Assembly (NCBI GenBank): GCA_027887005.1
Contig: JAPCJI010000003.1
Coordinates: forward strand, 124,001-188,000
DNA from: Nitrososphaerota archaeon
Lineage (GTDB): Archaea; Thermoproteota; Nitrososphaeria; Nitrososphaerales; Gagatemarchaeaceae
DNA: 64,000 nucleotides
Reading direction: 5' to 3'
Shown: one piece after another, positions 1 to 64,000 of the stretch
Layout: every line of letters starts with the position of its first letter
Numbering within the stretch: the first letter of the stretch is position 1
Made by a program: the position numbers and the translations under genes
Notes under the pieces: model-generated
Told to the model about the DNA's origin: nothing
Databases searched by the model: none
What the model saw: the letters and a program-made list of their open reading frames with translations, nothing else

Positions 1-59
1 AAGCCACCGAGAAATCTTGGACGAGACTGTGCCTTTGGCCTTCGTTGAAGTAGTCGTCC

Positions 60-242
60 TTACTTGCGTCCTTGCTCAATCTCCCGATACTCCTTCTTGA
101 GCTTCTTTTGTTCCGCAAGCCATTCTTTCAGGGCTTCATTCAACACGTCTTGGAGTTTCTTACCATCCTTGATGGCCTGAATCTTGGCCTCCTTCCAGAT
201 GTCCTCGTCCACTTTCACCGACGTTACCGTTGGATTGCCCAT
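60..242 (-). CDS. Ribbon-helix-helix (CopG-like) DNA-binding protein
   Basis: A 60-residue protein with the ribbon-helix-helix plan: a short N-terminal strand (TVTSVKVDEDIW), a first helix (KEAKIQAIKDG), then a second helix (LQDVLNEALKEWLAEQ) and a Lys/Glu-rich tail. Such proteins are transcriptional regulators or antitoxins that dimerise and bind operator DNA with the N-terminal strand. ATG at 242 is chosen; a GTG at 245 directly precedes it in frame. It is transcribed leftwards, away from the transposon genes, and its upstream region holds inverted repeats that look like its own operator. No toxin partner is seen downstream, though only 59 bases of flank are visible. Fold assignment is fairly secure, target is inference. 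Confidence 0.7.
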   Translation of the reverse strand: MGNPTVTSVKVDEDIWKEAKIQAIKDGKKLQDVLNEALKEWLAEQKKLKKEYREIEQGRK

Positions 243-251
243 CACGGAAGC

Positions 252-303
252 ATACTACGGGTAGTATTTAACATAGACGGTAGTATTCCTCTACCGTAGT
301 ATT
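252..303. promoter_or_regulatory. Operator-like inverted repeats upstream of the RHH gene
   Basis: ATACTAC (252-258) and GTAGTAT (261-267) form 7-base arms around a two-base centre. ACGGTAG (277-283) and CTACCGT (291-297) form a second pair of 7-base arms around 7 bases. The element GTAGTATT recurs directly at 261, 281 and 296. Multiple half-sites at the promoter of a ribbon-helix-helix gene fit cooperative autorepression; the block also lies in front of the divergent ORF at 333. The repeats are seen; the binding is inferred. Confidence 0.55.
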
Positions 304-332
304 AATATAGTGTATGCTACAATACTACTGCC

Positions 333-428
333 ATGAGCCGAGAACAACTCCGCGCAGAAATGGGCGATGAGGAATATTTCGAACAGCTCGAAGCCAAGCA
401 GAATGAAAAGGAGTGGATGGACAGATGA
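333..428 (+). CDS. Small charged ORF leading the SWIM/transposase genes
   Basis: A 31-codon ORF starting ATG at 333, very rich in Glu, Lys and Gln, predicted helical. Its TGA stop overlaps the ATG of the SWIM-finger ORF as ATGA (425-428), a sign of translational coupling. It lies just after the inverted repeats of the RHH regulator. No family recognised. It may be a leader peptide or a small accessory protein of the transposon; it could also be chance. Confidence 0.35.
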   Translation: MSREQLRAEMGDEEYFEQLEAKQNEKEWMDR

Positions 429-796
429 GCCATTCCCCTTCTTACGATTATCGCGCTGAGCGTGGCAGGCTAATCTGCGACAAGGGGACTGAGGTAAGCA
501 GGTTAGACGACAACGAATACGCGGTAAGGAGTCAGTCAGGAGTCGGGCAGTATCAAGTCAGAGCTACCGAACTTGGATGGACTTGCTCTTGTCCCGACTA
601 CTCCTACCGACAGTCCAAGTGCAAGCACATCCACGCGGTAGAGTTCTCGCGGAAGATTCGAACTGCCGTAGAGCTTGGAACTCTCGCAGAGTTCACCACG
701 ACAGACGCTTTGTGTGTTCTGCGGTTCAAGGCACGTAATCAAGGACGGTGTTCGCCACAACAAGGCGGGAGACCTTCAGAGGTTCACCTGCCGTGA
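425..796 (+). CDS. SWIM zinc-finger protein, upstream ORF of the insertion sequence
   Basis: The ORF carries a SWIM-type zinc finger: CSCPDYSYRQSKCKHIHAVE gives the C-x-C...C-x-H ligands. ATG 425 overlaps the stop of the preceding small ORF; an in-frame GTG at 413 is the alternative. After about residue 90 (about nucleotide 690) the frame stops looking protein-like, while the frame one base over becomes a DDE transposase, so the last ~35 residues are probably not functional as written. The SWIM finger probably binds DNA for the transposase, either as a separate protein or, after a frameshift, as its N-terminal domain. Which of these applies cannot be settled from one copy. Confidence 0.6.
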   Translation: MSHSPSYDYRAERGRLICDKGTEVSRLDDNEYAVRSQSGVGQYQVRATELGWTCSCPDYSYRQSKCKHIHAVEFSRKIRTAVELGTLAEFTTTDALCVLRFKARNQGRCSPQQGGRPSEVHLP

Positions 797-1559
797 GTGT
801 GGATACGATTTCTCCGTGAACGTTGGTTTCGAGAAGATGAAGCACGACCCGAAGGCAATAACGACCGCACTTCAGCTATACTTCTCAGGGGAGAGCTTGA
901 GAAACGTCCAGAAATCTCTCAGGCTCTTGGGTGTAGAGGTCTCTCACAAGACGGTGTGGAAGTGGATTCAGAAATACGTCGGACTGATGAAGACCTACCT
1001 CGACAAGATTACCCCTCAGGTTTCGGACACTTGGCGAGCCGACGAGGTGTATGTCAAGTTCCGAGGCAACATGAAGTATGTCTTCGCCATGATGGACGAC
1101 GAAACCCGCTTCTGGATTGCTCAGGAGGTCGCGGACTCTAAGGCCAAGCTCGACGCGAGGCACTTCTTCTTCGAGAGCATGAAGGCAGGCGGAAAGGTTC
1201 CCTCAACCCTGATAACCGACGGGCTGAAGGCCTACCATGTCGCGTTCAAGAAGGTCTATGCGTGGAGGAAGTATCCAGAGAAGCCCGTCCACATCAAGGA
1301 GATTTCCCTCCGAGGGAAGATTCACAACAACAAGATGGAGCGCATGAACGGGGAGCTAAGAGACCGCGAGAAGGTGATGCGAGGCCTTAAGGTCGTGGAC
1401 ACGCCCATCTTGAAGGGGTATCAGATTTACCATAACTTCGTGAGGCCACATCAGGCCTTGGACGGGAAGACCCCTGCGGATTTGGCAGGCATCAAGGTGA
1501 TGGGGAAAAACAAATGGCTCACACTAATTCAGAACGCTTCAAGAGATGAGAGGAATTAG
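675..1559 (+). CDS. DDE transposase, IS6/IS240-like
   Basis: Residues 13-42 form a zinc ribbon (C13, C16, C39, C42), followed by a helix-turn-helix region (residues ~75-105) and a DDE catalytic core: D123 in RADEVYVK, D182 in LITDGLKAY, and the Glu of NNKMERMNG near 222. The C-terminal FVRPHQALDGKTPADLAG is typical of IS6-like and rve-fold transposases. The start written is TTG at 675, directly after an in-frame TAG (669-671); it lies inside the SWIM ORF in a different frame, so a programmed +1 shift or an old indel may join the two. A decayed relative of the same C-terminus is at about 40.68-40.97 kb on the other strand. Confidence 0.85.
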   Translation: MELSQSSPRQTLCVFCGSRHVIKDGVRHNKAGDLQRFTCRECGYDFSVNVGFEKMKHDPKAITTALQLYFSGESLRNVQKSLRLLGVEVSHKTVWKWIQKYVGLMKTYLDKITPQVSDTWRADEVYVKFRGNMKYVFAMMDDETRFWIAQEVADSKAKLDARHFFFESMKAGGKVPSTLITDGLKAYHVAFKKVYAWRKYPEKPVHIKEISLRGKIHNNKMERMNGELRDREKVMRGLKVVDTPILKGYQIYHNFVRPHQALDGKTPADLAGIKVMGKNKWLTLIQNASRDERN

Positions 1560-1610
1560 AATCAAAAATGCAGGCTTAAGTATGTCCGCAAATTACGAGG
1601 GCAGGAAGCA

Positions 1611-1925
1611 ATGGTCAAACCCTCTATCTTTGACGTAGATACTAATCCAGACAAGGAAAAACACACAGTTACGCTCTATACTACCAAAGGGGTTAGTGGT
1701 GTGTTCGTCGGACACGTCAAAGAGTTCCCAGGCGTGGTAGTCCAAGCTGATAGCATAGAACACGTCAAGGATGAATGCACGACATCTCTCGACTTGCTAG
1801 TGTCAGAGTATCCAGAACTTCATGACAAACTGTGGCCAAAGCATATCTCAGCGAAACAATACACAGGTATCTTCAAGAAAGGATTGGAGTATCGGACGAT
1901 AGAGGTTACCGTTCCTTCATTCTAG
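1611..1925 (+). CDS. HicB-like antitoxin
   Basis: 104 residues with the HicB/UPF0150 partial RNase H fold signature: alternating strands then GVFVGHVKEFPGVVVQADS, followed by a helix (IEHVKDECTTSLDLLVSEYPEL). HicB proteins neutralise the mRNA-cleaving HicA toxin and repress their operon. No C-terminal DNA-binding domain is evident. GGAAG lies a few bases before the ATG, and a TATA-like GCTTAAGTA lies near 1573-1581. It is followed after 15 bases by a HicA-like gene, so the order is antitoxin first, the reverse of the classical hicAB order. Confidence 0.6.
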   Translation: MVKPSIFDVDTNPDKEKHTVTLYTTKGVSGVFVGHVKEFPGVVVQADSIEHVKDECTTSLDLLVSEYPELHDKLWPKHISAKQYTGIFKKGLEYRTIEVTVPSF

Positions 1926-1940
1926 AGGAAGCTTGCATGG

Positions 1941-2216
1941 ATGCCTAGCACTCATAGCTGGCACGAAGCCAAGACCGTCCTTCTCGCTCTGGGGTATCAC
2001 CAGACAATCACAAAGGACGAGCGCGTAATCTACGTGTCAGGCGAGGACAAGGTAGTCCTGCAAAAGTCGAACAAGTTAGATGTTGCTTACATCCTCATTC
2101 TGTGCAATCATCTTGACATGAAATATATTGACTTCCTCAAAATCTATCAAAGGGAATACGAAAGGGTCTCTAGAGACCGTCAAGCCTCAAAGCGCGGTTC
2201 TGCCCCCGAAAAGTAA
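1941..2216 (+). CDS. Possible HicA-like partner of the HicB-like protein
   Basis: 91 residues. The pattern WHEAKTVLLALGYHQTITKDERVIYVSGEDKVVLQKSNKLDVAYI resembles the alpha-beta-beta-beta-alpha HicA fold (shown here only as a description of residues 7-50). HicA toxins normally carry a Gly-Ser-His catalytic motif on the second strand; here that place reads KDERVIYV and no His is present. It follows the HicB-like gene with a 15-base gap, so co-transcription is likely. It may be an inactive HicA, a diverged RNA-binding protein, or unrelated. Position and length favour a toxin-antitoxin origin; the sequence alone is not decisive. Confidence 0.4.
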   Translation: MPSTHSWHEAKTVLLALGYHQTITKDERVIYVSGEDKVVLQKSNKLDVAYILILCNHLDMKYIDFLKIYQREYERVSRDRQASKRGSAPEK

Positions 2217-2226
2217 CACCAAGAAA

Positions 2227-2655
2227 TCAAAGCCCTATCCGTCTAAGAGGTAACAGAACCTGTGAGGGTTCTGTCTCGTCTCTGGGTGTTCGCTGAGGGT
2301 GTTTCAGGGTGGGTGGTGAGTCATACCATAACAGCAGGGCGACCCAGAACACGAAGAAGATGGCTGGCAGGAAATGAGTAAGGTGCCTCATCTCTATACT
2401 CATTCCGAGTTTCTTCGGGTAGAACCTTGGCGTATGGGTCTTGTCGCTATAGTAATTCGTCTCTTTCTTGCGATATTCGACGTATTTGCTACTTCGGTAT
2501 TGAACAAGAAACCAAACGATGCTCAGCGCGATTCCAAGCAGAGGGATGAACGTGTGAATAAGGTTCAAGTTGTTTGAGGCACTTGGACCAGTCTGGATGT
2601 TCTGGGCGAATGCCAGCAAGTAAAAGACAAACCCGAACTCATAGAGGATTCTCAT
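2227..2655 (-). CDS. Hypothetical membrane protein
   Basis: 142 residues, not recognised. Three hydrophobic stretches are visible: residues ~5-20, ~35-53 (FIPLLGIALSIVWFLVQY) and ~93-110 (FLPAIFFVFWVALLLWY). Between the second and third is a basic, tyrosine-rich loop, and the tail after 112 is polar and proline-rich. It ends 10 bases from the convergent HicA-like gene. The product is probably an inner-membrane protein of unknown function. Confidence 0.5.
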   Translation of the reverse strand: MRILYEFGFVFYLLAFAQNIQTGPSASNNLNLIHTFIPLLGIALSIVWFLVQYRSSKYVEYRKKETNYYSDKTHTPRFYPKKLGMSIEMRHLTHFLPAIFFVFWVALLLWYDSPPTLKHPQRTPRDETEPSQVLLPLRRIGL

Positions 2656-2952
2656 CTTGCTTCCGAGAATTAGTGTAGTGCCGCCGGAGCGCGAGGGATA
2701 AACCGAATAACAAACGGAAATTCACTTTAACTCTCCATCGGCCGAGTAGTGTCCTACCGCAGCGTTCCTAATCACCGTCTCCCATTTGTTCTCGCCTTCA
2801 ATCGTGATTCCAGCGGCCTCGACAGGACCAGCTGCAACCCTGATCTATTCAGAAGCCCTTAGCCGGAATTTCCGGAACCCTCTCGTAAGAAAAGGGAATT
2901 TCGTCAGGTGTTCGATAGATAATCCGGTTCGCGTTGAAGTTGTCCGACGGCC

Positions 2953-3495
2953 CTACTCCCAGGTCCCCGTCCAGTTTGCCGTTACGCCATTGCTAAATGA
3001 TATCGAACCGCTGGCTTCGGACCCAGAACCGCTCCCATGCCCGGACGGACTCGTGCACGTCACCTGCGCATTGCCCCCTGCCGCTACCACCGCGGGATTG
3101 GGCGAAAGCGTGCCAGTTCCCCCCCCGCTTCCCGAAATAGAGCACCCGTTCGCCTGGGCACTGGCGCCGCCTGTATCAGTCAATAGGATTACGCATGCGC
3201 CGCTGGCTTGGGTGCAGCTGACCACGCTGGTGAAGACCTGGGCGGCTCCGGTGGTCCCCTGGGAGGTTACGATGGATGAGGTCTCAACGCTGGAGGTGGC
3301 GATAGTGGTATGGGTGCCGGGACTTTGGCCATTGGTGGAGTATTCGTAAAAAGCGACGCCAGCAATCAGAACAACCGCAACAAGCACGATAGCGACCCTC
3401 AAAGCCGAAAGTGCAGGCCTATCACCCCGTCGAATCGCAGGTTGGCTCAAGCCGTGGCAAATTTGATTCGGTTCGTGGTATTTGAGTCCTTCCAT
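2953..3495 (-). CDS. Type IV pilin-like / surface-anchored protein
   Basis: 180 residues from ATG at 3495 (an upstream in-frame start at 3525 adds ten residues). A basic segment AIRRGDRPALSAL precedes one hydrophobic helix (RVAIVLVAVVLIAGVAFYEY), the layout of archaeal class III signal peptides where a prepilin peptidase cuts before the hydrophobic helix. The rest is low-complexity, rich in Ser, Thr and Gly, with three Cys (CTQASGAC, NGCS) and an NWTG possible glycosylation site. It is probably exported and either assembled into a pilus-like structure or anchored in the membrane. The antisense ORF at 2786-3349 is a shadow of it. No partner pilus genes are next to it. Confidence 0.5.
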   Translation of the reverse strand: MEGLKYHEPNQICHGLSQPAIRRGDRPALSALRVAIVLVAVVLIAGVAFYEYSTNGQSPGTHTTIATSSVETSSIVTSQGTTGAAQVFTSVVSCTQASGACVILLTDTGGASAQANGCSISGSGGGTGTLSPNPAVVAAGGNAQVTCTSPSGHGSGSGSEASGSISFSNGVTANWTGTWE

Positions 3496-3681
3496 GTAGT
3501 TCCTCCAGACACCGTTCACAAACACAGCCTGAGACGGTATGTGCGCTCCCCTTTTCGTATTTTGAAAGCGAAAGTGATAATTCTTTCCATTTCCGGTTAG
3601 TTCCAGCCTACCCTTCTATCCAGCGAGTGCGCCTAATAACGTCAGGCGCTCAAGTCAGGCGAATCAGTCCTCGATCATGGC

Positions 3682-3807
3682 TCAGGAGCACGAAACCTGC
3701 GACGGGTGCGGACCGCTCTGCATCGCACGCGCATGCCAGACGGCCAGGCCCACGATTCCAAATCACCAAGCGACTCCAGCGGCGATGAACAGAGTTGAAG
3801 CCATCAT
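3682..3807 (-). pseudogene. Possible small membrane-protein ORF interrupted by TGA
   Basis: Reading leftwards from ATG 3807 gives MMASTLFIAAGVAW, a TGA, then in the same frame FGIVGLAVWHARAMQSGPHP and a stop at 3682. Joined, the two parts form one continuous hydrophobic helix with a basic tail, as expected of a tiny membrane protein. Without the TGA it would be 41 residues. It lies between the pilin-like gene and the signal peptidase gene. This could be a decayed gene, a readthrough or a chance pattern; the rest of 3500-3850 shows nothing else. Confidence 0.2.
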
Positions 3808-3852
3808 CCTTAGTTCACCAGCCGCACATTATGACGCTCCCCTCCTCCGAAC

Positions 3853-4392
3853 TCAACCGTCCGGGCTTACTTTTGGAACAACGCTGGCACCTTTCTCATT
3901 GTCCTCCTCAGACTTATCCCTTCCTCTACTGCTCAGCTCAGAGTAGAGAACTGCAAAGATAATCAGAATCGCGAGGATGTAGTTGGTGCCAAATGGAAGG
4001 GTCGCTAGCCTTTCGATGTATGGGACAACGAAGACGACCTTTCCAGAAAGACAGTCCTGGGTGATGGGGGAAGTCGCTATCCCAAGGAACTGGTCCGTGC
4101 CCGGGTTGTTGTCGCCCTTTGTGATCAGTCCGGTGTTCTGTATCTGGACAACCCTGTGGATGACCGTGTACCCGGTCGCTGAGCAGGGCGGATCGTAGAT
4201 GATTATGTCTCCCACTCTGACGTCGCTGATTGACACATGTTGAACGACGACCAGGTCCCCAGGTTCGAGAGTGGGTAGCATGCTTGTGCTGTCAACTCTG
4301 CGGGCGTAGGCCAGCTCCAGGTATGCGAAAGCCAGTATGAAGATGACGAACCCTGTGATATAGGCGGAGGTCCTTCGGCCCGGAAGTTTCAA
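3853..4392 (-). CDS. Archaeal-type signal peptidase I
   Basis: 179 residues of the S26B (archaeal/ER-type) signal peptidase family, which removes Sec signal peptides on the outer face of the membrane. An N-terminal anchor (residues ~10-29) is followed by the catalytic Ser in SMLPTLEPGDLVVV (Ser37), the His that replaces the bacterial Lys in TVIHRVV (His79), and the Asp region KGDNNPGTD (Asp94, Asp100). A second membrane helix lies at residues ~136-150 (NYILAILIIFAVLY), followed by a charged tail. It is monocistronic and divergent from the small gene at 4471. All catalytic residues are present, so it should be active. Confidence 0.9.
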   Translation of the reverse strand: MKLPGRRTSAYITGFVIFILAFAYLELAYARRVDSTSMLPTLEPGDLVVVQHVSISDVRVGDIIIYDPPCSATGYTVIHRVVQIQNTGLITKGDNNPGTDQFLGIATSPITQDCLSGKVVFVVPYIERLATLPFGTNYILAILIIFAVLYSELSSRGRDKSEEDNEKGASVVPKVSPDG

Positions 4393-4470
4393 GAGGCGAG
4401 CTTCTTGAAACTGCGCGGTTAAACATTTGAAGTCAAAGCATTTTTATCGACTTCCAATGGTCCTAGGCCT

Positions 4471-4788
4471 GTGGTCAGGGCATCACTGAAGCTCCTCGTC
4501 GTCGACGCCGTTCTCCTCCTTAGTGCCTACCTAGTTCTTCAGGACCTAGCATGGAGGAGCGGCTACGCGTCCCAGAATGGTTTCACCCCCTCATACCTCT
4601 ATTCGGTGCTGACCCAGTCTTTCAGCATGACTGGGAAGGGACTCGCATTGCAGACTCCGCTAACCCTTGACTGGGTTCAGATCATCGCTGTCCTGCTGGT
4701 CGTGGTAAACGTCTGGTATCTGTACGGGATTGTGACACGAAGGTCGAATGCCAATTCACCCCAAGCTGTCAACCAAACCGCGCAGTAG
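4471..4788 (+). CDS. Hypothetical two-helix membrane protein
   Basis: 105 residues, family not recognised. GTG start at 4471, with the AT-rich element ATTTTTATC about 30 bases before it as a likely promoter. Two membrane helices: residues ~6-24 (LKLLVVDAVLLLSAYLVLQ) and ~70-88 (IIAVLLVVVNVWYLYGIV). The ~40-residue loop between them is probably outside the cell; the tail is short and polar. It is divergent from the signal peptidase gene. Confidence 0.5.
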   Translation: MVRASLKLLVVDAVLLLSAYLVLQDLAWRSGYASQNGFTPSYLYSVLTQSFSMTGKGLALQTPLTLDWVQIIAVLLVVVNVWYLYGIVTRRSNANSPQAVNQTAQ

Positions 4789-4822
4789 TTTTCATTAGTT
4801 TCGAATCGACCGGAGAGAAGCC

Positions 4823-5419
4823 TTACTTCGCGTTTTCACGTTCTTTCTTCTTGATCTCTTCCAGCTCGGCCAAGGCCTTCTCCTCGATTGACCTCCGGAA
4901 CTCGAAGTGCTTGAAGTAGAAGTAGGCAAGGAAACCGCCCAGGGTAGCGAATAGCCCTTCGGAGGTGTATCCTCTTAGGTCGAAGTACGGAGTCCAGGTC
5001 CCGTCGACAGCAATTACGAATTGTGTCCGATTGGACGACTCGATGTATATCCCGTACGCTTGCGTGTCGGGCGAAACGACTATCAAATGTTTGATTGGAG
5101 TACTGAAGTCTCTATCAGTGAGACTCAGGATTGGCGGGCCTGCAGGGGCGAGGTCGCCGCTGATCGTGGGAAACATCGAGAACGTAAGGCTATCGGGAGC
5201 GTATCCTGTCAAAACAATGGAGATTGTGCTGCCCTTGTCTACGGGGGGGATCAGGTACCCGCTGAACGTGGAGTCCGTGTTCCCGTAGGGGGTGGAAGGC
5301 CCCGTTGCGATGGCGGTCTGATGGGTCTTTACCAGGGGTAGGATGACAGTCGCCAATGTGAACACCACTCCTATGATCGCTACCGCCAGGGCGACCCGAG
5401 AGCGGATTTTCGTGACCAC
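4823..5419 (-). CDS. Hypothetical membrane-anchored extracellular protein
   Basis: 198 residues. An N-terminal membrane helix (residues ~8-30) is followed by a ~110-residue beta-rich region that is probably extracellular, a second hydrophobic stretch (~152-168, GLFATLGGFLAYFYFKHF), and a strongly charged C-terminal helix (RRSIEEKALAELEEIKKKER) that should lie in the cytoplasm. GTG start at 5419; CTTTTTACC about 25 bases upstream may be its TATA box. It is divergent from the peptide transporter operon. No family recognised. Confidence 0.5.
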   Translation of the reverse strand: MVTKIRSRVALAVAIIGVVFTLATVILPLVKTHQTAIATGPSTPYGNTDSTFSGYLIPPVDKGSTISIVLTGYAPDSLTFSMFPTISGDLAPAGPPILSLTDRDFSTPIKHLIVVSPDTQAYGIYIESSNRTQFVIAVDGTWTPYFDLRGYTSEGLFATLGGFLAYFYFKHFEFRRSIEEKALAELEEIKKKERENAK

Positions 5420-5480
5420 GAATTCGCCCCCCGTATCTCTGGGTAAAAAGCCTAGGGCCCTAAGCGGGCGCTGGTAATAA

Positions 5481-5490
5481 CCTATATTAG
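5481..5490 (+). promoter_or_regulatory. TATA box of the peptide transporter operon
   Basis: CCTATATTAG is centred about 28 bases before the GTG start of the first permease gene, the spacing expected for a leaderless archaeal transcript. No other TATA-like element is visible in the 95-base divergent spacer on this strand. Confidence 0.5.
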
Positions 5491-5514
5491 ACAGATTTCG
5501 AGAAAATCGGCCCC

Positions 5515-6495
5515 GTGGCCAATCTTGTAACCTACCTCGTTCGTAGGATTCTGTTCATGATTCCGGTGTTCTTGGCCGTGAGTATTTTCACATTCCTGAT
5601 CACCAACTCCGCGGGCGACCCTATCCAGCTAATCAGACTGCAGTTCAAGTCAATGCCACCAGCCCTGCTTGCTTCACTCAGGACGTTCTATCACCTAGAC
5701 CAACCCCTCTTCGTAAGGTACTTCCTCTGGCTCCAGCAGTTCCTCGTGGGGAATCTCGGATTCTCTCCTCAGTCCGGGCAGCCGGTCGCTACCAAGATAC
5801 TCCCATGGATCGGCACCACTCTTGAGTTGCAGATATCCGCGCTCCTACTCAGCCTCGGGATCGGCGTTCCCGTGGGGATCTACTCCGCGAAGCATCAATA
5901 CCAAAAGTCTGACGTTGCTGTCACCACAACTGCAATCTTCGGAGTCTCTATGCCAACCTTCTGGCTTGGTATCATGGGGATTCTGGTATTCTCGTTGTAC
6001 CTGCACTGGATTCCCGCCAGTGGAGCTGTAGATTTCTACAATACCGGGGCGTGGTGGGACAGCAACATCTACCTCAACTATGCGGTCCACGCGTTGCTCC
6101 CTGTACTCGTTTTGACCTTCGTCTCCATTGCCACGATTGTGAGGCTGGTGAGGGCCAACATGCTGGAGGTGCTCAGGCAGGACTACATCCTCGCCGCACG
6201 GGCTAGCGGGATCAAGGAGAGGACAATCACATACCGGTATGCCCTGAAGAACGCGATAACGCCGATCGTTACGATAGTGGGTCTTGCCTTCGGATTCGCC
6301 CTCGCCGGGGCTCCTGGACTTGAAACGACCTTCTCCTGGCCGGGCCTAGGATACGCGTTCGTGCAGGCCGCATTAGTTCTTGACCTCCCAACGGTCCAGG
6401 CTATCACTATGATAATCACCATCCTGGTGCTCATCGCAAACCTCGGGACTGATCTGGCGTACGCCTACCTTGATCCAAGAGTGAGACTCAGCTGA
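5515..6495 (+). CDS. Peptide ABC transporter permease, DppB/OppB type
   Basis: 326 residues, the usual length for the family. N-terminal YLVRRILFMIPVFLAVSIFTF is the conserved first helix of DppB/OppB permeases, and about six membrane helices follow. The EAA-type cytoplasmic loop that contacts the ATPases is visible in YILAARASGIKERTITYRYAL (about residues 224-244). It pairs with the DppC-type subunit encoded next to form the membrane channel for di- or oligopeptides. GTG start at 5515 has a TATA box at 5481-5490. First gene of a five-gene set: permease, permease, ATPase, ATPase, binding protein. Confidence 0.92.
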   Translation: MANLVTYLVRRILFMIPVFLAVSIFTFLITNSAGDPIQLIRLQFKSMPPALLASLRTFYHLDQPLFVRYFLWLQQFLVGNLGFSPQSGQPVATKILPWIGTTLELQISALLLSLGIGVPVGIYSAKHQYQKSDVAVTTTAIFGVSMPTFWLGIMGILVFSLYLHWIPASGAVDFYNTGAWWDSNIYLNYAVHALLPVLVLTFVSIATIVRLVRANMLEVLRQDYILAARASGIKERTITYRYALKNAITPIVTIVGLAFGFALAGAPGLETTFSWPGLGYAFVQAALVLDLPTVQAITMIITILVLIANLGTDLAYAYLDPRVRLS

Positions 6496-6527
6496 GCGAC
6501 AAACCGCCCGTTTCAAAAGCTCCTGCC

Positions 6528-7430
6528 ATGGCCGCGAAGAAAAACCCCTCTCGCAGGGCCGCGGGACAATGGGCGGTCGCATTCCGGAGGTTCAGACGGA
6601 ATAAGGCCGGGCTTGCTGGAATGGCCATAGTCGGGTTCTTCTTCTTCCTCATGTTCTTCGGCTACTTCTTCGCCCCCTACCCTGTCAGGAGTTTTCAGTG
6701 CCTCTATCAGGGGTGCGCAGGAATAGGACCTTTCGTGAACTGGGCTCACCCGCTCGGAACTGAGATCTCCGGCATTGACGTCTACAGCGAGATTCTCCAC
6801 GGAACTCCGAACGACCTGTTTGTCGGAATAGTGGCCACCGCGATTGCCGTCGGCATCGGGATCGTAATCGGGAGCATCGCGGGCTACGTCAGAGGTGCCT
6901 CCAGCGCGTTGCTCCTTGGCTTCACCCAGGTATTCCTGGTGCTGCCTGTCCTGGTGATAATCATCCTGTTTGCCAGGATCTTCGTCCTGGAGGTGGCGGC
7001 TGGGTTCGGACTTCTCCTCATCACGCTGATTCTCGGCGTGTTCTCCTGGCCGACTATCGCCCTTGTTTCGAGAGGGGAGATACTCCGCATCAGGGAACTC
7101 GAGTTCGTCCAGGCAGCGAAGGCGCTGGGGGCGAGCAATAGCAGGATTCTGTTCAGGCACATCGTCCCCAACATGCTCTCGCCCATAATCGTCATTTCGA
7201 GCCTCCTGATCGCCGGGAACATACTCACCGAGGTCGTCATCAGCTTCCTCGGCTTCGGGGATCCGAACACGTCAACCTGGGGCCTCCTGCTGCAGGAGGG
7301 TTTCGGGTACATCAGGACCCAATGGTGGGTTTCCCTCTTTCCGGGCCTCGCCGTTGTTTTCTGCGTGCTTGGATTCAACCTCCTCGGGGACGGGCTTTCT
7401 GATGCGCTGAACCCGAGGCTCAGAGAGTAG
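6528..7430 (+). CDS. Peptide ABC transporter permease, DppC/OppC type
   Basis: 300 residues. The N-terminus has the basic RRFRRNKAGLAGMAIVGF seen in DppC/OppC proteins before their first helix, then a periplasmic-side segment with HPLGTEISGIDVYSEILHG matching the family's HxLGTDxxGRDVxSR region. The EAA loop is ELEFVQAAKALGASNSRILFRHI (from about residue 189). ATG at 6528 follows the first permease gene by 32 bases. Partner of the upstream permease. Confidence 0.92.
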   Translation: MAAKKNPSRRAAGQWAVAFRRFRRNKAGLAGMAIVGFFFFLMFFGYFFAPYPVRSFQCLYQGCAGIGPFVNWAHPLGTEISGIDVYSEILHGTPNDLFVGIVATAIAVGIGIVIGSIAGYVRGASSALLLGFTQVFLVLPVLVIIILFARIFVLEVAAGFGLLLITLILGVFSWPTIALVSRGEILRIRELEFVQAAKALGASNSRILFRHIVPNMLSPIIVISSLLIAGNILTEVVISFLGFGDPNTSTWGLLLQEGFGYIRTQWWVSLFPGLAVVFCVLGFNLLGDGLSDALNPRLRE

Positions 7431-7435
7431 TCTCC

Positions 7436-8428
7436 ATGGGCCAGGAACTCCTCAAGGTCGAGGACCTCCACACCTACTTCTTCACTGAGGCGGGCGTCGT
7501 GAAGGCTGTCGACGGCGTCTCTTTCGTTCTGGAAGAGAATCAACCGCTGGGCTTGGTGGGTGAGTCGGGGTCGGGAAAGTCGGTTACAGCCCAGTCCATA
7601 CTTGGGATCGTGCCCCGCCCAGGCAAGATCATGTCGGGCAGGATACTTCTGAAGGGAGAGGACTTGCTCAAGAAGAAGGAAGGCGAAATGAGAAAACTGA
7701 GAGGGGGCAGCATAGGCGTCGTATTCCAGGACCCCAACTCCTCTCTCAACCCTCTATTCACCGTCGGAAAGCAGCTTACCGACGTCATACGAATGCACTT
7801 CGAGATCCGACAACCGGAGGCGGACGAGAAAGCCATAGGCCTCCTCAAGCTGGTAAGGATTGCAGAGCCTGAAGCTAGGATGACGCAGTACCCCCACGAA
7901 TTGAGCGGCGGCATGAGGCAAAGGATAGCCATTGCCCGGGCGCTCGCCGGCGAGCCAGACATCCTCGTCGCGGACGAGCCCACCACGAACCTTGACGTGA
8001 CAATCCAGGCTCAGGTCTTGGAGCTGCTGAAGACCCTCCAGAAGGAGCTGAACATGGCGCTTCTCATGATCACCCATGACATGGGCATCGTCGCAGAGAT
8101 GACACAGAAGGTCGTGGTCCTCTACGCTGGAAGGGTCGCAGAGGTCGCCTCGACAAACGACATCTTCGCGGTACCAAAGCACCCGTACACTTCAGCTTTG
8201 CTCAGGGCAGTCCCGCGGATTGACAGGAAGGAGACACTAGTCTCGATTCCAGGGAGCATACCAAACCTGATCGACCCCCCCAGCGGCTGCCGCTTCCATC
8301 CGAGGTGCCGGTACATGACCCAGGTATGCGCGGACCAGATACCTCCGCTAGAGAACATCTTCGGCGACCGGAAGGTCTCCTGCCATCACTGGAAGGAACT
8401 GGAGCTGGAGAAGGAAGTGGCGCTCTAG
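7436..8428 (+). CDS. Peptide ABC transporter ATPase, DppD/OppD type
   Basis: 330 residues. Walker A GESGSGKS (about residue 42), Q-loop in VVFQDPNSSLNPL, signature LSGGMRQR, Walker B ILVADEPTTNLD and the H-loop His in MITHDMG are all intact. The C-terminal extension with CRFHPRC...C is the oligopeptide/dipeptide transporter C-terminal domain. It starts 5 bases after the DppC-type gene and its stop abuts the next ATPase gene directly, so translation is tightly coupled. It forms a heterodimer with the following ATPase to power uptake. Confidence 0.93.
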   Translation: MGQELLKVEDLHTYFFTEAGVVKAVDGVSFVLEENQPLGLVGESGSGKSVTAQSILGIVPRPGKIMSGRILLKGEDLLKKKEGEMRKLRGGSIGVVFQDPNSSLNPLFTVGKQLTDVIRMHFEIRQPEADEKAIGLLKLVRIAEPEARMTQYPHELSGGMRQRIAIARALAGEPDILVADEPTTNLDVTIQAQVLELLKTLQKELNMALLMITHDMGIVAEMTQKVVVLYAGRVAEVASTNDIFAVPKHPYTSALLRAVPRIDRKETLVSIPGSIPNLIDPPSGCRFHPRCRYMTQVCADQIPPLENIFGDRKVSCHHWKELELEKEVAL

Positions 8429-9424
8429 ATGGCCGACCCCCTCCTGAAGGTCGAAAACCTTGTGAAGTACTTCCCAGTCTATGAGAGGGGAATCCTCCTC
8501 AAGAAGAAGGTGGGCGACGTCCACGCGGTCGACGGGGTAACTTTCGAGATAGGCAAGGCCGAAACACTCGGGCTGGTCGGAGAAAGCGGCTGCGGCAAGA
8601 CCACGACTGGGAAGGTGGTCCTCGACCTCGAGCCACCTGACTCGGGGAAGGTCTACTTCGAAGGAAAGGACGTCTTCGAGACTCTCACCAAGGGGAAGAT
8701 GGAAGACAGGAAGTACCTTCGACGGAACATGCAGATGGTCTTCCAGAACCCCTACGGGTCGCTCGACCCAAGGATGACCGTCTACGACATCATATCCGAG
8801 CCCTTCGTGATCCACAAGAACATTCCGCGCTCCGACTGGACTGAGAGGGTTTACAAGCTGCTCCTCATGGTGGGGCTCGAGGAGTACCACGCGGAGCGGT
8901 ATCCCCACGAATTCTCGGGCGGACAGAGGCAGAGGATTTCAATCGCCCGGGCCCTGGCGACGAGCCCCAAGTTCATAGTCGCTGACGAGCCTGTCTCCTC
9001 CCTCGATGTTTCCGTCAGGGCACAGGTCCTGAACCTGCTCGAGGAGCTCCAGAAGAAAGAAGGAATCTCCTTCCTCTACATCTCGCACGACCTGAGCTCG
9101 GTCAGGCAGGTAAGCCAACATGTAGCGGTAATGTACTTGGGAGAGATATTCGAGTACTCCCCGACCGGTGAGCTCTTCGCGAAGCCCCTGAACCCATACA
9201 GCATCGCGCTGCTCTCCGCGGTGCCCGTCCCCGATCCGAAGAGGAACATCAACCGCATCATCCTGCCTGGCGATGTGCCCAGCCCTGTCAACCCCCCAGG
9301 AGGATGCCGCTTCCACCCAAGATGCCCCTACGCCACGGATATTTGCAAGACTGACAAGCCTGCCCTGAGGGAGCTGAGACCAGACCATCTCGTCGCATGC
9401 CACCACGCCGAGAAGTTTCTGTAG
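8429..9424 (+). CDS. Peptide ABC transporter ATPase, DppF/OppF type
   Basis: 331 residues. Walker A GESGCGKT, Q-loop MVFQNPYGSLDPRMTV (typical DppF/OppF), signature FSGGQRQR, Walker B FIVADEPVSSLDVS, H-loop YISHDLS, and the C-terminal GGCRFHPRCPYATDIC oligopeptide domain are present. The ATG immediately follows the stop of the DppD-type gene. It is the second ATPase of the heterodimer. The binding-protein gene follows with its own apparent promoter. Confidence 0.93.
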   Translation: MADPLLKVENLVKYFPVYERGILLKKKVGDVHAVDGVTFEIGKAETLGLVGESGCGKTTTGKVVLDLEPPDSGKVYFEGKDVFETLTKGKMEDRKYLRRNMQMVFQNPYGSLDPRMTVYDIISEPFVIHKNIPRSDWTERVYKLLLMVGLEEYHAERYPHEFSGGQRQRISIARALATSPKFIVADEPVSSLDVSVRAQVLNLLEELQKKEGISFLYISHDLSSVRQVSQHVAVMYLGEIFEYSPTGELFAKPLNPYSIALLSAVPVPDPKRNINRIILPGDVPSPVNPPGGCRFHPRCPYATDICKTDKPALRELRPDHLVACHHAEKFL

Positions 9425-9440
9425 ATGAAGTGGTAACAAT

Positions 9441-9450
9441 CATTATAAAC
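9441..9450 (+). promoter_or_regulatory. TATA box and ribosome site deciding the binding-protein start
   Basis: CATTATAAAC at 9441-9450 sits just after the DppF-type stop codon, and GGTGA at 9469-9473 lies seven bases before TTG 9481. Together they argue that translation of the binding protein starts at 9481, not at the in-frame ATG at 9397 inside the ATPase gene, and that this gene can be transcribed separately, as expected for a protein needed in excess over the transporter. Confidence 0.5.
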
Positions 9451-9480
9451 CCTGAAGGGCCGTTACACGGTGAAAATACT

Positions 9481-12198
9481 TTGCACTCTTCTACTATTGA
9501 AGAGACAGCTACAGGTGCAGCTTTAGCACTTATAGGATTCGTCTTAATCTTCTCAGCAGTACCAATCCCCGTCCAGGCGGCAACGTCTAACGGGTACCTA
9601 TTCACCATGACCTTGGTAGCGCCAACATCCAACCCTGCAAGAAGGCAGTGGGCAGCAATCATCCAGAACAACCTGAGATCTCTTGGCATCGATGCCCGGT
9701 TGATCTATACCAGCTTCGGAACCATGTCTGGACTGTCGTTCGGGTGTAGTGCCTCAAACTGCGGCAAGACTTACGACAACGGCGGCTTCGACGCGGTCTT
9801 CGTCGGATTCGGCGGAGGAACGCCTCTGCCTGACTTCGGAACCCAGAACGTTGTAGACTACAGAAGTCTCAACAACGCGGACCTGTCGCCAATCGGTGCC
9901 AACTTCGAGCAGTACAGGAACGCTACCTTCAACGCGCTTGCATCTCAGTACAACGCCGAGTTCAACGCCGCGGCGAGGGTACCCATCGCACAGAAGATGG
10001 TTGCCATCGTAGCGCAGGACAGACCCACACTTCCAATCTACTACCCAGTGGACACATATGGAGTCGCTAACTACATCAATCCCTGGGGCAACAACAACTC
10101 CGAGTGTTCGTGTACCGTCACCCACGACTTCCAGCACTGGAAGCTGACGGGCGGTCACACAGCGATTAACGTTGGCGAGACGGGCGACATCAGCTCCGTC
10201 AACCAATGGGTAACAGCAGCTGCGAACACCTTCTACGATGCGTATCTCTACAACACACAAACGGTCCCCCTGGAGGAGCTTGACGGAAGGACGCTCGCCT
10301 ACTTCAACAGCCTCGCGACTTCGATCACGGGCTCCAGCGACCACCTCACATGGACTGTGAACTTCCTTGCTCACAACTTCCAGGACGGCGTCCCGGTAAC
10401 GGCCAACGACTACTTGTTCAGCACCATGGGCGGCATCATCAATGATGTCGGCTACGTGTCAGCAGGTACTCTACAGGGCTTATTGGGCAACTTTGGAGGC
10501 GGCGCATGCAATTGCAGCGGAGTCACCTTCAAGTATTCCAACGGGACTTCTGACTACGTCTGGAACGGCGCCTACTCCCACGGCGCGGCCCCAACGGGCT
10601 TCGTGTCGACGTCAGTATGGACTGCCACTAGCGCAACATCATTCACCTTCACCCTCTCGAACGCCTACCTCTTCACTGACCCGGTCATAACGGGCATCAG
10701 CGCTGAACCCATGCACATATTCGAGTCCATCCCGTTCCTCTCATGGGCGACGAGCCCATTCGCGACGGTCCAAAATACACCATACGTGTATCACTGGTCA
10801 ACCTCGACATACGGTGGCAATGGAACCGCTACGGCCTACGGGCCAATCGGTGACGGACCATACTACTACCACGGCTACGACTCGGTCTCCGAGACTGGGA
10901 CGCTAGTCAAGTGGAGCGGTTATTGGAACGCCACGGGCCTCCAAAGCCTTGGACAGTTCAACGCCCAGGTGATCCACATCGTCCATGACACAAACAAGGA
11001 TGCGGCCCTAGCTGACTTCGCTAGCGGCAAGCTCAACTTCCTCGATTCGAACTATGGAATCGTGCCCGCCGACTACTCAGTACTAGCCGCGAACGGTGGC
11101 CATGCAACCGAAAGGTCCAGCCCGTCAGCAGGACGGCAAGACTTCTCGTTGAATGATAACCACCCGATCTACGGCACCGGCACTGCAACGCCCAATGGGG
11201 TAAAGGACCCGGCGCACGCTCAACAGTACGCCATAGATGTGAGAACGGCATTCAGCCACGCGATTCCAAGACAGTACATCATCAACAATCTCCAACAGGG
11301 TCAAGGAACGCCAGCCATCACTGAGTTCTGTACCTGCTTCGCCTTCGCTTACACGCCTGGCATAACGGTCGACACGTTCGACCTTTCGTTGTCGGCGCAG
11401 TTCTTGGCGGCGGCAGGATACAACAATGGTGCGACTAGTTCCGTCACGATTCCACCTCCAACAGCAGTCACATGCGGTTCCTCCCCCGGCAGCGGAGGTG
11501 GGGCGGTGACCGTACCTTCATTCATCTCTGGTAACTCCCTAACTTTGACTGGAACGTTCGGTGTCACTCAGGCAGTCGGCGGAAGCTATCCTGGGTGGTA
11601 CGCAACGTTGCAGCAGAGCACAGACGGTGGAACAACTTGGCAACCAGTCCTGTTGACAGCAGCCACCAACGCAGGGTACTACACCTTCACATACACACCA
11701 ACGGTCTCTGGCCAGGTATGGTACAGGGCCTTCTTCACGGGCATCCCAAGCAATAACGCCCTCGCGGGCACTGGCGCTACGAGCCCAGCCGCCGCAGAGG
11801 CATACACGGCTCCTCAGGCCCCCAGCAACGGGGAAGCACTACTCAACGTCACTGACACCAGGTACAGCGCGGTTACAGCCATTACTGTCGGGTCGCTATC
11901 GCAAGTGATTGCGTCGGCACTCAGCAGCTTGTCGGCAACTGACGCGGTCGCGGTATACAACGCGGCATGCGGAGTTGCGGCATCGACCACAAGTTCGATT
12001 AATGGTCTCGCCACGAGTACCAACAGCGCCATAACCGCACTTCAGACGAGTGCGGCATCCAAGACTGACCTTCAGGCAGCGGTCAACACAATCAACGGCA
12101 ACATCAACAACGTATCCTATATCGCATACGCAGCACTAGCTGTAGCAATAATTCTGGGTCTCATAGCTATATTTATGGGCCGACGGAAGCCTAGCTAG
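9481..12198 (+). CDS. Membrane-anchored peptide-binding protein (SBP_bac_5), apparently circularly permuted
   Basis: 905 residues from TTG 9481. A Sec signal (residues ~11-33, ending VPIPVQA) is followed by ~34-220, which reads like the C-terminal lobe of DppA/OppA proteins: NGYLFTMTLVAPTSNPARR, then IIQNNLRSLGIDARLI, then DRPTLPIYYPVDTYG. From ~225 comes what is normally the N-terminal lobe: INVGETGDISSVNQW, LTWTVNFLAHNFQDGVPVTA (~295-305), then the VRTAFSHAIPRQYIINNL region (~586) and AQFLAAAGY (~643). In standard family members the last block leads into the block found here at residue 34. After ~665 there is an Ig-like beta domain, a helical Ala/Ser/Thr-rich stalk and a C-terminal membrane anchor (AALAVAIILGLIAIFMG) with a basic end. 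It should capture peptides outside the cell for the adjacent transporter. The ORF is open back to 9397. Confidence 0.88.
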   Translation: MHSSTIEETATGAALALIGFVLIFSAVPIPVQAATSNGYLFTMTLVAPTSNPARRQWAAIIQNNLRSLGIDARLIYTSFGTMSGLSFGCSASNCGKTYDNGGFDAVFVGFGGGTPLPDFGTQNVVDYRSLNNADLSPIGANFEQYRNATFNALASQYNAEFNAAARVPIAQKMVAIVAQDRPTLPIYYPVDTYGVANYINPWGNNNSECSCTVTHDFQHWKLTGGHTAINVGETGDISSVNQWVTAAANTFYDAYLYNTQTVPLEELDGRTLAYFNSLATSITGSSDHLTWTVNFLAHNFQDGVPVTANDYLFSTMGGIINDVGYVSAGTLQGLLGNFGGGACNCSGVTFKYSNGTSDYVWNGAYSHGAAPTGFVSTSVWTATSATSFTFTLSNAYLFTDPVITGISAEPMHIFESIPFLSWATSPFATVQNTPYVYHWSTSTYGGNGTATAYGPIGDGPYYYHGYDSVSETGTLVKWSGYWNATGLQSLGQFNAQVIHIVHDTNKDAALADFASGKLNFLDSNYGIVPADYSVLAANGGHATERSSPSAGRQDFSLNDNHPIYGTGTATPNGVKDPAHAQQYAIDVRTAFSHAIPRQYIINNLQQGQGTPAITEFCTCFAFAYTPGITVDTFDLSLSAQFLAAAGYNNGATSSVTIPPPTAVTCGSSPGSGGGAVTVPSFISGNSLTLTGTFGVTQAVGGSYPGWYATLQQSTDGGTTWQPVLLTAATNAGYYTFTYTPTVSGQVWYRAFFTGIPSNNALAGTGATSPAAAEAYTAPQAPSNGEALLNVTDTRYSAVTAITVGSLSQVIASALSSLSATDAVAVYNAACGVAASTTSSINGLATSTNSAITALQTSAASKTDLQAAVNTINGNINNVSYIAYAALAVAIILGLIAIFMGRRKPS

Positions 12199-12218
12199 AG
12201 ACCCTCCCCTGTTTTTCT

Positions 12219-12590
12219 CTACACGAACAGCAAAGTAAGCATCCCGGCCTCGACGAATAGCAGAACTCCAGTTACAGCGTAGGTGGCTGCACTCACTCCG
12301 ATTTTCCGGCGCTCCTCCGCCGTCTGCTCTTCGGGCTTTTCGGCTACGCTGCCCCTGAATATCATCTTGAACTGACGGGTGACAATCCTGATCGAGCCCG
12401 TGGTCGAGAGGTCCATCGCACCTCCGATCAGCATGAGGGCGACCGACTCCAACAGGACCACGAACCCGAAGGCAGGTAAAAGGTCCGCCCCTAGGATGAA
12501 CAGGGCGCCCAGGGCAATTCCGGCGGCTATCGCGTTGAAAACCACTAATTCGAGGGCCGAGTCTCGCCCCACTTTGACTGCCCAGTGCAA
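12219..12590 (-). CDS. Hypothetical membrane protein
   Basis: 123 residues from a TTG start, family not recognised. Three or four hydrophobic segments are visible: about 15-35 (LVVFNAIAAGIALGALFIL), 38-58 (LLPAFGFVVLLESVALMLIGG) and 100-122 (AATYAVTGVLLFVEAGMLTLLF), with a charged loop (AEKPEEQTAEERRKI) between the last two. AGAGG lies just upstream. It shares a short promoter region, containing CTTATAAAAC around 12613-12622, with the divergent gene at 12651. Confidence 0.5.
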   Translation of the reverse strand: MHWAVKVGRDSALELVVFNAIAAGIALGALFILGADLLPAFGFVVLLESVALMLIGGAMDLSTTGSIRIVTRQFKMIFRGSVAEKPEEQTAEERRKIGVSAATYAVTGVLLFVEAGMLTLLFV

Positions 12591-12650
12591 CCTGTCCTCT
12601 GAAGCCGTCCAACACTTATAAAACGTTCACGGGGCCGCGGTCAAGGTAAG

Positions 12651-13571
12651 TTGCAGAAGAGACGGAAGCGGCCGAGGAGTGCGCTGAAGCGTTCCTTCTT
12701 GGTTACGTTCACGATCCTGATTATTCTACTCATCGGAGCCTACGCCTACGTCTATGAGAACTCAATACCGGTGAAACACATCCCTCCTTCCGTCCCGCCC
12801 TACGAGGCGGTCTGGGCGAAGTATGTGCCCAACGATGTGATCCTTTTCAGCTTCCAGAACTTCACCTCCATCCACCAGCTCAACTCGTCCCTCCCCTTTT
12901 TCAGCACAATCCTGCATCTTACTAACCCCAAGGTGACGCTGTCCACCAGGAACGTGAACCTCTTCGTCGCCATGGAGTTCAGCGTCCCCAACGCGTCGGT
13001 CGACATCGCCTTCCTCAGCCCATCGTCATTCGCTTCGGTCCAGGAGAACTTCTCGAGCATTACGAGCTACGGCACTCTGGTGGGCAACGACACCTTGTAT
13101 AATGTCCTCGACACTGCCACAGGCAAGCCCGTCCTCGGCTGGCTAGCGCTAATCCCTGGCGATCGCGCCGTTGGGTTCGCACCCGGTTCGGGAGAGGCAC
13201 TGACGGCGATGACTGACGCAGTGCGGGTCCCCACCGAGAACAACGCTTCGGTCATCGGGCTTCCAGACATCAGGCAGATGCTTTACGTTGCCGGGGGGGC
13301 CGGTGGGCACATCGGCCTGGGCGTCGCCAGCTTCTCAGGGGTGATATCCACCTCCTCCAAGACCATGACTGTGGTCGACGGGGCAGGGCCCCGACTGAAC
13401 GTCTCAAGGATCGTCGAATTCCCCGACTACCCCACCGCCCGCGGCCAGTTCTCGACCGTCATGCATACTTACAAGGCAGCCACGAACTTCATAGTGTTCG
13501 ACGCCTTCGTGAGAGCGTCCCAGCTCGACCCCATGAGCAAGCTAGGCGGGGACTACAGGCTCGTACAGTAG
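12651..13571 (+). CDS. Hypothetical membrane-anchored extracellular protein
   Basis: 306 residues from TTG 12651. A very basic N-terminus (KRRKRPRSALKR) and one membrane helix (residues ~16-35, LVTFTILIILLIGAYAYVY) are followed by a large extracytoplasmic domain with many N-x-S/T sequons (NFTS, NSS, NAS, NFSS, NDT, NNAS, NVS). No Cys and no enzyme motif are visible. The spacing from the TATA-like CTTATAAAAC (12613-12622) fits a nearly leaderless mRNA. Function unknown; a surface or envelope protein is the reasonable inference. Confidence 0.55.
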   Translation: MQKRRKRPRSALKRSFLVTFTILIILLIGAYAYVYENSIPVKHIPPSVPPYEAVWAKYVPNDVILFSFQNFTSIHQLNSSLPFFSTILHLTNPKVTLSTRNVNLFVAMEFSVPNASVDIAFLSPSSFASVQENFSSITSYGTLVGNDTLYNVLDTATGKPVLGWLALIPGDRAVGFAPGSGEALTAMTDAVRVPTENNASVIGLPDIRQMLYVAGGAGGHIGLGVASFSGVISTSSKTMTVVDGAGPRLNVSRIVEFPDYPTARGQFSTVMHTYKAATNFIVFDAFVRASQLDPMSKLGGDYRLVQ

Positions 13572-13622
13572 GCTCTGGAAACCCATATAAGACGCAGTTG
13601 AGTATTGTGATGTTCATATCAT

Positions 13623-13892
13623 ATGAGTACAAGGTCGGCCCTTGCGAGCGCTGAATTCGTCAACAACAGCAAGGTACGCCTCGGTCTTCTCGTAGGCCTG
13701 ATAACGGGACCCAAGTCGACCAGCCAGCTTGCGACCCTGGAGAAGAAGCACGTGAGCCACGTCAGCAGGGCGCTCACAGAGCTGAAGGCGAGAGGAATCG
13801 TGGAGCCGATTCCGAGGGGAACACGCGAGACGTTCTACAGGCTCACCACACAAGGATACGTCATTTACACAGTACTCTCCAGGTCTAGATAA
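13623..13892 (+). CDS. Winged-helix transcriptional regulator
   Basis: 89 residues that fit a single winged helix domain: LGLLVGLITGPKSTSQLATL, recognition helix KKHVSHVSRALTELKARGIV and a wing (EPIPRGTRETFYRLTTQGY). The layout is like MarR/ArsR or archaeal PadR-like regulators. It stands alone, with CCCATATAAGAC (about 13580-13591) as promoter. It is followed after 48 bases by the nuclease-fold gene, which has its own TATA-like GCTTATATCTC. Ligand and target are unknown. Confidence 0.7.
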   Translation: MSTRSALASAEFVNNSKVRLGLLVGLITGPKSTSQLATLEKKHVSHVSRALTELKARGIVEPIPRGTRETFYRLTTQGYVIYTVLSRSR

Positions 13893-13940
13893 CCTGGCTG
13901 GGCGGTCGCTTATATCTCAAAGGATAGGTTTCCTCTCCCA

Positions 13941-14495
13941 TTGGACCTTGTCGCAGAGCTCGTCCGAGTTGCGGGCCCCAAACGAGGACAGTCCATCCTA
14001 GAGTCGACTGCCGAAGAAATGGGGGTCAGGTCAGACTCTGGAGACCGGGCGCTCGTCGCCCTCGCGCTCTGCCAATCGGGCTGGAGGCCCGAGGACGTCG
14101 CCAAGCATCTTTCCTGGAAGGAGTTCGAAGCATTCTGCTCGAAGCTGTTCCGGGCCTCCGGATACGAGGTCACCGAGAACGTCGTCCTGATACGGCCTCG
14201 AGTTCAGATAGATATGGTGGCCCGGGGCCGGTCCCACCTCCTGAGCGTGGACTGCAAGCACTGGAAGCGCTCCCACTCTCCCTCCGTCCTCATGAGATTC
14301 GCGAGAGACCAACTGAGGCGCAGCGACCTCCTCAGGAAGAGGATAGCAGACCCGAACCCCATCGTATCAGTGATACTAAGCTTCTCGGAGCCTTCGGGGA
14401 GCTTCGCGGAGGGGGTCGCCGTGGTGCCGCTGGGAGCGCTGAGGAGCTTCTTGGACTCAGTCGAGTCCTACTCCGAGTTCCTCTCGCTCCGTTGA
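13941..14495 (+). CDS. Mrr/HJC-like PD-(D/E)XK nuclease-fold protein
   Basis: 184 residues from TTG 13941. Residues 58-110 match the restriction-endonuclase-like core: WKEFEAFCSKLFRASGYEV, then VQIDMVA (Asp91), then VDCKHWKR (Asp104-x-Lys106); Glu61 or Glu63 completes the active site. Family members (Mrr, RecB-like and DUF2034-type proteins) cleave modified or branched DNA, or serve in repair. There is no methyltransferase next to it, so classical restriction-modification is unlikely. The N-terminal 55 residues are a helical region that could bind DNA. The core is well supported, the role is not. Confidence 0.65.
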   Translation: MDLVAELVRVAGPKRGQSILESTAEEMGVRSDSGDRALVALALCQSGWRPEDVAKHLSWKEFEAFCSKLFRASGYEVTENVVLIRPRVQIDMVARGRSHLLSVDCKHWKRSHSPSVLMRFARDQLRRSDLLRKRIADPNPIVSVILSFSEPSGSFAEGVAVVPLGALRSFLDSVESYSEFLSLR

Positions 14496-14545
14496 GCTCG
14501 TCTCACGGGCAGTAGTTATAAGACCGCCGAGGCCCGGACCTCGTC

Positions 14546-15481
14546 GTGGTCAAGGTCGTCCTCTGTGGGATGGGCGCCATTGGCACTGAGATTCTGAGGT
14601 ACCTGCTGGAGCGGTCGCACACGGTCGTGGGGGTGGTAGACAGCGACCCGGAGAAGGTCGGGAGGACGATTGCGGAGCTGACCGGGCTCCCCCTAGGGAC
14701 CCGGGTGGTGGCTTCGCTGCGCGACCTCCAGCTCGACGGCGCGGATGCGGTGGTCTTCTCGACAAAGTCCCGTGTCGCTGAAATGGTCGACGACGTCAAC
14801 TACGCAGCGTCTGCGGGACTGGACGTGGTGACGACCTCCGAGGAGATGGCCTACCCAGAGTTCTCGGGGAAGGAGAGAGTCGCTGCCCTCGACGCATTGG
14901 CCAAGGAGAAGGGCGTCTCAGTGGTCGGAGTCGGGGTCAACCCTGGCTTCGTCATGGACTGGGTGCCCGCTGTGGTTGCGTCGGCTTCCAAGAACCCTAC
15001 GAGCATACACGTCGTCAGGTCGGTCGATGTCAGCATGAGGCGACGCCAGCTGCAGGCCAAGACCGGGGTCGGCTTCACCAAGGCGAGGTTCGACAAGGAC
15101 CTGCAGGAGGGCATCCTCGGTCACGTCGGGTTGATCGAGTCGGCCCACCTCATCGCGCTCTCTCTCGGCAAGGAGCTCCTAGGTCTCAAGCAGGGCATCT
15201 TTCCCGTGCTAGGTTCGGAGGAATATGTGATGGGGGTCAGGCAGTTCGCCGAGGGGATGGCCGGAAACTGCCTTGTGCGGCTCGACCTCGAAATGTCGCT
15301 GACATCGGCAGACTTCGACGTGGTCGAGGTCAAGGGGGAGCCGAGCCTCAAGCTCAGGTTCGAGAAGGGGGTATTCGGCGATTCCGCGACCGTGGCGCTG
15401 GTGGTCCACGCGCTCGAGAGGGTCGGGGGAGCGAGGCCTGGCCTGCTGACTGTGCTCGACCTTCCCCTTCGGCCTGCTTGA
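14546..15481 (+). CDS. Dihydrodipicolinate-reductase-like NAD(P) dehydrogenase (diaminopentanoate dehydrogenase type)
   Basis: 311 residues from GTG 14546, with GTTATAAG about 25 bases upstream. The N-terminal Rossmann fold shows KVVLCGMGAIGTEILRYLL (GxGxxG) and an acidic end of strand two (VVGVVDSDPEK). The middle GVSVVGVGVNPGFVMDWVP resembles the DapB/diaminopentanoate dehydrogenase family, which acts on amino acids or imino acids such as 2,4-diaminopentanoate from ornithine breakdown. The characteristic DapB His-His-x3-K-x-DxPSGTA motif is absent, so lysine synthesis is unlikely. Substrate unknown; no pathway partner adjacent. Confidence 0.65.
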   Translation: MVKVVLCGMGAIGTEILRYLLERSHTVVGVVDSDPEKVGRTIAELTGLPLGTRVVASLRDLQLDGADAVVFSTKSRVAEMVDDVNYAASAGLDVVTTSEEMAYPEFSGKERVAALDALAKEKGVSVVGVGVNPGFVMDWVPAVVASASKNPTSIHVVRSVDVSMRRRQLQAKTGVGFTKARFDKDLQEGILGHVGLIESAHLIALSLGKELLGLKQGIFPVLGSEEYVMGVRQFAEGMAGNCLVRLDLEMSLTSADFDVVEVKGEPSLKLRFEKGVFGDSATVALVVHALERVGGARPGLLTVLDLPLRPA

Positions 15482-15580
15482 ATGGCCCCTCAGTCTAATG
15501 CCTTCCGGTCATATTTGACCTTCCCGTAACTCTGTTACGTCACAGGGGCCGTGGGAGTCGCAGGCCTGGTCGGTATTAAG

Positions 15581-15988
15581 CTACCCTTGCGTGCTGTCGA
15601 TAAGGTTCAGGCCAGTCTCGTCATCGAACCTCCTCAGAGCGGTGTTCTCAGTAGGAGTGATCACAACCTCGAGCAGGGGGAAGACAATGGCAGACATGAC
15701 GTGGCCGCCGAGGACGCTCATGTCCTTCCTTCCAAACGTCCCGTGGGCGTGAAGGAAGGGCTTTCCGTCCTTGAGCGTAATATTCCCGAGGATCCCGGTG
15801 ACCTCCAAGAACTCGTCATACTGATGCTCCTCGTATTCCTTCTCCTTGTGATTGAAGTAGGCGAGCCTGAGCTTCTTGACCCCTCCGATCGCTTCGACCC
15901 TGGCGGTGGAGATCTTCTCCTTCACAGCTATCCTTAGTACATCGTCTGGCAGGGTAGAACCCGCCGGCAGGTTGTAGATTCTCGCCAC
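15581..15988 (-). CDS. PPC/DUF296 domain protein
   Basis: 135 residues forming one PPC (DUF296) domain. The hallmark PFLHAHGTFGRKDMSVLGGH (residues ~78-96) holds the metal-binding His cluster; VEAIGGVKKLRLAYFN is the conserved first part. Bacterial and archaeal stand-alone PPC proteins are trimers proposed to bind DNA or a small ligand. GTG start at 15988, sharing the TTAAAA element around 16010-16018 with the divergent DUF99 gene. Confidence 0.85.
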   Translation of the reverse strand: MARIYNLPAGSTLPDDVLRIAVKEKISTARVEAIGGVKKLRLAYFNHKEKEYEEHQYDEFLEVTGILGNITLKDGKPFLHAHGTFGRKDMSVLGGHVMSAIVFPLLEVVITPTENTALRRFDDETGLNLIDSTQG

Positions 15989-16046
15989 GCCACGGAGGGG
16001 TCGCCACAGGTTAAAAGCGTGGAAGCAGGGTCACGGGCCGATTCGC

Positions 16047-16613
16047 TTGCGCCTCCACCTGAACAAGCCGGGAATCAGGGCGCTCGGAGTCGCCGAGAGC
16101 TTCAAGCAGGGCCAGAAGAGGTCGGTGATCGCTGGGGTCGTAATGAGGAGCGACCTGATCGTCGACGGCCTCGCCTTCGGCCACACGTCGGTGGGCGGGG
16201 ACGATGCGACTGCGGCAATCGCCTCCCTTTTTCGACGGTTCAGGCGAAACGACATCAACCTCATCATGGTCTCCGGCGCAATCCTAAGTCTGTACAACAT
16301 AATCGACGTAGACGAGCTGTCAGCCAAGACCAAGTTGCCGGTCATCTGTCTGACCTACAAGGAGACGTCCGGGATCGAGGGCTCCATCCGGAAGCACTTT
16401 CCTGAGCGAGCCGAGGAGAAGCTCGAGGCCTACAGGCGCCTAGGGAGACGAACGGGATTCAACCTCGCGTCCGGCCATCGCGTCTTCGCAAGGCTGTCCG
16501 GCCTTGACAGGGGCGAAGCAAGGTCCACCATCGACAGGTTCACCAGGCAGGGCTCCATTCCAGAGCCAGTCAGGGTCGCGAGGCTGCTCGCGAGGGCGGT
16601 CCTCGTCAGATGA
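16047..16613 (+). CDS. DUF99 family protein (endonuclease V-like fold)
   Basis: 188 residues matching DUF99: GIRALGVAESFKQGQKRSVIAGVVMRSD at the start (positions ~9-36), DLIVDGLAFGHTSVGGDDAT, then LPVICLTYKETSG and the helical C-terminus. The family is almost entirely archaeal, shares the RNase H-like fold of endonuclease V, and is thought to act on nucleic acids; the exact reaction is not established. TTG start at 16047. Its last 8 bases overlap the convergent FAD oxidase gene. Confidence 0.8.
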   Translation: MRLHLNKPGIRALGVAESFKQGQKRSVIAGVVMRSDLIVDGLAFGHTSVGGDDATAAIASLFRRFRRNDINLIMVSGAILSLYNIIDVDELSAKTKLPVICLTYKETSGIEGSIRKHFPERAEEKLEAYRRLGRRTGFNLASGHRVFARLSGLDRGEARSTIDRFTRQGSIPEPVRVARLLARAVLVR

Positions 16614-18051
16614 TCTTCACGCCGGGGTTCAGCATATGCTTCGGGTCGAAGAGGGACCGGACCTCCTGCATGATCGGGAACGTCCGGGGATACTGCCTCT
16701 GGACGTAGGGGGCTCTGAGCATCCCGTCGCCGTGCTCTCCGGTCATCGAGCCCCCCATCTTCCACACGGCTTCGAAGCTCTCTTCCATGATCTCCTCGAG
16801 GATTCGTCTCTCGCGGGACGAATCGGGGTCAAGCAGCGGGCGCGCGTGCAGGTTGGCGTCAGCGGCATGGCCGTAGATCATGTGCGACAGCCCACGCGAC
16901 TCGAACTGGTACACGAGCAACCTCACGAGGTCTGCCAACCTCCCCGGGGGCACCACCAAGTCCTCCACCCCTGGGAGGAGGATCCTGCTCCCCTCCTTCA
17001 CATCCATGGCAAGCTTCAGGGTCTCATTCCGGACTCCCCAGGCATCGGCCACCTCGGAAGCGCTTGTGATCACCAACGGCTCGTAGCCTCCCGCCGCTGA
17101 CCCGGCAGCATCTTCGAGGCCTGCCTGCACTTCTGCCTCGGTACCCTCGAGTTCGCAGAATACAAGGTAGTCTCCCTCCTTCCGGGAATACTTCGAGACC
17201 CTCCCCTCCATTCCCATCCTCCTAAAGACGGACTTGTCGACCAGTTCGACCGCCGACGGAGAATGTTCCAGGAATGCGGCGACAACTCTGGCCAGCTCGC
17301 CGATCTTGGCGTCAACTGCGAGCAGAGCCTTCGATTGCGGGCGTGGTCGGGTCTTGAATGTGATTTCTGTGAAGACCCCAAGGGTCCCCTCAGACCCGAC
17401 GAAGAGCTTGGGGAGGTCAAAGAGCCCGTCATGTATTGTCTTCTCAAGCCTGTAGCCCGAGGAGTTCTTGGTGACCCGTGGCTGCTCGTCGACGATTTCC
17501 TTCCAGTTGTCAAGAATTAGCGCCGCGGCTTTTCCGACCCTGCCTCCTGAATGTAAGACCTCATCCATCGGCATCGAGAGCGCAGAGGCTGGTCCGTCTC
17601 CGGGGCACACCACATCGAGCCCTTCCACGAAATCAACGGTGGAGCCGTACTTCGGGGTCCTGATCCCAGACGAGTTGTTTGCGACCATCCCCCCAACTGT
17701 GCAGCTCAGGTAGCTCGAAGGGTCGACCGGCATCCACCTGCCACCTGGCTCCAGCACCCGGTTGAGGTCGGCCTTGACCAGGCCGGGCTCGCACCTGACG
17801 CTTCCGCTGGCCAGAAGCGCTACCCTGGTCCTGTCCTGCATTACCACGTACCCTTTCCCGATGGCCTGGCTTGGGATGGACGTCCCGCCTCCCCTGGGTG
17901 TGATGGAGACTCCTTGCTCCGCCGACCTGCGCATGACCTCAACTACATCCTCTTCGGACTCGGCCATGTAGCCTGCCCTAGGCCTGATTCTGACCATCCC
18001 TGCGTCTCGTGACAGAGATTCAAGCTGCTCCTCGCTAGAGAGAATCTTCAA
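16606..18051 (-). CDS. FAD-linked oxidase, GlcD / D-lactate dehydrogenase type
   Basis: 481 residues. The PCMH-type FAD-binding domain is clear: ITPRGGGTSIPSQAIGKGYV, then SCTVGGMVANNSSGIRTPKYG and LFVGSEGTLGVFTEITF. The C-terminal cap domain shows HMIYGHAADANLHARPLLD and TGEHGDGMLRAPYV, the substrate and FAD-contact motifs of glycolate/D-lactate/2-hydroxyglutarate oxidases. There is no C-terminal iron-sulfur domain and no GlcE/GlcF partner nearby, so electrons probably pass to a separate carrier. It should oxidise a 2-hydroxy acid to the keto acid. Convergent with DUF99. Confidence 0.85.
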   Translation of the reverse strand: MKILSSEEQLESLSRDAGMVRIRPRAGYMAESEEDVVEVMRRSAEQGVSITPRGGGTSIPSQAIGKGYVVMQDRTRVALLASGSVRCEPGLVKADLNRVLEPGGRWMPVDPSSYLSCTVGGMVANNSSGIRTPKYGSTVDFVEGLDVVCPGDGPASALSMPMDEVLHSGGRVGKAAALILDNWKEIVDEQPRVTKNSSGYRLEKTIHDGLFDLPKLFVGSEGTLGVFTEITFKTRPRPQSKALLAVDAKIGELARVVAAFLEHSPSAVELVDKSVFRRMGMEGRVSKYSRKEGDYLVFCELEGTEAEVQAGLEDAAGSAAGGYEPLVITSASEVADAWGVRNETLKLAMDVKEGSRILLPGVEDLVVPPGRLADLVRLLVYQFESRGLSHMIYGHAADANLHARPLLDPDSSRERRILEEIMEESFEAVWKMGGSMTGEHGDGMLRAPYVQRQYPRTFPIMQEVRSLFDPKHMLNPGVKII

Positions 18052-18094
18052 CTGACCAAGGCCCCGCGACTATCCCTCGGCGGCCTGTGCCCCA

Positions 18095-18532
18095 CTAGGC
18101 GCTCTTTACTATTACAGTCCCATGCATCCATCCGTGATAGCTGCAGCCATACTGGAAGGTCCCGGCATGGGTGAACGTGAACTCGAAGGTCGCTCCGGGG
18201 TCCATGTTGTGGCTGTTGAAGCTGTTGTCCGTCGCTGTGACCGTATGCGGCGCCTGGTCCGCGTTGGTCCAGATGATGGTGTTGTTCACCCCAATGACCA
18301 CGGTTACGCTTCCCGGCGCGAACCCTTCGGCGTTCGGGACCGAGGCCCCCGAGGGGATGGTCACGTTGACGCAGCTCGTCCTGGTGCAGCCTGCCTGCGA
18401 CGAAGTCGTCGTCGTGGTGAACGTGGTCAGCTTCGGGGCAACTTCGAACTGGTAGTAGCCGATTGACCCGAGCGCTCCGATGATCAGGACTGCGACAACG
18501 ACCCCGACCAGCGGGCCAGTCTTGCTGCTCAC
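18095..18532 (-). CDS. Membrane-anchored cupredoxin (plastocyanin/halocyanin-like)
   Basis: 145 residues from GTG 18532. An N-terminal helix (residues 8-28) anchors the protein; a Thr-rich linker (TTFTTTTTSS) leads to a cupredoxin domain. The type 1 copper ligands are His96 (APHTV), Cys130, His133 and Met136 (YGCSYHGWMHG). It probably carries single electrons outside the cell between a cytochrome b/Rieske complex and a terminal oxidase, replacing cytochrome c, as in other archaea. It is divergent from the Rieske gene; CTTAAAG near 18564-18570 is a plausible promoter. Confidence 0.88.
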   Translation of the reverse strand: MSSKTGPLVGVVVAVLIIGALGSIGYYQFEVAPKLTTFTTTTTSSQAGCTRTSCVNVTIPSGASVPNAEGFAPGSVTVVIGVNNTIIWTNADQAPHTVTATDNSFNSHNMDPGATFEFTFTHAGTFQYGCSYHGWMHGTVIVKSA

Positions 18533-18650
18533 GAGGTTTCTCGACTGGCTCGATGATAACGCTCTTTAAGTTTTTGCGGATTCAAAGGCACTTGCCGACG
18601 ACGCAACGAAGGTTAAAAACCGACCCCGCGGCCCTACAAGCGGAGCATAG

Positions 18651-19565
18651 ATGGTAGAGGAGAGCACGGAGAAACCATCTTCGCAGAATCCTCCCGAAGC
18701 TGAGAAGAAGCCCGCAGCTCTTCAAACTTCCCCTCCGAAGCCCTTGGTCGCTCCCTCGCCGCAGCGGCCTCCGGTCCAGTTGGCAAGTCCGCCAGTCCCT
18801 CCCCCCGCCTCAGCAGCCAAGTCTCAGCCGGTGGGAAGCTCAAACAGGCGCAGCTTTCTGAAGGGCCTCCTCGTGGTCGGGGCTGTGCTTTCGATGATCC
18901 CGTTCGTCCCCTGGGGGTCGTTCCTGTCCTCGACAATCACCGGAAGCGGCAAGAAGTACCTCCTTCAAAAGATGGTGATAGACGACCTCTCGAAATACGG
19001 GACCGCAGCCGGCCAGCAGGTGAACGTCAACGACCTGTCCACCTTCCCAGCCAACGGCCACTGGGTCGTCACCTACCCAACCTCCGGGGACCCGAAGATA
19101 GATGCCGACAACGTCGACACCTTCCAGAAGTACGAACTCATCCGCCTGCCAGGGGCCGCGGGTTCCACCAAGTCTGCCTCTGATTTTGTTGCGTTCAGCA
19201 AGGTCTGCGTCCATCTTTGGTGTAGCCCCAACTACATCCCTATCGCAAGTTCTCAGCAATACGTCTGCCCCTGCCACGGGAGCACCTACAGAATCCCCGA
19301 CGGAAAGGCCGTCGCAGGGCCTGCTTTCCTTCAACCTGCGCCGACCAACGCGATCCCAATGATCACTCTTCAAGCCGACTCGAGCGGTAATCTGTATGCC
19401 TATTACCCGAACTACGACCCTGCGACGAAGAAGCCGGTTGGGGACCCCCTTGCAGCCGACGGTGAGCTCGGCTACGGAAGGGACTACAACAGCTACGAGA
19501 GCTTCATCAAACCCAGTGCCCAGCTCCCGGCCGACCCGAAGGACCTGACCACGGAGGTCGCCTAG
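18651..19565 (+). CDS. Rieske iron-sulfur protein
   Basis: 304 residues. A long Pro-rich cytoplasmic tail (1-63) precedes a Tat motif NRRSFLKG (Arg66-Arg67) and a membrane helix (70-90). The Rieske domain has box 1 CVHLWC (Cys186, His188, Cys191) and box 2 CPCHGS (Cys206, Cys208, His209): four ligands for the [2Fe-2S] cluster plus the disulfide pair. TTAAAAAC lies at 18613-18620 and GGAG six bases before ATG 18651. The stop directly abuts the cytochrome b start. Together they form the core of a quinol-oxidising complex. The proline-rich tail is unusually long. Confidence 0.93.
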   Translation: MVEESTEKPSSQNPPEAEKKPAALQTSPPKPLVAPSPQRPPVQLASPPVPPPASAAKSQPVGSSNRRSFLKGLLVVGAVLSMIPFVPWGSFLSSTITGSGKKYLLQKMVIDDLSKYGTAAGQQVNVNDLSTFPANGHWVVTYPTSGDPKIDADNVDTFQKYELIRLPGAAGSTKSASDFVAFSKVCVHLWCSPNYIPIASSQQYVCPCHGSTYRIPDGKAVAGPAFLQPAPTNAIPMITLQADSSGNLYAYYPNYDPATKKPVGDPLAADGELGYGRDYNSYESFIKPSAQLPADPKDLTTEVA

Positions 19566-20951
19566 ATGGGTCAGACTCCGAAGGAGCCCAACTTCATCGC
19601 CAAGCTCTACAAGTGGATAGTGGACGGACTCGACCGGACTGTGTACATGGGAGTCAAGTACACCTTCCCAAAGCGCTTCGTCAGCCCCCTGGGATACCTG
19701 GGCGTCCTAACTGGAATCACCTTCCTGATCCTCGGCGTAACGGGAGGCCTGCTCATGATCTACTACCAACCGACCCTTGCCGGCTGCGGGAGCCTTACCT
19801 GCGCCTTCGCTAGCATAGAACGGATTAACGACCTGGTGCCCGGGGGCTGGCTGCTTCGGAACATCCACTACACAGCGTCGAACGCGATGGTTCTTCTAGC
19901 GGTCCTCCACCTGTACTACCAATACTTCAGCGGAAGGTTCAAGATCAAGAACGAAGTGCTCTGGGTTACCGGGGCCATCTTTGGGCTCATTACAGGCGTC
20001 GAGGCGTTCACAGGCTACGACCTTCTGTTCAACCAGAGGGCGGGTCTGGCCATTGAGATAGGGGCTTCACTGGCGAATTCCAGTCCGGTAATAGGGGGGG
20101 CCTTCCGGTTCGCGACATTCGGGGCAGGATTCTCCGACTTCATCCTCAGGCTCTATTCCTACCATGTCTTCATATTGCCGATGATAATGATAATCCTAGT
20201 CTTCGTACACTTCCCTAGGTACCTTGTTTTCGACCTCCCGGTAATTTCTACAATCACCGGTGGGTTGTTCGTAATCGCGGCTATCTTCCCGGTGGCAGTA
20301 GGCATACCATACAACCCGAGTAACCCCCAGATCACAATCCCCGAATGGTACATCGACGGCATATACGCCCTCCTTCGGACGGAATTCGACAAGTTCGTGA
20401 TGGGGGGGCTGATGCCCCTGCTGTTGCTCCTCATGGCCATAGCCGTCCCGTTCGTCGACACTTCGAAGAAGCTCAGCTGGAAGGACAGGCCGTTCTTCAC
20501 GGCGCTGGGCATAACGAGCATCGCCCAGATTCTCATCACCACCGCCTGGGGCTTCTACGTAGACCCCAACACGAACCCGAGCTGCGTAGTCAACGGAATT
20601 TCGATCTCCGGACCGCTCTGCAGGATCTTCGTTCCCCCAGTGCTATACTTCGGCTCGATGCTCGGGGTCACGGCTCTCTCGTTTGTTCTGACCTATGGCT
20701 TCCTTAGGTACCTGAAGGCCAAGGAGAGGGTGCGGAAGGCGAGTGCCCCCATAGGGGCGATCCTGACGAAGAAGTGGGTGTACGTCATCTTCCTCCTTCT
20801 GATCCTTGCCCAGGTCGTCCTGAACGGGCTCGCGGCCCAGGCCACGCTCACAGGGCTGAGGAACATGGCGCTCTTCGACGTCGGCGCCGTGCTCATCACC
20901 TTCGGCGTGATCGTCCACCTCTACAGGTACGGCCAGAGTCTTCCCTTCTAG
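19566..20951 (+). CDS. Cytochrome b of a bc-type complex
   Basis: 461 residues with roughly nine to ten membrane helices, a fused N-terminal (heme) and C-terminal part. Heme-ligand His pairs are visible in NIHYTASNAMVLLAVLHLYYQ and in YHVFILPMIMIILVFVHFPR (given in part). The Qo-site PEWY motif is present at ~residue 258 (ITIPEWYIDG). It pairs with the Rieske protein encoded immediately upstream and oxidises quinol at the membrane; no cytochrome c1 is encoded, and the divergent cupredoxin is the likely electron acceptor. Its end overlaps the convergent Trm5-type gene by four bases. Confidence 0.93.
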   Translation: MGQTPKEPNFIAKLYKWIVDGLDRTVYMGVKYTFPKRFVSPLGYLGVLTGITFLILGVTGGLLMIYYQPTLAGCGSLTCAFASIERINDLVPGGWLLRNIHYTASNAMVLLAVLHLYYQYFSGRFKIKNEVLWVTGAIFGLITGVEAFTGYDLLFNQRAGLAIEIGASLANSSPVIGGAFRFATFGAGFSDFILRLYSYHVFILPMIMIILVFVHFPRYLVFDLPVISTITGGLFVIAAIFPVAVGIPYNPSNPQITIPEWYIDGIYALLRTEFDKFVMGGLMPLLLLLMAIAVPFVDTSKKLSWKDRPFFTALGITSIAQILITTAWGFYVDPNTNPSCVVNGISISGPLCRIFVPPVLYFGSMLGVTALSFVLTYGFLRYLKAKERVRKASAPIGAILTKKWVYVIFLLLILAQVVLNGLAAQATLTGLRNMALFDVGAVLITFGVIVHLYRYGQSLPF

Positions 20952-21772
20952 GCGCCGACCCTTACGTCGGCCGCCATCTCGACCCACCTGGGCCCGACGG
21001 CTCTGACCCGCCTGAGTTGGTAGGTAGCTGTATTCGGGAGTAGCCCTGAGAGCTCCGCCCTGATGCTTTCCGTGGCTTCCTCGTCATCCCTACCGAGGAC
21101 GTGCCTGTAGTAGTGGATCAGACCACCCTTCTTCGTCAGCGCAAGGGCGGTGGGGAGGAACCTGTCCGCCTGCGAGGGATGAGGCATGAGGACCCTGTCG
21201 AATCTAGAGTCCACCCTCGCGGGGAGCTCTAACGCGTCCCCCCTGATCACCTCCACGAGCTGATCGACCTTGTTGAGCCGGTCGTTCTCCTCGTGTAGGG
21301 TGCAAGCGAGCTCGTTGATCTCGCAGCTTGTCACCCTGGCACTGGAGGACCGGGCGATCGGGATAGAAAACGGGCCTACGCCGGCGAACATGTTCAGGAC
21401 CTTTTCCCGCCTAGTGACCTCCTTCGCAATCCTGAGCCTCTCGGTCGAGAGCCTCGGAGAGAAGTAACACTTCGCAACGTCCACTTTGAAGACGCAGCCG
21501 TTCTCCCTGTGCAGGGTCATCGTCCTCTCTTCCCCAGCGAGGTGCTTGAGGGTCCTCAGCCTGTACTCGCCTTCGATGCCACCTTCCTGGTCAAAGACCC
21601 CTGCGACGTTCTTGACCTCCTTCAGAATCGCCTCGGCCAACCGCTTCTTCTCTGGCCTGGTGAGCCCGTCGAGTCTGATTATCGCCAGGTCGCCGATGAC
21701 ATCTACCCCCGTTGCGACCCGCCCCGGGCGCTCGAGGTTAGCTTCCTCTGCTGCCTTCCTTACCAGCCTCAA
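20948..21772 (-). CDS. tRNA (guanine37-N1)-methyltransferase, Trm5 type
   Basis: 274 residues. An N-terminal region (DLAIIRLDGLTRPEKKRLAE) is followed by a Trm5-style domain (VFKVDVAKCYFSPRLSTER) and a class I SAM-binding core with VLNMFAGVGPFSIPIA and an acidic residue after strand two (VTSCEINELA). The catalytic-loop position reads DRVLMPHPSQAD where Trm5 enzymes have an NLP/NPP-like motif. Trm5 makes m1G37, which prevents frameshifting; the TYW2/Taw2 branch of the same superfamily acts in wyosine synthesis and is the main alternative. Confidence 0.8.
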   Translation of the reverse strand: MRLVRKAAEEANLERPGRVATGVDVIGDLAIIRLDGLTRPEKKRLAEAILKEVKNVAGVFDQEGGIEGEYRLRTLKHLAGEERTMTLHRENGCVFKVDVAKCYFSPRLSTERLRIAKEVTRREKVLNMFAGVGPFSIPIARSSSARVTSCEINELACTLHEENDRLNKVDQLVEVIRGDALELPARVDSRFDRVLMPHPSQADRFLPTALALTKKGGLIHYYRHVLGRDDEEATESIRAELSGLLPNTATYQLRRVRAVGPRWVEMAADVRVGA

Positions 21773-21868
21773 GGGGTTCTTCCTTCCTCGATGCGACGTA
21801 GTAGTCTCGGCCTTCTCTAAAGTGTCGGGACGTAAAGCCTATAACGCCCAAAACCGACTCTCCATGGC

Positions 21869-23044
21869 ATGCTTTGGGATTCGACCGATAAATTCCTTGA
21901 CAGGGCGTACCGGAAATCCAAGTCAGACAACTCCGTCCGGCACTACCGAGTAGGAATCAAGGGTTTCAAGCAGTTCTGCGACGCACAAGGGGTCAAGTCA
22001 ATCGATGAAAGCAACGTGTACGCATTATTAGACGACTGGGTCGGTGCCCAGGACAAGAGGGGCCTGAAACCACAGACCATCGTGAACAACGTTTCTGCGG
22101 TCAGACGTTTCTTGGCCTACAACGATATTGCAATTGATAGTGATCGGTTCAAGTCCAAAGTCACACTCCCGCGGACCATGAAGATAGCCGACCAGCCCCT
22201 CTCAATGGATTCGGTGAGAACCCTCCTGACCAGGGGCCGACCAAGCCCCAAGAACAGGGCACTGGTGCTGACGCTGCTCAGCTCGGGCATCCGCATCGGC
22301 GAGGCGCTTAGCGTAAGGTGGAAGGATGTGGATCTGAGTAAGAGTCCAGCCACGATCAACCTGCGGGTCGAAATCACGAAGACCCGAGAGGCGCGAACGC
22401 CCTTTCTCAGTGAAGAAGCGAAGGATGCCCTGCAGCGGCTCAAAGGTAACGCGAAGGAAGACGACCTGGTTTTCACGTACGCCGGGGCCGACGTCCACCA
22501 ACGGGAGAAATCGTGTAACCGCACATTCCGAGAAATGGTCGCCAGGGCTGGGCTCGACGCCAAGATCGAGGGTCACCGAATCCACACCCTTCACTTTCAC
22601 GTTTTTCGAAAGAACTTCTTCACGAAGGCTGCTGACACCATCGGCGACCAGGCCGCACACGCACTGCTCGGTCATAATCCGTACATGTCGACATACTACG
22701 TGAAGTCCGAAGAAGACCGGGTCACCGACTACAAGAAACTCGAGTCCTACTTGACGACCTCCATTCCAAAGCCGATGATGACCGAAAAGGAGGTTCAAGA
22801 CATCATCTTGGCCACGCTTTCAGCATTGGCTCTCCCAGGAGGCGACGAGAGTCTTCAGGCAGCCGGAGTTCCTCCCGACATTATCAAGTCTGTGCGGGAA
22901 GAACTCGCATCTCAGACATCCAAAGCCAATGGGCCGTCACAGAGAACTGTCAGACCGGACGAATTGGATGCGGCCCTGAGGGAGGGATGGACTGCCAAGC
23001 TTCAGTTGGCCGATGGACGCATCTTGCTCGAACGGGTCGCCTAG
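21869..23044 (+). CDS. Tyrosine recombinase / integrase
   Basis: 391 residues. An N-terminal SAM-like core-binding domain (residues 1-105) precedes a catalytic domain with Arg142 (SGIRIGEAL), Lys171, His244-x-x-Arg247 (HVFRKNF), His269 (LLGHN) and Tyr276/277 (STYYVK), a full set. A C-terminal extension ends in ELDAALREGWTAKLQLADGR, a segment also seen at the end of the recombinase at 62.6 kb. It may have inserted a mobile element next to the Trm5 gene; a tRNA-like fragment lies about 240 bases downstream. No other phage or plasmid gene accompanies it, so the element is probably decayed or very short. Confidence 0.9.
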   Translation: MLWDSTDKFLDRAYRKSKSDNSVRHYRVGIKGFKQFCDAQGVKSIDESNVYALLDDWVGAQDKRGLKPQTIVNNVSAVRRFLAYNDIAIDSDRFKSKVTLPRTMKIADQPLSMDSVRTLLTRGRPSPKNRALVLTLLSSGIRIGEALSVRWKDVDLSKSPATINLRVEITKTREARTPFLSEEAKDALQRLKGNAKEDDLVFTYAGADVHQREKSCNRTFREMVARAGLDAKIEGHRIHTLHFHVFRKNFFTKAADTIGDQAAHALLGHNPYMSTYYVKSEEDRVTDYKKLESYLTTSIPKPMMTEKEVQDIILATLSALALPGGDESLQAAGVPPDIIKSVREELASQTSKANGPSQRTVRPDELDAALREGWTAKLQLADGRILLERVA

Positions 23045-23280
23045 CGTTAGTCCAGTACCTTACGAGATTTCAAGCGGGAATGGTTTCCTGTGAAGAATGG
23101 GGCAGGTGGATGAGGAACGTCTCGCAGGGGGCATGACACAGTGGGGCTGAAGGCTGGGACTACTGGCTGTCAGAAGATAGTCTGGCGGTATCATGAAGGA
23201 GGCTTCCACATTGAGGAATCGCGGCAGAGGAACAGATGGGGGAGTGGACGGAGGCATGCATTCCAGCCCATCCCTGACAG

Positions 23281-23330
23281 CGAGCCCCGTCGGGTTTGAA
23301 CCCGCGACCTAGGGTTCGTTCGGGACTTGC
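23281..23330 (-). other. tRNA 3'-half-like fragment, possible attachment remnant
   Basis: Read leftwards, AACCCTAGGTCGCGGGTTCA followed by AACCCGACGGGGCTCG resembles the anticodon 3' strand, variable loop, T arm and acceptor 3' strand of a tRNA. No matching 5' half exists: the T stem has mismatches and the upstream part has no partner acceptor or D arm. It lies 240 bases after an integrase gene, where a partial tRNA could mark an attachment site. The remainder of 23042-23654 holds no convincing gene. Confidence 0.3.
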
Positions 23331-23654
23331 AAATGAGCTAACGCTCAAATCCGACTTGCTGCCCCCTATACCGCACATACGGTTCATTGCCCAATGTCAC
23401 CTCCCTTTTTAGTGGCCACATAGTAGTGTCACGAAGTCCCGACGCAAGTGTTGTCACTTGATTCAAACAAAAAGTGAACATGAGAGAAGAGGTGATTGCT
23501 ATCCAGACTAGGAACCTGAAATATCCTCGATCTACGTTACAGAGAACAGAGCAATGACAAATCCCACTCGAGCCGGAAGTGGAACATGCGTCAGAGTTGA
23601 ATTCTATCTTCCTACTCCCAACGCGAAAAGGCATCTTAAAAGAGAAGGCACGGA

Positions 23655-24941
23655 CTAGGCGCAGAGCTCCAGAGCCGCGAGAGCGTACACCTTTGCGGCC
23701 GCGAGCAGATCCTCCTTCTTCATCGAGGGAACCGCCTCTCCTGTCAATTCCTGATATGTGAACGACGGGGGGCCATATGTGACGCTCGGTATCCCCGACT
23801 CGTTAAACACGTTAAGGTCACGCCACATACTCGTGTACGGGGGCGCGCACTTCTTCGGGAACGATTCGAAGACATTCCTGTGGGCCAATCTCACAGCATC
23901 AAACAGACGGTCGACGTTCTTACCTATGTGCCCTTTGCGGTAGAGGTACGCCTCAATCGTGAACTTCACATCGCACGAGCTCACCACCTTTTCCAGCTCT
24001 TTTCGAACGTTTTCAGCATCAGCCATAGGTGACAGTCGCACATCGATGTAGATGCTGCAGACACCAGGGACCTGCGTTGGCCTTACTGGCAGTCCGCCGC
24101 GTATCGCGCCGACATTGACCTTTGGAATTATCGTTCCGTCCTCAAACGTCAGCCGATGCTCCTTTTCGTAGTCGTTTGCCCATTCCTCTATTCTCTGAAC
24201 GACCTTGGCTGCTTTGAATATCGCGTTTGGGTTGTTTTCAAAGTCGAAAGGTCGTTCGATGAAGGGAGTGTAGATTCCACCTTTCCCCAGTATGGTTACC
24301 TTGAACCACACATCGCCCGCCTCAGCTCGAGTAATCGCGAAATTTGTTCCCTCTGCGACGAGGGCGTAATCGACAACACCCCCGTGACTGACAAAGTAGC
24401 GAGTTCCGAATCCCTTTCCTTCGTACCTGTCACCCTGAAATTCGTCTATCGGCGTCTGACCTATTTCTCCCACGACGCATGTCATGACTATGTCGCCCCT
24501 GAGGTTGATCCCGCTCTGTTTGATCGCCTTGGTCGCAACCAAGAATGCAGCCATTGGGCCCTTATCATTTATCACGCCTCTTCCGACAAGGAGGTTCCCC
24601 CGTTCCGTGCCCTCCGCAGCAATCTTCTTCCTATCGTCTCCATAGATCCAGTAATCCTCGGGGAGACCATGTCCGACATCCATGTGACTGTTGAAGACCA
24701 GCTTTGGGTGTCCTTCGGATCCTTTCAGTATTCCAATTATGTTATTCCTTCCTTCCGCGACTTCCTGCTTGGAACATTCGAAACCATTCTTTGCCATCCA
24801 TTCTAAGAGGAAGTCGCCGATCTGTCTCTCAAATCCCCTAGGACTGGGGATACGTGCCAGGTCGAGCGCAAGATTTGATAGTTCGTTTATGTCTATCCTA
24901 TCAAGAACTTTCGAGGCTTGTGGTGAGATCTTGCTGGGCAT
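23655..24941 (-). CDS. M20 family metallopeptidase/deacylase
   Basis: About 428 residues from ATG 24941 (an in-frame start at 24956 adds five). M20 features: metal ligands in VFNSHMDVG (His), GRGVINDKGPMAAFLVA (Asp), CVVGEIGQ (Glu-Glu region) and ALVAEGTN, then a lid domain and the final TSMWRDLNVF where many members have His. The family includes ArgE, DapE, carboxypeptidases and N-carbamoyl or N-formyl amidohydrolases. It opens the metabolic island; a luciferase-like oxidoreductase and an amidohydrolase are encoded next. Substrate unknown. Confidence 0.85.
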   Translation of the reverse strand: MPSKISPQASKVLDRIDINELSNLALDLARIPSPRGFERQIGDFLLEWMAKNGFECSKQEVAEGRNNIIGILKGSEGHPKLVFNSHMDVGHGLPEDYWIYGDDRKKIAAEGTERGNLLVGRGVINDKGPMAAFLVATKAIKQSGINLRGDIVMTCVVGEIGQTPIDEFQGDRYEGKGFGTRYFVSHGGVVDYALVAEGTNFAITRAEAGDVWFKVTILGKGGIYTPFIERPFDFENNPNAIFKAAKVVQRIEEWANDYEKEHRLTFEDGTIIPKVNVGAIRGGLPVRPTQVPGVCSIYIDVRLSPMADAENVRKELEKVVSSCDVKFTIEAYLYRKGHIGKNVDRLFDAVRLAHRNVFESFPKKCAPPYTSMWRDLNVFNESGIPSVTYGPPSFTYQELTGEAVPSMKKEDLLAAAKVYALAALELCA

Positions 24942-25216
24942 AATCTCGCTTCCCAATTTCTTGATTTAAGCATTCGAGAGTGTCAACACACGCCGTGGCT
25001 AGAGGACGGGTCGTCAACCCGACTGCAGTGGGGAAATGGTGAGGAAGAGTTCGGGGCGAAAGAAAGATTTCTGCGGAGGATTTGAAACGTGCCGCACAAC
25101 AGACCTGTTCGCACACTCGCAAGTCATGAGATTCACTCGGAGAAGTCGTGCAAACTTCAGAACGCAAAAGCTTACCAGAAAAGATATATCCGCAACTACT
25201 CGCCACCTATCTCAAC

Positions 25217-26254
25217 GTGGTTGAGCGAACAGGTTTTGGAGTTCGGGTCCCGATAAGCGGACCATTTGCGGGCGCGGATGCAATTGCGAAAACTGCTATT
25301 GCTGCAGAATCTCTAGGATTCGACGGTGTCTGGTGTCACGATTACATCACTTGGACAAAGGAACTTCACAATGTCCATATCTCATGCGGGAGTCTTGAAA
25401 CACTTCGTCCTGATCAGAAACCAAATTTCTTCGAGTCCATTTCTACGCTTGCATATCTTGCCGGGCTTACGAAAAGACTCACCTTGGGGATATCTGTCCT
25501 GATCGCTCCCCTGAGGAATCCCGTATTGGCAGCAAAGCAGCTGTCAATCATTGACAACCTCTCAAATGGGCGATTGATAGCTGGAGTAGGGATAGGCGCG
25601 ACACGAGCCACAAAGAATGTCGATTTTGAGATTCTGGGTGTCAGCCGCCTTGAGAAGAATGAGAGAACCAACGAACTCGTAGAAATCTTGACTGGACTGT
25701 GGGACCACAACCTGGACAAGTTTTCTTACACAGGCAAATTCTTCAAGTTCAGCGATGCTGAAATGTTTCCGAAGCCCATCCAGAAACCTCGGCCGCCATT
25801 CTGGTTTGCAGGGACAATCGAAAAGGCCCTGGTGCGAGTTGCGAAGTATGGAGAAGGATGGCTTCCAGGGGGCCTATCCCCAGAGGAATATGCCAAGAGT
25901 GTTGCGTTCATCAAGCGTGAGGCGAAGGAGAAGTTTAGTAGAGACCTGAGCCATCTGAAAGTGGCGAACCAGATTTACGTCAGCATCGATACCTCTCCTG
26001 ATAAGGCGAAGGAAAACGCCAGGGCAACACTACTTAACAACTCCAAGGCATACGACGTCTTTATCGGCGAGAACGCCTTTGAGAGGGCCTCAGATGTGAG
26101 CTTGGTTGGTTCACCCAAGGAAATAATCGAAAAGATCAGGAGGTATGGCGAGGCTGGGGTCAACTACTACGAAATGAAATTTATCTACCAATCGATGGGA
26201 CACTTTAGAGAGCAACTGGAACTCTTCTCAAAGGAAGTCATTCCCAGTTTCTAG
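25217..26254 (+). CDS. Luciferase-like F420/flavin-dependent oxidoreductase
   Basis: About 345 residues. TIM-barrel LLM family: GFGVRVPISGPFAGADAIAK, AAESLGFDGVWCHDY, LTLGISVLIAPLRNPVLAAK, IDNLSNGRLIAGVGIG and KPIQKPRPPFWFAGTIEKAL. Archaeal members usually bind F420 and act as hydride-transfer enzymes related to methylenetetrahydromethanopterin reductase; FMN monooxygenases are the alternative. GTG 25217 is preferred because AGATATATCC (about 25179-25188) stands about 30 bases before it; the ORF extends in frame to ATG 25148. It precedes the amidohydrolase gene by about 100 bases. Confidence 0.85.
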   Translation: MVERTGFGVRVPISGPFAGADAIAKTAIAAESLGFDGVWCHDYITWTKELHNVHISCGSLETLRPDQKPNFFESISTLAYLAGLTKRLTLGISVLIAPLRNPVLAAKQLSIIDNLSNGRLIAGVGIGATRATKNVDFEILGVSRLEKNERTNELVEILTGLWDHNLDKFSYTGKFFKFSDAEMFPKPIQKPRPPFWFAGTIEKALVRVAKYGEGWLPGGLSPEEYAKSVAFIKREAKEKFSRDLSHLKVANQIYVSIDTSPDKAKENARATLLNNSKAYDVFIGENAFERASDVSLVGSPKEIIEKIRRYGEAGVNYYEMKFIYQSMGHFREQLELFSKEVIPSF

Positions 26255-26360
26255 TCCCGCCTTTCCATGGGGATACCGTTCAGTTTGAAACAGTCGGACA
26301 AGAAGTCCGCTCTCGAGAAAAGATTTAACACCGTCCGCCCAATGACTTGGGTATCACGGT

Positions 26361-27347
26361 TTGCGTATCGATTTCGAAACGCACTATTACCCAAGAGAAT
26401 TCATCTCAAAGCTTAAAGAGAGAAGCGAGTTTCCCAGATTTGCAATCGACGAGAACGGCGGTTTGGTGCTGGAATACGGAGAAAAGGTCAAGATTCCCCG
26501 CCAAAGACTTCTGGCGAAATTCACTGATAGACAAACTCGATTGAAGGATATGGAGTCCGCCGGGATTGATCTGCAGGTACTCTCGATACCATTCCCAGGC
26601 GTCGACAAGATGGACCAAAAATCTGCGGTTGAGATTTGCAGGGGAGCTAATAATGGCATTGCAGATTTCTGTGAAAAGAATACTGACAAATTCGTTGGAT
26701 TTGCTTTGCTTCCCCTTCAGTCTGGGGGGGAAGCCGTCGAAGAGTTGAGACGATCCGTAAAGGATCTAGGACTGAAGGGAGCATATGTTCACTCGAACAC
26801 CAATGGGAAGTTCCTCGATTCGAAGGACTATCGAGAAGTAATGAAGGCATCCAGCAAGTTGGGCGTGCCAGTCTTCGTTCATCCGACTATCCCATTCGTG
26901 CTCGACGACATGGCCGAACACCGTTTGGCGTCCACTTTCGGTCTGCAAGTCGATCTCTCTTTGAGCTTGTTACGATTGATCTTTGGCTCTGGTCTTGAAG
27001 AGAATCCGGAACTCAGGTTGATTGTTTCTCACCTTGGAGGTACGTTATCCTTCATATCCAACGTAATGGACGACGAGTTCGAATTTGCTCGAGCGCCGGA
27101 AACAAAGATCGCAAAGAAACCAAGCGAATACATCAAGCGGCTCTATGTGGACACTGTCACCATGGATAGTCGGCCACTCGAGTTCGCTCATGATTATTTC
27201 GGTTCGGATCACATCGTGTTCGGAAGCGATTACCCGTTCTGGGACTCCACAAAACATGTAGACGCTGTTATTAGATCCAACTTGAGCGAAGATCAAAAGG
27301 AAGATGTATTCTTCCGCACGGCTTCCAAACTGTTGAATCTCAACTGA
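26361..27347 (+). CDS. ACMSD-type amidohydrolase (probable decarboxylase/hydrolase)
   Basis: 328 residues of the amidohydrolase-2 family. The metal site begins with IDFETHYYP, giving an E-x-H pair as in dihydroxybenzoate-type decarboxylases; further ligands are in PVFVHPTIP, LIVSHLGG and HIVFGSDYPF. TTG start at 26361. Members decarboxylate or hydrolyse aromatic and unsaturated carboxylates (ACMSD, gamma-resorcylate decarboxylase). A second, diverged member is encoded at 48.2 kb. Neighbours (luciferase-like enzyme, ABC importer) suggest a shared catabolic role. Confidence 0.82.
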   Translation: MRIDFETHYYPREFISKLKERSEFPRFAIDENGGLVLEYGEKVKIPRQRLLAKFTDRQTRLKDMESAGIDLQVLSIPFPGVDKMDQKSAVEICRGANNGIADFCEKNTDKFVGFALLPLQSGGEAVEELRRSVKDLGLKGAYVHSNTNGKFLDSKDYREVMKASSKLGVPVFVHPTIPFVLDDMAEHRLASTFGLQVDLSLSLLRLIFGSGLEENPELRLIVSHLGGTLSFISNVMDDEFEFARAPETKIAKKPSEYIKRLYVDTVTMDSRPLEFAHDYFGSDHIVFGSDYPFWDSTKHVDAVIRSNLSEDQKEDVFFRTASKLLNLN

Positions 27348-27464
27348 ATCGTGGCCAACCTCGATGTACATCCCGGGCCGACGGACGGACTGAAGAGGGA
27401 GGGGCTCCTCGCGAACCTAAGGTAGCCGATATGAGTAAGTTTGCAATCTCGCCTTTGAGGTCCG

Positions 27465-28241
27465 CTAGGACACACCTGTCGCGTGAATCGCCCATGGGGA
27501 GATCTTCTTTTCGGCAAACTTCACAACTTCAGTAAGTCCTATGCCCAAGGCCATTATGATGAGCACGCCACAGATCACCACTGGCGTGTCAAAACGTGAT
27601 TCATAGTTGACCAGTACGTACCCAAGACCAACATCGTACATGAAGAGCTCCGCTAGCAGTGCGCCAATAATCGAGGCGCCTATTCCCAATCGCAATCCTG
27701 TCATTATATATGGGGTAGCAGACGGAAGAACAACCTTTCTCCAGAGCTTCAATCCACTGAATCCAAAGGATCGGCCGGTCTCCAGCAAAGACTTGTTGAC
27801 GTCCTTCACACCAGTTATTGTGTTAATCATGATCGGAAAGAGCGCGGTTATGAGCACAACCAGGTAGCTGGAGAGGAAGTTGGAGCCGAACCATATCGCG
27901 ACAAGAGGAATGATCGCGACCACCGGGGTCGAATAGATCAGATTGATGTAAGGGTCCAAGGCGTATTCAGTGTTCCTGCTACGACCGATTATGAGACCGA
28001 GCGGGATCCCCACCAACATCGATATCATGAAGCCAACGAACACAGTCTGAAGGGTGATGAGTGTTGCGCTTGGCAGGATTCCGTTAGCCCAATTCTGCCC
28101 AAAAACCACGAGTACGACCGTGGGCGGAGAGAAACTCAATGGGCTGATTGACTCCCCGACAAGCTGCCAGACTATCAAGAAGACGACTACTGAACACAAT
28201 CTGATGATCCAACGATTGAGCAGAATCGTTCTGACGCTCAA
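27465..28241 (-). CDS. ABC transporter permease, SsuC/TauC/ThiX type
   Basis: 258 residues from TTG 28241, about six membrane helices. The EAA-type loop is VNKSLLETGRSFGFSGLKLW (about residues 148-167), followed by [21 protein letters not shown]. The family imports sulfonates, nitrate, thiamine precursors or pyrimidines. It is the last gene of a leftward operon (permease, ATPase, permease) and starts 40 bases after the ATPase gene. With the other permease it could form a heterodimeric channel. Confidence 0.85.
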   Translation of the reverse strand: MSVRTILLNRWIIRLCSVVVFLIVWQLVGESISPLSFSPPTVVLVVFGQNWANGILPSATLITLQTVFVGFMISMLVGIPLGLIIGRSRNTEYALDPYINLIYSTPVVAIIPLVAIWFGSNFLSSYLVVLITALFPIMINTITGVKDVNKSLLETGRSFGFSGLKLWRKVVLPSATPYIMTGLRLGIGASIIGALLAELFMYDVGLGYVLVNYESRFDTPVVICGVLIIMALGIGLTEVVKFAEKKISPWAIHATGVS

Positions 28242-28281
28242 ATCAGATCATCTTTGCGATGGTTCCGCCACGGGTCCGCAG

Positions 28282-29085
28282 TCAACCCGGGATCCCTCCC
28301 TGTCTGTTCAAACTCTCCATCAAGTCATGCCTCATGAGGTCAGAGAGCTTCAGAGCTTCGGCTGACTCAAGAACTTCCTGTGTTCTGGGGCGCGGGATCT
28401 TGACATCGTAAATGTTCTTGATCATTCCAGGGTTTTTCGAAAGACTGACGATTCTGTCTGAAAGATAGAGCGCCTCACTTACATTGTGCGTGATGAATAT
28501 TGCCGTTTTCTTGGTTCTGGACATGATTCTCATGACTTCCTCTTGAAGTGATTCTCGCAGCAAGAGGTCTACCGAGCTGAATGGTTCGTCAAGTAGGACG
28601 ACTTCCGGGTTTATTGCGAGTGCTCGAGCGAGACCGATTCGTTGCTGCATTCCGCCAGACAATTCATGCGGGTGATATTTCTCGTAGCCTTTCAGACCGA
28701 CCAGTTCGATATAATCTTGGGCGATCTTGCGCCTTTCTGTAGGTTCAACTGTCTCTTCCAAGCCGAATTCGATGTTCTTGATTGCTGACCTCCAAGGGAA
28801 GAGATTGAAGTTCTGGAAAACCATCCCGCAAGAAGGGTTCTTGAAATTCTGCACTTCTTGGTTGTTGATTAGCACGCGACCTGAATCAGGCTTGATGATT
28901 CCATCTATTATTCGAAGCAGGGTGGTCTTGCCGCAACCTGTAGGTCCGATTATCGAAAAGATTTCTCCTTCATTTACAGAAAAGGAAATATCTTTCAGTA
29001 CTTCGGTGCCCTTCTTACTATCATCAACGGCAACGAAGCTCTTGCTGATCCTTTCAACCTCAAGTTTCACCGCCAGCTTAACCAC
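28282..29085 (-). CDS. ABC transporter ATPase, SsuB/TauB/ThiZ type
   Basis: 267 residues. Walker [11 protein letters not shown]-loop [14 protein letters not shown], signature [10 protein letters not shown], Walker [13 protein letters not shown] and H-loop [10 protein letters not shown] are intact. Sequence layout is that of the nitrate/sulfonate/taurine ATPases. It overlaps the upstream permease gene by 8 bases, so the two are translated together. It energises uptake by the two flanking permeases. Confidence 0.9.
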
Positions 29086-29872
29086 CCGTCGAAGCCGTTC
29101 GCCATACCGAAACTCTCCTTTCTCCGTATTTGAGAGTTTCAGTAAGAGTCAACCCTATCAGTCCTATTGTCATCACGATTGCAATCACCTTGCCGACTTG
29201 AAAGAATGACGCGTAGAATGGTATCAGATATCCCAATCCTACAAGCTGAAAGAACTCTTCCGCTACTATCGCTCCAACCAGACCTCTTCCAATGCCGAGT
29301 CTGAGCCCAGTGACGATGTAGGGGAAGGAAGACGGCAAGACAACCTTTCTGTAAAGAGACACGCCTGATACTCCGAAAGATCTGCCAGCCTCGACCAGGC
29401 TCTTGTCGGCGTTCTTGAAACCATGGAAACTGTTGACTATTACGACGAAGATTACGGCCAGGACCACTACTGTGATTCTGACGTTGAAATCTGTGTGCAG
29501 CCAGATTATGAAAAGAGGGACCAGTGCAACATATGGCGTCGTGTACAATGCGTTGACCCATGGATCCAGGATGTTTTCGATGACCCTCGACCTCGCCATT
29601 AGCGCTCCAACTGGGATGCCCACGCCAACCGAGATCGTGAATCCTATTGCGAAAGTCCATAATGTGTCTGCCAGTGGGGGTTGGAGAATATTGTTGGACA
29701 CGAGGTAAACAAAACCGGCGGCTACACCAGTCGGAGTGGGCACAATGAGCTCGTTCTTAACAATCTCACCGGCAACCAACTGCCATACTGCGAGAACTAC
29801 CGCTACGGATATTGCTCGGATTCCCCATTTGGAAGATAGTACAGCCCGCCTTGGGTTGTTGCTGGATTCCAT
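29078..29872 (-). CDS. ABC transporter permease, SsuC/TauC type (second)
   Basis: 264 residues with about six helices; the EAA loop [20 protein letters not shown] and [21 protein letters not shown] match the permease at 27465 closely, so the pair arose by duplication. It is the first gene of the leftward operon and is divergent from the binding-protein gene at 30101. Typical systems use one permease as a homodimer; two distinct ones suggest a heterodimer. Confidence 0.87.
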
Positions 29873-30067
29873 TTAGAACCGCAGCTTCAAACCCCAAGCA
29901 AAAGCACCGTCACCGGGTACTCTGTTTTGCCCGAGCAGTGAATAGGTAAGAAGAACGGCAAAGGGGAGTTTCCCCCAGCCATCGCGCACGCGCCATTTCC
30001 CGTAGGCCATTCTTTTTGATAATTCGGATCCCTTGAATGTATTCGTGTCACCCGGCGGCGTTAATAT

Positions 30068-30078
30068 TCTTATATAGC
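30068..30078 (+). promoter_or_regulatory. TATA box of the NMT1-like binding-protein gene
   Basis: TCTTATATAGC is centred about 28 bases before GTG 30101, the distance expected for a leaderless transcript. It is one of the cleanest TATA boxes in the window. Confidence 0.6.
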
Positions 30079-30100
30079 TCCTGCGAGTCCAACTTGCTCT

Positions 30101-31315
30101 GTGCGGAAGTCTAACCTGCACCGTTCGGGCATTTCCAGGGTGGGATCTTTCGCAGTAGCAGTAATTATCATACTTGCTGCCATAATTGGAGCGTACTACG
30201 CGGTTTCCCTTGGTTCGTCATCCACTCAGAGTACGCAATCCACGAACACGACAGCATCCCAATCTGTTATCCTCGGTTTCGCTGGGACTCCAGACGTGAC
30301 AGACACGCCAGGATTCTTGCTTTGGCAGACATACGCCAAGCAACTAAATCTCAACGTTCAAGTTCAATACTTTGACGGCGATCCGACTGTAGCCAGAGCA
30401 CTGGTAGCTGGCAGTGTCGACGTCGCCGAAGGAGGGGTTAGTTCTGTTCTCAACGCCGTTGAAACTGCCGGAAACGCCTCAGGAAGCTATCCTTTCGAGG
30501 TGTTCGCATCATACGAGACAACGAATGACTTCGCGTTGGTCGTTAGCAACTCAATAACTAGTTGGAGTCAACTGGCCGGACAGCCGATCGGCGTGTTCAG
30601 TCCCGGAGCCGCATCAGACATACTTTGTCACCAGCTATTGGAGCAGCACGGCCTTACCGGGAGCCAAGTCAACTGCAAACCGACCGGCAACGACCCAACC
30701 AGAACTCAGGCGATGTTATCAGGACAACTTGTGGGAAGCATAATCGAACCGTTCGATATCATCGTAGCTGTTCAAACTGGGCATTTCCACATTATTGCGA
30801 GCGTTCCTCACATATTCCCCCATCTGCTCTTCAACACGTTGTACACCAGTCGGGCATACGCAACAGCGCATCCGGATGTTATCCTGAAGCTCACCGAAGC
30901 CACGCTCTTGGCTGACAGATGGGCTCACAACGAAACTCAATGGATCGCCGAGGCGAACCTACAGTTCCCAGGGATAAACGACACGCAGGCGGGTGCTGCT
31001 TGGAAAATCTGGATGGACATGGGTATGTGGAGTCCGTACGGCGGACTCTCGCAGTCGAGCGTTATCTACTCGAACAACTACTACGTGAACATCTCAGTAG
31101 TTGCAACCTTCTTGCCTCCAAAATACTGGGTGGATATGAGCTTCCAGACAAACGCGGTATCGGCACTTGGGAATTACACGGGTCCACCGACGGGCTATCC
31201 TGATCCTAGCATCCCCGTGTTGAATTTCACGCTCGCATCAGCATCGGGCGTCACTCCGGGGACAAATTTCCTGATCTTTGCAACGAACGACCTCTCCCGT
31301 AGGTCTGATGCTTAA
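30101..31315 (+). CDS. NMT1/THI5-like substrate-binding protein
   Basis: 404 residues. A basic N-terminus and membrane segment (about 16-33, AVAVIIILAAIIGAYYAV) act as signal or anchor, then a Ser/Thr-rich linker and a periplasmic-binding fold: VILGFAGTPDVTDTPGFLLW, ARALVAGSVDVAEGGVSSVL, LAGQPIGVFSPGAASDIL, SGQLVGSIIEPFDIIVA. This is the family that feeds SsuBC/ThiXZ-type importers (sulfonates, nitrate, hydroxymethylpyrimidine derivatives). It is divergent from its probable transporter operon. Its stop overlaps the next ATG as TAATG. Confidence 0.85.
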   Translation: MRKSNLHRSGISRVGSFAVAVIIILAAIIGAYYAVSLGSSSTQSTQSTNTTASQSVILGFAGTPDVTDTPGFLLWQTYAKQLNLNVQVQYFDGDPTVARALVAGSVDVAEGGVSSVLNAVETAGNASGSYPFEVFASYETTNDFALVVSNSITSWSQLAGQPIGVFSPGAASDILCHQLLEQHGLTGSQVNCKPTGNDPTRTQAMLSGQLVGSIIEPFDIIVAVQTGHFHIIASVPHIFPHLLFNTLYTSRAYATAHPDVILKLTEATLLADRWAHNETQWIAEANLQFPGINDTQAGAAWKIWMDMGMWSPYGGLSQSSVIYSNNYYVNISVVATFLPPKYWVDMSFQTNAVSALGNYTGPPTGYPDPSIPVLNFTLASASGVTPGTNFLIFATNDLSRRSDA

Positions 31316-31920
31316 TGAAAGCAACCGTCGCAGTCCTGGGGGTTGTCGTACTATTGATAGGGGTGGGGCTAGTCGCATACGGTGTTACGAGCCCACTGAG
31401 CCAGACATCGCAGAAGACAACAACGGTCCACACTGTGGTCACTCCGAAAACAACAAGGAGCATCGACGCCTTTGGGATTTGGGCGCCGGCTGCAGCCGTA
31501 CTCACAAAGGGAGAAGTCGTAACTGGCACGTTCACAATATCGAACTATAGTTCGTCGGTGGGTCCAATCTTCATGTACGCACAGAGCATCTCTCAATTCA
31601 TTGCGTGGGGGAACTGCGCGCCCTGCGCATCGCCTTCCCTGGATAATTGGACGCTCCCAAGCAGCGGAACCTATACAGTCACCTGGACTGTTCCGAACAA
31701 TGGCAGCTTCTATGTGTCGTTCGATAATGAGTACTACAACGCCGTCGCTCCGGCAGTGTACGCAGCAAACGGAACCACCACCTCTACGACAAATATCATT
31801 ACCACCACACCGAACACAACCTACATCGACTTGGGTGCTGGTCTGATCATCGTTGGTGCGATAGTCATCGCAGCCGGCGTGATAATGCAGGGCTCAGCAA
31901 AGAAGAAAGCAATGCAGTAG
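31315..31920 (+). CDS. Hypothetical membrane protein coupled to the binding protein
   Basis: 201 residues, family not recognised. N-terminal helix (3-25), an extracellular domain of about 130 residues with a C-x-x-C pair (GNCAPCASP) and Thr-rich stretches (TTTSTTNIITTTPNTT), and a C-terminal helix (residues ~172-192, GAGLIIVGAIVIAAGVIMQG) with a basic end. It overlaps the binding-protein stop by one base (TAATG), so it is probably translated with it and could assist or anchor the receptor. Confidence 0.6.
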   Translation: MKATVAVLGVVVLLIGVGLVAYGVTSPLSQTSQKTTTVHTVVTPKTTRSIDAFGIWAPAAAVLTKGEVVTGTFTISNYSSSVGPIFMYAQSISQFIAWGNCAPCASPSLDNWTLPSSGTYTVTWTVPNNGSFYVSFDNEYYNAVAPAVYAANGTTTSTTNIITTTPNTTYIDLGAGLIIVGAIVIAAGVIMQGSAKKKAMQ

Positions 31921-31984
31921 GCTCAAAACACTCCGGTTCCTTCCACATCCAGATCAAATTAGTTGAACGCCGTTTCTGCCCCTT

Positions 31985-32620
31985 CTAAGAGACCAGCTTG
32001 ACTGACAATCTCTTCAACCCGTTCAGCTTCGCCGCGTTCAGGAGCAAGGGCGTAATCTCCTCGATAGTTCTAGCCATGGCGAGGGACCCAACGTACAGCG
32101 GCCTCAGACCTTCGATGCTCGCTATCAGCCTCGAAGCCTCTTCATAATCCGGCTTCGCGTCGCATGCAACAAGGACATCGAAGTCGACCTTCCTGTCTTT
32201 CTTCAGGATTGTAGCCGCTGGTATGTTGTGGAGAGCCGCCACGATTCTGCTCTCCTTCAGGACGGAAGCGATTCCCTCAGCGGCTGAGCCTTCAGCCCTC
32301 GAATGAATCATGAAACCGTTTTCTACACGCATCGGCACGACGGGCGAAATCACAACCTTTCCTCCCAACTTGGTTCTCAGTGCTTCAAGGAATGCCAAGT
32401 CCAGGTCCGGAACCGCGAGTATGGCCACTTCACACGCCTCGGCTACTTCCATGTTGGTCCCACCGCTGACCTCCCCTTCCGAGGATATCCGAATTGCTTC
32501 GGCTACGCTCTCGCCTCTCTGTTTCTCTCTCGACCCTATCAGAACTTGATGCTTGCTGGCCAGTCTGGAGGCGAGCGCTCTCCCCAGTAGACCAGTTCCG
32601 CCTACTAAGCCTACTCTCAC
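31985..32620 (-). CDS. F420H2:NADP oxidoreductase family protein
   Basis: 211 residues from GTG 32620, which begins the Rossmann strand directly (VRVGLVGGTGLLGRALA); an in-frame extension runs to 32677. The NADP-binding loop shows LIGSREKQRGE, followed by CEVAILAVPDLDLAF and KVVISPVVPM, as in NpdG/Fno. These soluble enzymes exchange hydride between F420 and NADP. F420 use is consistent with the two luciferase-like proteins of this island. Lacks membrane segments; the family also includes STEAP-like reductases, so F420 specificity is inferred. Confidence 0.78.
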   Translation of the reverse strand: MRVGLVGGTGLLGRALASRLASKHQVLIGSREKQRGESVAEAIRISSEGEVSGGTNMEVAEACEVAILAVPDLDLAFLEALRTKLGGKVVISPVVPMRVENGFMIHSRAEGSAAEGIASVLKESRIVAALHNIPAATILKKDRKVDFDVLVACDAKPDYEEASRLIASIEGLRPLYVGSLAMARTIEEITPLLLNAAKLNGLKRLSVKLVS

Positions 32621-32704
32621 GCACCGCTGTCCTCCCGCGACCCTAATGGGCCTTTGGGGACAAGGAGGGCATTCCATTGAAGGGCTCAGAGCAGACGAGG
32701 CAAA

Positions 32705-33187
32705 TCAGGGTTCCAGTCTTACTTCTAGGCTTTCCTTAATCACGGTATGCGGAATTGTTGTCAGGGTATTCCTGATGCCATGAATGCGCGAGACTTTGTA
32801 CAGGAGTTCCTTTGCCGACTGCTTGTCCCGTCTTCTCGCAACAAATAGGATATCATAGGAACCGAAATTCAAGTACACTGTCTGAACGCCGGGGAGCCTT
32901 GCGATTTGAGACCCCACTTCCTCCTGTTCAGGCCCTGACGCATCACAAATGACTTGACTCACCATCAGATAGTCCTGTCCCACCTTTTGAGGGTTCACTC
33001 GGTAGTGCGATCCTTCAAGGATTCCCGCATCTCTGAGGCTCTTGATCCTGTTCGAAACAGCCATCTTGCTGAGTCCCACCTGCTCCCCAATTGCTGACAG
33101 CGACAGCTCTGCATCATTCTGAAGGATGGAGATCAACAACTCGTCCTTCCGATCCAGATTGACTTGACTGCCATCGCGCTTCTTCAT
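32705..33187 (-). CDS. Lrp/AsnC family transcriptional regulator
   Basis: 160 residues from ATG 33187 (in-frame start at 33229 possible). Helix-turn-helix LSLSAIGEQVGLSKMAVSNRIKSL (about residues 27-50) and C-terminal RAM-type domain (YLMVSQVICDASGP...VYLNFGSYDILFVARRRD). Such proteins sense amino acids and control amino-acid metabolism. It lies between the F420:NADP reductase gene and the ParB-like gene, in a region with peptidases and an aminotransferase, which are plausible targets. Confidence 0.85.
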   Translation of the reverse strand: MKKRDGSQVNLDRKDELLISILQNDAELSLSAIGEQVGLSKMAVSNRIKSLRDAGILEGSHYRVNPQKVGQDYLMVSQVICDASGPEQEEVGSQIARLPGVQTVYLNFGSYDILFVARRRDKQSAKELLYKVSRIHGIRNTLTTIPHTVIKESLEVRLEP

Positions 33188-33330
33188 GGTTGCGCTGCTT
33201 TGACATGTCGTCTTGTATAAGGATATCAACTTACAGAATTTCGCTTGCGAGAAAAGAGGGGAAGACTAGGCCGTCAATCATCAACCATCGTAAAGAGACA
33301 TAATGATTTCGCAAGACAATATCAAGTCAA

Positions 33331-33338
33331 CTATAAAT
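33331..33338 (+). promoter_or_regulatory. TATA box that moves the ParB-like start to 33363
   Basis: CTATAAAT lies inside the longest open frame (ATG 33303) but about 27 bases before ATG 33363. This spacing supports transcription starting close to 33360 and a leaderless start at 33363. Confidence 0.5.
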
Positions 33339-33362
33339 ACGACTATACAAAGAGACTGTGCG

Positions 33363-34346
33363 ATGCAATCTTTGCAGAAAGGCTGCGAAGATTCTTTCCA
33401 TGGAGAGACGGCTGACATTCTGCTGTATTTGATCCATTCCGGGAAACCAAACACGCGTTCGAATCTGGGCGATCTTGAGGGTCTCGGCGATTCCATTTCT
33501 CAGCACGGGCTTATCAACCCAATCCTTGTTCGCAGAGTTGGAGCTTCTCGGTACGAGGTTGTAGCCGGCAGCCGGCGACTAAAGACCTTTGAACGCCTGG
33601 GATACCCGAGCATACCAGCCATAATCATTGAAGCGGACGATAAGAAGTGCTTCGAGATTTCTCTTACAGAGAACGTGCAGCGGCAGACCTTGGACCCTCT
33701 CGATGAAGCGCGAGCTTTCTACGATTATGTCTGTTCGAAAGAGGAGGACGGTTTGGGATATGGTTCGATCACCCAGCTTGCCAAACGGATTGGGAAAAGC
33801 CAAGAGTATGTTTCCAACCGAATTGGCTTGCTTCGCCTTCCGAAATCGACCTTACGACAACTCCTAGGCGAAAGGAAGTTGTCGGTCAGTCATGTCGAGG
33901 AACTCGCTTCCATCTCCGAAAACCCAATGGCGGTGAAGGAACTCGCCGATCTCATAGCAACGCGCCGGATCTCAGTCCGTGTTCTCGAGAAAGCCGTGCA
34001 ACTGATCAAAAATGGTCTTGAAACGGCTAGAGCGTTAGACCTTGCCGAGGTCGAATCGGACATGAGACTGGAATCAACAGAGCTGGATCAAGACCCAGAT
34101 CTCGTCAACATGTTGATGAAAAGATCGAAGAGAGTTCTTGAAGCTGCCCTCTCATATCTGGACAACACCGCACCCGAACTCGAGAAGGAGCCAACGATCT
34201 ACAGTTACTGGTTGGAAAACGTGAGGTTGCCCGTTCACAAAGCGATTGACGGTGCTATCGTCTGTCAGAAGAGAGCGCTACGGGCGAATGCAACACCCAC
34301 GAACGTGCGGAAGCGTCGGAGTGTGGCAGGCGCCTCCCACGCGTGA
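33363..34346 (+). CDS. ParB/Srx-domain protein
   Basis: 327 residues. The ParB N-terminal domain is clear: LGDSISQHGLINPILVRRV, YEVVAGSRRLKTFERLG and FEISLTENVQRQTLDPLDEA, with the C-motif GSRR that binds CTP in ParB proteins. A helix-turn-helix region follows (ITQLAKRIGKSQEYVSNRIGLLRLPKSTL). The C-terminus (after ~200) is helical and unlike standard ParB dimerisation domains. No ParA gene is nearby, so it may be a lone regulator or chromosome-binding factor. Its stop codon sits in the loop of a strong hairpin (34332-34355). Confidence 0.82.
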   Translation: MQSLQKGCEDSFHGETADILLYLIHSGKPNTRSNLGDLEGLGDSISQHGLINPILVRRVGASRYEVVAGSRRLKTFERLGYPSIPAIIIEADDKKCFEISLTENVQRQTLDPLDEARAFYDYVCSKEEDGLGYGSITQLAKRIGKSQEYVSNRIGLLRLPKSTLRQLLGERKLSVSHVEELASISENPMAVKELADLIATRRISVRVLEKAVQLIKNGLETARALDLAEVESDMRLESTELDQDPDLVNMLMKRSKRVLEAALSYLDNTAPELEKEPTIYSYWLENVRLPVHKAIDGAIVCQKRALRANATPTNVRKRRSVAGASHA

Positions 34347-34445
34347 GTGGGAGGCAACCCCGCAAAGCGGTAGGGATCAGTTCCAGGCATCAACGCATTC
34401 CACGTGGAATAGAGCTTCCACAGAACCCGGCGAGCTCTGTTGAAG
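34332..34445 (+). other. Cluster of hairpins after the ParB-like gene; possible structured RNA or 3' element
   Basis: Four self-complementary units follow one another: GCCTCCCAC/GTGGGAGGC (34332-34340, 34347-34355) whose 6-base loop contains the TGA stop; CCGC-AAA-GCGG (34360-34370); the 14-base palindrome ATTCCACGTGGAAT (34397-34410); and AGAGCT/AGCTCT (34411-34416, 34433-34438). The 195 bases between the ParB-like gene and the isoaspartyl-peptidase gene contain no credible ORF. It could be a 3' UTR structure or a small RNA; RNase P and SRP RNA signatures were not found. Confidence 0.35.
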
Positions 34446-34541
34446 CGCTGCAGAGGCCAAATCTGCCCGGCCCAAGGGTTCAGGCCGCTATCACAGCGTC
34501 AAAGCCTGTTCAGACACTCTGGATGTGGGGGGTTGATGTTT

Positions 34542-35471
34542 TCAGTGAATCTGGGGTCCGAACCCTATCTGCACTTCACTCATGCCCTCCCTTATGTAGG
34601 CATGCGGGGTCGCGTCGACGTTTCTGGCCACTCCCACCTCTGCCTTGTCGTTCAGAACAATCCCGGCCATTAGTACACCCTCACTGGAGGGCAGTCCATG
34701 CAACACTTCCCGAAACTCCTTCTCGATCGCCTCCTGTGGATTCATCCCTTCCTGGACCAGGTCATGTATCCTTCGGGCTACTATGTGATGAACGATTATC
34801 TCGCCGTGACCCGTGAGCGAGACGCCACAACTCCTGCTAGCAAACGTGGAAGCATTGAGTATGGGCACGTCGCCTATCCTCCCTGGCAGCTTCATAGGAA
34901 ACCCCCCACTCGACGTGCCCGCAGCAAGTCCCCCCTGGCGATCAAGCGCTACGCACCCGACCGTATCAGCCCTGGCGAATTTGGCAATCTTTGACCAGTA
35001 CCTCGTGAGATTCGTTTGCTCCCCACGGCTCAGCTTATCGCGCAGGTCCTTCCATGTGGCTTCGCGTTCCTTTGTCAGAGGATTGTATTCGCCAAACCCG
35101 AGGGTTCGGGCGAATCTTGTCGCTCCTTCGCCCGCAAGAAGGGTGTGGTCGGTCTCTTCCATCACTTTTCTCGCAACGAGTATCGGATTTTGCACATTCC
35201 TTATGCAGGCGACAGCTCCAGAAGTCCCCTTTGAGCCGTCGACTATGATGGCATCCATTTCGACGTCTCCCGCCAGGTTCGCCCAAGAACCGGTTCCAGC
35301 ATTGAAAATCGGGTTGTCCTCCATGGCAACGATGGTTTGAGCTACAGCGTCAATGGCCTTTCCCCCTTGGTCGAGCAGGCCCCTTCCAATCAACAGGGCG
35401 TCACTGACCCCTCTGTTGAATTCTGCACTTAGCGGGTTGATAGCCCCACCGTGAACTACTATTCCGTACAT
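34542..35471 (-). CDS. Isoaspartyl peptidase / L-asparaginase (Ntn hydrolase)
   Basis: 309 residues. N-terminal YGIVVHGGA, NPIFNAGTGSWANLAGDVEMDA and the autocleavage site at Thr170 in KFARADTVGCVALD, after which the new N-terminal Thr is the nucleophile. LPGRIGDVPILNASTFAS is the substrate-loop region (the usual GAGT is NAST here). These enzymes remove isoaspartyl residues from peptides or hydrolyse asparagine. It lies 13 bases downstream of the M24 peptidase gene on the same strand, which suggests an operon for peptide turnover. Confidence 0.88.
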   Translation of the reverse strand: MYGIVVHGGAINPLSAEFNRGVSDALLIGRGLLDQGGKAIDAVAQTIVAMEDNPIFNAGTGSWANLAGDVEMDAIIVDGSKGTSGAVACIRNVQNPILVARKVMEETDHTLLAGEGATRFARTLGFGEYNPLTKEREATWKDLRDKLSRGEQTNLTRYWSKIAKFARADTVGCVALDRQGGLAAGTSSGGFPMKLPGRIGDVPILNASTFASRSCGVSLTGHGEIIVHHIVARRIHDLVQEGMNPQEAIEKEFREVLHGLPSSEGVLMAGIVLNDKAEVGVARNVDATPHAYIREGMSEVQIGFGPQIH

Positions 35472-35484
35472 AGTCTAGTCCCCT

Positions 35485-36663
35485 CTACCCGACCTCTATC
35501 AATTCACGCGGTAAGTCGGAAACGATATCGCAGCCGTCCTTTGTCACGATGGCGCTATCCTCGACATTGAAGCCTCCGAGCCCGAACTTGTGATACGGAA
35601 CCTCAAGAGATAGGGTCATCCCGGCCTGCAGTTGCGTGTCATCATTTCCTGAGAGAAACGGCCTGTCGTAGAGTTCGACCCCAACTCCATGCCCAACGTT
35701 TCCTCTCGTGTACTTGCTGTCTAGGTTCTTCTTGACATAATTGACGACGATTGCATGCAGCTCAGATGCCTTATGGCTTGGCCCACACGCGTCAATCAAC
35801 CTCTCCTCTGCCTCTTGAAGGACTCTGTAGATCTTCCGTGCTTCCGGCGGCGCCTTGCCCACGACAAGAGTCCGAGATAGGTCGGCCGTATACCCTTTGT
35901 AGACGCAACCAACGTCAATTCTTATTATGTCTCCTTTCTGAATTCTCCTGTCCGTGGGTTGGCTGTAGATGTTCGGCCCATCAGTTGGCCCCGCAGCAAT
36001 TGAGGTCTGCTGCCACATATCGCCACCATCCCTCAGGATGGCCGACTTCAGCACAAGCTGAAGTTCCCGCTCATGAATTCCCACACGAGTCTCGGCCATG
36101 ACTTTCCTTATCGCTGCGCAGAGTATCCTGTTCGCTTCCTTGAATCGTCTTAGCTCCTCCTTGCTCTTCACCATCCTCAGCAGCTCAAACATGAGAGTCT
36201 CATCACTTATTTCGATGTCCCGCAGCAGACTCCGCAATCGTTCAGAAGCATACACGGTCGCATATTTCATGTCCAAGCCTACCTTCTTTGCATTGCTCTT
36301 CCTGACTATTCTCGCAACGGCCTCCAAAGGATCTGCAGCGACATCTTTCGGGATTTGCCGACCCGGTCTTACAATATAGGTCCCTGTTGCATAGGTCCTT
36401 ACATCCTCGACCCATGAACTTTCTTGCACAAGCTCAATTGCGGCGCTCGTTACTACAAGCGTGACTTCTCCGGTCTTGCTGATTGTGGCGAAGGCAGGAG
36501 AGGAATTCTTAACACAATTCAATAGTCTGTTTGGTGAAACGGGGGAGACCGGGAGGTCCGTTACGTAGAATATGTTCTCAGGAACTGTTACCACAAGGAA
36601 GTCAAGGCCTTTCTGATCCATGGCATCGGTAAAGCGTTTCATAGAGAATTTCGGTTGAACCAC
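35485..36663 (-). CDS. M24 metallopeptidase (Xaa-Pro dipeptidase/aminopeptidase P type)
   Basis: 392 residues (in-frame ATG at 36642 is an alternative start). N-terminal creatinase-like domain (FTDAMDQKGLDFLVVTVPENIFYVTD) and C-terminal pita-bread domain. Metal ligands are visible in DIIRIDVGCVYKGYTADLSRT (two Asp), NVGHGVGVELYDRPFL (His) and LSLEVPYH plus VEDSAIV (Glu). It should cleave Xaa-Pro peptides or a related C-N bond such as in creatine. It overlaps the opposite LeuA-like long frame by 9 bases only if that frame starts at 36655. Confidence 0.87.
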   Translation of the reverse strand: MVQPKFSMKRFTDAMDQKGLDFLVVTVPENIFYVTDLPVSPVSPNRLLNCVKNSSPAFATISKTGEVTLVVTSAAIELVQESSWVEDVRTYATGTYIVRPGRQIPKDVAADPLEAVARIVRKSNAKKVGLDMKYATVYASERLRSLLRDIEISDETLMFELLRMVKSKEELRRFKEANRILCAAIRKVMAETRVGIHERELQLVLKSAILRDGGDMWQQTSIAAGPTDGPNIYSQPTDRRIQKGDIIRIDVGCVYKGYTADLSRTLVVGKAPPEARKIYRVLQEAEERLIDACGPSHKASELHAIVVNYVKKNLDSKYTRGNVGHGVGVELYDRPFLSGNDDTQLQAGMTLSLEVPYHKFGLGGFNVEDSAIVTKDGCDIVSDLPRELIEVG

Positions 36664-36737
36664 GTCGTTCGGTCGTCGTATCGCCCCAATAAGTGTTTAA
36701 CGCGGAATGATCCTTTGCAAGATTTGAAGGGACATAC

Positions 36738-36747
36738 GCTTAAAGCA
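36738..36747 (+). promoter_or_regulatory. TATA box placing the HMGL-like start at 36769
   Basis: CGCTTAAAGC lies about 27 bases before ATG 36769, which supports this ATG over the in-frame start at 36655 that would overlap the divergent M24 gene. Confidence 0.45.
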
Positions 36748-36768
36748 GTGAGTCGAGCGCGCGAACAC

Positions 36769-37989
36769 ATGACTTCGTCTTTCAGAAAAGGAGGTTACTA
36801 TGTCAGCGCCTACAACTTCGAAGACGAAGTTCGTGCAGGTCTCGGGTTCCCAAAGAAGGTTCGAATTCATGATGTTACGCTAAGGGACGGGGAACAACAG
36901 GCCGGCGTCGTCTTCAGGAGTAGAGAGAAAGTCAGGATAGCGCGGGCCTTGGCCGAAGCTGGCGTGAACAGAATCGAGGCAGGTCTACCTTCTGTTTCAA
37001 GCGATGACGCGAAGGCCGTGAAGGAAATCACACATCTCGGACTCCAATCGAAGATATTCGCTTTCTCTCGTTGCATGAAGTCTGATGTCGACAACGCATT
37101 GAGAGTCGACGTCGACGGCTTGGTGATGGAGATACCTTCCAGTGACCACCTGATAAAATACGGGTACGGTTGGACCGAAGACAAAGCGATCGACTTGGCT
37201 GTGGAAGCGACTGACTACGCTCACCGCCATGGGCTCTACGTGGCCTTCTTCACCATTGATTCAACAAGGGCAGATTTCAAGGTGTTCTGGAGGCTCATAA
37301 GTCAGGTCGCGACCAAGGGACACATGGATTCTCTTGTCGTTGCTGATACATTTGGCGTCATGAACCCCCAAGCCTACGCGCATTTTGTCAAGCGAATCAG
37401 GAAAGTCACCCAGAAACCCATTGAAATTCACGCTCACAACGACTTCGGGTTGGGGGTAGCGAACACACTGGCCGGCCTGGCGGCTGGCGCGGAGGTGGCT
37501 CATGTCACTGTAAACGGACTCGGCGAAAGAAGCGGGAACGCGTCGTTGGAGGAGCTCGCCGTCGCGCTCAAAATGCTATATGGAGTGAAGACTGACATGA
37601 AACTGGACAAGCTGCGCAGCCTGTCCAAATTGGTTGAACGACTCTCGCGCGTTAGACTCACACCCCAGAAACCAGTGGTTGGGGATCGACTCTTCGAGAC
37701 CGAGTCTGGAATCATCGCTGGATGGTGGAGGCGGTTGGAGAAGCTGGGAATGCCACTCGAAATGTTCCCATTCCTTCCTAGCGTCGTTGGGCATGACCCG
37801 GTGAGAATCGCAGTCGGAAAGAAAAGCGGGAGAGACTCCATATTCTACAGGGCGGACAAGCTCGGGTTGACCGTGGACGAGGCGAAAGTGGACAAAGTTC
37901 TGCTGGCCGTCAAAGACGAAGCGATAAGAAGGAAGAGAACACTGACCGACCAAGAATTCTCCCGAATCACGTCGAGGATGAATAGATGA
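36769..37989 (+). CDS. Homocitrate/isopropylmalate synthase family enzyme (HMGL-like)
   Basis: 406 residues from ATG 36769. TIM-barrel of the DRE-metallolyase superfamily: IHDVTLRDGEQQAGVVF (Arg-Asp of the active site), AGVNRIEAGLP, SLVVADTFGVMNP, PIEIHAHNDFGLGVANTLAG (metal-binding His-x-His-x-Asp) and VNGLGERSGNASLEE. A C-terminal helical region follows, but the full LeuA regulatory domain is missing, so it resembles homocitrate synthase or re-citrate synthase-like members. It should condense acetyl-CoA with a 2-oxo acid. An aminotransferase gene follows after 25 bases, a natural partner. Confidence 0.82.
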   Translation: MTSSFRKGGYYVSAYNFEDEVRAGLGFPKKVRIHDVTLRDGEQQAGVVFRSREKVRIARALAEAGVNRIEAGLPSVSSDDAKAVKEITHLGLQSKIFAFSRCMKSDVDNALRVDVDGLVMEIPSSDHLIKYGYGWTEDKAIDLAVEATDYAHRHGLYVAFFTIDSTRADFKVFWRLISQVATKGHMDSLVVADTFGVMNPQAYAHFVKRIRKVTQKPIEIHAHNDFGLGVANTLAGLAAGAEVAHVTVNGLGERSGNASLEELAVALKMLYGVKTDMKLDKLRSLSKLVERLSRVRLTPQKPVVGDRLFETESGIIAGWWRRLEKLGMPLEMFPFLPSVVGHDPVRIAVGKKSGRDSIFYRADKLGLTVDEAKVDKVLLAVKDEAIRRKRTLTDQEFSRITSRMNR

Positions 37990-38014
37990 AGCGACGATTA
38001 CTGGAAAAGGTGCA

Positions 38015-39187
38015 GTGAAGACGAAAGGAGCGCAAGCCAGACTCTCGACCAAGGCACGCGACCTCCCTCTTTCTGGCATACGTGTAATCTACGACAAGGC
38101 TCAGCTCATCCCTGATGTCATACACTTGGAGATAGGTGAACCAGACCTCCCAACTCCAGCGCACATCGCCAAGGCAGGGCAAGAGGCCATATCGAATGGT
38201 CTTACTCGCTATACCCCCAGCGCGGGGACTCCCGAACTGAGAGAAGCGATAGCAAGAAAGCTACGCAGTGAGAACAGCCTTGACTACGATTCCTCTGAGA
38301 TCGTAGTCACCAGCGGGGCAAATGTAGGCCTCTCCTTGGCAATGCTCGCCCTGGTCGACCCGGGTTCAGAGGTGCTGACACCCAACCCAGGATGGGCGAA
38401 CTACGAGCCTTTGATGAAACTAGTTCAAGCGACACCGACCTACTATTCCCTCAGAGAGGAAGACCAGTTCAGGCCTAGAATCGGCGAGATGACTTCGCTC
38501 GTTACCGACAGGACGCGTGCGATTCTCCTAAATTCTCCCAGCAATCCAACTGGAGGCGTCTTGGAGAAGGATGACTTGGAAGGGATTTCCGATCTGGCGA
38601 GAAAGAAGGACCTTCTCGTGATTGCCGACGAGGTCTACGAGAAATTGGTGTACGACGGGGCCGAGCACCACAGCATCGCGAAATTTGAGGGGATGAAAGA
38701 CAGAACCGTCACGATAAACGCGTTTTCGAAGACTTACCGGATGACTGGATGGAGGCTCGGCTACGCCGCAGGACCCAAGGAAGTAATTAGCGCAATGGTT
38801 AGATTGAATTCCTGCATGAATACCTGCTCGTCGTCTGTATCACAAGCGGCGGGGGTGGCGGCACTAAATGGCCCGCAGGACTGCGTAAAGGAGATGGTTG
38901 GAGAATTCGCATCCAGGAGAGACATGTTTGTAAAAGGTTTGAACCAGATTCAGGGTTTCAGATCCATGACGCCGAAAGGTGCCTTCTACGCGTTCGCCAA
39001 CGCAAGCTCTGTCGACGCGAGTTCCTTCGACCTTTGCCTCCGTCTGCTTGAGAAGGCAAAAGTTGCCACCGTTCCTGGTGTTTCGTTCGGTTCTAGAGGT
39101 GAGGGATACCTGAGATTCTCCTACGCCGCGCCTAGGCATCAGCTTAAGGAAGCGCTCGCTAGAATTGGTTCGCTGGGTTCCATCTAA
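38015..39187 (+). CDS. PLP-dependent aminotransferase class I/II
   Basis: 390 residues from GTG 38015. Fold type I aminotransferase: VIHLEIGEPDLPTPAHI, VTSGANVGLSLAMLAL, LLNSPSNPTGGVLEKDDL, VIADEVYEKLVYDG and the PLP Lys in TINAFSKTYRMTGWRLGYA. A Arg near the C-terminus (GYLRFSYAA) should bind the substrate carboxylate. It forms a likely two-gene operon with the HMGL-like enzyme and would aminate the resulting 2-oxo acid or feed it from an amino acid. Specificity cannot be read from sequence. Confidence 0.9.
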   Translation: MKTKGAQARLSTKARDLPLSGIRVIYDKAQLIPDVIHLEIGEPDLPTPAHIAKAGQEAISNGLTRYTPSAGTPELREAIARKLRSENSLDYDSSEIVVTSGANVGLSLAMLALVDPGSEVLTPNPGWANYEPLMKLVQATPTYYSLREEDQFRPRIGEMTSLVTDRTRAILLNSPSNPTGGVLEKDDLEGISDLARKKDLLVIADEVYEKLVYDGAEHHSIAKFEGMKDRTVTINAFSKTYRMTGWRLGYAAGPKEVISAMVRLNSCMNTCSSSVSQAAGVAALNGPQDCVKEMVGEFASRRDMFVKGLNQIQGFRSMTPKGAFYAFANASSVDASSFDLCLRLLEKAKVATVPGVSFGSRGEGYLRFSYAAPRHQLKEALARIGSLGSI

Positions 39188-39309
39188 GCGAGGGTGAGGC
39201 TTCACACCTTATTGCACTTCAAGAATGGATTGCTAGGTCCCCCGGCATAGAGAAAGCACGGCATCATGTCCCGCTATTTCGTTTCCTAATCCATCCGTCG
39301 TGTAGATTC

Positions 39310-40308
39310 TTATGAAACGGCGTCCATCACGGATTTCATCAGCTTCGAACTCGCCGGCCTGACAATCGGGAGTTGCACGCCAGCCTTCCTGTATTCTTCG
39401 ACTCGCTCTCTGACCTCTCGGGCCGTTCCGAATGCAGTGAGGCTGCGAATTACGTCCTCAGGGATGTCCTGGGCCAGTTTCTCCTTCCCCCCGATTCTGT
39501 ACGATTCTGACAGCTTCTGAATCAGGGCTTCGGTAACCACAGGTTCGCCCACCCTTATTCGAGGCCTGACCGCGAAGTCCACCTGGAGAGGATCGAACTT
39601 GCTCGCGAGCTCCCACCTGAGTGCGTTCTCTGCTTCCTTGGTGCCATCCGTAACACCCGACACTACCAAACCTGTAATAATGAAGTCGTTGAAGTTCCTC
39701 CCAGCCGCCTCGGCCGCCTGCTTTACTACAGCGAGTGCATTGCGGGCGTATTCGGGCGATGTGGTGGCATTAACGACTACACCGTCGCCAACTTCCCCCG
39801 CAATCCGAAGTCCGGTCCTGCTTGTCGATGCAAGGAGCAGAGGGATCTTAGATTTCGGTCTGATCGCCAAACCTTCCCCCTCTACCTCAATCGTTTCGCC
39901 CTTGAAGCTGACCGTCTCGTTCTCCCAGTACTTCTTTATCAGCGTCGCATGTTCCTTCAATACCTTCGCAGGGTTCTGCAGGGGGAGTCCGTGCTTGCGT
40001 GCATGGGAATCCGTGCAGGCGCCAACCGAGAGTATGACCCTCCCCCCGGAGATTTCGTTCAGAGACGTGAAGGTCTGAGCAATTACCAGAGGAGTCCTAA
40101 TCCTCAGTATCTGGGTGCATCCAAATCTCATCCTACTTGTCCTGACAGAAAATGCGGTCAATGACGTGATTGCGTCTCTCATTGTCATTATTGTCTCGGA
40201 GAAGAAAGTCAACTCGAAACCCCTCTCCTCTGCATCAATTACCCACTTCGACATGTCATTCACGGTGAGTTCTGGGCTGTAACCGAGACCGAGTCCGACT
40301 CTTTCCAT
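39310..40308 (-). CDS. Luciferase-like F420/flavin-dependent oxidoreductase (second)
   Basis: 332 residues from ATG 40308 (the frame extends to 40347). LLM family markers: VGLGLGYSPELTVNDMSKWV, AEERGFELTFFSET, MRFGCTQILRIRTPLVIAQ, LNEISGGRVILSVGACTDSH and KSKIPLLLASTSRTGLRIAG. More like methylenetetrahydromethanopterin-reductase-type F420 enzymes than bacterial luciferase. The start is fixed by a TATA box at 40330-40339, about 27 bases upstream. It is monocistronic; the convergent aminotransferase gene ends about 120 bases away. Confidence 0.85.
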   Translation of the reverse strand: MERVGLGLGYSPELTVNDMSKWVIDAEERGFELTFFSETIMTMRDAITSLTAFSVRTSRMRFGCTQILRIRTPLVIAQTFTSLNEISGGRVILSVGACTDSHARKHGLPLQNPAKVLKEHATLIKKYWENETVSFKGETIEVEGEGLAIRPKSKIPLLLASTSRTGLRIAGEVGDGVVVNATTSPEYARNALAVVKQAAEAAGRNFNDFIITGLVVSGVTDGTKEAENALRWELASKFDPLQVDFAVRPRIRVGEPVVTEALIQKLSESYRIGGKEKLAQDIPEDVIRSLTAFGTAREVRERVEEYRKAGVQLPIVRPASSKLMKSVMDAVS

Positions 40309-40329
40309 GTGCCGACCTCGGCCTGTCAG

Positions 40330-40339
40330 CGTATATAAG
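40330..40339 (-). promoter_or_regulatory. TATA box of the second luciferase-like gene
   Basis: On the minus strand CTTATATACG stands about 27 bases before ATG 40308, which selects that start over the 13-codon longer frame. Confidence 0.55.
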
Positions 40340-40358
40340 AAGGGCACTCCACAGTTCT

Positions 40359-40459
40359 GTCAAGACAGCGGCTCACCGACTCCTCCGTCAAGCGTCGGCC
40401 CATGGGCGAACTGTCAAGTTGACGGGCCTTAGTTCTTCCAGTCAAGCGTCGGGCCCTGA
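40359..40459. repeat. Degenerate GTCAAG direct repeats
   Basis: GTCAAG occurs at 40359, 40387, 40413 and 40441, that is at 28, 26 and 28 base intervals. Two units share the longer GTCAAGCGTCGG followed by GCCC, and a third reads GTCAAGTTGACGGGCC. The block lies between the luciferase-like gene's promoter and a decayed transposase, so it may be IS end debris or a protein-binding array. It is too short and degenerate for a CRISPR array. Confidence 0.4.
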
Positions 40460-40679
40460 GCCTCTGAATCAAGGTCATCAAGATTCGGCTCCTATGGCAT
40501 CATCGAGTCGATACCGCAGAGGAAGCATTTATCGTTTTGATGTTCGACAAGGGCATCTCTGTGAATACCTGTGAGAATGTTCCAGAATGCCGACTCTTCT
40601 TCACTTGCCTCCCATGCGTGTGCCGCCCCATTCCCCAAACTGAGAGGGACTTCGTGAAGCCCCTTCTCACAGACCCGCG

Positions 40680-40965
40680 ACACCCTCCTTGGGTCGCTCG
40701 GAATCCTGAGCTTGGGCAACTCGGCACGCGAGAGCCCCGTTTTGTATCAAGGTTATCCACTTGTTCTCACCCGCGACTTTCCAGCGGCCTCGGCTGGGAT
40801 CTTGCCTCCAAGCCCTCCGTGCGGCCTGAAGTAGTTGTGGAAGATTTGGAGGCCGCTGACAACGGGCGAATCTGCCCTCTTGAGGCCCCGCATGACCTTC
40901 TCCCTGTCCCTCCACCTCCCGTTCTGCCGCTCCATCTTGCTATTGTGAACGGGCCCCCGTGAGCC
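40680..40965 (-). pseudogene. Remnant of an IS6/IS240-like transposase (C-terminal part)
   Basis: Read leftwards from 40965 the frame gives HNSKMERQNGRWRDREKVMR, GLKRADSPVVSGLQIFHNYF and RPHGGLGGKIPAEAAG, then shifts frame to ENKWITLIQNGA. This matches the last ~75 residues of the transposase at 675-1559 (NNKMERMNG, RDREKVMRGLK, RPHQALDGKTP, KNKWLTLIQNA). The N-terminal two thirds are missing and at least one frameshift is present, so the gene is dead. The 40460-40680 stretch holds no ORF that I can support. Confidence 0.7.
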
Positions 40966-40999
40966 TGATGTCGGCGCCCACGCGTTGTGAAGCAGGGAG

Positions 41000-41719
41000 T
41001 CAGACCTTGTTTCCTTTCCTCACCGCCCTCCCTTGCAAGGAGGCCAAGTAAGCCTTGGCTTCGCTCAAGGAGATCACACTGGCATACTTCTGATTGATGT
41101 CAAAGAGGTTGACCTTGTGCGAGATTTCGAACCGGTCGAAGACGCATTCCTCAACGACGAGGGTCGGGTAGTTATAAGAAAAGGCGTCCACAACGGAGGC
41201 CCTCACGCACCCGCTCGTGGTGCAGCCCGTGACAAGCAATGTGTCTATCCCCAGAGAGACGAGCTGAGCAACCAACGGTGTTCCGAAGAAGGCGCTTGGC
41301 TTGAGTTTGGAAATTATGATGTCTCCAGGTTGGGGCTTTATTTCATTTGGAACACTCTCAACCGTATTGTAGATGCCATCGGTTGCTTCCAATACGCGTT
41401 TGTGCTTCTCAGCCCACATTCCCGCTTCTGCCTTGCTGCTTCTTACCCCCGCGGTGTATATCACCGGAACCGACCTTGACCTAGCCGCTTGCATCAGTTC
41501 CTTGATCTTGTGGACGGCCCTCCACCCGGCTTCGCCGCAACTGTTCGGGAAACGTTCGATCGATTTCAAGATTGGCTCTGGTCTGTCACCCACAAAGGCG
41601 GTTGTCACATCTATTACAAGCAAAGCGGGTCTCCTTCGGGGCCTAACCTTGCCACCGTACCCCGCCCTCCGGAATATCATCTGGTCTGAGACCTTGATGA
41701 GGTCATCCCAAACTGGCAT
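41000..41719 (-). CDS. Isochorismatase-fold cysteine hydrolase (amidase type)
   Basis: 239 residues from ATG 41719; a TATA-like TATTGTAAT about 26 bases upstream supports it over ATG 41740. The catalytic triad is Asp in ALLVIDVTTAFVGD, Lys in IIISKLKPSAFFGT and Cys in LLVTGCTTSGCVRASVVDA, with the cis-peptide position before the Cys region. Members include N-carbamoylsarcosine amidase, maleamate amidohydrolase and ureidoacrylate hydrolase (RutB). The GCTTSGCVR motif points to an amidase or carbamoyl hydrolase. It lies downstream of the molybdenum hydroxylase operon on the same strand and may act on its product. Confidence 0.85.
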   Translation of the reverse strand: MPVWDDLIKVSDQMIFRRAGYGGKVRPRRRPALLVIDVTTAFVGDRPEPILKSIERFPNSCGEAGWRAVHKIKELMQAARSRSVPVIYTAGVRSSKAEAGMWAEKHKRVLEATDGIYNTVESVPNEIKPQPGDIIISKLKPSAFFGTPLVAQLVSLGIDTLLVTGCTTSGCVRASVVDAFSYNYPTLVVEECVFDRFEISHKVNLFDINQKYASVISLSEAKAYLASLQGRAVRKGNKV

Positions 41720-41875
41720 GGCCGATAATCCGAAAGACATTATTGTAATAAGTGTTCCAGCTTTTGGTTTGAGTTTCTGTCGACTCGGTGAAACACTTCC
41801 GAGATGTGACGGTTGTAAAGAGTAACAGTGACCATAGAGTCTGCCGCCAGCTAGTTCCCCGATCCTCCCAGGAGC

Positions 41876-42313
41876 TCAGCCTTCGATAGACTTCGAAATA
41901 CAATCTACGAATTGGGAGACCATTTTGCTCATCTGTGATTTGATAATCTGGTTGACAGCCCATTCGAAGGCTCCTCGTGCCGTAATTTCCGCAGTAAGTT
42001 TCACCTTGGTCGAGGTTGGGTTCTCTTCGCTCAGCTGCAGCTTCCAAACTCCTGTCAAATCTCCATCAATACTTTGTAGGTTGATCACCAGGCTCTCAGG
42101 CTTCACCCTCTCGGCAACATGAGCTCTTGCCTCTATCCTGCGGCTTACAATCCCCACGCTTAGTTTCATTTTCCATCTGGAATCATCAGGCCCGAGTACA
42201 TCAACCGCTTCGCAACCAGGTATGCATTTTCCTAAACTTTTGAGGTCATTCAACATTTCCCAAAGTTTGTCGCGGGGGAGTCCCAGAGAGAACTCGGTAT
42301 TTGTTGTGGGCAA
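41876..42313 (-). CDS. CoxG-like SRPBCC protein
   Basis: 145 residues. It matches CoxG: EFSLGLPRDKLWEMLNDLKS, LGKCIPGCEAVDVLG, then a beta-rich lipid/START-like fold and a C-terminal amphipathic helix (QIIKSQMSKMVSQFVDCISK). CoxG anchors molybdenum hydroxylase to the membrane in carboxydotrophic bacteria. It is last in the leftward operon (large, medium, small subunits, G) and starts 13 bases after the small subunit gene, so it probably helps assemble or dock that enzyme. Confidence 0.8.
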   Translation of the reverse strand: MPTTNTEFSLGLPRDKLWEMLNDLKSLGKCIPGCEAVDVLGPDDSRWKMKLSVGIVSRRIEARAHVAERVKPESLVINLQSIDGDLTGVWKLQLSEENPTSTKVKLTAEITARGAFEWAVNQIIKSQMSKMVSQFVDCISKSIEG

Positions 42314-42326
42314 GGTTTCTTGGTTC

Positions 42327-42794
42327 TCACCTGATAGCGCTTTGCACCGCTACTTCGCGAATGCTCTTCAAGTAGGGAACGTAGCCAGTGCATCTGCACA
42401 GGACACCACACAGTGCCTCCCTGATCTCATCTTCCGTCGGGTGGGGATTCGAGTCAATGAGCGCCTTCGCCGCCATAAGTATTCCAGGGGTGCAGTAGCC
42501 ACACTGTGAAGCGGAATTCCTTACGAAAGTGTCCTGAAGTTGGTGAAGCTTGCCTTTCCTTTCGAGTCCTTCGACAGTCTCAAGCTTCCCTCCTTCCGCC
42601 TTCCAAGCGGGCGTCATGCAGGAGTAGACAATCAACCCATTGAGAATTACGGAGCACATGCCACACCCACCAGAATCGCATCCCCGCTTTGTTCCCGTCA
42701 TTCCGAGTGTCTCCCTAAGCATGTCCGCAAGAGATGTTGAGACTGATACTTCGACCTCCTGTAATGCTCCGTTGATCTCCAAATTCATCTTCAA
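42327..42794 (-). CDS. Molybdenum hydroxylase small subunit, two [2Fe-2S] clusters
   Basis: 155 residues, the normal size. The N-terminal plant-type ferredoxin domain has GCDSGGCGMCSVILNG and a later Cys (YSCMTP); the C-terminal four-helix domain has QCGYCTPG and LCRCTGY. All eight cluster Cys are visible. It passes electrons from the molybdenum subunit to the FAD subunit. It overlaps the FAD-subunit gene by 4 bases. Confidence 0.93.
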   Translation of the reverse strand: MKMNLEINGALQEVEVSVSTSLADMLRETLGMTGTKRGCDSGGCGMCSVILNGLIVYSCMTPAWKAEGGKLETVEGLERKGKLHQLQDTFVRNSASQCGYCTPGILMAAKALIDSNPHPTEDEIREALCGVLCRCTGYVPYLKSIREVAVQSAIR

Positions 42795-43684
42795 CTTTCT
42801 GCACTCCCCCCCGCTCTGCTGACTGCCGATAGCAGCGCATCCCTTACGAGAACAGGGATGACCCGCTTCTTGTAGTCACTGGAGGCGTGAATAGAGGCCG
42901 TTGGCTCCATGGTTGCCGCCTCCTTTGCTGCCCTCAATATGACGTCCTTTGAAACAACTTTCCCTTCGAGAGCTCCTTCGGCCATCTCCATGCGGACTGG
43001 CTTGTTGGCCACGGCGCCGAGGGCAATACGAGTTTCTTCAATTCTCTTTTTCGACGAATCAAGCACCACTCTGGCTGCTGCATTTACAACCGCGAAATCG
43101 GACGATGTCCTTCCCAGCTTGACAAACGCAGTTCCTGTGTTCAAGTTTCCCTCAACCCGTGCCTCGGTAAGAATCTCTTCGGGAGAAACTGCCGTCATGA
43201 AATAATCAAGAAAGAACTCTTCGACGTTAAGTTCTCTCTCTCCCTCTGTGGTGGCAATCCTGAGCCGTGCTCCTAGTGCGAGCATCGTTGTCGGCATGTC
43301 ATAAAATGGTATCCCACTGCAAAGCGCGCCTCCCAAGGTGCCCATGTTTCTCACCTGAGGCGGGGTGAGCTTCTTTGCTGTCTCCTTGATGGCAAAGTAC
43401 TCCGGTCTTTCGAGCACTGGTGACCTCGCCATTTCCGCGAATGTGGTTGCGGCACCTATGCTGATCCCATTTTCTCGTTCCTTGACGTAACTCAGGCCGG
43501 CATGAGTGATATCTATCAGACAATCAATGTCGACCAGCGCGCCCTGCGCGACGAGCTCGTAGATCGTTGTATTCCCTGCGACGAGTCTGGCCGAAGTTCC
43601 GTATTCCCTGAGCAGCTTCACTGCCTCGTCAACGTCCTTAGGCCTCAACAGTGTCGTTGGACCGTAACTAGGCATGTGTCTCAA
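42791..43684 (-). CDS. Molybdenum hydroxylase FAD-binding medium subunit
   Basis: 297 residues of the CoxM/XdhB family. FAD-binding motifs: LVAGNTTIYE (the usual AGGTDL-type loop, diverged), ISIGAATTFAEMARSPVL and NMGTLGGALCSGIPFYDMP (the TLGGN motif reads TLGGA). The C-terminal CODH domain follows. It overlaps the large-subunit gene by 17 bases. It accepts electrons from the small subunit and hands them to an external carrier. The diverged first loop is worth noting but not clearly disabling. Confidence 0.9.
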   Translation of the reverse strand: MRHMPSYGPTTLLRPKDVDEAVKLLREYGTSARLVAGNTTIYELVAQGALVDIDCLIDITHAGLSYVKERENGISIGAATTFAEMARSPVLERPEYFAIKETAKKLTPPQVRNMGTLGGALCSGIPFYDMPTTMLALGARLRIATTEGERELNVEEFFLDYFMTAVSPEEILTEARVEGNLNTGTAFVKLGRTSSDFAVVNAAARVVLDSSKKRIEETRIALGAVANKPVRMEMAEGALEGKVVSKDVILRAAKEAATMEPTASIHASSDYKKRVIPVLVRDALLSAVSRAGGSAES

Positions 43685-46010
43685 CGCGCTTCGACAGCGC
43701 CTCCAAGACCCTCTCTGGCGTCATTGGCAAGTCGTTGAGCCACACCCCAACTGCATCATGAATTGCATTCCTAATTGCAGCTGCAGTTGGGAGAGTTGAA
43801 GGTTCACCAGCTCCTTTAGCCCCATATGGACCATCATGGTATGCAGTCTCTATGATTAATGGGTCAATATCAGGGGCATCCAGCACGTTAAGCAGCTTGT
43901 AATCAGCCAGATTCGCATTTGCGGTCTTTCCATTGGAAACCACCATCTCCTCACCGAGTGCAGCGCTTGCACCCATCGCCACGGATCCTATGATCTGCGC
44001 CTTCACTATTTCGGGGTTTATTGCTTTCCCCACGTCCATTGCAGCAGCGATGCGCCTAATTCTCACTAACCCTGTTTCAATATTCACGACAACCTCTGCC
44101 GCCTGACACACCGGAATATAGTAAGGAGAGATTCTTCCCCCCAGCGTCCGACCGGTCTCTGGGTCAGTTTCAGCCGCCTTCTTGAATACGGTCCCGTACC
44201 CTACAAATTCCATCCCTTCCACCAATCCGCTCACGGCGAGCTTTCCAGCGAGAATGTTCGCTTGCGTGAATAGATCCGAAATCATGATTGACCTTCTTGG
44301 GTCAGTCTTCGCAAATACTCTTTTTCCGCTTACTTCTATTCCCTCGGGTGAAGTGTGTAGAATTCTGGCCCCGCGCTCAGCAATCTTCCTCTTTGCATCT
44401 TGGCAGGCCAGTTGGGTCGCGCGACCAACGTTCACAAGTTGTCTGCTTGCTGATGCACCTCCCGAGAGTCCACTCGTGGAAGAATCGGAGTAGCCTAGAA
44501 CAAATGGCATAACAATTACGTCCCCTGCGGATATCCCAAACTCGGTCGCGACCAGCTGTGCTATACTCGTGTAGATTCCCGCACCATTCTCTACAAGCTC
44601 GGCCCAGATTTCGACCTTCCCGTTCTCTCTTACTCTGACCATCGCCTGGTGTGGGCCAACGGGCCCCCACTTCGCAGCCAACGAGACTCCCTTACCTGCT
44701 TTCCAAACTCCTTCTCCCTGCGGTTTCACTCCCCACCCGATAGACTTCGCCGTTTCATTGAGGCACCTCTCGAAAGAGGCGTCTTCTACAAGTTCACCCA
44801 TCGCATTCTCCTGCCCATCTTGCAGAAGATGCCACTTTCTGTACTCAATGGGGTCTGAACCAATCCTGGATGCTAGCAGGTCCATTTGCGACTCTATCGC
44901 CCACACCATTTGAAGACCGAGTGGCGCCCTTTTTGTTGTCCCGGGGGGAAGGTTTGTGTAGACTCTGTATGTGTCGATCTTGAGGTTAGGGATGTCGTAG
45001 ACGGCGCATGCCGCGAATAAGCTGTTTCGCATAACGTTATTTCCAAGCGAGCCGTAAGCACCTCCGTTGTAGAGCGCTCTTATCTCGCGGGCGAGTATCT
45101 TTCCATCCTTGCTTAGCCCATCTCTTATGCTGATTCTGGAAGAGTGTCGAACCCCAGTTGCAGTCATGGTTTCTTCTCTGGAGAGTTCGAGCTTGACGGG
45201 TCGGCCCGTCTTCATTGCGAGCATCGCGCACACCGCCGCGACGTGAGATTCCTCCTTGCTTCCGAACCACCCGCCCATGTACGGGACTCTGCCTCTCACA
45301 AGATAGCGATCAACGCCGATGTAAGTCGAAACCTCGGCCTGGATTTTGTGCGGACCAGCACTTGTGCCCCAGATCGTTACGCCTCCGTCAGGATCAGGTT
45401 GCGCGAGGAAGGTCAGCGGCTCAAGTTGGAAGTGGGATTCCATGGCGGTCGTGTACGTGTTCTCGACGATCATGCCTGAGTGTCGGAAGCCTTCCTCAAC
45501 GTCTCCCTTCCTAATCTTGAGATGCCTTCCCACATTGGGCGATTCCGTTTTCTCGCCTGGATGGCTGATAACAGAGGGGGGATTGGGCAGCATAGCAGCC
45601 TCTACATCTAGAATTGGTGGGAGCTCCTCGTATTCCACCTCGATGAGGTCGACTGCTCCATTCGCAAGAGCTCGTGTTTCTGCGGCGACTGCAACTACTG
45701 CCTGGTTCGCGTAAAGAATCTCCCCACGCGCAAGCGCCGGTGTGTCCTCCGTACCTATCTCAGGGAAATCCTCTCCCGTTATGACTGCTTTGACACCGAG
45801 GGCTTCCCGAGCCGCACGCATGTCAATGCGGAGTATCCGAGCATGTGAGAATGGGCTGCGCTTTATCCTTGCGTAGAGCATGTTGGGCAGACTCATGTCT
45901 CTTGTGTAGAGGGCTTTGCCACTCACCTTCAGTTTTGAATCAACGCGAGGGAGGGACACCCCCACCAGGGAGGTTTCGGGCTGACGGAGGACCTCTTCCT
46001 GACTAGACAA
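43668..46010 (-). CDS. Molybdenum hydroxylase large subunit (xanthine dehydrogenase family)
   Basis: 780 residues from TTG 46010. Molybdopterin-binding features: GGWFGSKEESHVAAVCAMLA (near residue 250), the central RALYNGGAYGSLGNNVMRNS, the Gln-containing loop region and the catalytic Glu in AKGAGEPSTLP near the C-terminus. Where form I CO dehydrogenase carries AYxCSFR this protein reads GTTKRAPLG, with no Cys, so it should hydroxylate an aldehyde, purine or N-heterocycle and not CO. It is first in a four-gene operon (L-M-S-G). A TATA box lies about 27 bases upstream. Confidence 0.92.
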   Translation of the reverse strand: MSSQEEVLRQPETSLVGVSLPRVDSKLKVSGKALYTRDMSLPNMLYARIKRSPFSHARILRIDMRAAREALGVKAVITGEDFPEIGTEDTPALARGEILYANQAVVAVAAETRALANGAVDLIEVEYEELPPILDVEAAMLPNPPSVISHPGEKTESPNVGRHLKIRKGDVEEGFRHSGMIVENTYTTAMESHFQLEPLTFLAQPDPDGGVTIWGTSAGPHKIQAEVSTYIGVDRYLVRGRVPYMGGWFGSKEESHVAAVCAMLAMKTGRPVKLELSREETMTATGVRHSSRISIRDGLSKDGKILAREIRALYNGGAYGSLGNNVMRNSLFAACAVYDIPNLKIDTYRVYTNLPPGTTKRAPLGLQMVWAIESQMDLLASRIGSDPIEYRKWHLLQDGQENAMGELVEDASFERCLNETAKSIGWGVKPQGEGVWKAGKGVSLAAKWGPVGPHQAMVRVRENGKVEIWAELVENGAGIYTSIAQLVATEFGISAGDVIVMPFVLGYSDSSTSGLSGGASASRQLVNVGRATQLACQDAKRKIAERGARILHTSPEGIEVSGKRVFAKTDPRRSIMISDLFTQANILAGKLAVSGLVEGMEFVGYGTVFKKAAETDPETGRTLGGRISPYYIPVCQAAEVVVNIETGLVRIRRIAAAMDVGKAINPEIVKAQIIGSVAMGASAALGEEMVVSNGKTANANLADYKLLNVLDAPDIDPLIIETAYHDGPYGAKGAGEPSTLPTAAAIRNAIHDAVGVWLNDLPMTPERVLEALSKRVETHA

Positions 46011-46035
46011 CTTTTTCGTTTCGCGGCTCGTGATG

Positions 46036-46044
46036 ATTATAAAT
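46036..46044 (-). promoter_or_regulatory. TATA box of the molybdenum hydroxylase operon
   Basis: ATTTATAAT on the minus strand lies about 27 bases before the TTG start at 46010, matching the leaderless spacing seen elsewhere here and supporting the TTG. Confidence 0.55.
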
Positions 46045-46176
46045 CTTGAACTTCATCCGAATTCGATTCATTACTGTGAGTGACACTTCCGGAATCAGAG
46101 GTCTAGCATCCCATTCGCCGATGCTCAATGGCGAAAGGGAGATGGTGGACGAGGAAACGTGGAAAGTCTCGGGTCT

Positions 46177-47157
46177 TCATCCGGTCGAGAAATCTTGCAG
46201 AAAAACATCATCTAATCGGACTGTCCTCGCGATTACCTCCTGCTCTCGTTGATATTCCATGAACGTGCTGATTGTCTTTCTGTTATCCCCTAGTCCGTAG
46301 GGATAGGGATCTGGACCCATCAACGCCCGCTGCTCCTCCAACGCACTCCGTGCCCATGCGAGGCTGATCTTGTCGCCATGATCCTCCAGATACCTGTAAC
46401 CTGACTCCTTCGAGGTCTGGAAGGCGTCAAAGAGACTTTTGGCCACCCATGGATTCTTTTCGTACACCTGCCTCTGTAGGACAACGGTGTGCATTATGGG
46501 AAATATGCCCGTACGTTTGAAATACCGCTCTTCTTCCGCTTTCCATTCCACAAAGAGCCGCCTTGTTCTCTTGCCGTTGTACAGCCCTGCTGGGGGCCTT
46601 GAACTTATCAGCGCGTCGATCTCTCCCTTTTCAAGGGCGACCCCAGCTCTTTCCATGGATGTCTCGGGAGTGAGGTCAGGGGCCTCGAGTATCTTGAATT
46701 TCCTTACACGCTTCATCGGGTACCTCTCGCCCCTGAACCTGACCCAATCTATCAATCGAATTGGCACATCATACTCGTGTTGAAGTATTCCCTTTATCCA
46801 AATGGAAGCGGTTTGTTGCCATTCAGGGATACCAACCTTGGCGCCCACAAGATCAGCGGGTTCGCTAATCTTGGCTTCTGTGTTGCAGAATATGTAAGAG
46901 TGTCTGAAGACTCTGGACGGGAAGACCGGCAGGGCGACGTAGGACTCGTCGCCCGCGCTCCGAGATGCCAGGTAGGATGATAGGGAGAATTCGCAAGAGT
47001 CGAACTCCTTGTGACTTATCATTCTTCGGAAGATTTGGTCAGGATCCTCTACTACGATGTACCTGAGTTCGGTATCCTTTGGTCGAACCTTTCCGTCTAT
47101 CAGGGCATGAGTTCGGTCATAATCTCTCCCGGCATAGGTTAGACTGAGCTTGGTCAA
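46177..47157 (-). CDS. 4,5-dihydroxyphthalate decarboxylase-like / PBP2-fold protein
   Basis: 326 residues without a signal peptide. The PBP2 fold is evident: LSLTYAGRDYDRTHALIDG, then EFSLSSYLASRSAGDESYVA, VFPSRVFRHSYIFCN and LVGAKVGIPEWQQTASIWIK, followed by EIDALISSRPPAGLY. This is the arrangement of the 4,5-dihydroxyphthalate decarboxylase family, intracellular relatives of binding proteins acting on phthalate-type acids. It is upstream of the molybdenum hydroxylase operon on the same strand with a 166-base gap holding that operon's own promoter. Its presence is a hint that an aromatic dicarboxylate is involved. Confidence 0.75.
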   Translation of the reverse strand: MTKLSLTYAGRDYDRTHALIDGKVRPKDTELRYIVVEDPDQIFRRMISHKEFDSCEFSLSSYLASRSAGDESYVALPVFPSRVFRHSYIFCNTEAKISEPADLVGAKVGIPEWQQTASIWIKGILQHEYDVPIRLIDWVRFRGERYPMKRVRKFKILEAPDLTPETSMERAGVALEKGEIDALISSRPPAGLYNGKRTRRLFVEWKAEEERYFKRTGIFPIMHTVVLQRQVYEKNPWVAKSLFDAFQTSKESGYRYLEDHGDKISLAWARSALEEQRALMGPDPYPYGLGDNRKTISTFMEYQREQEVIARTVRLDDVFLQDFSTG

Positions 47158-47341
47158 TTCGGTCGATTCACCGCGTTCCGACTCCCATTTCTTACCTTCT
47201 TCCCCGTCTTGAGGGCCTCTTTCGACATTAAGAAACTTGCATCCTGACCCCAGTCATGATCAGAAACGCCCTGATCTGACTTAATAGCCTGGCGGGCGAA
47301 TCCGCGGAACGCTTAAGATTACAAACAGGCTGATAGCAAGT

Positions 47342-48064
47342 GTGTCGGCTTCCGTCGCGAATTTAAGGCGCAGAATAGCTTTTGCGTGCCGGATAGCTTT
47401 CCTGGAGGGCCTGCACGAGGAGTTGGGCAATGAATATGCTGGGCACATAAGCGTAAGGACCGATAATGATAGGATACTGATGCCGGGTCACGTGCATGAA
47501 CTTGCAAGAGGGCTTGGGGAGATGACATCGGGTGACATCATCTCGCTCGATCTGAATGGCAGGGTGGTTGAGGGGAAACTCAACCCGGTCGACGAAGTGT
47601 ACATTCACACGCATATTTACCAGGCGCGTCCAGAAGTAAACAGCATAGCACACCTACATCCTCCAACTGCAACCGCATTGGGTAGTACCGACGCTCAACT
47701 GCTTCCAATTTCCCTAAGAGGCTCGCTCTTTGCTGACGGTGTACCGGTTCTCAAGCGTGGACCCCGACTTATCGACGACCATGAGATTGCCGATGAAATG
47801 GTAGCCAGGCTCGGAAATCGCAAGGCAATCATCCACAAAGGGCATGGCGTTGTGACAGTCGGGAGAAACTTGGAAGAAGCCTGCTTCTTGATGATCAGCC
47901 TCGAAGGCGCCGCGCGAAACCAGATACTCGCCAGCCACTTCGGCAAGGTGGTTCCGTTTGATGAAGCAAATGTGTCGGAGTATGCGAAAAAGGTTGACCT
48001 TTCAAAGAAGACAGAGGGCTGGAAGTACTATGAGAACAAGTGGAAGAGATTCAGGCCCGATTAG
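47342..48064 (+). CDS. Class II aldolase/adducin family protein
   Basis: 240 residues from GTG 47342. The zinc site of class II aldolases is visible: VDEVYIHTHIYQARPEVNSI (His-x-His), AHLHPPTATALGS (His-x-His) and IIHKGHGVVTVG (His). GNEYAGHISVR is the phosphate/substrate loop region. Family members (fuculose-phosphate, ribulose-phosphate, HMG/4-carboxy-4-hydroxy aldolases, phthalate-pathway decarboxylases) cleave C-C bonds. It is divergent from the dihydroxyphthalate-decarboxylase-like gene, suggesting one pathway. Homologues in aromatic degradation act as decarboxylases on hydroxylated rings. Confidence 0.85.
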   Translation: MSASVANLRRRIAFACRIAFLEGLHEELGNEYAGHISVRTDNDRILMPGHVHELARGLGEMTSGDIISLDLNGRVVEGKLNPVDEVYIHTHIYQARPEVNSIAHLHPPTATALGSTDAQLLPISLRGSLFADGVPVLKRGPRLIDDHEIADEMVARLGNRKAIIHKGHGVVTVGRNLEEACFLMISLEGAARNQILASHFGKVVPFDEANVSEYAKKVDLSKKTEGWKYYENKWKRFRPD

Positions 48065-48248
48065 GACGAACAGAACTTCAACTGCGCTGAGTTGTCCTAG
48101 ATATTTGGAGCCTAATCTCTGAATGTGAAGCTTGGGCTTGGCTCTTTCCTTGGCTCACGGCGAAGCCGTTCTGAGGTAGTTTGCCGTCGACTGGGTCGCC
48201 AAATTGATGGAACCCTGACAGGGCAAGGAAATGGCAATCGGAAGGCAT

Positions 48249-49256
48249 CTAGTCCAGTCTTAGCAAGTTCCTCGCATTGATTTCGAAAATCTTCTCTCTT
48301 TCTTCTTCACTAATCCTCAAATCCACGACGTTCTTTATTATTCCCTTGGTGTAGTTCTCACCCTGGTCTGGACCAAAGGGATAGTCCGTTGCGAAGACTA
48401 GCTTTTCAGCTCCGAAAAACTCGTAGCCGCAACGGAGTGCAGACAGACCACCGTTGGTCACTGTGTCTGCATAGAATTTCTTGAAGGCTTCGATCGGATC
48501 CGTGATGGCTCTACTCGTCTTTGAGGCTGAATCTGTGGGGATTTCACCATGACTCGTTCCCCGCTCCACGGAAGTGTCGTATACGCCCCTGATTCTCTCG
48601 CTAAAGTGAGGAATCATGGCGCCGACGTGATGACAAACCACTTTCAACTCTGGATGTCTCTGTAGAACCCCCCCAAAAACGAGTCTAGCCATAGCCAAAC
48701 TAGTGTCGAAGGGCCAACCAAACGTCTGGAAGAGGTCATATTCACGTATCCAAGGATAGTACTGCCAAGTCATCGGGTGCAGAAGCACCGGCAGATCGTA
48801 TTTCTCCATCCGCTGGAAGAAGGGGTCGAATTCTATCGAGTCCAGAGGTTTTCCATCTACATTCGAGAAGATCATGCAGCCCTTCATTCCCAGTTCATTT
48901 ATTCCTCTGTCAAGTTCGTCGAGGGCATCTTGATCGGCTGGGTCTGGCAACGACGCAACGGGAATCAATCGGTCGGGGAACTTGTCAGTGACTTCGGCCA
49001 GCGCATCATTAGAAAGCCTGGTCAAGGCTCTACGGTCATTATTGGGTATCCTTCCCCAGAACGAGGGAAGCGAGACGGTGAGCGCTTCCATCTGAATTCC
49101 AAATCTGTCCATGACCTTCACCCTATGACCCGCATCGGTAAAGTGTCTGCCCGGATTGGGTGTGAGGAAACTAGGAAGCTGGCTACTAGTTAGCGACTTC
49201 AATAGACGTTGGGGAAAGATGTGGCAGAACATGTCTATCTTGGTAGTTCTAGTCAT
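48249..49256 (-). CDS. ACMSD-type amidohydrolase with a changed first metal motif
   Basis: 335 residues from ATG 49256 (frame extends to 49277). Amidohydrolase-2 family: PVLLHPMTWQY, LKVVCHHVGAMIPHF and LVFATDYPFGPDQGE carry the His and Asp ligands. The N-terminal metal motif reads KIDMFCHIFP, so the position of the first ligand in the usual D-x-H-x-H or E-x-H is Phe. Either the metal site is reduced or this member binds metal differently. GCATAATAT (about 49279-49287) is a TATA box at the right distance for ATG 49256. Probably acts in the same catabolic network as the member at 26361. Confidence 0.82.
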   Translation of the reverse strand: MTRTTKIDMFCHIFPQRLLKSLTSSQLPSFLTPNPGRHFTDAGHRVKVMDRFGIQMEALTVSLPSFWGRIPNNDRRALTRLSNDALAEVTDKFPDRLIPVASLPDPADQDALDELDRGINELGMKGCMIFSNVDGKPLDSIEFDPFFQRMEKYDLPVLLHPMTWQYYPWIREYDLFQTFGWPFDTSLAMARLVFGGVLQRHPELKVVCHHVGAMIPHFSERIRGVYDTSVERGTSHGEIPTDSASKTSRAITDPIEAFKKFYADTVTNGGLSALRCGYEFFGAEKLVFATDYPFGPDQGENYTKGIIKNVVDLRISEEEREKIFEINARNLLRLD

Positions 49257-49288
49257 TCGCGCCTGGCAGGGTATCAATGCATAATATC

Positions 49289-49900
49289 AGTATTTGGACG
49301 GGTGGTGAAGAAAGGGGTGCCGAGAAGGAATGGCATCACCACCTAGGAGGAGAATGCAGAACTGTAGGCCACCCGAACTTTCCTTCATGCTTCACTTGCG
49401 GCCTTCTAGGGCTGGTGTAAGATACCTCGCTGTTTGACCGAGGGTTACCACAATGGCCGGTTAAGATGGTCCAGAAAATAGAAATCAACCCATCGGTGGA
49501 GCCAAAGGGCCAAAGCCGTTCACAGTGAGATCGTCCTGACGGTACCAAGACGCAAACGAGCCATCAGACAATATGCAGCAATCCCTGACGATGATGGCGC
49601 TCAGACCGCGCACTGCAAGAGAGAGAAGAGAGGGGGGTCAGGCATACTCAGGTTCACTGGGCTAGTTCCGACAGTAATGCAGTAGCTACCTTCTGTCGTT
49701 CTGCCATAAGTAGGACTTTCTTTTGTTCTTGGCCCGTAAGCGAAACTGGTTTCAATGTAACTGAGACAAGAGAGATATGCGAAAGTGTTCACAGAAGACG
49801 CTCACCTTCATTCGACCCTCTCCATCATTCATCTCGCAGTTCGATGTCGGGAAATCGGTCGAAGTGAAATCCAGTAGACTTCTTGGCTCGTCGACCTTTA
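49289..49900. other. Gene-poor stretch
   Basis: About 610 bases between the amidohydrolase promoter and the ABCE1 gene. Short frames of 63-70 codons exist on the minus strand (49601-49792, 49336-49548), but they lack hydrophobic pattern, recognisable domains and promoter-spaced starts. No tRNA, IS end or long repeat was found by eye. It marks the border between the metabolic island and the core gene block. Confidence 0.4.
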
Positions 49901-51727
49901 CTATTGTTCTTCTGACTCCCTTCCCTCTACGTCACCACCCTTTTTAGAGGTCACATAGTAGTAGGTCCCGTTCTCCTTCTGCTCCCGGTCGAGTTTGCTC
50001 CCGGGCTTGTTCACCCTTGGCCTGCCGGTGTTCACGTCACGCCTGTATGTGAGGCCGACCTGCTTCAGGAACGCGTTCATCCCATCCTCCTTGCTGAGCG
50101 GGGTCGTCGCCTCTCCTTCCACTCCCGGCGTGCCCGCGAAGACCATGAGCCTGTCGGACACGATGTCGACGACCTGCAGGTCGTGGTCGATTATTATCGC
50201 CGCCTTCCCCCTGGCCTTGACCATCCTGTTGATCGCCCTGGCGACTACGAACCTGTCCTCGACGTCGAGGAAGGCTGAAGGCTCGTCGAGGGCGTAGACC
50301 TCCGCTTTCTGGGCCATGGTAGCAACTATCGCGACCTTCTGAAGCTCCCCGCCGCTCAGCTCCTTCACCTTGCGAGCGAGAAGCTTCTCCATCCTGAGGG
50401 GGACCGCCAGGGCGTCCTGAAGGTCAGGCTCGCCGTAGCGCGCTCCGAGGGTGCTCGTAAGGAACTCGTCCACGGTCCCGTCGAAGGCCGAAGAAAGGTA
50501 CTGGGGCTTGTAGGCGACCGTCGCGTCCACTGAGACCTTCCCCTTGGTCGGCTTCTCTTGGCCCGCGACCATCTTCAGGAAGGTTGTCTTCCCCAGGGCG
50601 TTGGCGCCCACGACGCCGAGGATGGTCCCCTGGTTGATGGCCCCTCCGTCGACCTTGAGCTTGAATCCCTCGTAGGATTTCCTCAGGTCGGTGTACTTCG
50701 CGACGACCTCCTCGCTTTCTGCGGTCTCCCCCGCAGCCCTCTCGCCGAAGGACACCGCGTGGTCCCTGAACCGGATGTTCTCCTGGGGGAGGTACCCGTC
50801 GAGGAGGGCGTTGATGCCGGTCCTCGCCGCGTAGAGCCCAGAAACGACGCCGTAGGCCCCGGGCTCCCCGTAGATTATCTGGGCGTAGTCTGCCACGTAG
50901 TCGAGGAACGCGACGTCGTGCTCCACTACCAGGACAGCCTTCCCCTGCTCTGCTAGTCCGCTGATGAGCCTGGAGACGGCGAGCCTCTGGTAGACGTCGT
51001 TGTAGGAGGAAGGTTCGTCGAAAAGGTAGAGGTCAGCGTCCTTGAGAGCGGCTGCGGCGACGGCTACGCGCTGCAGCTCCCCTCCGCTCAGGTCGGGGAG
51101 TTTCTTGTCCAGGGTCTCGCCCAGGTTCAGCTTCGCCACGACGTCGTCCAGCGCCTTCCTCTCGTCCATCTGCTTGAGCATCCTCCTCGTCTCTCCCGGC
51201 CAGGCCTCGGGGAGCTTGTAGACCGCCTGGGGCTTCAGGGAGACTCTCATCTCCCCGTCCGCTACCCTTTCGAAGTGCTCCTTCATCTCGCGGCCGCTGA
51301 GGTATGAAAGGAACTTGTCCCAGCTCGGCGGGTGCTCGTAGTCCCCCAGGTTGGGCACCAGCTGACCGGCGAGTATCTTCAGGGCTGTTGACTTGCCGAT
51401 GCCGTTGCGCCCGACCAGACCTACTACCTGTCCCTTCCTGACCGTAGGTATGTGGAAGAGCCTGAACGAGTTGACCCCGTACTGGTGGATCTTCTCAGTC
51501 TTGAGTTCCTCGCTCAGGTTCAGGATGTCTATGGCGTCAAAAGGGCAGACCTTGATGCAGATGCCGCAGCCTATGCAGAGGTCTTCGGAGATCAGGGATA
51601 TCTTGTCCGGGCGGAGCACGATGCACTCCTGGCCGTTTATGTTGACTGGGCACTCCTTGATGCATTCAAGCCCGCACTTCTTGCTCTGGCAGAGGTCGTC
51701 GTCCACCACGGCTACTCGATGTACCAT
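49901..51727 (-). CDS. ABCE1/RLI1 ribosome recycling ATPase
   Basis: 608 residues. N-terminal ferredoxin domain with two [4Fe-4S] sets (CQSKKCGLECIKECP and CIGCGICIKVCPFDAI), then twin ABC cassettes: Walker A GRNGIGKS and GANALGKT, signatures LSGGELQR and LSGGELQK, Walker B LYLFDEPSSYND and VYALDEPSAFLD, hinge regions and H-loops VEHD and IDHD. All are typical of ABCE1, which splits ribosomes into subunits after termination in archaea and eukaryotes. A short basic/acidic tail after ~575 is extra. A membrane-protein gene ends 10 bases upstream of its start on the same strand. Confidence 0.97.
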   Translation of the reverse strand: MVHRVAVVDDDLCQSKKCGLECIKECPVNINGQECIVLRPDKISLISEDLCIGCGICIKVCPFDAIDILNLSEELKTEKIHQYGVNSFRLFHIPTVRKGQVVGLVGRNGIGKSTALKILAGQLVPNLGDYEHPPSWDKFLSYLSGREMKEHFERVADGEMRVSLKPQAVYKLPEAWPGETRRMLKQMDERKALDDVVAKLNLGETLDKKLPDLSGGELQRVAVAAAALKDADLYLFDEPSSYNDVYQRLAVSRLISGLAEQGKAVLVVEHDVAFLDYVADYAQIIYGEPGAYGVVSGLYAARTGINALLDGYLPQENIRFRDHAVSFGERAAGETAESEEVVAKYTDLRKSYEGFKLKVDGGAINQGTILGVVGANALGKTTFLKMVAGQEKPTKGKVSVDATVAYKPQYLSSAFDGTVDEFLTSTLGARYGEPDLQDALAVPLRMEKLLARKVKELSGGELQKVAIVATMAQKAEVYALDEPSAFLDVEDRFVVARAINRMVKARGKAAIIIDHDLQVVDIVSDRLMVFAGTPGVEGEATTPLSKEDGMNAFLKQVGLTYRRDVNTGRPRVNKPGSKLDREQKENGTYYYVTSKKGGDVEGRESEEQ

Positions 51728-51737
51728 TTGGACAGCC

Positions 51738-52253
51738 TCAGTGCTCTGGGAGTCTCTTAGGGATGGGACAGAAGGAACAGACCGCGGGGTCCCCGGCCAA
51801 GCTCAGACTCTCCACGCTGTGCCTGAACCCCATCGAAGCCCAGACCGCCTTCTCTCCCGCAACGCCAGAGAGGTGGATTGCTTCGTGCTCGGCTATGACC
51901 GGAAGGAGCCTGCACTGCATGCAGAGCGGTTTGACGAACGCGATTGGTCGCACGTTGCTCGCCAACATAAGGACCCCGGTTGTGCCCAGGAGCCAGAGGG
52001 GAAGGAGCGCGCCCAGCAACCCCAGCGGTTTCCACAGGAGCCATGCCAGCGAGGAGCTGGCAAAGAGGAGGGCGAGCCCGAGGGCGGACCCGGCCCTTCC
52101 CGGGTAGAAGGAGAATCCCCGGGCGCCCTTGGGAAGAGTGGGAATGATGAGGGACGGGACAAGCACCTGGATGGCAGAATTGAGGGAGACCAACCTCAAC
52201 CTCCCTGCCACCGCCTCCCATCCTCGTCCTGAAACAGACATTTCCGAGTCCAA
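51738..52253 (-). CDS. Hypothetical membrane protein with Cys pairs
   Basis: 171 residues (in-frame ATG 52241 possible). Two or three hydrophobic helices at about 55-75 and 76-98 (LGLALLFASSSLAWLLW, LGLLGALLPLWLLGTTGVLML), followed by a soluble tail with LCMQCRLLPVIAEHEAIHLSG and VCSFCPIP. The two C-x-x-C pairs and His residues could bind zinc or iron. It lies 10 bases before the ABCE1 gene and after SurE, in one leftward series. Family not recognised; the conserved-looking metal pairs are the best handle. Confidence 0.5.
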   Translation of the reverse strand: MDSEMSVSGRGWEAVAGRLRLVSLNSAIQVLVPSLIIPTLPKGARGFSFYPGRAGSALGLALLFASSSLAWLLWKPLGLLGALLPLWLLGTTGVLMLASNVRPIAFVKPLCMQCRLLPVIAEHEAIHLSGVAGEKAVWASMGFRHSVESLSLAGDPAVCSFCPIPKRLPEH

Positions 52254-52266
52254 ACGCCTTGCCTCT

Positions 52267-53112
52267 CTATTTATTTCTGAGCTGACCCCTGGTCTTGGAA
52301 CCTCTCAACCTTCGCTGGACTCGGTCCCTCATCTTTTCTAGGCTGGTGGTGACCGGGCCCGACATGTTGAGGACCATGGGAGAGATAGAGACCTTCTTCT
52401 GGGTGATTACAGCCTCAGCGTCCGTCCTAGGGGGGAAAGCGGAGAGCCGCTCCCCGAAGAGCCAGTAGTACGCCCTTCCTCTAGGGTCCTTCCTGACGAT
52501 CACCTTGTCGGTGTACTTCCTCCGCCCAACCTCCGTCAGGAGGATGTCTGTGTTCAGCTCCATCTTGTATGGAAAGTTCACGTTCAGTATCTCAGCCCCG
52601 CCGGGCATCCCGAACTCCAGCACGTCGCCGACGATCTCCCCTGCGACCTGGGCCTGGGTTGCAAAGTCCGGCTGGTCGTACTCAAGTGCGAAGAGCGACT
52701 CCTCCCTCACTTCCATCGAGAAGGCCAGGGCAGGAATCCCGGTTATCGCGGACTCCAGGGCGGCGGCGACTGTGCCAGACGCGAGGACGTCCTGGAAGGT
52801 GTTGTTGTCGCCGATGTTTATCCCGGAGACGACGAGGTCGGGACGTCTGGGGAGGACCTTGTTCACCCCGATCATGACGCAGTCCCCGGGCGTCCCCGAC
52901 ACTGCGTAGCATGCGAACTCGGCCCTCTTCACCTTGGTCACCCTCAGAGGTTTGTGGAAGGTCATGGCCAGTGCGGTGGCGCTCTGCGGCTGCTCGGGAG
53001 CGACTATCATCACTTCGGCATGCTTGGACACTGCCCTGGCCAGGTCGGTGAGTCCGTTGCTCTGGACGCTGTCGTCGTTGGTGACCATCACGAGCTTTCT
53101 ATCTTTTGCCAC
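52267..53112 (-). CDS. surE: SurE 5'/3'-nucleotidase
   Basis: 281 residues. SurE hallmarks: VMVTNDDSVQSNGLTDLARA (metal-binding Asp-Asp), MIVAPEQPQSATALAMTFH, YAVSGTPGDCVMIGVNKVL and LVVSGINIGDNNTFQDVLASG (GINxG motif). The enzyme removes phosphate from nucleoside monophosphates and short polyphosphates. It overlaps the upstream regulator gene by 14 bases, so the two are co-translated or at least co-transcribed. Confidence 0.93.
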   Translation of the reverse strand: MAKDRKLVMVTNDDSVQSNGLTDLARAVSKHAEVMIVAPEQPQSATALAMTFHKPLRVTKVKRAEFACYAVSGTPGDCVMIGVNKVLPRRPDLVVSGINIGDNNTFQDVLASGTVAAALESAITGIPALAFSMEVREESLFALEYDQPDFATQAQVAGEIVGDVLEFGMPGGAEILNVNFPYKMELNTDILLTEVGRRKYTDKVIVRKDPRGRAYYWLFGERLSAFPPRTDAEAVITQKKVSISPMVLNMSGPVTTSLEKMRDRVQRRLRGSKTRGQLRNK

Positions 53113-53710
53113 TGCGCCTCGCCTTCGCCAGAGCTTTCTCTATAGACCTTCTGCCGTCCTTCAGGCCGTAGTGGGCAGAAAGTGCTCGCTCCCCTTCCGC
53201 GATGCTGTCCTCGGTGAAGAGGGTCTGCAACACCAGCCTCTCTGACTCAGTGAGGTCCAGGGAGTGCAGGAGCCCGTTCATCTTCGCCTCTTCATCCACC
53301 AGCTCGTCTATCATCCTCCCGAGCTTCTTCGCCTGGTCTCTGATCCTCCGGCGCTGGAGCAACGCCTCCTCGGCGAGGTACTCCAGGTCGACCACTGGTT
53401 GGGTGGAATCAACCGACCGCGAATCTGCTCTCGAGAGCTTGACGACCGTCAGGTCTCCCACCGAGAAGTCCCCGACTCGAATCCCCCTTGCAAGGTAGAC
53501 CTTCCTGATAGTGACCCCCTTCCCCTTCACGCCCCTCTCCTCGACCAACCCCAGGTCCACGAGCTTCCTCAGGTGCCTCAGGACTCCCTGAATCGAGACC
53601 CCGGTCAGTTCTGCGAGCTCCCCCAGGGTCCGCGGCCTGGTCGAGAGGAGGTCCGCTATCTTCAGCCTGGTCCTGGACGAGAGGAATGCAGAGACTGGGT
53701 CGGCGGTCAT
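53099..53710 (-). CDS. Winged-helix regulator (ArsR-like) in front of SurE
   Basis: 203 residues. An N-terminal winged helix: FLSSRTRLKIADLLSTRPRTLG, ELAELTGVSIQGVLRHLRKL and a wing (VEERGVKGKGVTIRKVYLA). The middle has strands, and the C-terminal ~90 residues are strongly helical with charged heptads, suggesting dimerisation. CTTTTATGAA (minus, about 53731-53740) is a TATA box 27 bases upstream of the ATG. It may control SurE, with which it overlaps, or the divergent heat-shock genes across the 67-base spacer. Confidence 0.8.
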   Translation of the reverse strand: MTADPVSAFLSSRTRLKIADLLSTRPRTLGELAELTGVSIQGVLRHLRKLVDLGLVEERGVKGKGVTIRKVYLARGIRVGDFSVGDLTVVKLSRADSRSVDSTQPVVDLEYLAEEALLQRRRIRDQAKKLGRMIDELVDEEAKMNGLLHSLDLTESERLVLQTLFTEDSIAEGERALSAHYGLKDGRRSIEKALAKARRSGKR

Positions 53711-53777
53711 GGGTGCTCTGATTCAGAAGGATTCATAAAAGGGTTTAACTACACGTGATTAACAAGGTGTTAAGTAG

Positions 53778-54284
53778 ATGAGCGAGGACAGGAGGAAGAA
53801 TCTGCGGGACATGCTCGACGAGCTGGACAAGTACTTCGAGGATTTCGAGAAGGAGGTGCAGGAAGCGGTCAGGAGCAGCCTCTCCAGCGCTCGGTCGCAG
53901 TCCAAGCCCTTCATGGCAGGATTTTCATTCAAGCTCGGCCCCGAAGGAAAACCTACGATCCAGTTCTTCGGTGACAACCCGACTCAACACGACGGCTACA
54001 GGTCTCCCATGAGCGAACAGTTCGTGGACGAAAAGGCGGGCCTCCTCAGAGTGGTTCTAGACATGCCGGGAGTGGAGAAGGGGGACATAGAGGTCGATGC
54101 CACCGAGGAGAGTTCCGTTGTGAGGGCGGAACGCGGCAACAGGAAATATCGGGCCGAGATTCCCCTAAAGGTCGAAGTTGAGCCAGATAGCGGGAAAGCG
54201 GAGTATCGTAACGGGCTGCTCGAGATTTCGTTCTCATTGAAGGACAAGGCTAATAAGGGCTTCAAGAGGGTAAACATTGTCTGA
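53778..54284 (+). CDS. Hsp20/alpha-crystallin small heat shock protein
   Basis: 168 residues. An acidic, helical N-terminus (LRDMLDELDKYFEDFEKEVQ) is followed by an alpha-crystallin domain: LLRVVLDMPGVEKGDIEVDA, SVVRAERGNRKYRAEIPLKV and YRNGLLEISFSL, the usual GxLxxxxP-like strand. It prevents aggregation of unfolded proteins. It overlaps the CDC48 gene by 8 bases, so chaperone and unfoldase are made together. GTTTAACTA near 53738-53746 may be the promoter. Confidence 0.88.
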   Translation: MSEDRRKNLRDMLDELDKYFEDFEKEVQEAVRSSLSSARSQSKPFMAGFSFKLGPEGKPTIQFFGDNPTQHDGYRSPMSEQFVDEKAGLLRVVLDMPGVEKGDIEVDATEESSVVRAERGNRKYRAEIPLKVEVEPDSGKAEYRNGLLEISFSLKDKANKGFKRVNIV

Positions 54285-56499
54285 GAGTGGTTCTGGAGTG
54301 AGCCAACAGCAGGTCCAGTTGAAAGTTCTTGAAGCTTACACCCGCGACGTAGGAAGGGGAGTCGCTAGGATTGACTACGACGCCATGGACGCCCTGGACG
54401 CATCTACTGGGGACGTCATAGAAATCAAGGGAAAAAGGCGGACCGTGGCAAAATGCCTGCCTCTGTATCCCTCGGACGAAGGCAGGGGGATCGTGAGGGT
54501 TGACGGTCTGATTAGGAACAACGCAGGCGTCGCCATCGGCGACGTGGTCGTGGTGAAGAAGGTCAAGGCACCGCCCGCCGAAAAGGTGGTCGTCGCGCCT
54601 CTGGAGGCGGTACCCCCCATAGACGAGAGGTATCTCGCGGATGCGCTGGAAAGCGTGCCGGTCACGAAGGGGGACAACATAATGATACCATACTTCGGAG
54701 GAAGGCTCACCTTCCAGGTCATCGGGGTCAGCCCGGTCGCTGAAGCCGCGCTCATCACCCAGAGGACCGTCTTCGTCATCTCAGAAAAAGGAGAAGCGCT
54801 CAGAGGAGTTCCTCAGGTGACCTACGAGGACATCGGGGGCCTGAAGGACGAGATCCAGAAGGTAAGAGAGATGATTGAGCTCCCGCTGCGCCATCCTGAA
54901 ATCTTCGAAAAGCTGGGGGTCGAGGCGCCCAAGGGCATTCTTCTCTACGGTCCTCCGGGCACAGGCAAGACCTTGCTCGCAAAGGCGGTCGCGACGGAGA
55001 GCAACGCGCATTTCATCCCGATAAGTGGACCCGAGATCATGTCCAAGTTCTACGGCGAGAGCGAAGCGCGTCTTAGGGAGATATTCAAGGAAGCCAAGGA
55101 GAAGTCGCCCACAATCATTTTCATCGACGAGATTGATTCCATCGCGCCCAAGAGAGAGGAGGTCACCGGCGAAGTGGAGAGGCGGGTGGTAAGCCAGCTC
55201 CTATCACTCATGGATGGCCTCGAAGCAAGAGGAAAGGTGATTGTGATCGCGGCCACCAACAGGCCCAATGCCATCGACCCTGCGCTGCGCAGGCCAGGAA
55301 GGTTCGACAGGGAGATCGAGATAAGGGTCCCCGACAAGAAAGGCCGGCTGGAGATCCTGCTCATCCACTCGAGGCACATGCCCCTGGCCCAGGCCGAGGA
55401 GAAGCACGGAAACACGGAGGAGAAGCTGGTCGACATCGAGAAGCTAGCGGCCGTCACCCACGGGTTCGTGGGAGCCGACCTCGAGTACCTCTGCAAAGAG
55501 GCGGCCATGAAGACGCTCCGCAGGAACCTGCCTGACATCCAGCTGGAAGAGGACAGGCTCAGTCCTGAAACCCTTGACAAGCTCATAGTGACGATGCAGG
55601 ACTTCGAGGACGCCCTGAAGGACGTGATGCCCTCGGCGATGCGCGAAGTCTACCTGGAGACCCCTGACGTCAAGTGGTCGGACATAGGAGGGTTGGCGAA
55701 TGTGAAGAAGGAACTGCAGGAAGCCGTCGAGTGGCCCCTGAAGTACGCTGACCTTTACGACAAGATAGGGTACACGATGCCGAAGGGTATCATGCTCTAC
55801 GGGCCTTCGGGGACCGGCAAGACACTGCTCGCAAAGGCGGTCGCGACTGAGAGCGAGGCGAACTTCATCAGCGTCAGAGGGCCCGAGCTCCTCAGCAAAT
55901 GGGTGGGCGAATCGGAGCGAGGGATCAGGGAGATCTTCAGGCGCGCGAGGCAGGCATCGCCCTGCGTTATATTCTTCGACGAAGTGGACGCCCTCGCCCC
56001 GACCCGTGGCATGGGAGGGGACAGCATGGTGACGGAGCGGGTGGTCAGCCAACTGCTGACGGAGCTGGACGGTGTCCAGAGCCTGAACGGAGTAGTCGTC
56101 CTCGCGGCGACCAACAGGATAGACATTGTCGATTCGGCGCTCCTGAGGGCGGGGAGGTTCGACAAGCTGATTCTGATTCCGCTGCCTGACAAGGATGCGA
56201 GAAGGGAGATACTGAAGATCAACCTGAAAGGAGTGCCGACGGCCAAGGACGTCGATGTCGACAGGATCGTCGACATGACGGAAGGCCTCAGCGGAGCGGA
56301 CCTGGCACAGCTGGCGAACAACGCAGTCTCCATCGTCCTCCAGGAGTTCATCTCGAAGTACCCGAAGCCGGAAGACGCGAAGAAGCACGTAGAGGAAGCC
56401 ATAGTCGAGATGGAAGACTTCGCAGAGGCGACCAAGAAGGTTAGGTCGTCAAGAGATGGCAAGCCCATGGAGAAGGTCATGGCGCCCTACTACCGCTAG
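54277..56499 (+). CDS. CDC48/VCP two-domain AAA ATPase
   Basis: 740 residues from TTG 54277. The N domain (double-psi barrel, ~1-185) is followed by D1 with Walker [10 protein letters not shown] (~224) and Walker [11 protein letters not shown] (~280), and D2 with Walker [10 protein letters not shown] (~508) and Walker [11 protein letters not shown] (~565). Arg fingers are visible in [13 protein letters not shown] and [12 protein letters not shown]. The D2 P-loop has Ser where Pro is usual. The C-terminus ends in YYR, a form of the hydrophobic-Tyr-x tail that docks on the archaeal proteasome. It unfolds proteins for degradation. Coupled to Hsp20. Confidence 0.96.
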
Positions 56500-56553
56500 A
56501 CGAAGCCGCTTCGCACAATCGATAATTACACGCTCGTTGCAAGCCTTACCAGA

Positions 56554-58149
56554 TTGGAGCAAGCCAAGGTCATAGGGAGAGGCACCTGGCTCGACAAGGT
56601 CGCCCACGACACGGTCTCCAGGGAGAAGGAGTTGGGGAGGAAGCTTTCGCTCGTCAGGGTCGAGAGCGGCCTTGGAGCTTCAGGATTGCCCCACATCGGG
56701 AGTGTGGGGGACGCCGTCAGAAGCTACGGGGTGAAACTCGCCCTCGAAACAGCCGGCTACAAGTCAGAGCTCATCGCCTATTCGGACGATTTCGACGGTC
56801 TAAGGAAAGTTCCTGCGGGGTTCCCAGCCTGGCTCAAGGATTACATCGCGCACCCCGTATCGAGGATACCAGACCCGTTCGACTGCCACGGGTCCTACGC
56901 GGAGCACGTGGGGTTCCTCCTGCGCGACTCGCTGGATAAGCTCGGAATCGAGTACAGGTTCCAGAGCGGGGCCGAGGCCTACAAGTCTGGACTCCTGAAC
57001 GAACAGATCAGGAAGATTTTGGCCCATGCAAAGTCGATAGGCAAGAAGATCAACGAGGAGGTGGGGCAGTCGAAGTACGAGGAGAGCCTCCCCTACACCC
57101 CAGTCTGCAAAGAGTGCGACAGGATCTATGTGACTCAGTCTCTATCCTTCAGCCCAAAGAAGGATACGGTCCACTACAAATGCGTGGGCACGAAGCTCGG
57201 GGACAAATCTGTGAAGGGATGCGGCCATGAAGGCGACGCCAAGATCTCCGATGGCAACGGGAAGCTGATGTGGAAGGTGGAGTTCGCAGCAAGGTGGGCT
57301 GCATTCGACATCAGGTTCGAGGCTTACGGTAAGGAGCTGACCGATTCGGTGAAGATCAACGACTGGGTCTCCGAGCACGTGCTGAAGTACCACCCGCCGT
57401 TCCACGCCCGCTACGAGCTCTTCCAGGACAAGTCCGGCAGGAAAATATCGAAATCTGTCGGGAACTTGGTAACTCCCAGCGAGTGGCTGGAATACGCCTC
57501 CCCTGAAAGCCTTAGGTTGCTCATGTACAAGCGCATCATAGGCACCAGGAACGTATCTCTCGAGGACATCCCAGTCTACATGGAGGACTTCGACGACCTT
57601 GAGGAGCAGTACTTCTCCAAGAAACGGGACCAGAACCCGATGAAGGACGCGAAGCAGAGGGGGCTCTACGAGTACACCACGCTGCTCAGAGTGCCGAGGG
57701 CCGGCGGGGTCCACGTCCCCTATCGGCTCCTCGCCCAGCTCGCTTCGGTGGCCCCGCGGAACGCGGTGGAGGATTTCATCGTCAAGCGCCTGAAGGATTA
57801 CGGCATGGTGAAAGCGACGACGGCTGAGCTCACAACCAGGATCGCATGGGCTTCGAAGTGGGCGGCGCGAGAGGGCAAGCCCCCTGCACCGCCTATCAAG
57901 TTGAGTCCGAAGGCGAGGAATGCGGTCAAGGAATTCGCCGTCGCGATATCGAAGCTGAGCGACCCGGACCAGGTTCAGAACGCAGCATTCGAGGCGCTCA
58001 AGAGGAACGGGCTGACGCCGCGCGAGTTCTTCCCCGTTGTCTATTCGGTACTCCTAGGGTCTGACCGGGGCCCACGGCTGGGCCCCTACGTCATGGACGC
58101 CGGGCCCCAGGTAGTCAGCGATTCGCTTCTGAAGGCTCTCAGTGCTTGA
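56554..58149 (+). CDS. lysS: Lysyl-tRNA synthetase, class I
   Basis: 531 residues from TTG 56554, the standard length. Class I signature motifs: ASGLPHIGSVGD (HIGH region, ~residue 40-50) and GRKISKSVGN (KMSKS, ~295). Between them lie the zinc-binding Cys residues CKECDRIYV and KGCGHEGD, typical of the archaeal class I enzyme. It charges tRNA-Lys. GATAATTACA about 30 bases upstream may be the promoter. It is the last core gene before the tRNA/recombinase zone. Confidence 0.95.
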   Translation: MEQAKVIGRGTWLDKVAHDTVSREKELGRKLSLVRVESGLGASGLPHIGSVGDAVRSYGVKLALETAGYKSELIAYSDDFDGLRKVPAGFPAWLKDYIAHPVSRIPDPFDCHGSYAEHVGFLLRDSLDKLGIEYRFQSGAEAYKSGLLNEQIRKILAHAKSIGKKINEEVGQSKYEESLPYTPVCKECDRIYVTQSLSFSPKKDTVHYKCVGTKLGDKSVKGCGHEGDAKISDGNGKLMWKVEFAARWAAFDIRFEAYGKELTDSVKINDWVSEHVLKYHPPFHARYELFQDKSGRKISKSVGNLVTPSEWLEYASPESLRLLMYKRIIGTRNVSLEDIPVYMEDFDDLEEQYFSKKRDQNPMKDAKQRGLYEYTTLLRVPRAGGVHVPYRLLAQLASVAPRNAVEDFIVKRLKDYGMVKATTAELTTRIAWASKWAAREGKPPAPPIKLSPKARNAVKEFAVAISKLSDPDQVQNAAFEALKRNGLTPREFFPVVYSVLLGSDRGPRLGPYVMDAGPQVVSDSLLKALSA

Positions 58150-58250
58150 TTCCCGCGCCCGCCGAGTTCGACAAGTGCCCGGGGAATGGAATCCGAATTC
58201 GGTATTCCCTTCATAGAACGCATAACTATCGCGATTAATAGAGGCAGGTC

Positions 58251-58278
58251 GGATCCGTGGCGTAGCGCGGACAGGGGA
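58251..58278 (+). other. Degenerate tRNA 5'-half copy
   Basis: GGATCCGTGGCGTAGCGCGG plus the following ACAGGG agrees with the 5' part of the tRNA at 59279 (GGGCCCGTAGCCTAGCACGG, then ATTAGGG) at about 20 of 27 positions. The D stem is not restored and no matching 3' half exists before 59279. It may be the left boundary of an integrated element or an old tRNA duplicate. Low confidence. Confidence 0.3.
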
Positions 58279-58302
58279 ATCGAATAGGGTTTCGTTCGTT
58301 CA

Positions 58303-59226
58303 TTGGGCCTTGGTTGTTATAGGCACTCTTCGTTTGATTCTCACACGGCCATAGCCGCGACGCGCTGGGGCGCACCCTTGTCATTGGAAGGGCTTGATCC
58401 CGACTGGCCCTTGACCAGACTCGAATCATTCTCCTATTCGATCGGCGTGCTCCTCAAAGGAGATGGGTCTGTCTTCACGTCGACCGAGAGCCCGAAGGGT
58501 GGGCGAGCTAATCCTACCACAAGATACTATGTGGACCTACACGTGAAATCTCACAGATTCGCCGACACCTTCCGGAAGAATTTCGCCCAAACATTAGGTC
58601 GAAACCCAGTTGTTATCCAAGGTCCTAAGAAAGACGGATACTTCCTCGTAAGATACCTTTGTGCGGATTTTGTGAGGTGATGGCAGGCGCAAAGCCTCTC
58701 GGATCTGCAAAGGATTGCAAGCCGCTTTCCGAAGAAATACCTTCAAGGTAGATTCGACAGCGAGTCCAGCGTCGGAGATTACGTCGTGTACATGTGCGGC
58801 GCGGAAGACCATCGAGCCGTCCTCGAATTTGATCGTTCCCTTTGCCTCACGCTGGAGATGAGAGTAGGAAAGATTCTACCTTGCGGGCAAATTGGTGGGA
58901 CCACTTGCATCAAGGGACGCCCGGTCATTTCCAAAATGCAGCGACTGAGATTTGGAGTCAATGCATCCGACTTCCTGGCGGTGTTGGGGATAATCAACGT
59001 ACGAGAGAGGAATGAGAAGCTTCGAGCAATGATCAAAGGTCGAAAGTGGACCCCATGGAGAGGTGAGCTTAGGAAGATGGCGTTTGAACTCGAGGAGTTA
59101 GGCCTCGGCCCCAACGAAATACGAGCACGCCTGTATCGAAACCGCAATGTGACTATTCCGTACGGCACTGTGTATTCGTGGGTTCGACAAGGTGCAGTGA
59201 CTTGGCAAGAACATACCGAGCAATAA
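58303..59226 (+). pseudogene. LAGLIDADG homing endonuclease gene broken by one TGA
   Basis: One frame runs 308 codons from TTG 58303 to TAA 59226 with a single internal TGA at 58678-58680. The first part holds the motif YSIGVLLKGDGSVF (LAGLIDADG 1, Asp present); after the TGA the same frame gives FPKKYLQGRFDSESSVG (LAGLIDADG 2). A C-terminal helix-turn-helix follows (LEELGLGPNEIRARLYRNRN, then VTIPYGTVYSWVRQGAV). Double-motif LAGLIDADG proteins cut long DNA targets and spread introns in archaeal tRNA and rRNA genes. It lies directly upstream of a tRNA with intron-like inserts. Point inactivation of a homing gene is the simplest reading. Confidence 0.75.
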
Positions 59227-59278
59227 TCGGGCAGTCTTGGCCCCTATCGTTAATACTGACATCTTAGGAGGCTGAGAT

Positions 59279-59387
59279 GGGCCCGTAGCCTAGCACGGAT
59301 TAGGGCGTCAAGCGATGTGTCACGTAAGCCTGCGAAGCTGGAGTTTACGGCAACCAGAGATCGAGGGTTCGAATCCCTCCGGGCCCG
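59279..59387 (+). tRNA. tRNA, probably Arg(GCG), with two extra insertions
   Basis: Acceptor stem GGGCCCG (59279-59285) pairs with CGGGCCC (59380-59386), G discriminator, then CA. The D arm is GCCT...GGGC (59288-59306) and the T arm GAGGG-TTCGAAT-CCCTC (59363-59379). The anticodon loop is best read as CTGCGAA (59330-59336), anticodon GCG, flanked by TAAGC and GCTGG (four of five pairs counting T-G). That leaves about 17 extra bases before the arm (59308-59324) and 16 after it (59342-59357); removing both gives a 76-base tRNA. CGTAAG/TTTACG pair across the arm and could form the splicing helix. The isotype is moderately secure. Confidence 0.75.
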
Positions 59388-59432
59388 CACCTATTCAGGT
59401 TCTAAAATAGGACCCCATATATCCCCCCCGAC

Positions 59433-60665
59433 GTGGCCACCCTAGTCGTCGATGCCTTGACAGAGTTCTTCGACGCTATCAGGTCTCCGATCACGAAGGA
59501 TAGGTACGAAAAGAGGCTCGATATCTTCTTCAAGTACGTCAAAATCTCGGGCGCGACGCTGAGGGATAAGGCCAACGCCTTCGCACCAAGGGCCAAACGG
59601 GACCCTCAGTGGGCTGCCGCATCCATCGCCGACTACATGCGATACCAGAAGGTAAGGGCGGAGAAAGGGGAGATTTCCGAGAGCACCGTTCCCCAGTTCT
59701 ACAAGCCGATCAAACTTTTCTGCGATATGAATGACATCCTTCTCAACTGGAAGAAGATCACGAGAGGCATCCCGAAGGGGAGAAGGTACGGGGACGACAG
59801 GGCTCCCAGCGTCGAAGAACTAAAGGCGATACTCGCCTACCCTGATCGCCGAATTAAGGCCGTCGTGCTAACTGCGTCCTCTGGCGGACTAAGGAACGGT
59901 GCGTGGGACTATCTGAAGTGGGGTCATGTGACGCCGATCGAGCAGGACGGAAGGACAGTGGCTGCGAAGGTCCAAGTGTACGTTGGCACGCCGGACGCAT
60001 ACTTTACTTTCATCACTCCCGAGGCCTACGCGGCAGACCTCGACTACGTCAAGTACAGGGAGTCATGCGGAGAGAGGATCAGCAGAGATTCGCCGCTGAT
60101 CAGAGACCTGTTCGTCCCTGACAGAGGAGGGAAAGGAGAGCCTCACATGCCCCTGCCTCTGAAGAGCTCCGGCGTTAAGAGGATGCTAGAGGACTCTCTA
60201 AAGGCGACAGGCCTGTGGAAGCCTCTGGAAGTGGGGAAGAGGAGACACGAATTCCAAGCCACTCACGGGCTCAGGAAGTTCTACAAGTCAGTTTGTGAGA
60301 GACACATGAAGAGCCTTCACGTCGAAATGCTCATGGGCCACGACGTCGGGCTAGCCGAGAACTATTACAGGCCCTCAGAGAAGGAGTTATTGGCCGACTA
60401 CTTGCGGGCGGTAGGGGATCTAACCCTTATGACCTCGGTCCAGCAAGAACATTCCGCCAGCGACTTGGTGGCCGCTCTTTCCACTCAGAATTCTCAGCTG
60501 CAAGAACAGGTGAAAGTGCTTTCGGACCGCCTAGGAAGGGCTGAGGCCGTCCAAACTCAAGTTCAGGAAAAGCAGAAGCGAACGGATGAAATCATGAACC
60601 AGTTGTTCCTGGATCCGGAGTTCAAACTTGCGGTCAAAGATGCACTCGAAAAGCGGAGACGATAG
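59433..60665 (+). CDS. Tyrosine recombinase / integrase next to the tRNA
   Basis: 410 residues from GTG 59433, with CCATATATCC about 20-28 bases upstream. Core-binding N-terminal domain, then catalytic residues Arg154 (GGLRNGAW), His278-x-x-Arg281 (HGLRKFY), His303 (MGHD) and Tyr311/312 (ENYYRP). A C-terminal coiled coil follows (residues ~345-400: LQEQVKVLSDRLGRAEAVQT...EKQKRTDE). It starts 46 bases after a tRNA, the normal place for an element integrating into that tRNA. No other element genes lie between it and the AbrB-like gene. Confidence 0.9.
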   Translation: MATLVVDALTEFFDAIRSPITKDRYEKRLDIFFKYVKISGATLRDKANAFAPRAKRDPQWAAASIADYMRYQKVRAEKGEISESTVPQFYKPIKLFCDMNDILLNWKKITRGIPKGRRYGDDRAPSVEELKAILAYPDRRIKAVVLTASSGGLRNGAWDYLKWGHVTPIEQDGRTVAAKVQVYVGTPDAYFTFITPEAYAADLDYVKYRESCGERISRDSPLIRDLFVPDRGGKGEPHMPLPLKSSGVKRMLEDSLKATGLWKPLEVGKRRHEFQATHGLRKFYKSVCERHMKSLHVEMLMGHDVGLAENYYRPSEKELLADYLRAVGDLTLMTSVQQEHSASDLVAALSTQNSQLQEQVKVLSDRLGRAEAVQTQVQEKQKRTDEIMNQLFLDPEFKLAVKDALEKRRR

Positions 60666-60824
60666 GAATGATTGGAATCCCCCTCCGAAAAATGGGGTGT
60701 CGATCTTTGGGGCACGCAGCAACCACTCTGGAGGATGGATGTTGATGGGATGCCTTCGTCTTCACCTGTAAGCGCTTGCCGTCAAGAACGACGCTTGAGT
60801 CAACCACATCACTTTGGAAGCCAC

Positions 60825-61007
60825 CTAGGGCTTCTTGGTTTTTCGAACAATCACGTGCTTGTCACCGTTTGATGATCTGAGGTCCCAGTCCAGATAGTCC
60901 CCCGGCTTGATTTCCAGTTGTTCAACAATGCCTTTGGGGATCACGCTTTGTAGAGAAGTGGTCCTCGGGTTGGCTCGTGAAACCTTCGACTTTGAGCCGG
61001 GAGTCAC
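60825..61007 (-). CDS. AbrB/SpoVT-type swapped-hairpin regulator
   Basis: 60 residues from GTG 61007. The swapped-hairpin AbrB fold is visible: RTTSLQSVIPKGIVEQLEIK and PGDYLDWDLRS, then a strand and a basic tail (VIVRKTKKP). Such proteins dimerise and bind promoter DNA, often repressing their own gene or serving as antitoxins. TATA-like GCTATATA at 61028-61035 is about 25 bases upstream. It is divergent from the Cys-rich ORF/recombinase operon, with five GGTAT half-sites between. Confidence 0.75.
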   Translation of the reverse strand: MTPGSKSKVSRANPRTTSLQSVIPKGIVEQLEIKPGDYLDWDLRSSNGDKHVIVRKTKKP

Positions 61008-61023
61008 GGCAATAGTTTCAGAC

Positions 61024-61092
61024 CAGAGCTATATAGGTATGGGCATACCGTCAGAGATATATACCCATTATCATAGGTATCTCCATGGGTAT
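61024..61092. promoter_or_regulatory. Divergent promoter with five GGTAT half-sites
   Basis: GGTAT or its complement occurs at 61036-61040, 61045-61049, 61061-61065, 61076-61080 and 61088-61092. GGTATG-GG-CATACC (61036-61049) is a near-perfect palindrome. TATA boxes are at 61028-61035 (leftward) and GATATATAC at 61055-61063 (rightward, about 27 bases before ATG 61085), so occupied sites would cover both promoters. Confidence 0.55.
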
Positions 61093-61357
61093 GCCGACGG
61101 TGCGAAGGAGCGAGGCGGAGTACTTGCAACGAGAGAAACTCCTGGAGTCGATATTGGAAACGGCTCACAAGTTCGGTTGGGATCTGCTGGAGTTCAGAAT
61201 CGAATGGGCTTGTGGGTGTCGAGCACTGAGGAGGGGGACCTCCTTCTACATCGAGCCCTGTCGTAAGGATTGCTGCGAGATAGATCCGACTGTCGTGACC
61301 CGACCAAAGAAATGGAGCCAGCGAATCATCTCGGTAGCCGGCTCGGGGGAAACTTGA
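61085..61357 (+). CDS. Small Cys-rich protein leading a recombinase operon
   Basis: 90 residues, family not recognised. ATG 61085 (or 61091) is at TATA-spacing from 61055-61063. The N-terminal half is helical and charged (SEAEYLQREKLLESILETAH), followed by EWACGCRALRRGTSFYIEPC and RKDCCEI, five Cys in about 24 residues that could bind zinc. Its stop overlaps the recombinase ATG as TGATG. By position it could be a regulator or recombination directionality factor for the downstream recombinase; this is inference from operon layout. Confidence 0.5.
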   Translation: MGMPTVRRSEAEYLQREKLLESILETAHKFGWDLLEFRIEWACGCRALRRGTSFYIEPCRKDCCEIDPTVVTRPKKWSQRIISVAGSGET

Positions 61358-62562
61358 TGGAGCCCACCCTTCGAATGTCATCCACTAGAACTAATGTTGT
61401 CCAAGATATGCCCAGTCGGCCTAGACCTCCAGAGCCTGATTTCATTAAAAAGCTTGGCGTCGAGGGCTGGCACAGTACATCTCGTCCTGTCGACAGGCTA
61501 CTTGCCCATCTGGCCCGGAAGAGCAGGAGCGAAGCTACCAGACGGAACTACCTCTGGCATGTCTACTCTCTCTGTGAGGCGACGGGCAAACGGCCCGAAG
61601 AACTAGTGCGCCTGAACAGGACGGTTGCCGAGAGAGTGGTCCAAGGGCATACTGACTCCATGAACCAATCTTCCCCAACGTACGCAAACGCCGGGATAAT
61701 CAGCCTGAGCGCCTTCTTCGGATGCAATGGGTACAAGCATTTCCGGGCCCTGGAACTCGAACGATACCACGTCCCCCGAAGGCTCAGAGTCAGACCAGAA
61801 TATGTTCCCACGAAAGGAGAGGTGTACAGGATGGCGGATTCTGCGGGGTCCCTTCGAAATAGGGCGCTTGTCCTTACGATGTTCAGCAGCGGGTTCAGGA
61901 ATTCTACCGTGAGAGCCCTTCTCGTCCAGGACGTGATAAAGGAAATTGAGAGGGGAATCCCGAACATTCGACTTCCTTGCTATCTAGGCATGAAGAAGGT
62001 GGTCCCGAATGGGTGCAAGGGGTCGATAGAGTACTACTCTTTCACTTGCGATGAAGCAACTGTCGCTTTGAGGCTCTACTTGGGCGAGAGAATTCGGAAG
62101 AACGGCGAAGTCAAAGGAGAGGAGCCGCTGTTCGCCTCCCTGTACAACCAGGTTCCGAAAGAGGAAAGGCAGTGGAAAGTCATGTCCGCAGGGGAACTCC
62201 AGGTCGTAGTCAAGGGAGCGGCGAGAAAAGCCGGCCTTGCCGAGTGGCACTCCGTGTACCCTCACTGCCTGCGGAAGTCGTACGAGACGATTCTACACAC
62301 GCAACTCCTCGACGGAAGCAACATGGAAGTCAAGGTGCAGGAAGTATTCATGGGACACGTCCTGCCCAGGTCACAAGACAACTACTTTGACAGAAGCAAG
62401 ACGGAATGGATGCGAATTCAGTATTCGAAGTTGAATTTCGGGCGTATCCTCATCACGGACAAGTTCGCCGTCTTGAGGATGGCTGTGGCGAGGGCGTTCG
62501 AAGGAACCGATCTGGACCCGGAACAACTCATCCTGGAATATGCGAAGAAGTACTCCGGATGA
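61357..62562 (+). CDS. Tyrosine recombinase / integrase
   Basis: 401 residues from ATG 61357, which overlaps the preceding stop (TGATG); the open frame extends to 61270. Catalytic residues: Arg181 (SGFRNSTVRALL), His303-x-x-Arg306 (PHCLRKSYE), His334 (MGHVLPRSQ) and Tyr343 (DNYFDRS). The motifs RNSTVRAL and GHxLPxSQDxYFDR are shared with the convergent recombinase encoded 15 bases away, so the two are paralogues. It probably serves integration, excision or inversion of the local element. Confidence 0.88.
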   Translation: MEPTLRMSSTRTNVVQDMPSRPRPPEPDFIKKLGVEGWHSTSRPVDRLLAHLARKSRSEATRRNYLWHVYSLCEATGKRPEELVRLNRTVAERVVQGHTDSMNQSSPTYANAGIISLSAFFGCNGYKHFRALELERYHVPRRLRVRPEYVPTKGEVYRMADSAGSLRNRALVLTMFSSGFRNSTVRALLVQDVIKEIERGIPNIRLPCYLGMKKVVPNGCKGSIEYYSFTCDEATVALRLYLGERIRKNGEVKGEEPLFASLYNQVPKEERQWKVMSAGELQVVVKGAARKAGLAEWHSVYPHCLRKSYETILHTQLLDGSNMEVKVQEVFMGHVLPRSQDNYFDRSKTEWMRIQYSKLNFGRILITDKFAVLRMAVARAFEGTDLDPEQLILEYAKKYSG

Positions 62563-62577
62563 GTGAATTCTGGGTCG

Positions 62578-63894
62578 TCAGTCCAAATTGGGCCGACTGA
62601 CGACGAGGCCACCGTCTCCGAGCTCAAACACTGGCTCCCAGCCGTCAAACAAGTAAGAATTCAGCTCTGCGCGCTTGATGAACTTGCGTTCTCGCACGAT
62701 CCCTTTCCTCTTATCGCTGATGACCTTTCGAAGATGTTTCTTCTGTTCGGAAGATGAGGGGTCCCGGCCTAATTCTGAGATTTGCCTAGATCTCTCGACT
62801 TCGAGGTTTACCCCCAGCTCTGCGGCAAGACGCCTGACAAGCCTCGCCTCTGGGTCCAAGCTTCCTTCCAAGCGCTCGAACACAATCCTGAGATGCTCGG
62901 GATTGCGGTCGAAGTATGAGTCCTGTGACCCCGGGAGCTTGTGCCCTGCAAAGTAGAATTGATAGGCGGGATCGAGGCTGAAGTCGCTTGGCTGGTTCGC
63001 CAAGAACATCGTGAAGGTATGCCTGAGACTGTGCGGATGAACCGCCTTCCATCTGCTGAGGCCAGCCCGTCTCGCCGATTCCTTCACGACATGCTGAACC
63101 TCTCCTCGGCTCATGGTAGCCCTGTTCCTCCGTCGACGGTCCTTTATTCGAGTCCACTGAGATGAGAACAGTGGGTCTTCGTCTTGGATTGGGCCGAACG
63201 CGGCGACTCGGTCTTCGAGATACTCCCTGAGAACTTCTGTGACAATCGACAGTGCGAAAGTCTCGTACTCCAATCGACCCTTCGCGGCACAGGGCACATA
63301 CTGCTTCATCTTCTCGCGGATTGGTATCATTAGCGTCCGTACACCTCGTTCGAACTCATCCCTGATGTCGCCATATCTGAGAGCCCGGAACGTGGAATTC
63401 CGCGGGCCTGCGAGCCCAAGAAAGAGCACCATTGCCCGGTTCCGGGAGCGGCGAGGCCAGGCATCCGCCATGCGGAGCAACTCCTCCACGGTGGGGACGT
63501 ACTCGTCCCTGGTCCTCGAACGGGAGGGAACGGAAAGACTGGGGATGTCCAGCACCATTCCATTGGCAGCGAAGAATGTTTTCAACCAGATTGTGGGTTG
63601 ATTCGCGGACCGCGGTCTTCCGCCTAAGTCGTTGAGCTCCTTTCTGAACTCGAGGAGGGCGGCCTTGACTTCATCTTCAGGCCTTTCAACAAGTTGGTCT
63701 GGGTCCATGCCGGTTCTACTACATAACCTGCAGACCGTCCCACAGATGTGCTCCTTCGAAGCTTCGCTGTCGGACCGATACATCTCCAGTCGCTCCAGGA
63801 GTCTGTTCACACTGACGTACTTGCTCTTCCATCGTTTGTGGCCGTTTCCGAGGTCGTTGATTGTAATGCCGAGGCGTTCCTTCCATTTCGACAT
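62578..63894 (-). CDS. Tyrosine recombinase / integrase (convergent paralogue)
   Basis: 438 residues. Arg165 (AGPRNSTFRALR), His288-x-x-Arg291 (PHSLRHTF), His318 (AGHKLPGSQ) and Tyr327 (DSYFDRN) are present. An N-terminal segment with three Cys (CGTVCRLC, residues 51-58) may bind metal. The C-terminus ends with ELNSYLFDGWEPVFELGDGG, related to the last ~25 residues of the recombinase at 21869. AGGATATCC near 63918-63926 is a TATA-like element at about 27 bases from the ATG. Its gene converges on the one at 61357, with 15 bases between the stops. Confidence 0.88.
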   Translation of the reverse strand: MSKWKERLGITINDLGNGHKRWKSKYVSVNRLLERLEMYRSDSEASKEHICGTVCRLCSRTGMDPDQLVERPEDEVKAALLEFRKELNDLGGRPRSANQPTIWLKTFFAANGMVLDIPSLSVPSRSRTRDEYVPTVEELLRMADAWPRRSRNRAMVLFLGLAGPRNSTFRALRYGDIRDEFERGVRTLMIPIREKMKQYVPCAAKGRLEYETFALSIVTEVLREYLEDRVAAFGPIQDEDPLFSSQWTRIKDRRRRNRATMSRGEVQHVVKESARRAGLSRWKAVHPHSLRHTFTMFLANQPSDFSLDPAYQFYFAGHKLPGSQDSYFDRNPEHLRIVFERLEGSLDPEARLVRRLAAELGVNLEVERSRQISELGRDPSSSEQKKHLRKVISDKRKGIVRERKFIKRAELNSYLFDGWEPVFELGDGGLVVSRPNLD

Positions 63895-63952
63895 CCCAAA
63901 ATCGGGGTCAGTGATACTTGGATATCCTGAAATGCGTAACTGGGGTTGGGTT

Positions 63953-63972
63953 GTTGTCCTAATAGGGACAAC
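63953..63972. repeat. Inverted repeat upstream of the last recombinase
   Basis: GTTGTCC (63953-63959) and GGACAAC (63966-63972) are perfect 7-base arms around TAATAG. It lies about 60 bases upstream of the recombinase start, near the window edge, and could be an operator, a recombinase arm site or a hairpin of the next transcript. Confidence 0.4.
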
Positions 63973-64000
63973 CGTGGTTGCGCTTTTCGTTCGCCCCGAT

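Follow-up and report, generated by a model that had tools for sequence, protein, structure and literature searches.

An archaeal gene with order-swapped halves of one SBP_bac_5 domain, very probably encoding a circularly permuted receptor of a DppBCDF-type ABC importer

A gene in the window, the whole 64,000-nucleotide stretch of Nitrososphaerota archaeon DNA analysed here, encodes two halves that computation shows to be complementary parts of one SBP_bac_5 domain in swapped order. We hold with high confidence that this gene encodes the substrate-binding protein (SBP) of a DppBCDF-type ABC importer and that the SBP_bac_5 (cluster C) fold of this protein is a natural circular permutant. Apart from its rotated chain it is most likely an ordinary receptor of an ABC importer; a peptide-like solute, the putative ligand, would be captured between its lobes and then passed to DppBC. 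The gene lies in a single intact open frame without internal stop (9397-12198, plus strand), and the TTG at 9481 is its conserved start codon. Upstream of this codon the frame stays open to 9397 and further, and that stretch is without conservation in relatives. The parts of the gene and its neighbours are listed in Table 1.

Table 1. Features of the permuted receptor gene and the adjoining transporter genes (window coordinates)
Feature	Position	Strand	Basis
Permease, DppB homologue	5515..6495	+	ORF; homologues beside permuted gene in relatives
Permease, DppC homologue	6528..7430	+	ORF; homologues beside permuted gene in relatives
ATPase, DppD homologue	7436..8428	+	ORF; homologues beside permuted gene in relatives
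ATPase, DppF homologue	8429..9424	+	ORF; homologues beside permuted gene in relatives
TTG start and signal peptide (LHSSTIEETATGAALALIGFVLIFSAVPIPVQA)	9481..9579	+	Hydrophobic N-terminus kept in relatives; L007 begins at same residue
Native C-terminal part of SBP_bac_5, now first: second half of lobe II and return to lobe I	9580..10158	+	PF00496 288-360; canonical HMM 369-511, i-Evalue 3.9e-15
Joint: native C-terminus (HWKLTG) to native N-terminus (AINVGETG)	10132..10161	+	Same joint in aligned relatives
Native N-terminal part of SBP_bac_5, now second: lobe I and the beginning of lobe II	10159..11421	+	Closes on AQFLAAAGY; PF00496 5-288; canonical HMM 61-131 and 305-376
Ig-like beta-sandwich past new C-terminus	11467..11748	+	AF2 strands at residues 663-756
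Helical stalk	11845..12108	+	Long AF2 helices, low confidence; length differs among relatives
C-terminal transmembrane helix and basic tail (..GRRKPS)	12109..12195	+	Hydrophobic segment kept in relatives

The swapped order is visible in the family profile itself. PF00496 (SBP_bac_5) matches the receptor at E 7.6e-28 (98.1 bits against a cut-off of 32.4), with profile positions 5-288 aligned to residues 305-686, and the Pfam scan of the protein gave no other family. The genome search placed profile positions 288-360 (G000:C3:133601-133852) upstream of 5-288 (134309-135454) in one frame, so that the domain is not collinear with its family. A canonical HMM of 534 positions, which we built from 27 proteins, matched the window protein in the same rotated order, with 369-511 at residues 79-241, 61-131 at residues 287-356 (i-Evalue 1.1e-5) and 305-376 at residues 627-698 (i-Evalue 1e-10). 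Profile positions 132-285, the middle of the N-part, are hardly matched in the window protein and are matched in relatives. None of 200 shuffled cores matched this HMM at E<=10, and 71 other frames, fragments among them, were collinear with it in the order test. After in silico rotation of the protein at the junction, the lobe II pieces, which had scored 35.5 and 49.3 bits, fused into one match of 100.5 bits over profile positions 286-511, and the total score rose from 109.1 to 122.6 bits. Clearly homologous relatives without the permutation exist, namely three other SBP_bac_5 proteins of the source genome (L001-L003), all in normal order, and bacterial relatives. A sequence-only reading of this DNA had proposed that the C-lobe precedes the N-lobe and that the native ends are rejoined with new ends elsewhere. 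The swapped matches and the rotation control bear out this order, the new ends were located at AAAGY|NGYLF, and the motifs that it quoted are all in the frame (NGYLFTMTL at 9589, AINVGETG at 10162 and AQFLAAAGY at 11395).

That reading had also named one fold made of both halves as a point that would support it. AF2, run with 33 sequences that are every one in permuted order, gave pLDDT 74.9 and pTM 0.64 for the whole protein, in which the tail and linkers are weak, and pLDDT 83.8 and pTM 0.85 for the core only (9589-11451). The core pTM of 0.85 indicates a confident relative placement of the two halves, and they are predicted to pack into one bilobed fold as a single unit. The nearest PDB folds in Foldseek are cluster C SBPs, AppA (1xoc) first, with TM-scores near 0.5 because Foldseek aligns in sequence order only. 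A profile of the relatives matched AppA 1xoc residues 356-505 at the part now first in the chain (E 1.6e-9). PDB searches by single sequence with each half alone were too weak and returned spurious antibody matches. In the AF2 model, the new ends sit between a helix and the next strand, a loop that, from what is known of DppA and OppA, would belong to lobe II and point away from the cleft. Since the new ends would face away from the cleft, a signal peptide and a stalk could join the chain at this point and leave hinge and cleft undisturbed. The Ig-like beta-sandwich is kept in the closest relatives and missing in compact members such as L088.

Partner permeases and ATPases for the receptor (DppBCDF) are present at 5515-9424, and also in relatives. 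Homologues of dppB, dppC, dppD and dppF all adjoin the permuted gene in 11 of the 12 archaeal loci with long flanks, and the twelfth (L036, a 6.8-kb contig) has DppF only. All four are likewise found at L050, L124 and L125, and L126 is without only a separate DppF match. Transporter genes are divergently oriented at L035, L037, L039-L041 and L044. At the Natronorubrum locus L123, none of the four homologues stands beside the permuted gene and transporter genes are absent from the 13.6 kb examined; this locus (L123:3040-8465, on a plasmid of Natronorubrum bangense) carries two tandem permuted SBP genes with a PAP2-family phosphatase gene after each. Furthermore, a protein of 306 aa that has a hydrophobic helix at its N-terminus and matches nothing in Pfam (window 12651-13571, plus strand) is encoded beside the permuted SBP gene in many relatives and is possibly a transporter accessory.

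The block order was also sought in relatives, as the sequence-only reading had suggested, and the same order was found. The window's group, here called type A, comprises about 45 distinct proteins, all cut sharply near canonical HMM positions 367|373 into complementary pieces that do not overlap. Full-length members with this order occur in the same genus (G026, G023, G016), family (G034, G033, G151, G132) and order (G052, G070), and in G004, a one-contig genome rated 100% complete. In a phylum sample of 398 genomes, 29 had a match at 1e-20, some of these matches being broken into two stretches, and the order test on the fetched loci gives the permuted form, apart from fragments. The permuted form is a minority in the wider phylum, in which the majority of SBP_bac_5 matches are in normal order. 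Named archaeal records with the permuted form belong to Thaumarchaeota, Bathyarchaeota, Methanomethylicota and Marsarchaeota; they came from an alignment query, while a contig scan with a single protein gave no match. The identical cut was found in a gammaproteobacterial MAG (L050), with no close relative among 398 genomes searched around this form, and the type A cut is also present in proteins encoded by complete plasmids of Salipiger, Neorhizobium, Haladaptatus and Natronorubrum. In the tree, the Thermoproteota and alphaproteobacterial type A members form one clade (SH-aLRT 100). One type A protein of G162 is represented by two partial frames, each on a different contig (L086, L097), a split gene or a misassembly.

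Type A is one of several rotations. The order test separates frames sharply into types A, B and C, with the type B cut at about 231-245|230-234 (n=23) and the type C cut at about 265-288|276-298 (n=4, L157-L160), and a later sample added type D with a cut near 448|450 (L171, L177). Pfam coordinates concur, putting the type A cut near 281-288 and the type B cut near 146. The type B loci (L035:9725-12127 on the minus strand, L098-L117 and L162-L164) are widespread in Thermoproteota, and their proteins are anchored at the N- or the C-terminus, L114 having a dockerin-like end. The type C proteins carry a membrane helix at the N-terminus and, ahead of the receptor, an additional stretch that is apparently beta-rich. 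The type D protein L171 and the type B protein L162 are 57.5% identical along the rotated length and differ by rotation; raw BLASTP aligns them in two blocks of swapped order, one pairing 79-320 with 543-784 and the other 322-734 with 116-534. What had looked like a remnant of the old N-terminus in L162 and L163 proved to be a membrane helix and a Thr-rich linker. In a tree of 104 proteins, for which rows were rotated to canonical order and type D was left out, the permutation labels require 5 changes. A single type B clade was rejected (AU p = 0.0003), and a single type A clade including the haloarchaeal proteins was not (p = 0.38). These sequence comparisons point to at least five permutation events, namely one of type A, two of type B and one each of types C and D, of which D may derive from B or the reverse. 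SBP_bac_5 is probably a natural hot spot of permutation, cut near 235, 280, 370 and 450 of 534 in no fewer than five events, for the most part in Thermoproteota, and archaea would in effect sample attachment sites for signal, stalk and anchor.

The sequence-only reading had placed a stalk and a membrane anchor on the new C-terminus, and these stand. Its further suggestion, that the anchor thereby lies on the other end of the receptor relative to the transporter, is supported no further than a changed site of attachment. A C-terminal hydrophobic helix was found in 37 of 44 proteins of type A and 16 of 23 of type B, and in none of the 4 of type C; types C and D, and B in part, have a membrane helix at the N-terminus in its place. 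What seemed to be an excess of C-terminal anchors among the permuted proteins was weakened, because the canonical set had been picked by best score and long unpermuted frames are often anchored. Among unpermuted Thermoproteota frames fetched for length, 13 of 18 have a C-terminal stalk and membrane helix, so the C-terminal anchor is an ordinary archaeal design. The stalk, membrane helix and basic tail of unpermuted archaeal SBPs are of the same kind, with the stalk following the native C-terminus. The change would therefore be confined to the attachment site, and the stalk and transmembrane helix would tether the window receptor to the membrane via lobe II, not lobe I.

Two explanations without a single permuted fold were weighed. 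The window belongs to a 26-contig draft genome, and two adjacent SBP genes could in principle have been misjoined in a metagenome bin by tandem collapse; the identical order and cut recur in a genome of one contig, in numerous independent assemblies and in circular plasmids, which makes such an artefact next to impossible, and we reject it on these complete records. Two SBP fragments could also have been fused and work as separate half-domains, which would suit the low confidence of the AF2 linkers at model residues 204-213 and 246-250, close to the joint. Against this stand pieces that are complementary and give a continuous match once rotated, the joint core pTM of 0.85 and one coherent clade in the tree, and we consider it very improbable. 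The permuted chain may form a domain-swapped dimer rather than fold in cis.

As to why the chain was rotated, an adaptation of anchoring, in which the tether moved to lobe II leaves cleft closure or docking unstrained, would agree with the frequent C-terminal helix of types A and B, and the same idea has been stated for another permuted receptor, TpMglB-2 (PMC4990184). Unpermuted archaeal SBPs often bear the same anchor, however, and the type A proteins of bacteria and haloarchaea have no C-terminal anchor, which rules out anchoring as the general reason why these proteins are permuted; with the N-terminal helices of types C, D and some B also speaking against it, this explanation seems unlikely to us. 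We incline towards a neutral origin, with the new ends put to use afterwards. A gene would most likely have been duplicated in tandem and fused and then have lost its outer ends, giving an equally functional permuted receptor that was inherited and transferred. That the rotation itself has no function is, on balance, the somewhat better bet, given four cut points, several kinds of anchoring with no common functional link and a pair about 57% identical that differs by rotation, although the long-lasting conservation and the recurrent origin within a single phylum suggest that permutation is favoured or permitted there by something. A duplication-fusion intermediate was not seen.

Like the window receptor, the cluster C SBPs DppA, OppA, AppA and NikA belong to the PF00496 family and have the same transporter partners, and they are its nearest solved folds. 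In contrast to them, its blocks are rotated at a helix-strand loop of lobe II, its native ends are joined, and signal and anchor are at the new ends. The closest precedent that we found is TpMglB-2 (Tp0684) from Treponema pallidum, a naturally permuted "cluster Bc" glucose-binding ABC receptor that is conserved in a clade and often tethered, with tethering proposed by its authors as a possible reason (PMC4990184). Unlike the window receptor, TpMglB-2 has a cluster B (type I) sugar-binding fold and another cut, and occurs in spirochaetes and Gram-positive bacteria; the matches in family scans and PDB searches were SBP_bac_5 relatives, and no homology to cluster B or TpMglB-2 was detected. Engineered permuted halves of ribose-binding protein, as cited in PMC10601554, are likewise SBP chains that fold, but they are laboratory constructs and of cluster B. 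The Treponema case is the one published natural permutation of an importer receptor that was found, and for the peptide-binding family the literature searched, which covered few subscription papers, gave no report. Repeated re-cutting, which affected several loops, and close homologues that differ by rotation make SBP_bac_5 a natural experiment on how permutations arise, and it bears also on whether the tether point matters to ABC import.

Annotation by single-domain profiles splits or mis-measures permuted SBP_bac_5 proteins, and in NCBIfam the permuted forms reach the cut-off of no model except the Tat signal. A further long frame of about 2000 residues (L165:3926-10000, genome G211) has an unpermuted SBP_bac_5 domain first, followed by some 1400 other residues.

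Follow-up and report, generated by a model that had tools for sequence, protein, structure and literature searches.

A probable mobile island of catabolic genes at the 3′ end of ABCE1 in a thaumarchaeon

Anatomy of the insertion at ABCE1

Two host genes frame the locus described here. In the 64-kb window (the whole stretch of DNA that was analysed) a TYW2-type tRNA methyltransferase (PF02475; 20948–21772, minus strand) and ABCE1/RLI (Fer4_RLI and two ABC domains; 49901–51727, minus strand; 80–86% identical in 25 congeners) stand 28.1 kb apart, and the span between them, 21.8–49.9 kb, holds 24 genes of low GC3 enclosed by 32-bp direct repeats. The left att-like repeat (23396–23427, minus strand) is identical in 29 of 32 positions to the right one (49931–49962, minus strand), which was located by repeat comparison within the regenerated 3′ end of ABCE1. 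They are the sole two copies in the window at ≤3 mismatches, with 0.00 expected in shuffled sequences; the repeat is inexact, and no exact repeats of at least 12 were found between the island borders. Directly upstream of TYW2 lies a displaced remnant of the old ABCE1 3′ end (21780–21818, minus strand), recognised by alignment with the ABCE1 3′ ends of congeners, which starts at 21805–21818 in all 14 of them. Its score (43 versus a shuffled maximum of 34) is overstated if taken alone, because in 13 of the 14 congeners the alignment continues into the start of TYW2.

The left border is occupied by a tyrosine recombinase/integrase (PF00589, PHROG integrase; 21869–23044, plus strand), which by inspection of its sequence is intact and retains R, HxxR, H and Y, the catalytic residues of tyrosine recombinases. 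Its position between the left repeat and TYW2, that is, outside the repeat pair, counts against a simple island anatomy; there are therefore either two tandem units, or the left repeat stems from a different event. The site is empty in relatives: ABCE1 and TYW2 are adjacent in all 14 congeners examined (of 25 with an ABCE1 match), with aligned ends 10–109 bp apart, and a search of these ABCE1–TYW2 stretches with 13 proteins of the cargo and integrase showed none of them. Base composition follows the same borders, GC3 of all 24 cargo genes being 0.514–0.656 versus 0.73–0.84 in ten surrounding host genes, and GC of the island 0.520 versus 0.584 in the near flanks. Some unevenness outside the island, namely GC of 0.549 at 1–12 kb and GC3 of 0.652 in the gene at 9397–12198, counts against this reading. 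An integrase, direct repeats with a regenerated target gene and an empty site in relatives are nevertheless all in place, as in tyrosine-recombinase-type integrated islands, and we consider it very probable that this host thaumarchaeon carries a foreign island of catabolic genes, approximately 27 kb long, inserted at the 3′ end of the universal gene ABCE1. A Pfam scan of the 24 cargo genes registered no conjugation families (VirB4/VirD4-type), which speaks against an integrative-conjugative element. A free form sought in viral contigs by integrase, ParB and repeat was not found, an absence that proves nothing.

Gene content of the island

The left part of the cargo begins with an M20-type deacylase/peptidase (PF01546; 23655–24956, minus strand), an LLM (flavin/F420) oxidoreductase (PF00296; 25148–26254, plus strand; TIGR03619 at 155.6 bits versus a cut-off of 166.9) and one of two Amidohydro_2 proteins of the island (PF04909; 26361–27347, plus strand). 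They are followed by an NMT1/SsuA-type ABC importer on mixed strands (27465–31315; PF00528, PF00005, PF13379/PF09084), composed of two permeases (27465–28241 and 29078–29872) and an ATPase (28282–29085), all on the minus strand, and a membrane-anchored binding protein on the plus strand (30101–31315). Then come a small protein with hydrophobic ends (31315–31920, plus strand), for which family scans gave no match, an F420:NADP oxidoreductase-like protein (PF03807; 31985–32677, minus strand), an Lrp/AsnC regulator (PF13404/PF01037; 32705–33229, minus strand) and a ParB-family protein (PF02195 and PF17762; 33303–34346, plus strand). The middle part contains an isoaspartyl peptidase/asparaginase-type amidase (PF01112; 34542–35471, minus strand), an M24 (prolidase/creatinase-type) hydrolase (PF00557, PF01321; 35485–36663, minus strand), an enzyme resembling isopropylmalate, citramalate and homocitrate synthases (PF00682; 36655–37989, plus strand; TIGR02090 at 344 bits, below the cut-off of 485), a class I aminotransferase (PF00155; 38015–39187, plus strand) and a second LLM oxidoreductase (PF00296; 39310–40347, minus strand). 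NCBIfam models were run on 19 of these 24 genes, and only ParB passed a cut-off. The cargo showed no family of ring-cleaving dioxygenases; one LigB is encoded elsewhere in the genome.

The right end of the island, which is three times larger, is formed by the eight-gene cluster at 41000–49277 from which the study started. All eight genes proposed in the original prediction are there with the families assigned to them, the last one ending 21 bases beyond the predicted limit of 49256. The predicted contiguity holds in the sense that the genes are neighbours; they do not form one unit, since six of them are co-directional with small gaps, the class II aldolase is divergent and Amidohydro_2 is separate, which makes three transcription units. 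The co-directional run on the minus strand comprises an isochorismatase-fold amide hydrolase (ISO; PF00857 at 104 bits; 41000–41740), CoxG (PF06240 at 62 bits; 41876–42313), a [2Fe-2S] subunit of the CoxS type (PF01799; 42327–42794), an FAD subunit of the CoxM type (PF00941, PF03450; 42791–43684), a molybdenum subunit of the CoxL/XDH type (PF02738, PF20256; 43668–46010; best PDB match 1rm6) and a protein similar to 4,5-dihydroxyphthalate decarboxylase (DHPD-like; 46177–47157), which has a periplasmic-binding-protein fold.

Both [2Fe-2S] cysteine sets, the FAD subunit and the MCD domain with its active-site Glu (motif GAKGAGE at 730) are present, as is a MoaA-type gene for the cofactor in the host genome. 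This three-subunit layout and the active-site Glu are common to the 4-hydroxybenzoyl-CoA reductase/xanthine dehydrogenase family, from which the island enzyme differs by an unusual loop, GTTKRAPLGLQ, and by scores below every NCBIfam equivalog cut-off (446/995, 73/405 and 170/258 bits of the three subunits against 4-hydroxybenzoyl-CoA reductase). The enzyme had been described as a “non-CO” hydroxylase, and rightly so: oxidation of CO can be dismissed, as neither AYxCSFR (form I) nor AYRGAGR (form II) is found and the NCBIfam CODH models score 254.7 bits versus 950 and 226 versus 991. A ParB-family protein fused to a SnoaL ligand-binding domain was also observed beside related hydroxylase operons.

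ISO possesses the Asp-Lys-Cys triad motifs. The class II aldolase-fold enzyme, either aldolase or decarboxylase (PF00596; 47342–48064, plus strand), has metal His and Glu motifs, and its best NCBIfam match, 3,4-dihydroxyphthalate decarboxylase (PhtC), reaches 107.8 bits, below the cut-off of 200. The Amidohydro_2 protein of the cluster (PF04909; 48249–49277, minus strand) belongs to the ACMSD/gamma-resorcylate decarboxylase superfamily, with PDB matches to ACMSD, LigW and resorcylate decarboxylase and no NCBIfam match. Its later His and Asp metal-ligand motifs are retained and the first His of HxH is replaced by Phe (KIDMFCHIFP). None of the cluster genes reaches the NCBIfam equivalog cut-offs of uracil, biuret, phthalate or 4-hydroxybenzoyl-CoA enzymes.

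One pathway or a mosaic of modules

The original prediction read the cluster as a probable catabolic island, whose hydroxylation, amide hydrolysis, decarboxylation and C–C cleavage steps would make a plausible route for an N-heterocycle or aromatic dicarboxylate. The island itself, the hydroxylase operon and enzymes of the decarboxylase and amide-hydrolase types stand; a single linear route is not supported, as homologues are scattered and neither ISO nor the aldolase travels with the hydroxylase. Co-occurrence of homologues in related genomes, proposed at the outset as the refuting test, thus turned out largely against a shared pathway. No second copy of the cluster arrangement was seen in the relatives’ loci collected by searches with DHPD, CoxL, ISO, Amidohydro_2 and aldolase, so a conserved five-gene pathway was rejected. 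The nearest relatives differ by gene, with that of CoxL (58%) in one genome (G067), those of ISO (61%) and DHPD (49%) in another (G055) and that of Amidohydro_2 (41%) in a third (G069), and the island therefore looks like a mosaic of catabolic modules. No aldolase homologue exceeds 36% identity among those matches in the 101 relatives for which a locus is listed, one weaker match giving 38% over 103 residues.

Linkage of DHPD with the hydroxylase was estimated by tblastn; with clustering by ORFs, 22 of 90 loci appeared to lack DHPD, probably owing to long antisense ORFs. Two duplicates (L013 and L014, copies of L088 and L089) were left out of the neighbour count and a 202-aa row (L019) out of the tree. 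Of 89 other DHPD loci, 11 have a hydroxylase close by, and hydroxylase-linked rows make up 11/40 on one side of the tree versus 2/49 on the other. In the control of 32 loci proximity was registered in 9 versus 3.1 expected, four of the nine belonging to one alphaproteobacterial clade; the control genomes hold 3 to 47 hydroxylase matches each among the matches listed, and these counts may be split. Since the genomes are so rich in hydroxylases, the linkage is only modestly above chance. ISO occurs in one of 89 DHPD loci, at 27% identity. In Thaumarchaeota Centralia_MAG_53 a DHPD–Amidohydro_2 pair is accompanied by cupins, an FAA hydrolase and an NMT1-type importer.

As the foreign genes form one inserted block, the set of genes for oxidation of organic matter seems to have arrived together. 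Our preferred reading, an integrated mobile catabolic island with a role in uptake, oxidation and decarboxylation, is given a probability of roughly 60% as a whole. Based on the observed anatomy and empty sites, one can assume that the tyrosine integrase recombined the element into ABCE1 at its final codons; the element would have supplied a new 3′ end, while the original end stayed behind next to TYW2. The functional part, with nitrogenous aromatic or heterocyclic acids as the presumed substrates, is tentative and somewhat less probable than its opposite. The NMT1-type importer would take up such an acid, the LLM oxidoreductases and the three-subunit hydroxylase may oxidise it, and ISO could free amide or acyl groups along with the M20, M24 and asparaginase-type enzymes. 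Removal of carboxyl groups would fall to the DHPD-like protein, aided by Amidohydro_2 and perhaps by the aldolase-fold enzyme, and the product may be fed into central metabolism by the aminotransferase and the HMGL-like synthase.

The strongest competitor, a realistic though clearly less probable one, accepts mobility and denies a common pathway: the island would have accreted from independent modules for oxidation and hydrolysis, each of use by itself. The different genomes of the nearest relatives and the distant aldolase homologues agree with it, and so do ISO homologues without hydroxylases: the four closest (60–47% identity) lie on contigs where no hydroxylase genes were found in the stretches examined. 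It fits poorly with the single co-directional run from DHPD to ISO and with the coherent set of importer, oxidases and hydrolases. The closest CoxL relatives (57% and 51% identical) flank a UbiD decarboxylase and a relative of the island M20, and in the locus of the closest one (L064) this 48% identical M20 again stands next to the hydroxylase, a further point against mere accretion.

A nicotinate-like or hydantoin-like pathway, in which ring hydroxylation of an N-heterocycle by the molybdenum enzyme is followed by amide hydrolysis by ISO, appears unlikely. The best PDB match of ISO is N-carbamoylsarcosine amidohydrolase (E 5.5e-38, 134 bits), it also matches 3ot4/3uao (103 bits), which we take to be maleamate amidase NicF, and the PDB matches of CoxL include nicotinate dehydrogenase. 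The best CoxL match, however, is 4-hydroxybenzoyl-CoA reductase; ISO remains far below the cut-offs for RutB (53.6/378 bits) and biuret hydrolase (42.1/370), it is unlinked to the hydroxylase in the relatives examined, and the Pfam reading gave no NicC- or NicX-type family among the 24 cargo genes.

Degradation of phthalate, an aromatic dicarboxylate, by a true 4,5-dihydroxyphthalate decarboxylase is quite improbable. The DHPD-like protein, for which no Pfam or NCBIfam family was matched, is homologous over its whole length to the Comamonas testosteroni enzyme 9jp7 (phmmer E 6e-56, 32% identity), with the invariant family residues present and the common fold predicted (AF2 model with pLDDT 92.9, TM 0.90), and the same interpretation was given to Pht5 in hadal Thaumarchaeota (PMC10773090). 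Tree and gene context nonetheless oppose this reading: the protein falls outside the clade of 9jp7 and phthalate-operon members (support 98/94; 0.989), into the family half other than that containing 9jp7 and 27 of the 28 Rieske/Gfo-linked members, and within 8 kb of its gene neither a Rieske dioxygenase nor a dihydrodiol dehydrogenase of the Gfo/Idh type was matched. Least probable of all is a chimera of assembly or binning, in which a low-GC fragment of another organism was joined to the host genome, as the deviating composition and the lack of the island in 14 congeners might suggest, since integration marks are seen at both ends (the repeat in the regenerated ABCE1 end, the displaced remnant, the integrase) and the 212-kb contig has host genes in congener order on either side.

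Relation to known elements and significance

Integrated elements are already known in Thaumarchaeota; of 68 mapped ones, 14 occupy the 3′ ends of protein-coding genes, where the element supplies the stop (PMC6563490). The island shares with these cryptic elements and ICE the integrase, short repeats, target type, metabolic cargo and ParB (there in the ICE), and differs in its catabolic set without conjugation families; ABCE1 is not among the protein-coding targets named there, other targets being unnamed hypothetical proteins. A similar combination of LLM (FMN/F420) monooxygenases and xanthine-dehydrogenase-type molybdenum enzymes was proposed to act on recalcitrant organic matter in SAR202 Chloroflexi (PMC5395668), in that case as large chromosomal paralogue families, unlike the compact archaeal island. 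Judged by titles and abstract openings, no catabolic island at ABCE1 is apparent in the papers listed by the literature searches, and a search of PMC10640624 on Gagatemarchaeaceae for six terms gave no match. What is added here is a catabolic cargo with exact borders, whose insertion site is unoccupied in all relatives examined.

As predicted, the gene set is unusual for the lineage, the DHPD-like protein occurring in one of 46 genomes of the host family. The Pht5 annotation in non-ammonia-oxidising Thaumarchaeota of hadal Group-3.unk was taken at face value, and neither island nor linkage is described in the parts of that paper considered here (PMC10773090); because the archaeal DHPD-like protein belongs to the other family half, caution is needed before Pht5 in archaeal metagenomes is read as phthalate degradation. 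A broader and rather doubtful proposal is that non-ammonia-oxidising Thaumarchaeota may gain oxidation of organic matter via integrating islands, that cargo lacking an integrase between att repeats might be moved by a small tandem integrase unit at the ABCE1 3′ end, and that ParB-family proteins might serve as regulators rather than partition proteins. In the case described, the island provides a concrete route by which a lineage with small genomes may acquire oxidation of difficult organic matter in a single step.

Borders of the island and mode of its arrival

The genes in question belong to a true genomic island, larger and better bounded than the original prediction had it, and we estimate the probability of an integrated island at about 0.9 on the basis of base composition, repeats and empty sites. 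GC content in third codon positions (GC3) varies from 0.514 to 0.656 in 24 genes lying between 23655 and 49277, and from 0.73 to 0.84 in ten surrounding host genes (FAD oxidase, cytochrome b, TYW2, ABCE1, the gene after it, SurE, HTH, Hsp20, CDC48 and LysRS). The integrase gene (21869-23044) has a GC3 of 0.684, and a transporter gene (9397-12198) with 0.652 is an exception outside the island. Total GC amounts to 0.520 in the island, 0.584 in its near flanks and 0.549 at 1-12 kb. A 32-base direct repeat is present at 23396-23427 and 49931-49962 (29/32 identical); no further copies with up to 3 mismatches were found in the window, and shuffled sequences gave 0. Its right copy is located within the coding 3' end of ABCE1, the product of which contains Fer4_RLI and two ABC domains. 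The integrase retains the catalytic residues of tyrosine recombinases, but lies outside the pair of repeats, a position incompatible with a single simple element. It would be explained by two tandem units sharing the site, of which the small one carries the integrase and the large one the cargo. An IS240-type transposase (675-1559) and two further integrase-family genes (61270-62562 and 62578-63894) were registered outside the island.

Of 30 searched, 25 congeners in addition to the own genome gave a match to ABCE1, and its surroundings were compared in 14 of the 25. In all 14 ABCE1 adjoins TYW2 with 10-109 bases between aligned ends, and none of 13 cargo or integrase proteins sought was found in these stretches; in the window the same distance is 28.1 kb. 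A stretch resembling the old ABCE1 end remains upstream of TYW2, where the alignments start at 21805-21818 for 14/14 congeners, while ABCE1 of the window has a different tail. This is the trace that an element leaves behind when it integrates at the 3' terminus of a protein-coding gene. According to the available text of PMC6563490, 14 of 68 mapped thaumarchaeal elements were integrated in this way; ABCE1, the target here, is not named in that text among their targets.

Gene cluster at the right end and its relatives

Open frames of all eight predicted genes are real, and sequence searches confirmed the claimed families. Six of them form one run on the minus strand, ordered right to left as the 4,5-dihydroxyphthalate-decarboxylase-like gene (DHPD, 46177-47157), genes for the Mo, FAD and [2Fe-2S] subunits of a molybdenum hydroxylase (CoxL, CoxM and CoxS), accompanying CoxG and an isochorismatase-fold hydrolase (ISO, 41000-41740), with spacings of 166, -17, -4, 13 and 135 bases (negative values mean overlap). 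The aldolase-fold gene (47342-48064) is transcribed away from DHPD and towards the Amidohydro_2 gene (48249-49277), which runs in the opposite direction to it, so that the eight genes comprise three transcription units. Motif checks found both [2Fe-2S] cysteine sets in CoxS and, in the Mo subunit, GAKGAGE with the active-site Glu but no CO-dehydrogenase signature. ISO contains an Asp-Lys-Cys set, the aldolase-fold protein has motifs for metal binding, and in the Amidohydro_2 protein Phe occupies the place of the first metal His. Elsewhere in the island, a gene at 31315-31920, which starts at the final base of the binding-protein gene, encodes a small protein with hydrophobic ends, for which Pfam, NCBIfam and PHROGs gave no family.

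The DHPD-like protein has no match in Pfam or NCBIfam, and aligns over its full length with 4,5-dihydroxyphthalate decarboxylase (PDB 9jp7, E 6e-56). Its AlphaFold2 model (pLDDT 92.9) superimposes on 9jp7 with TM 0.85-0.91 depending on chain, versus at most 0.62 for the remaining chains among the matches listed. The gene is present in 5/101 relatives, own genome included, in 1/46 genomes of the family and in 6/400 genomes of the class. Two more hydroxylase operons of the same genome are host-like in GC3, so that only the third one, carried by the island, is foreign. The nearest relatives differ from part to part of the cluster: those of CoxL are in genome G067 (58% and 51%), those of ISO (61%) and DHPD (49%) in Thaumarchaeota archaeon UBA141, which belongs to the same order as the host, and that of Amidohydro_2 in genome G069 (41%), while the aldolase has only distant ones (≤38% over a short match).

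Linkage of the cluster genes in other genomes

The original prediction arranged contiguous genes at 41000-49256 into a plausible route of hydroxylation, amide hydrolysis, decarboxylation and C-C cleavage. Contigs of the four best ISO relatives have no hydroxylase genes in the stretches read. Neighbors of DHPD were counted within 8 kb in 89 other loci, namely 80 from a genome collection, 6 from relatives and 3 from plasmids, with the window's own counts subtracted; the collection loci are the best 80 of at least 587 ranked by likeness to the query, and the counts thus describe near relatives only. Rieske oxygenase was found in 28 of these 89 loci, Gfo/Idh in 14, CoxL in 11, aldolase in 10, Amidohydro_2 in 8, ISO in 1 and CoxG in none. 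The cluster itself is true, but such a specific linear route is improbable, and ISO and the hydroxylase are unlinked in the relatives read.

The DHPD tree of 89 rows splits into sides of 49 and 40 (support 98/94). The former contains 27 of 28 Rieske/Gfo-linked members and groups with the solved Comamonas enzyme (FastTree 0.989); the latter contains 11 of 13 hydroxylase-linked members, including the window. By match counts, XDH-type Mo subunits are strongly expanded in DHPD-bearing genomes (3-47 matches in each of 31 genomes, 32 loci among L089-L166), so that chance alone would bring DHPD and hydroxylase close together in 3.1 of the 32 loci. Such proximity was observed in 9 (P 0.002, kinship ignored), and within 1.5 kb in 5 versus 1.28 expected (P 0.008, kinship ignored). 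Since this excess is modest, kinship is ignored and four of the nine loci represent one alphaproteobacterial clade, the DHPD-hydroxylase link seems at best weak.

Genomic context and possible substrates

One contig (L064) has the closest CoxL relatives (57% and 51%) in two operons with a UbiD-type decarboxylase between them, as well as an LLM protein and a relative (48%) of the island M20 protein. It also encodes a fusion of ParB with a SnoaL-like domain (6113-7267), whose composition suggests a ligand-sensing regulator. In genome G072 a more distant hydroxylase operon adjoins another UbiD; the combination of hydroxylase with a carboxy-lyase of varying fold thus recurs. Altogether, ParB-family genes gave 5 matches in 4 places among 28 hydroxylase loci (besides the fusion, L181:7995-8888, L182:4485-5369, L073:13765-14688 and window 33303-34346) and 0 among 21 comparison loci. 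In L181 and L182, which come from two genomes, a CoxMSL operon has an LLM oxidoreductase gene directly beside its gene for the Mo subunit, with aligned ends 15-22 bases apart. In 17 of 28 thaumarchaeal CoxL-type loci (L069-L072, L074, L173-L180, L184, L187-L189), many of which belong to UBA141, no CoxM or CoxS match was found within 8 kb (tblastn, 1e-8, window subunits as queries); these may be orphan large subunits.

DHPD (40%) and Amidohydro_2 (35%) genes adjoin in Centralia_MAG_53 (Thaumarchaeota; L110:1-15103) in company with three cupins, FAA hydrolase, alpha/beta hydrolase, SDR, EutA-like protein and NMT1-type importer, forming a candidate aromatic-degradation cluster. On a Haloarcula plasmid (L168) DHPD is accompanied by an ABC importer, M24-type protein, aspartate dehydrogenase and an amidohydrolase of a different family; an aspartate dehydrogenase gene adjoins DHPD in UBA141, too (L088/L013). 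The island itself encodes two LLM proteins, and in this respect resembles SAR202, for which the available text of PMC5395668 describes LLM and XDH-type enzymes as a set proposed for recalcitrant matter. Based on this context one can only tentatively, at somewhat less than even odds, ascribe to the island a role in conversion of aromatic or heterocyclic acids. Assignment of a substrate is not well supported; the mechanism by which the island arrived is well supported.
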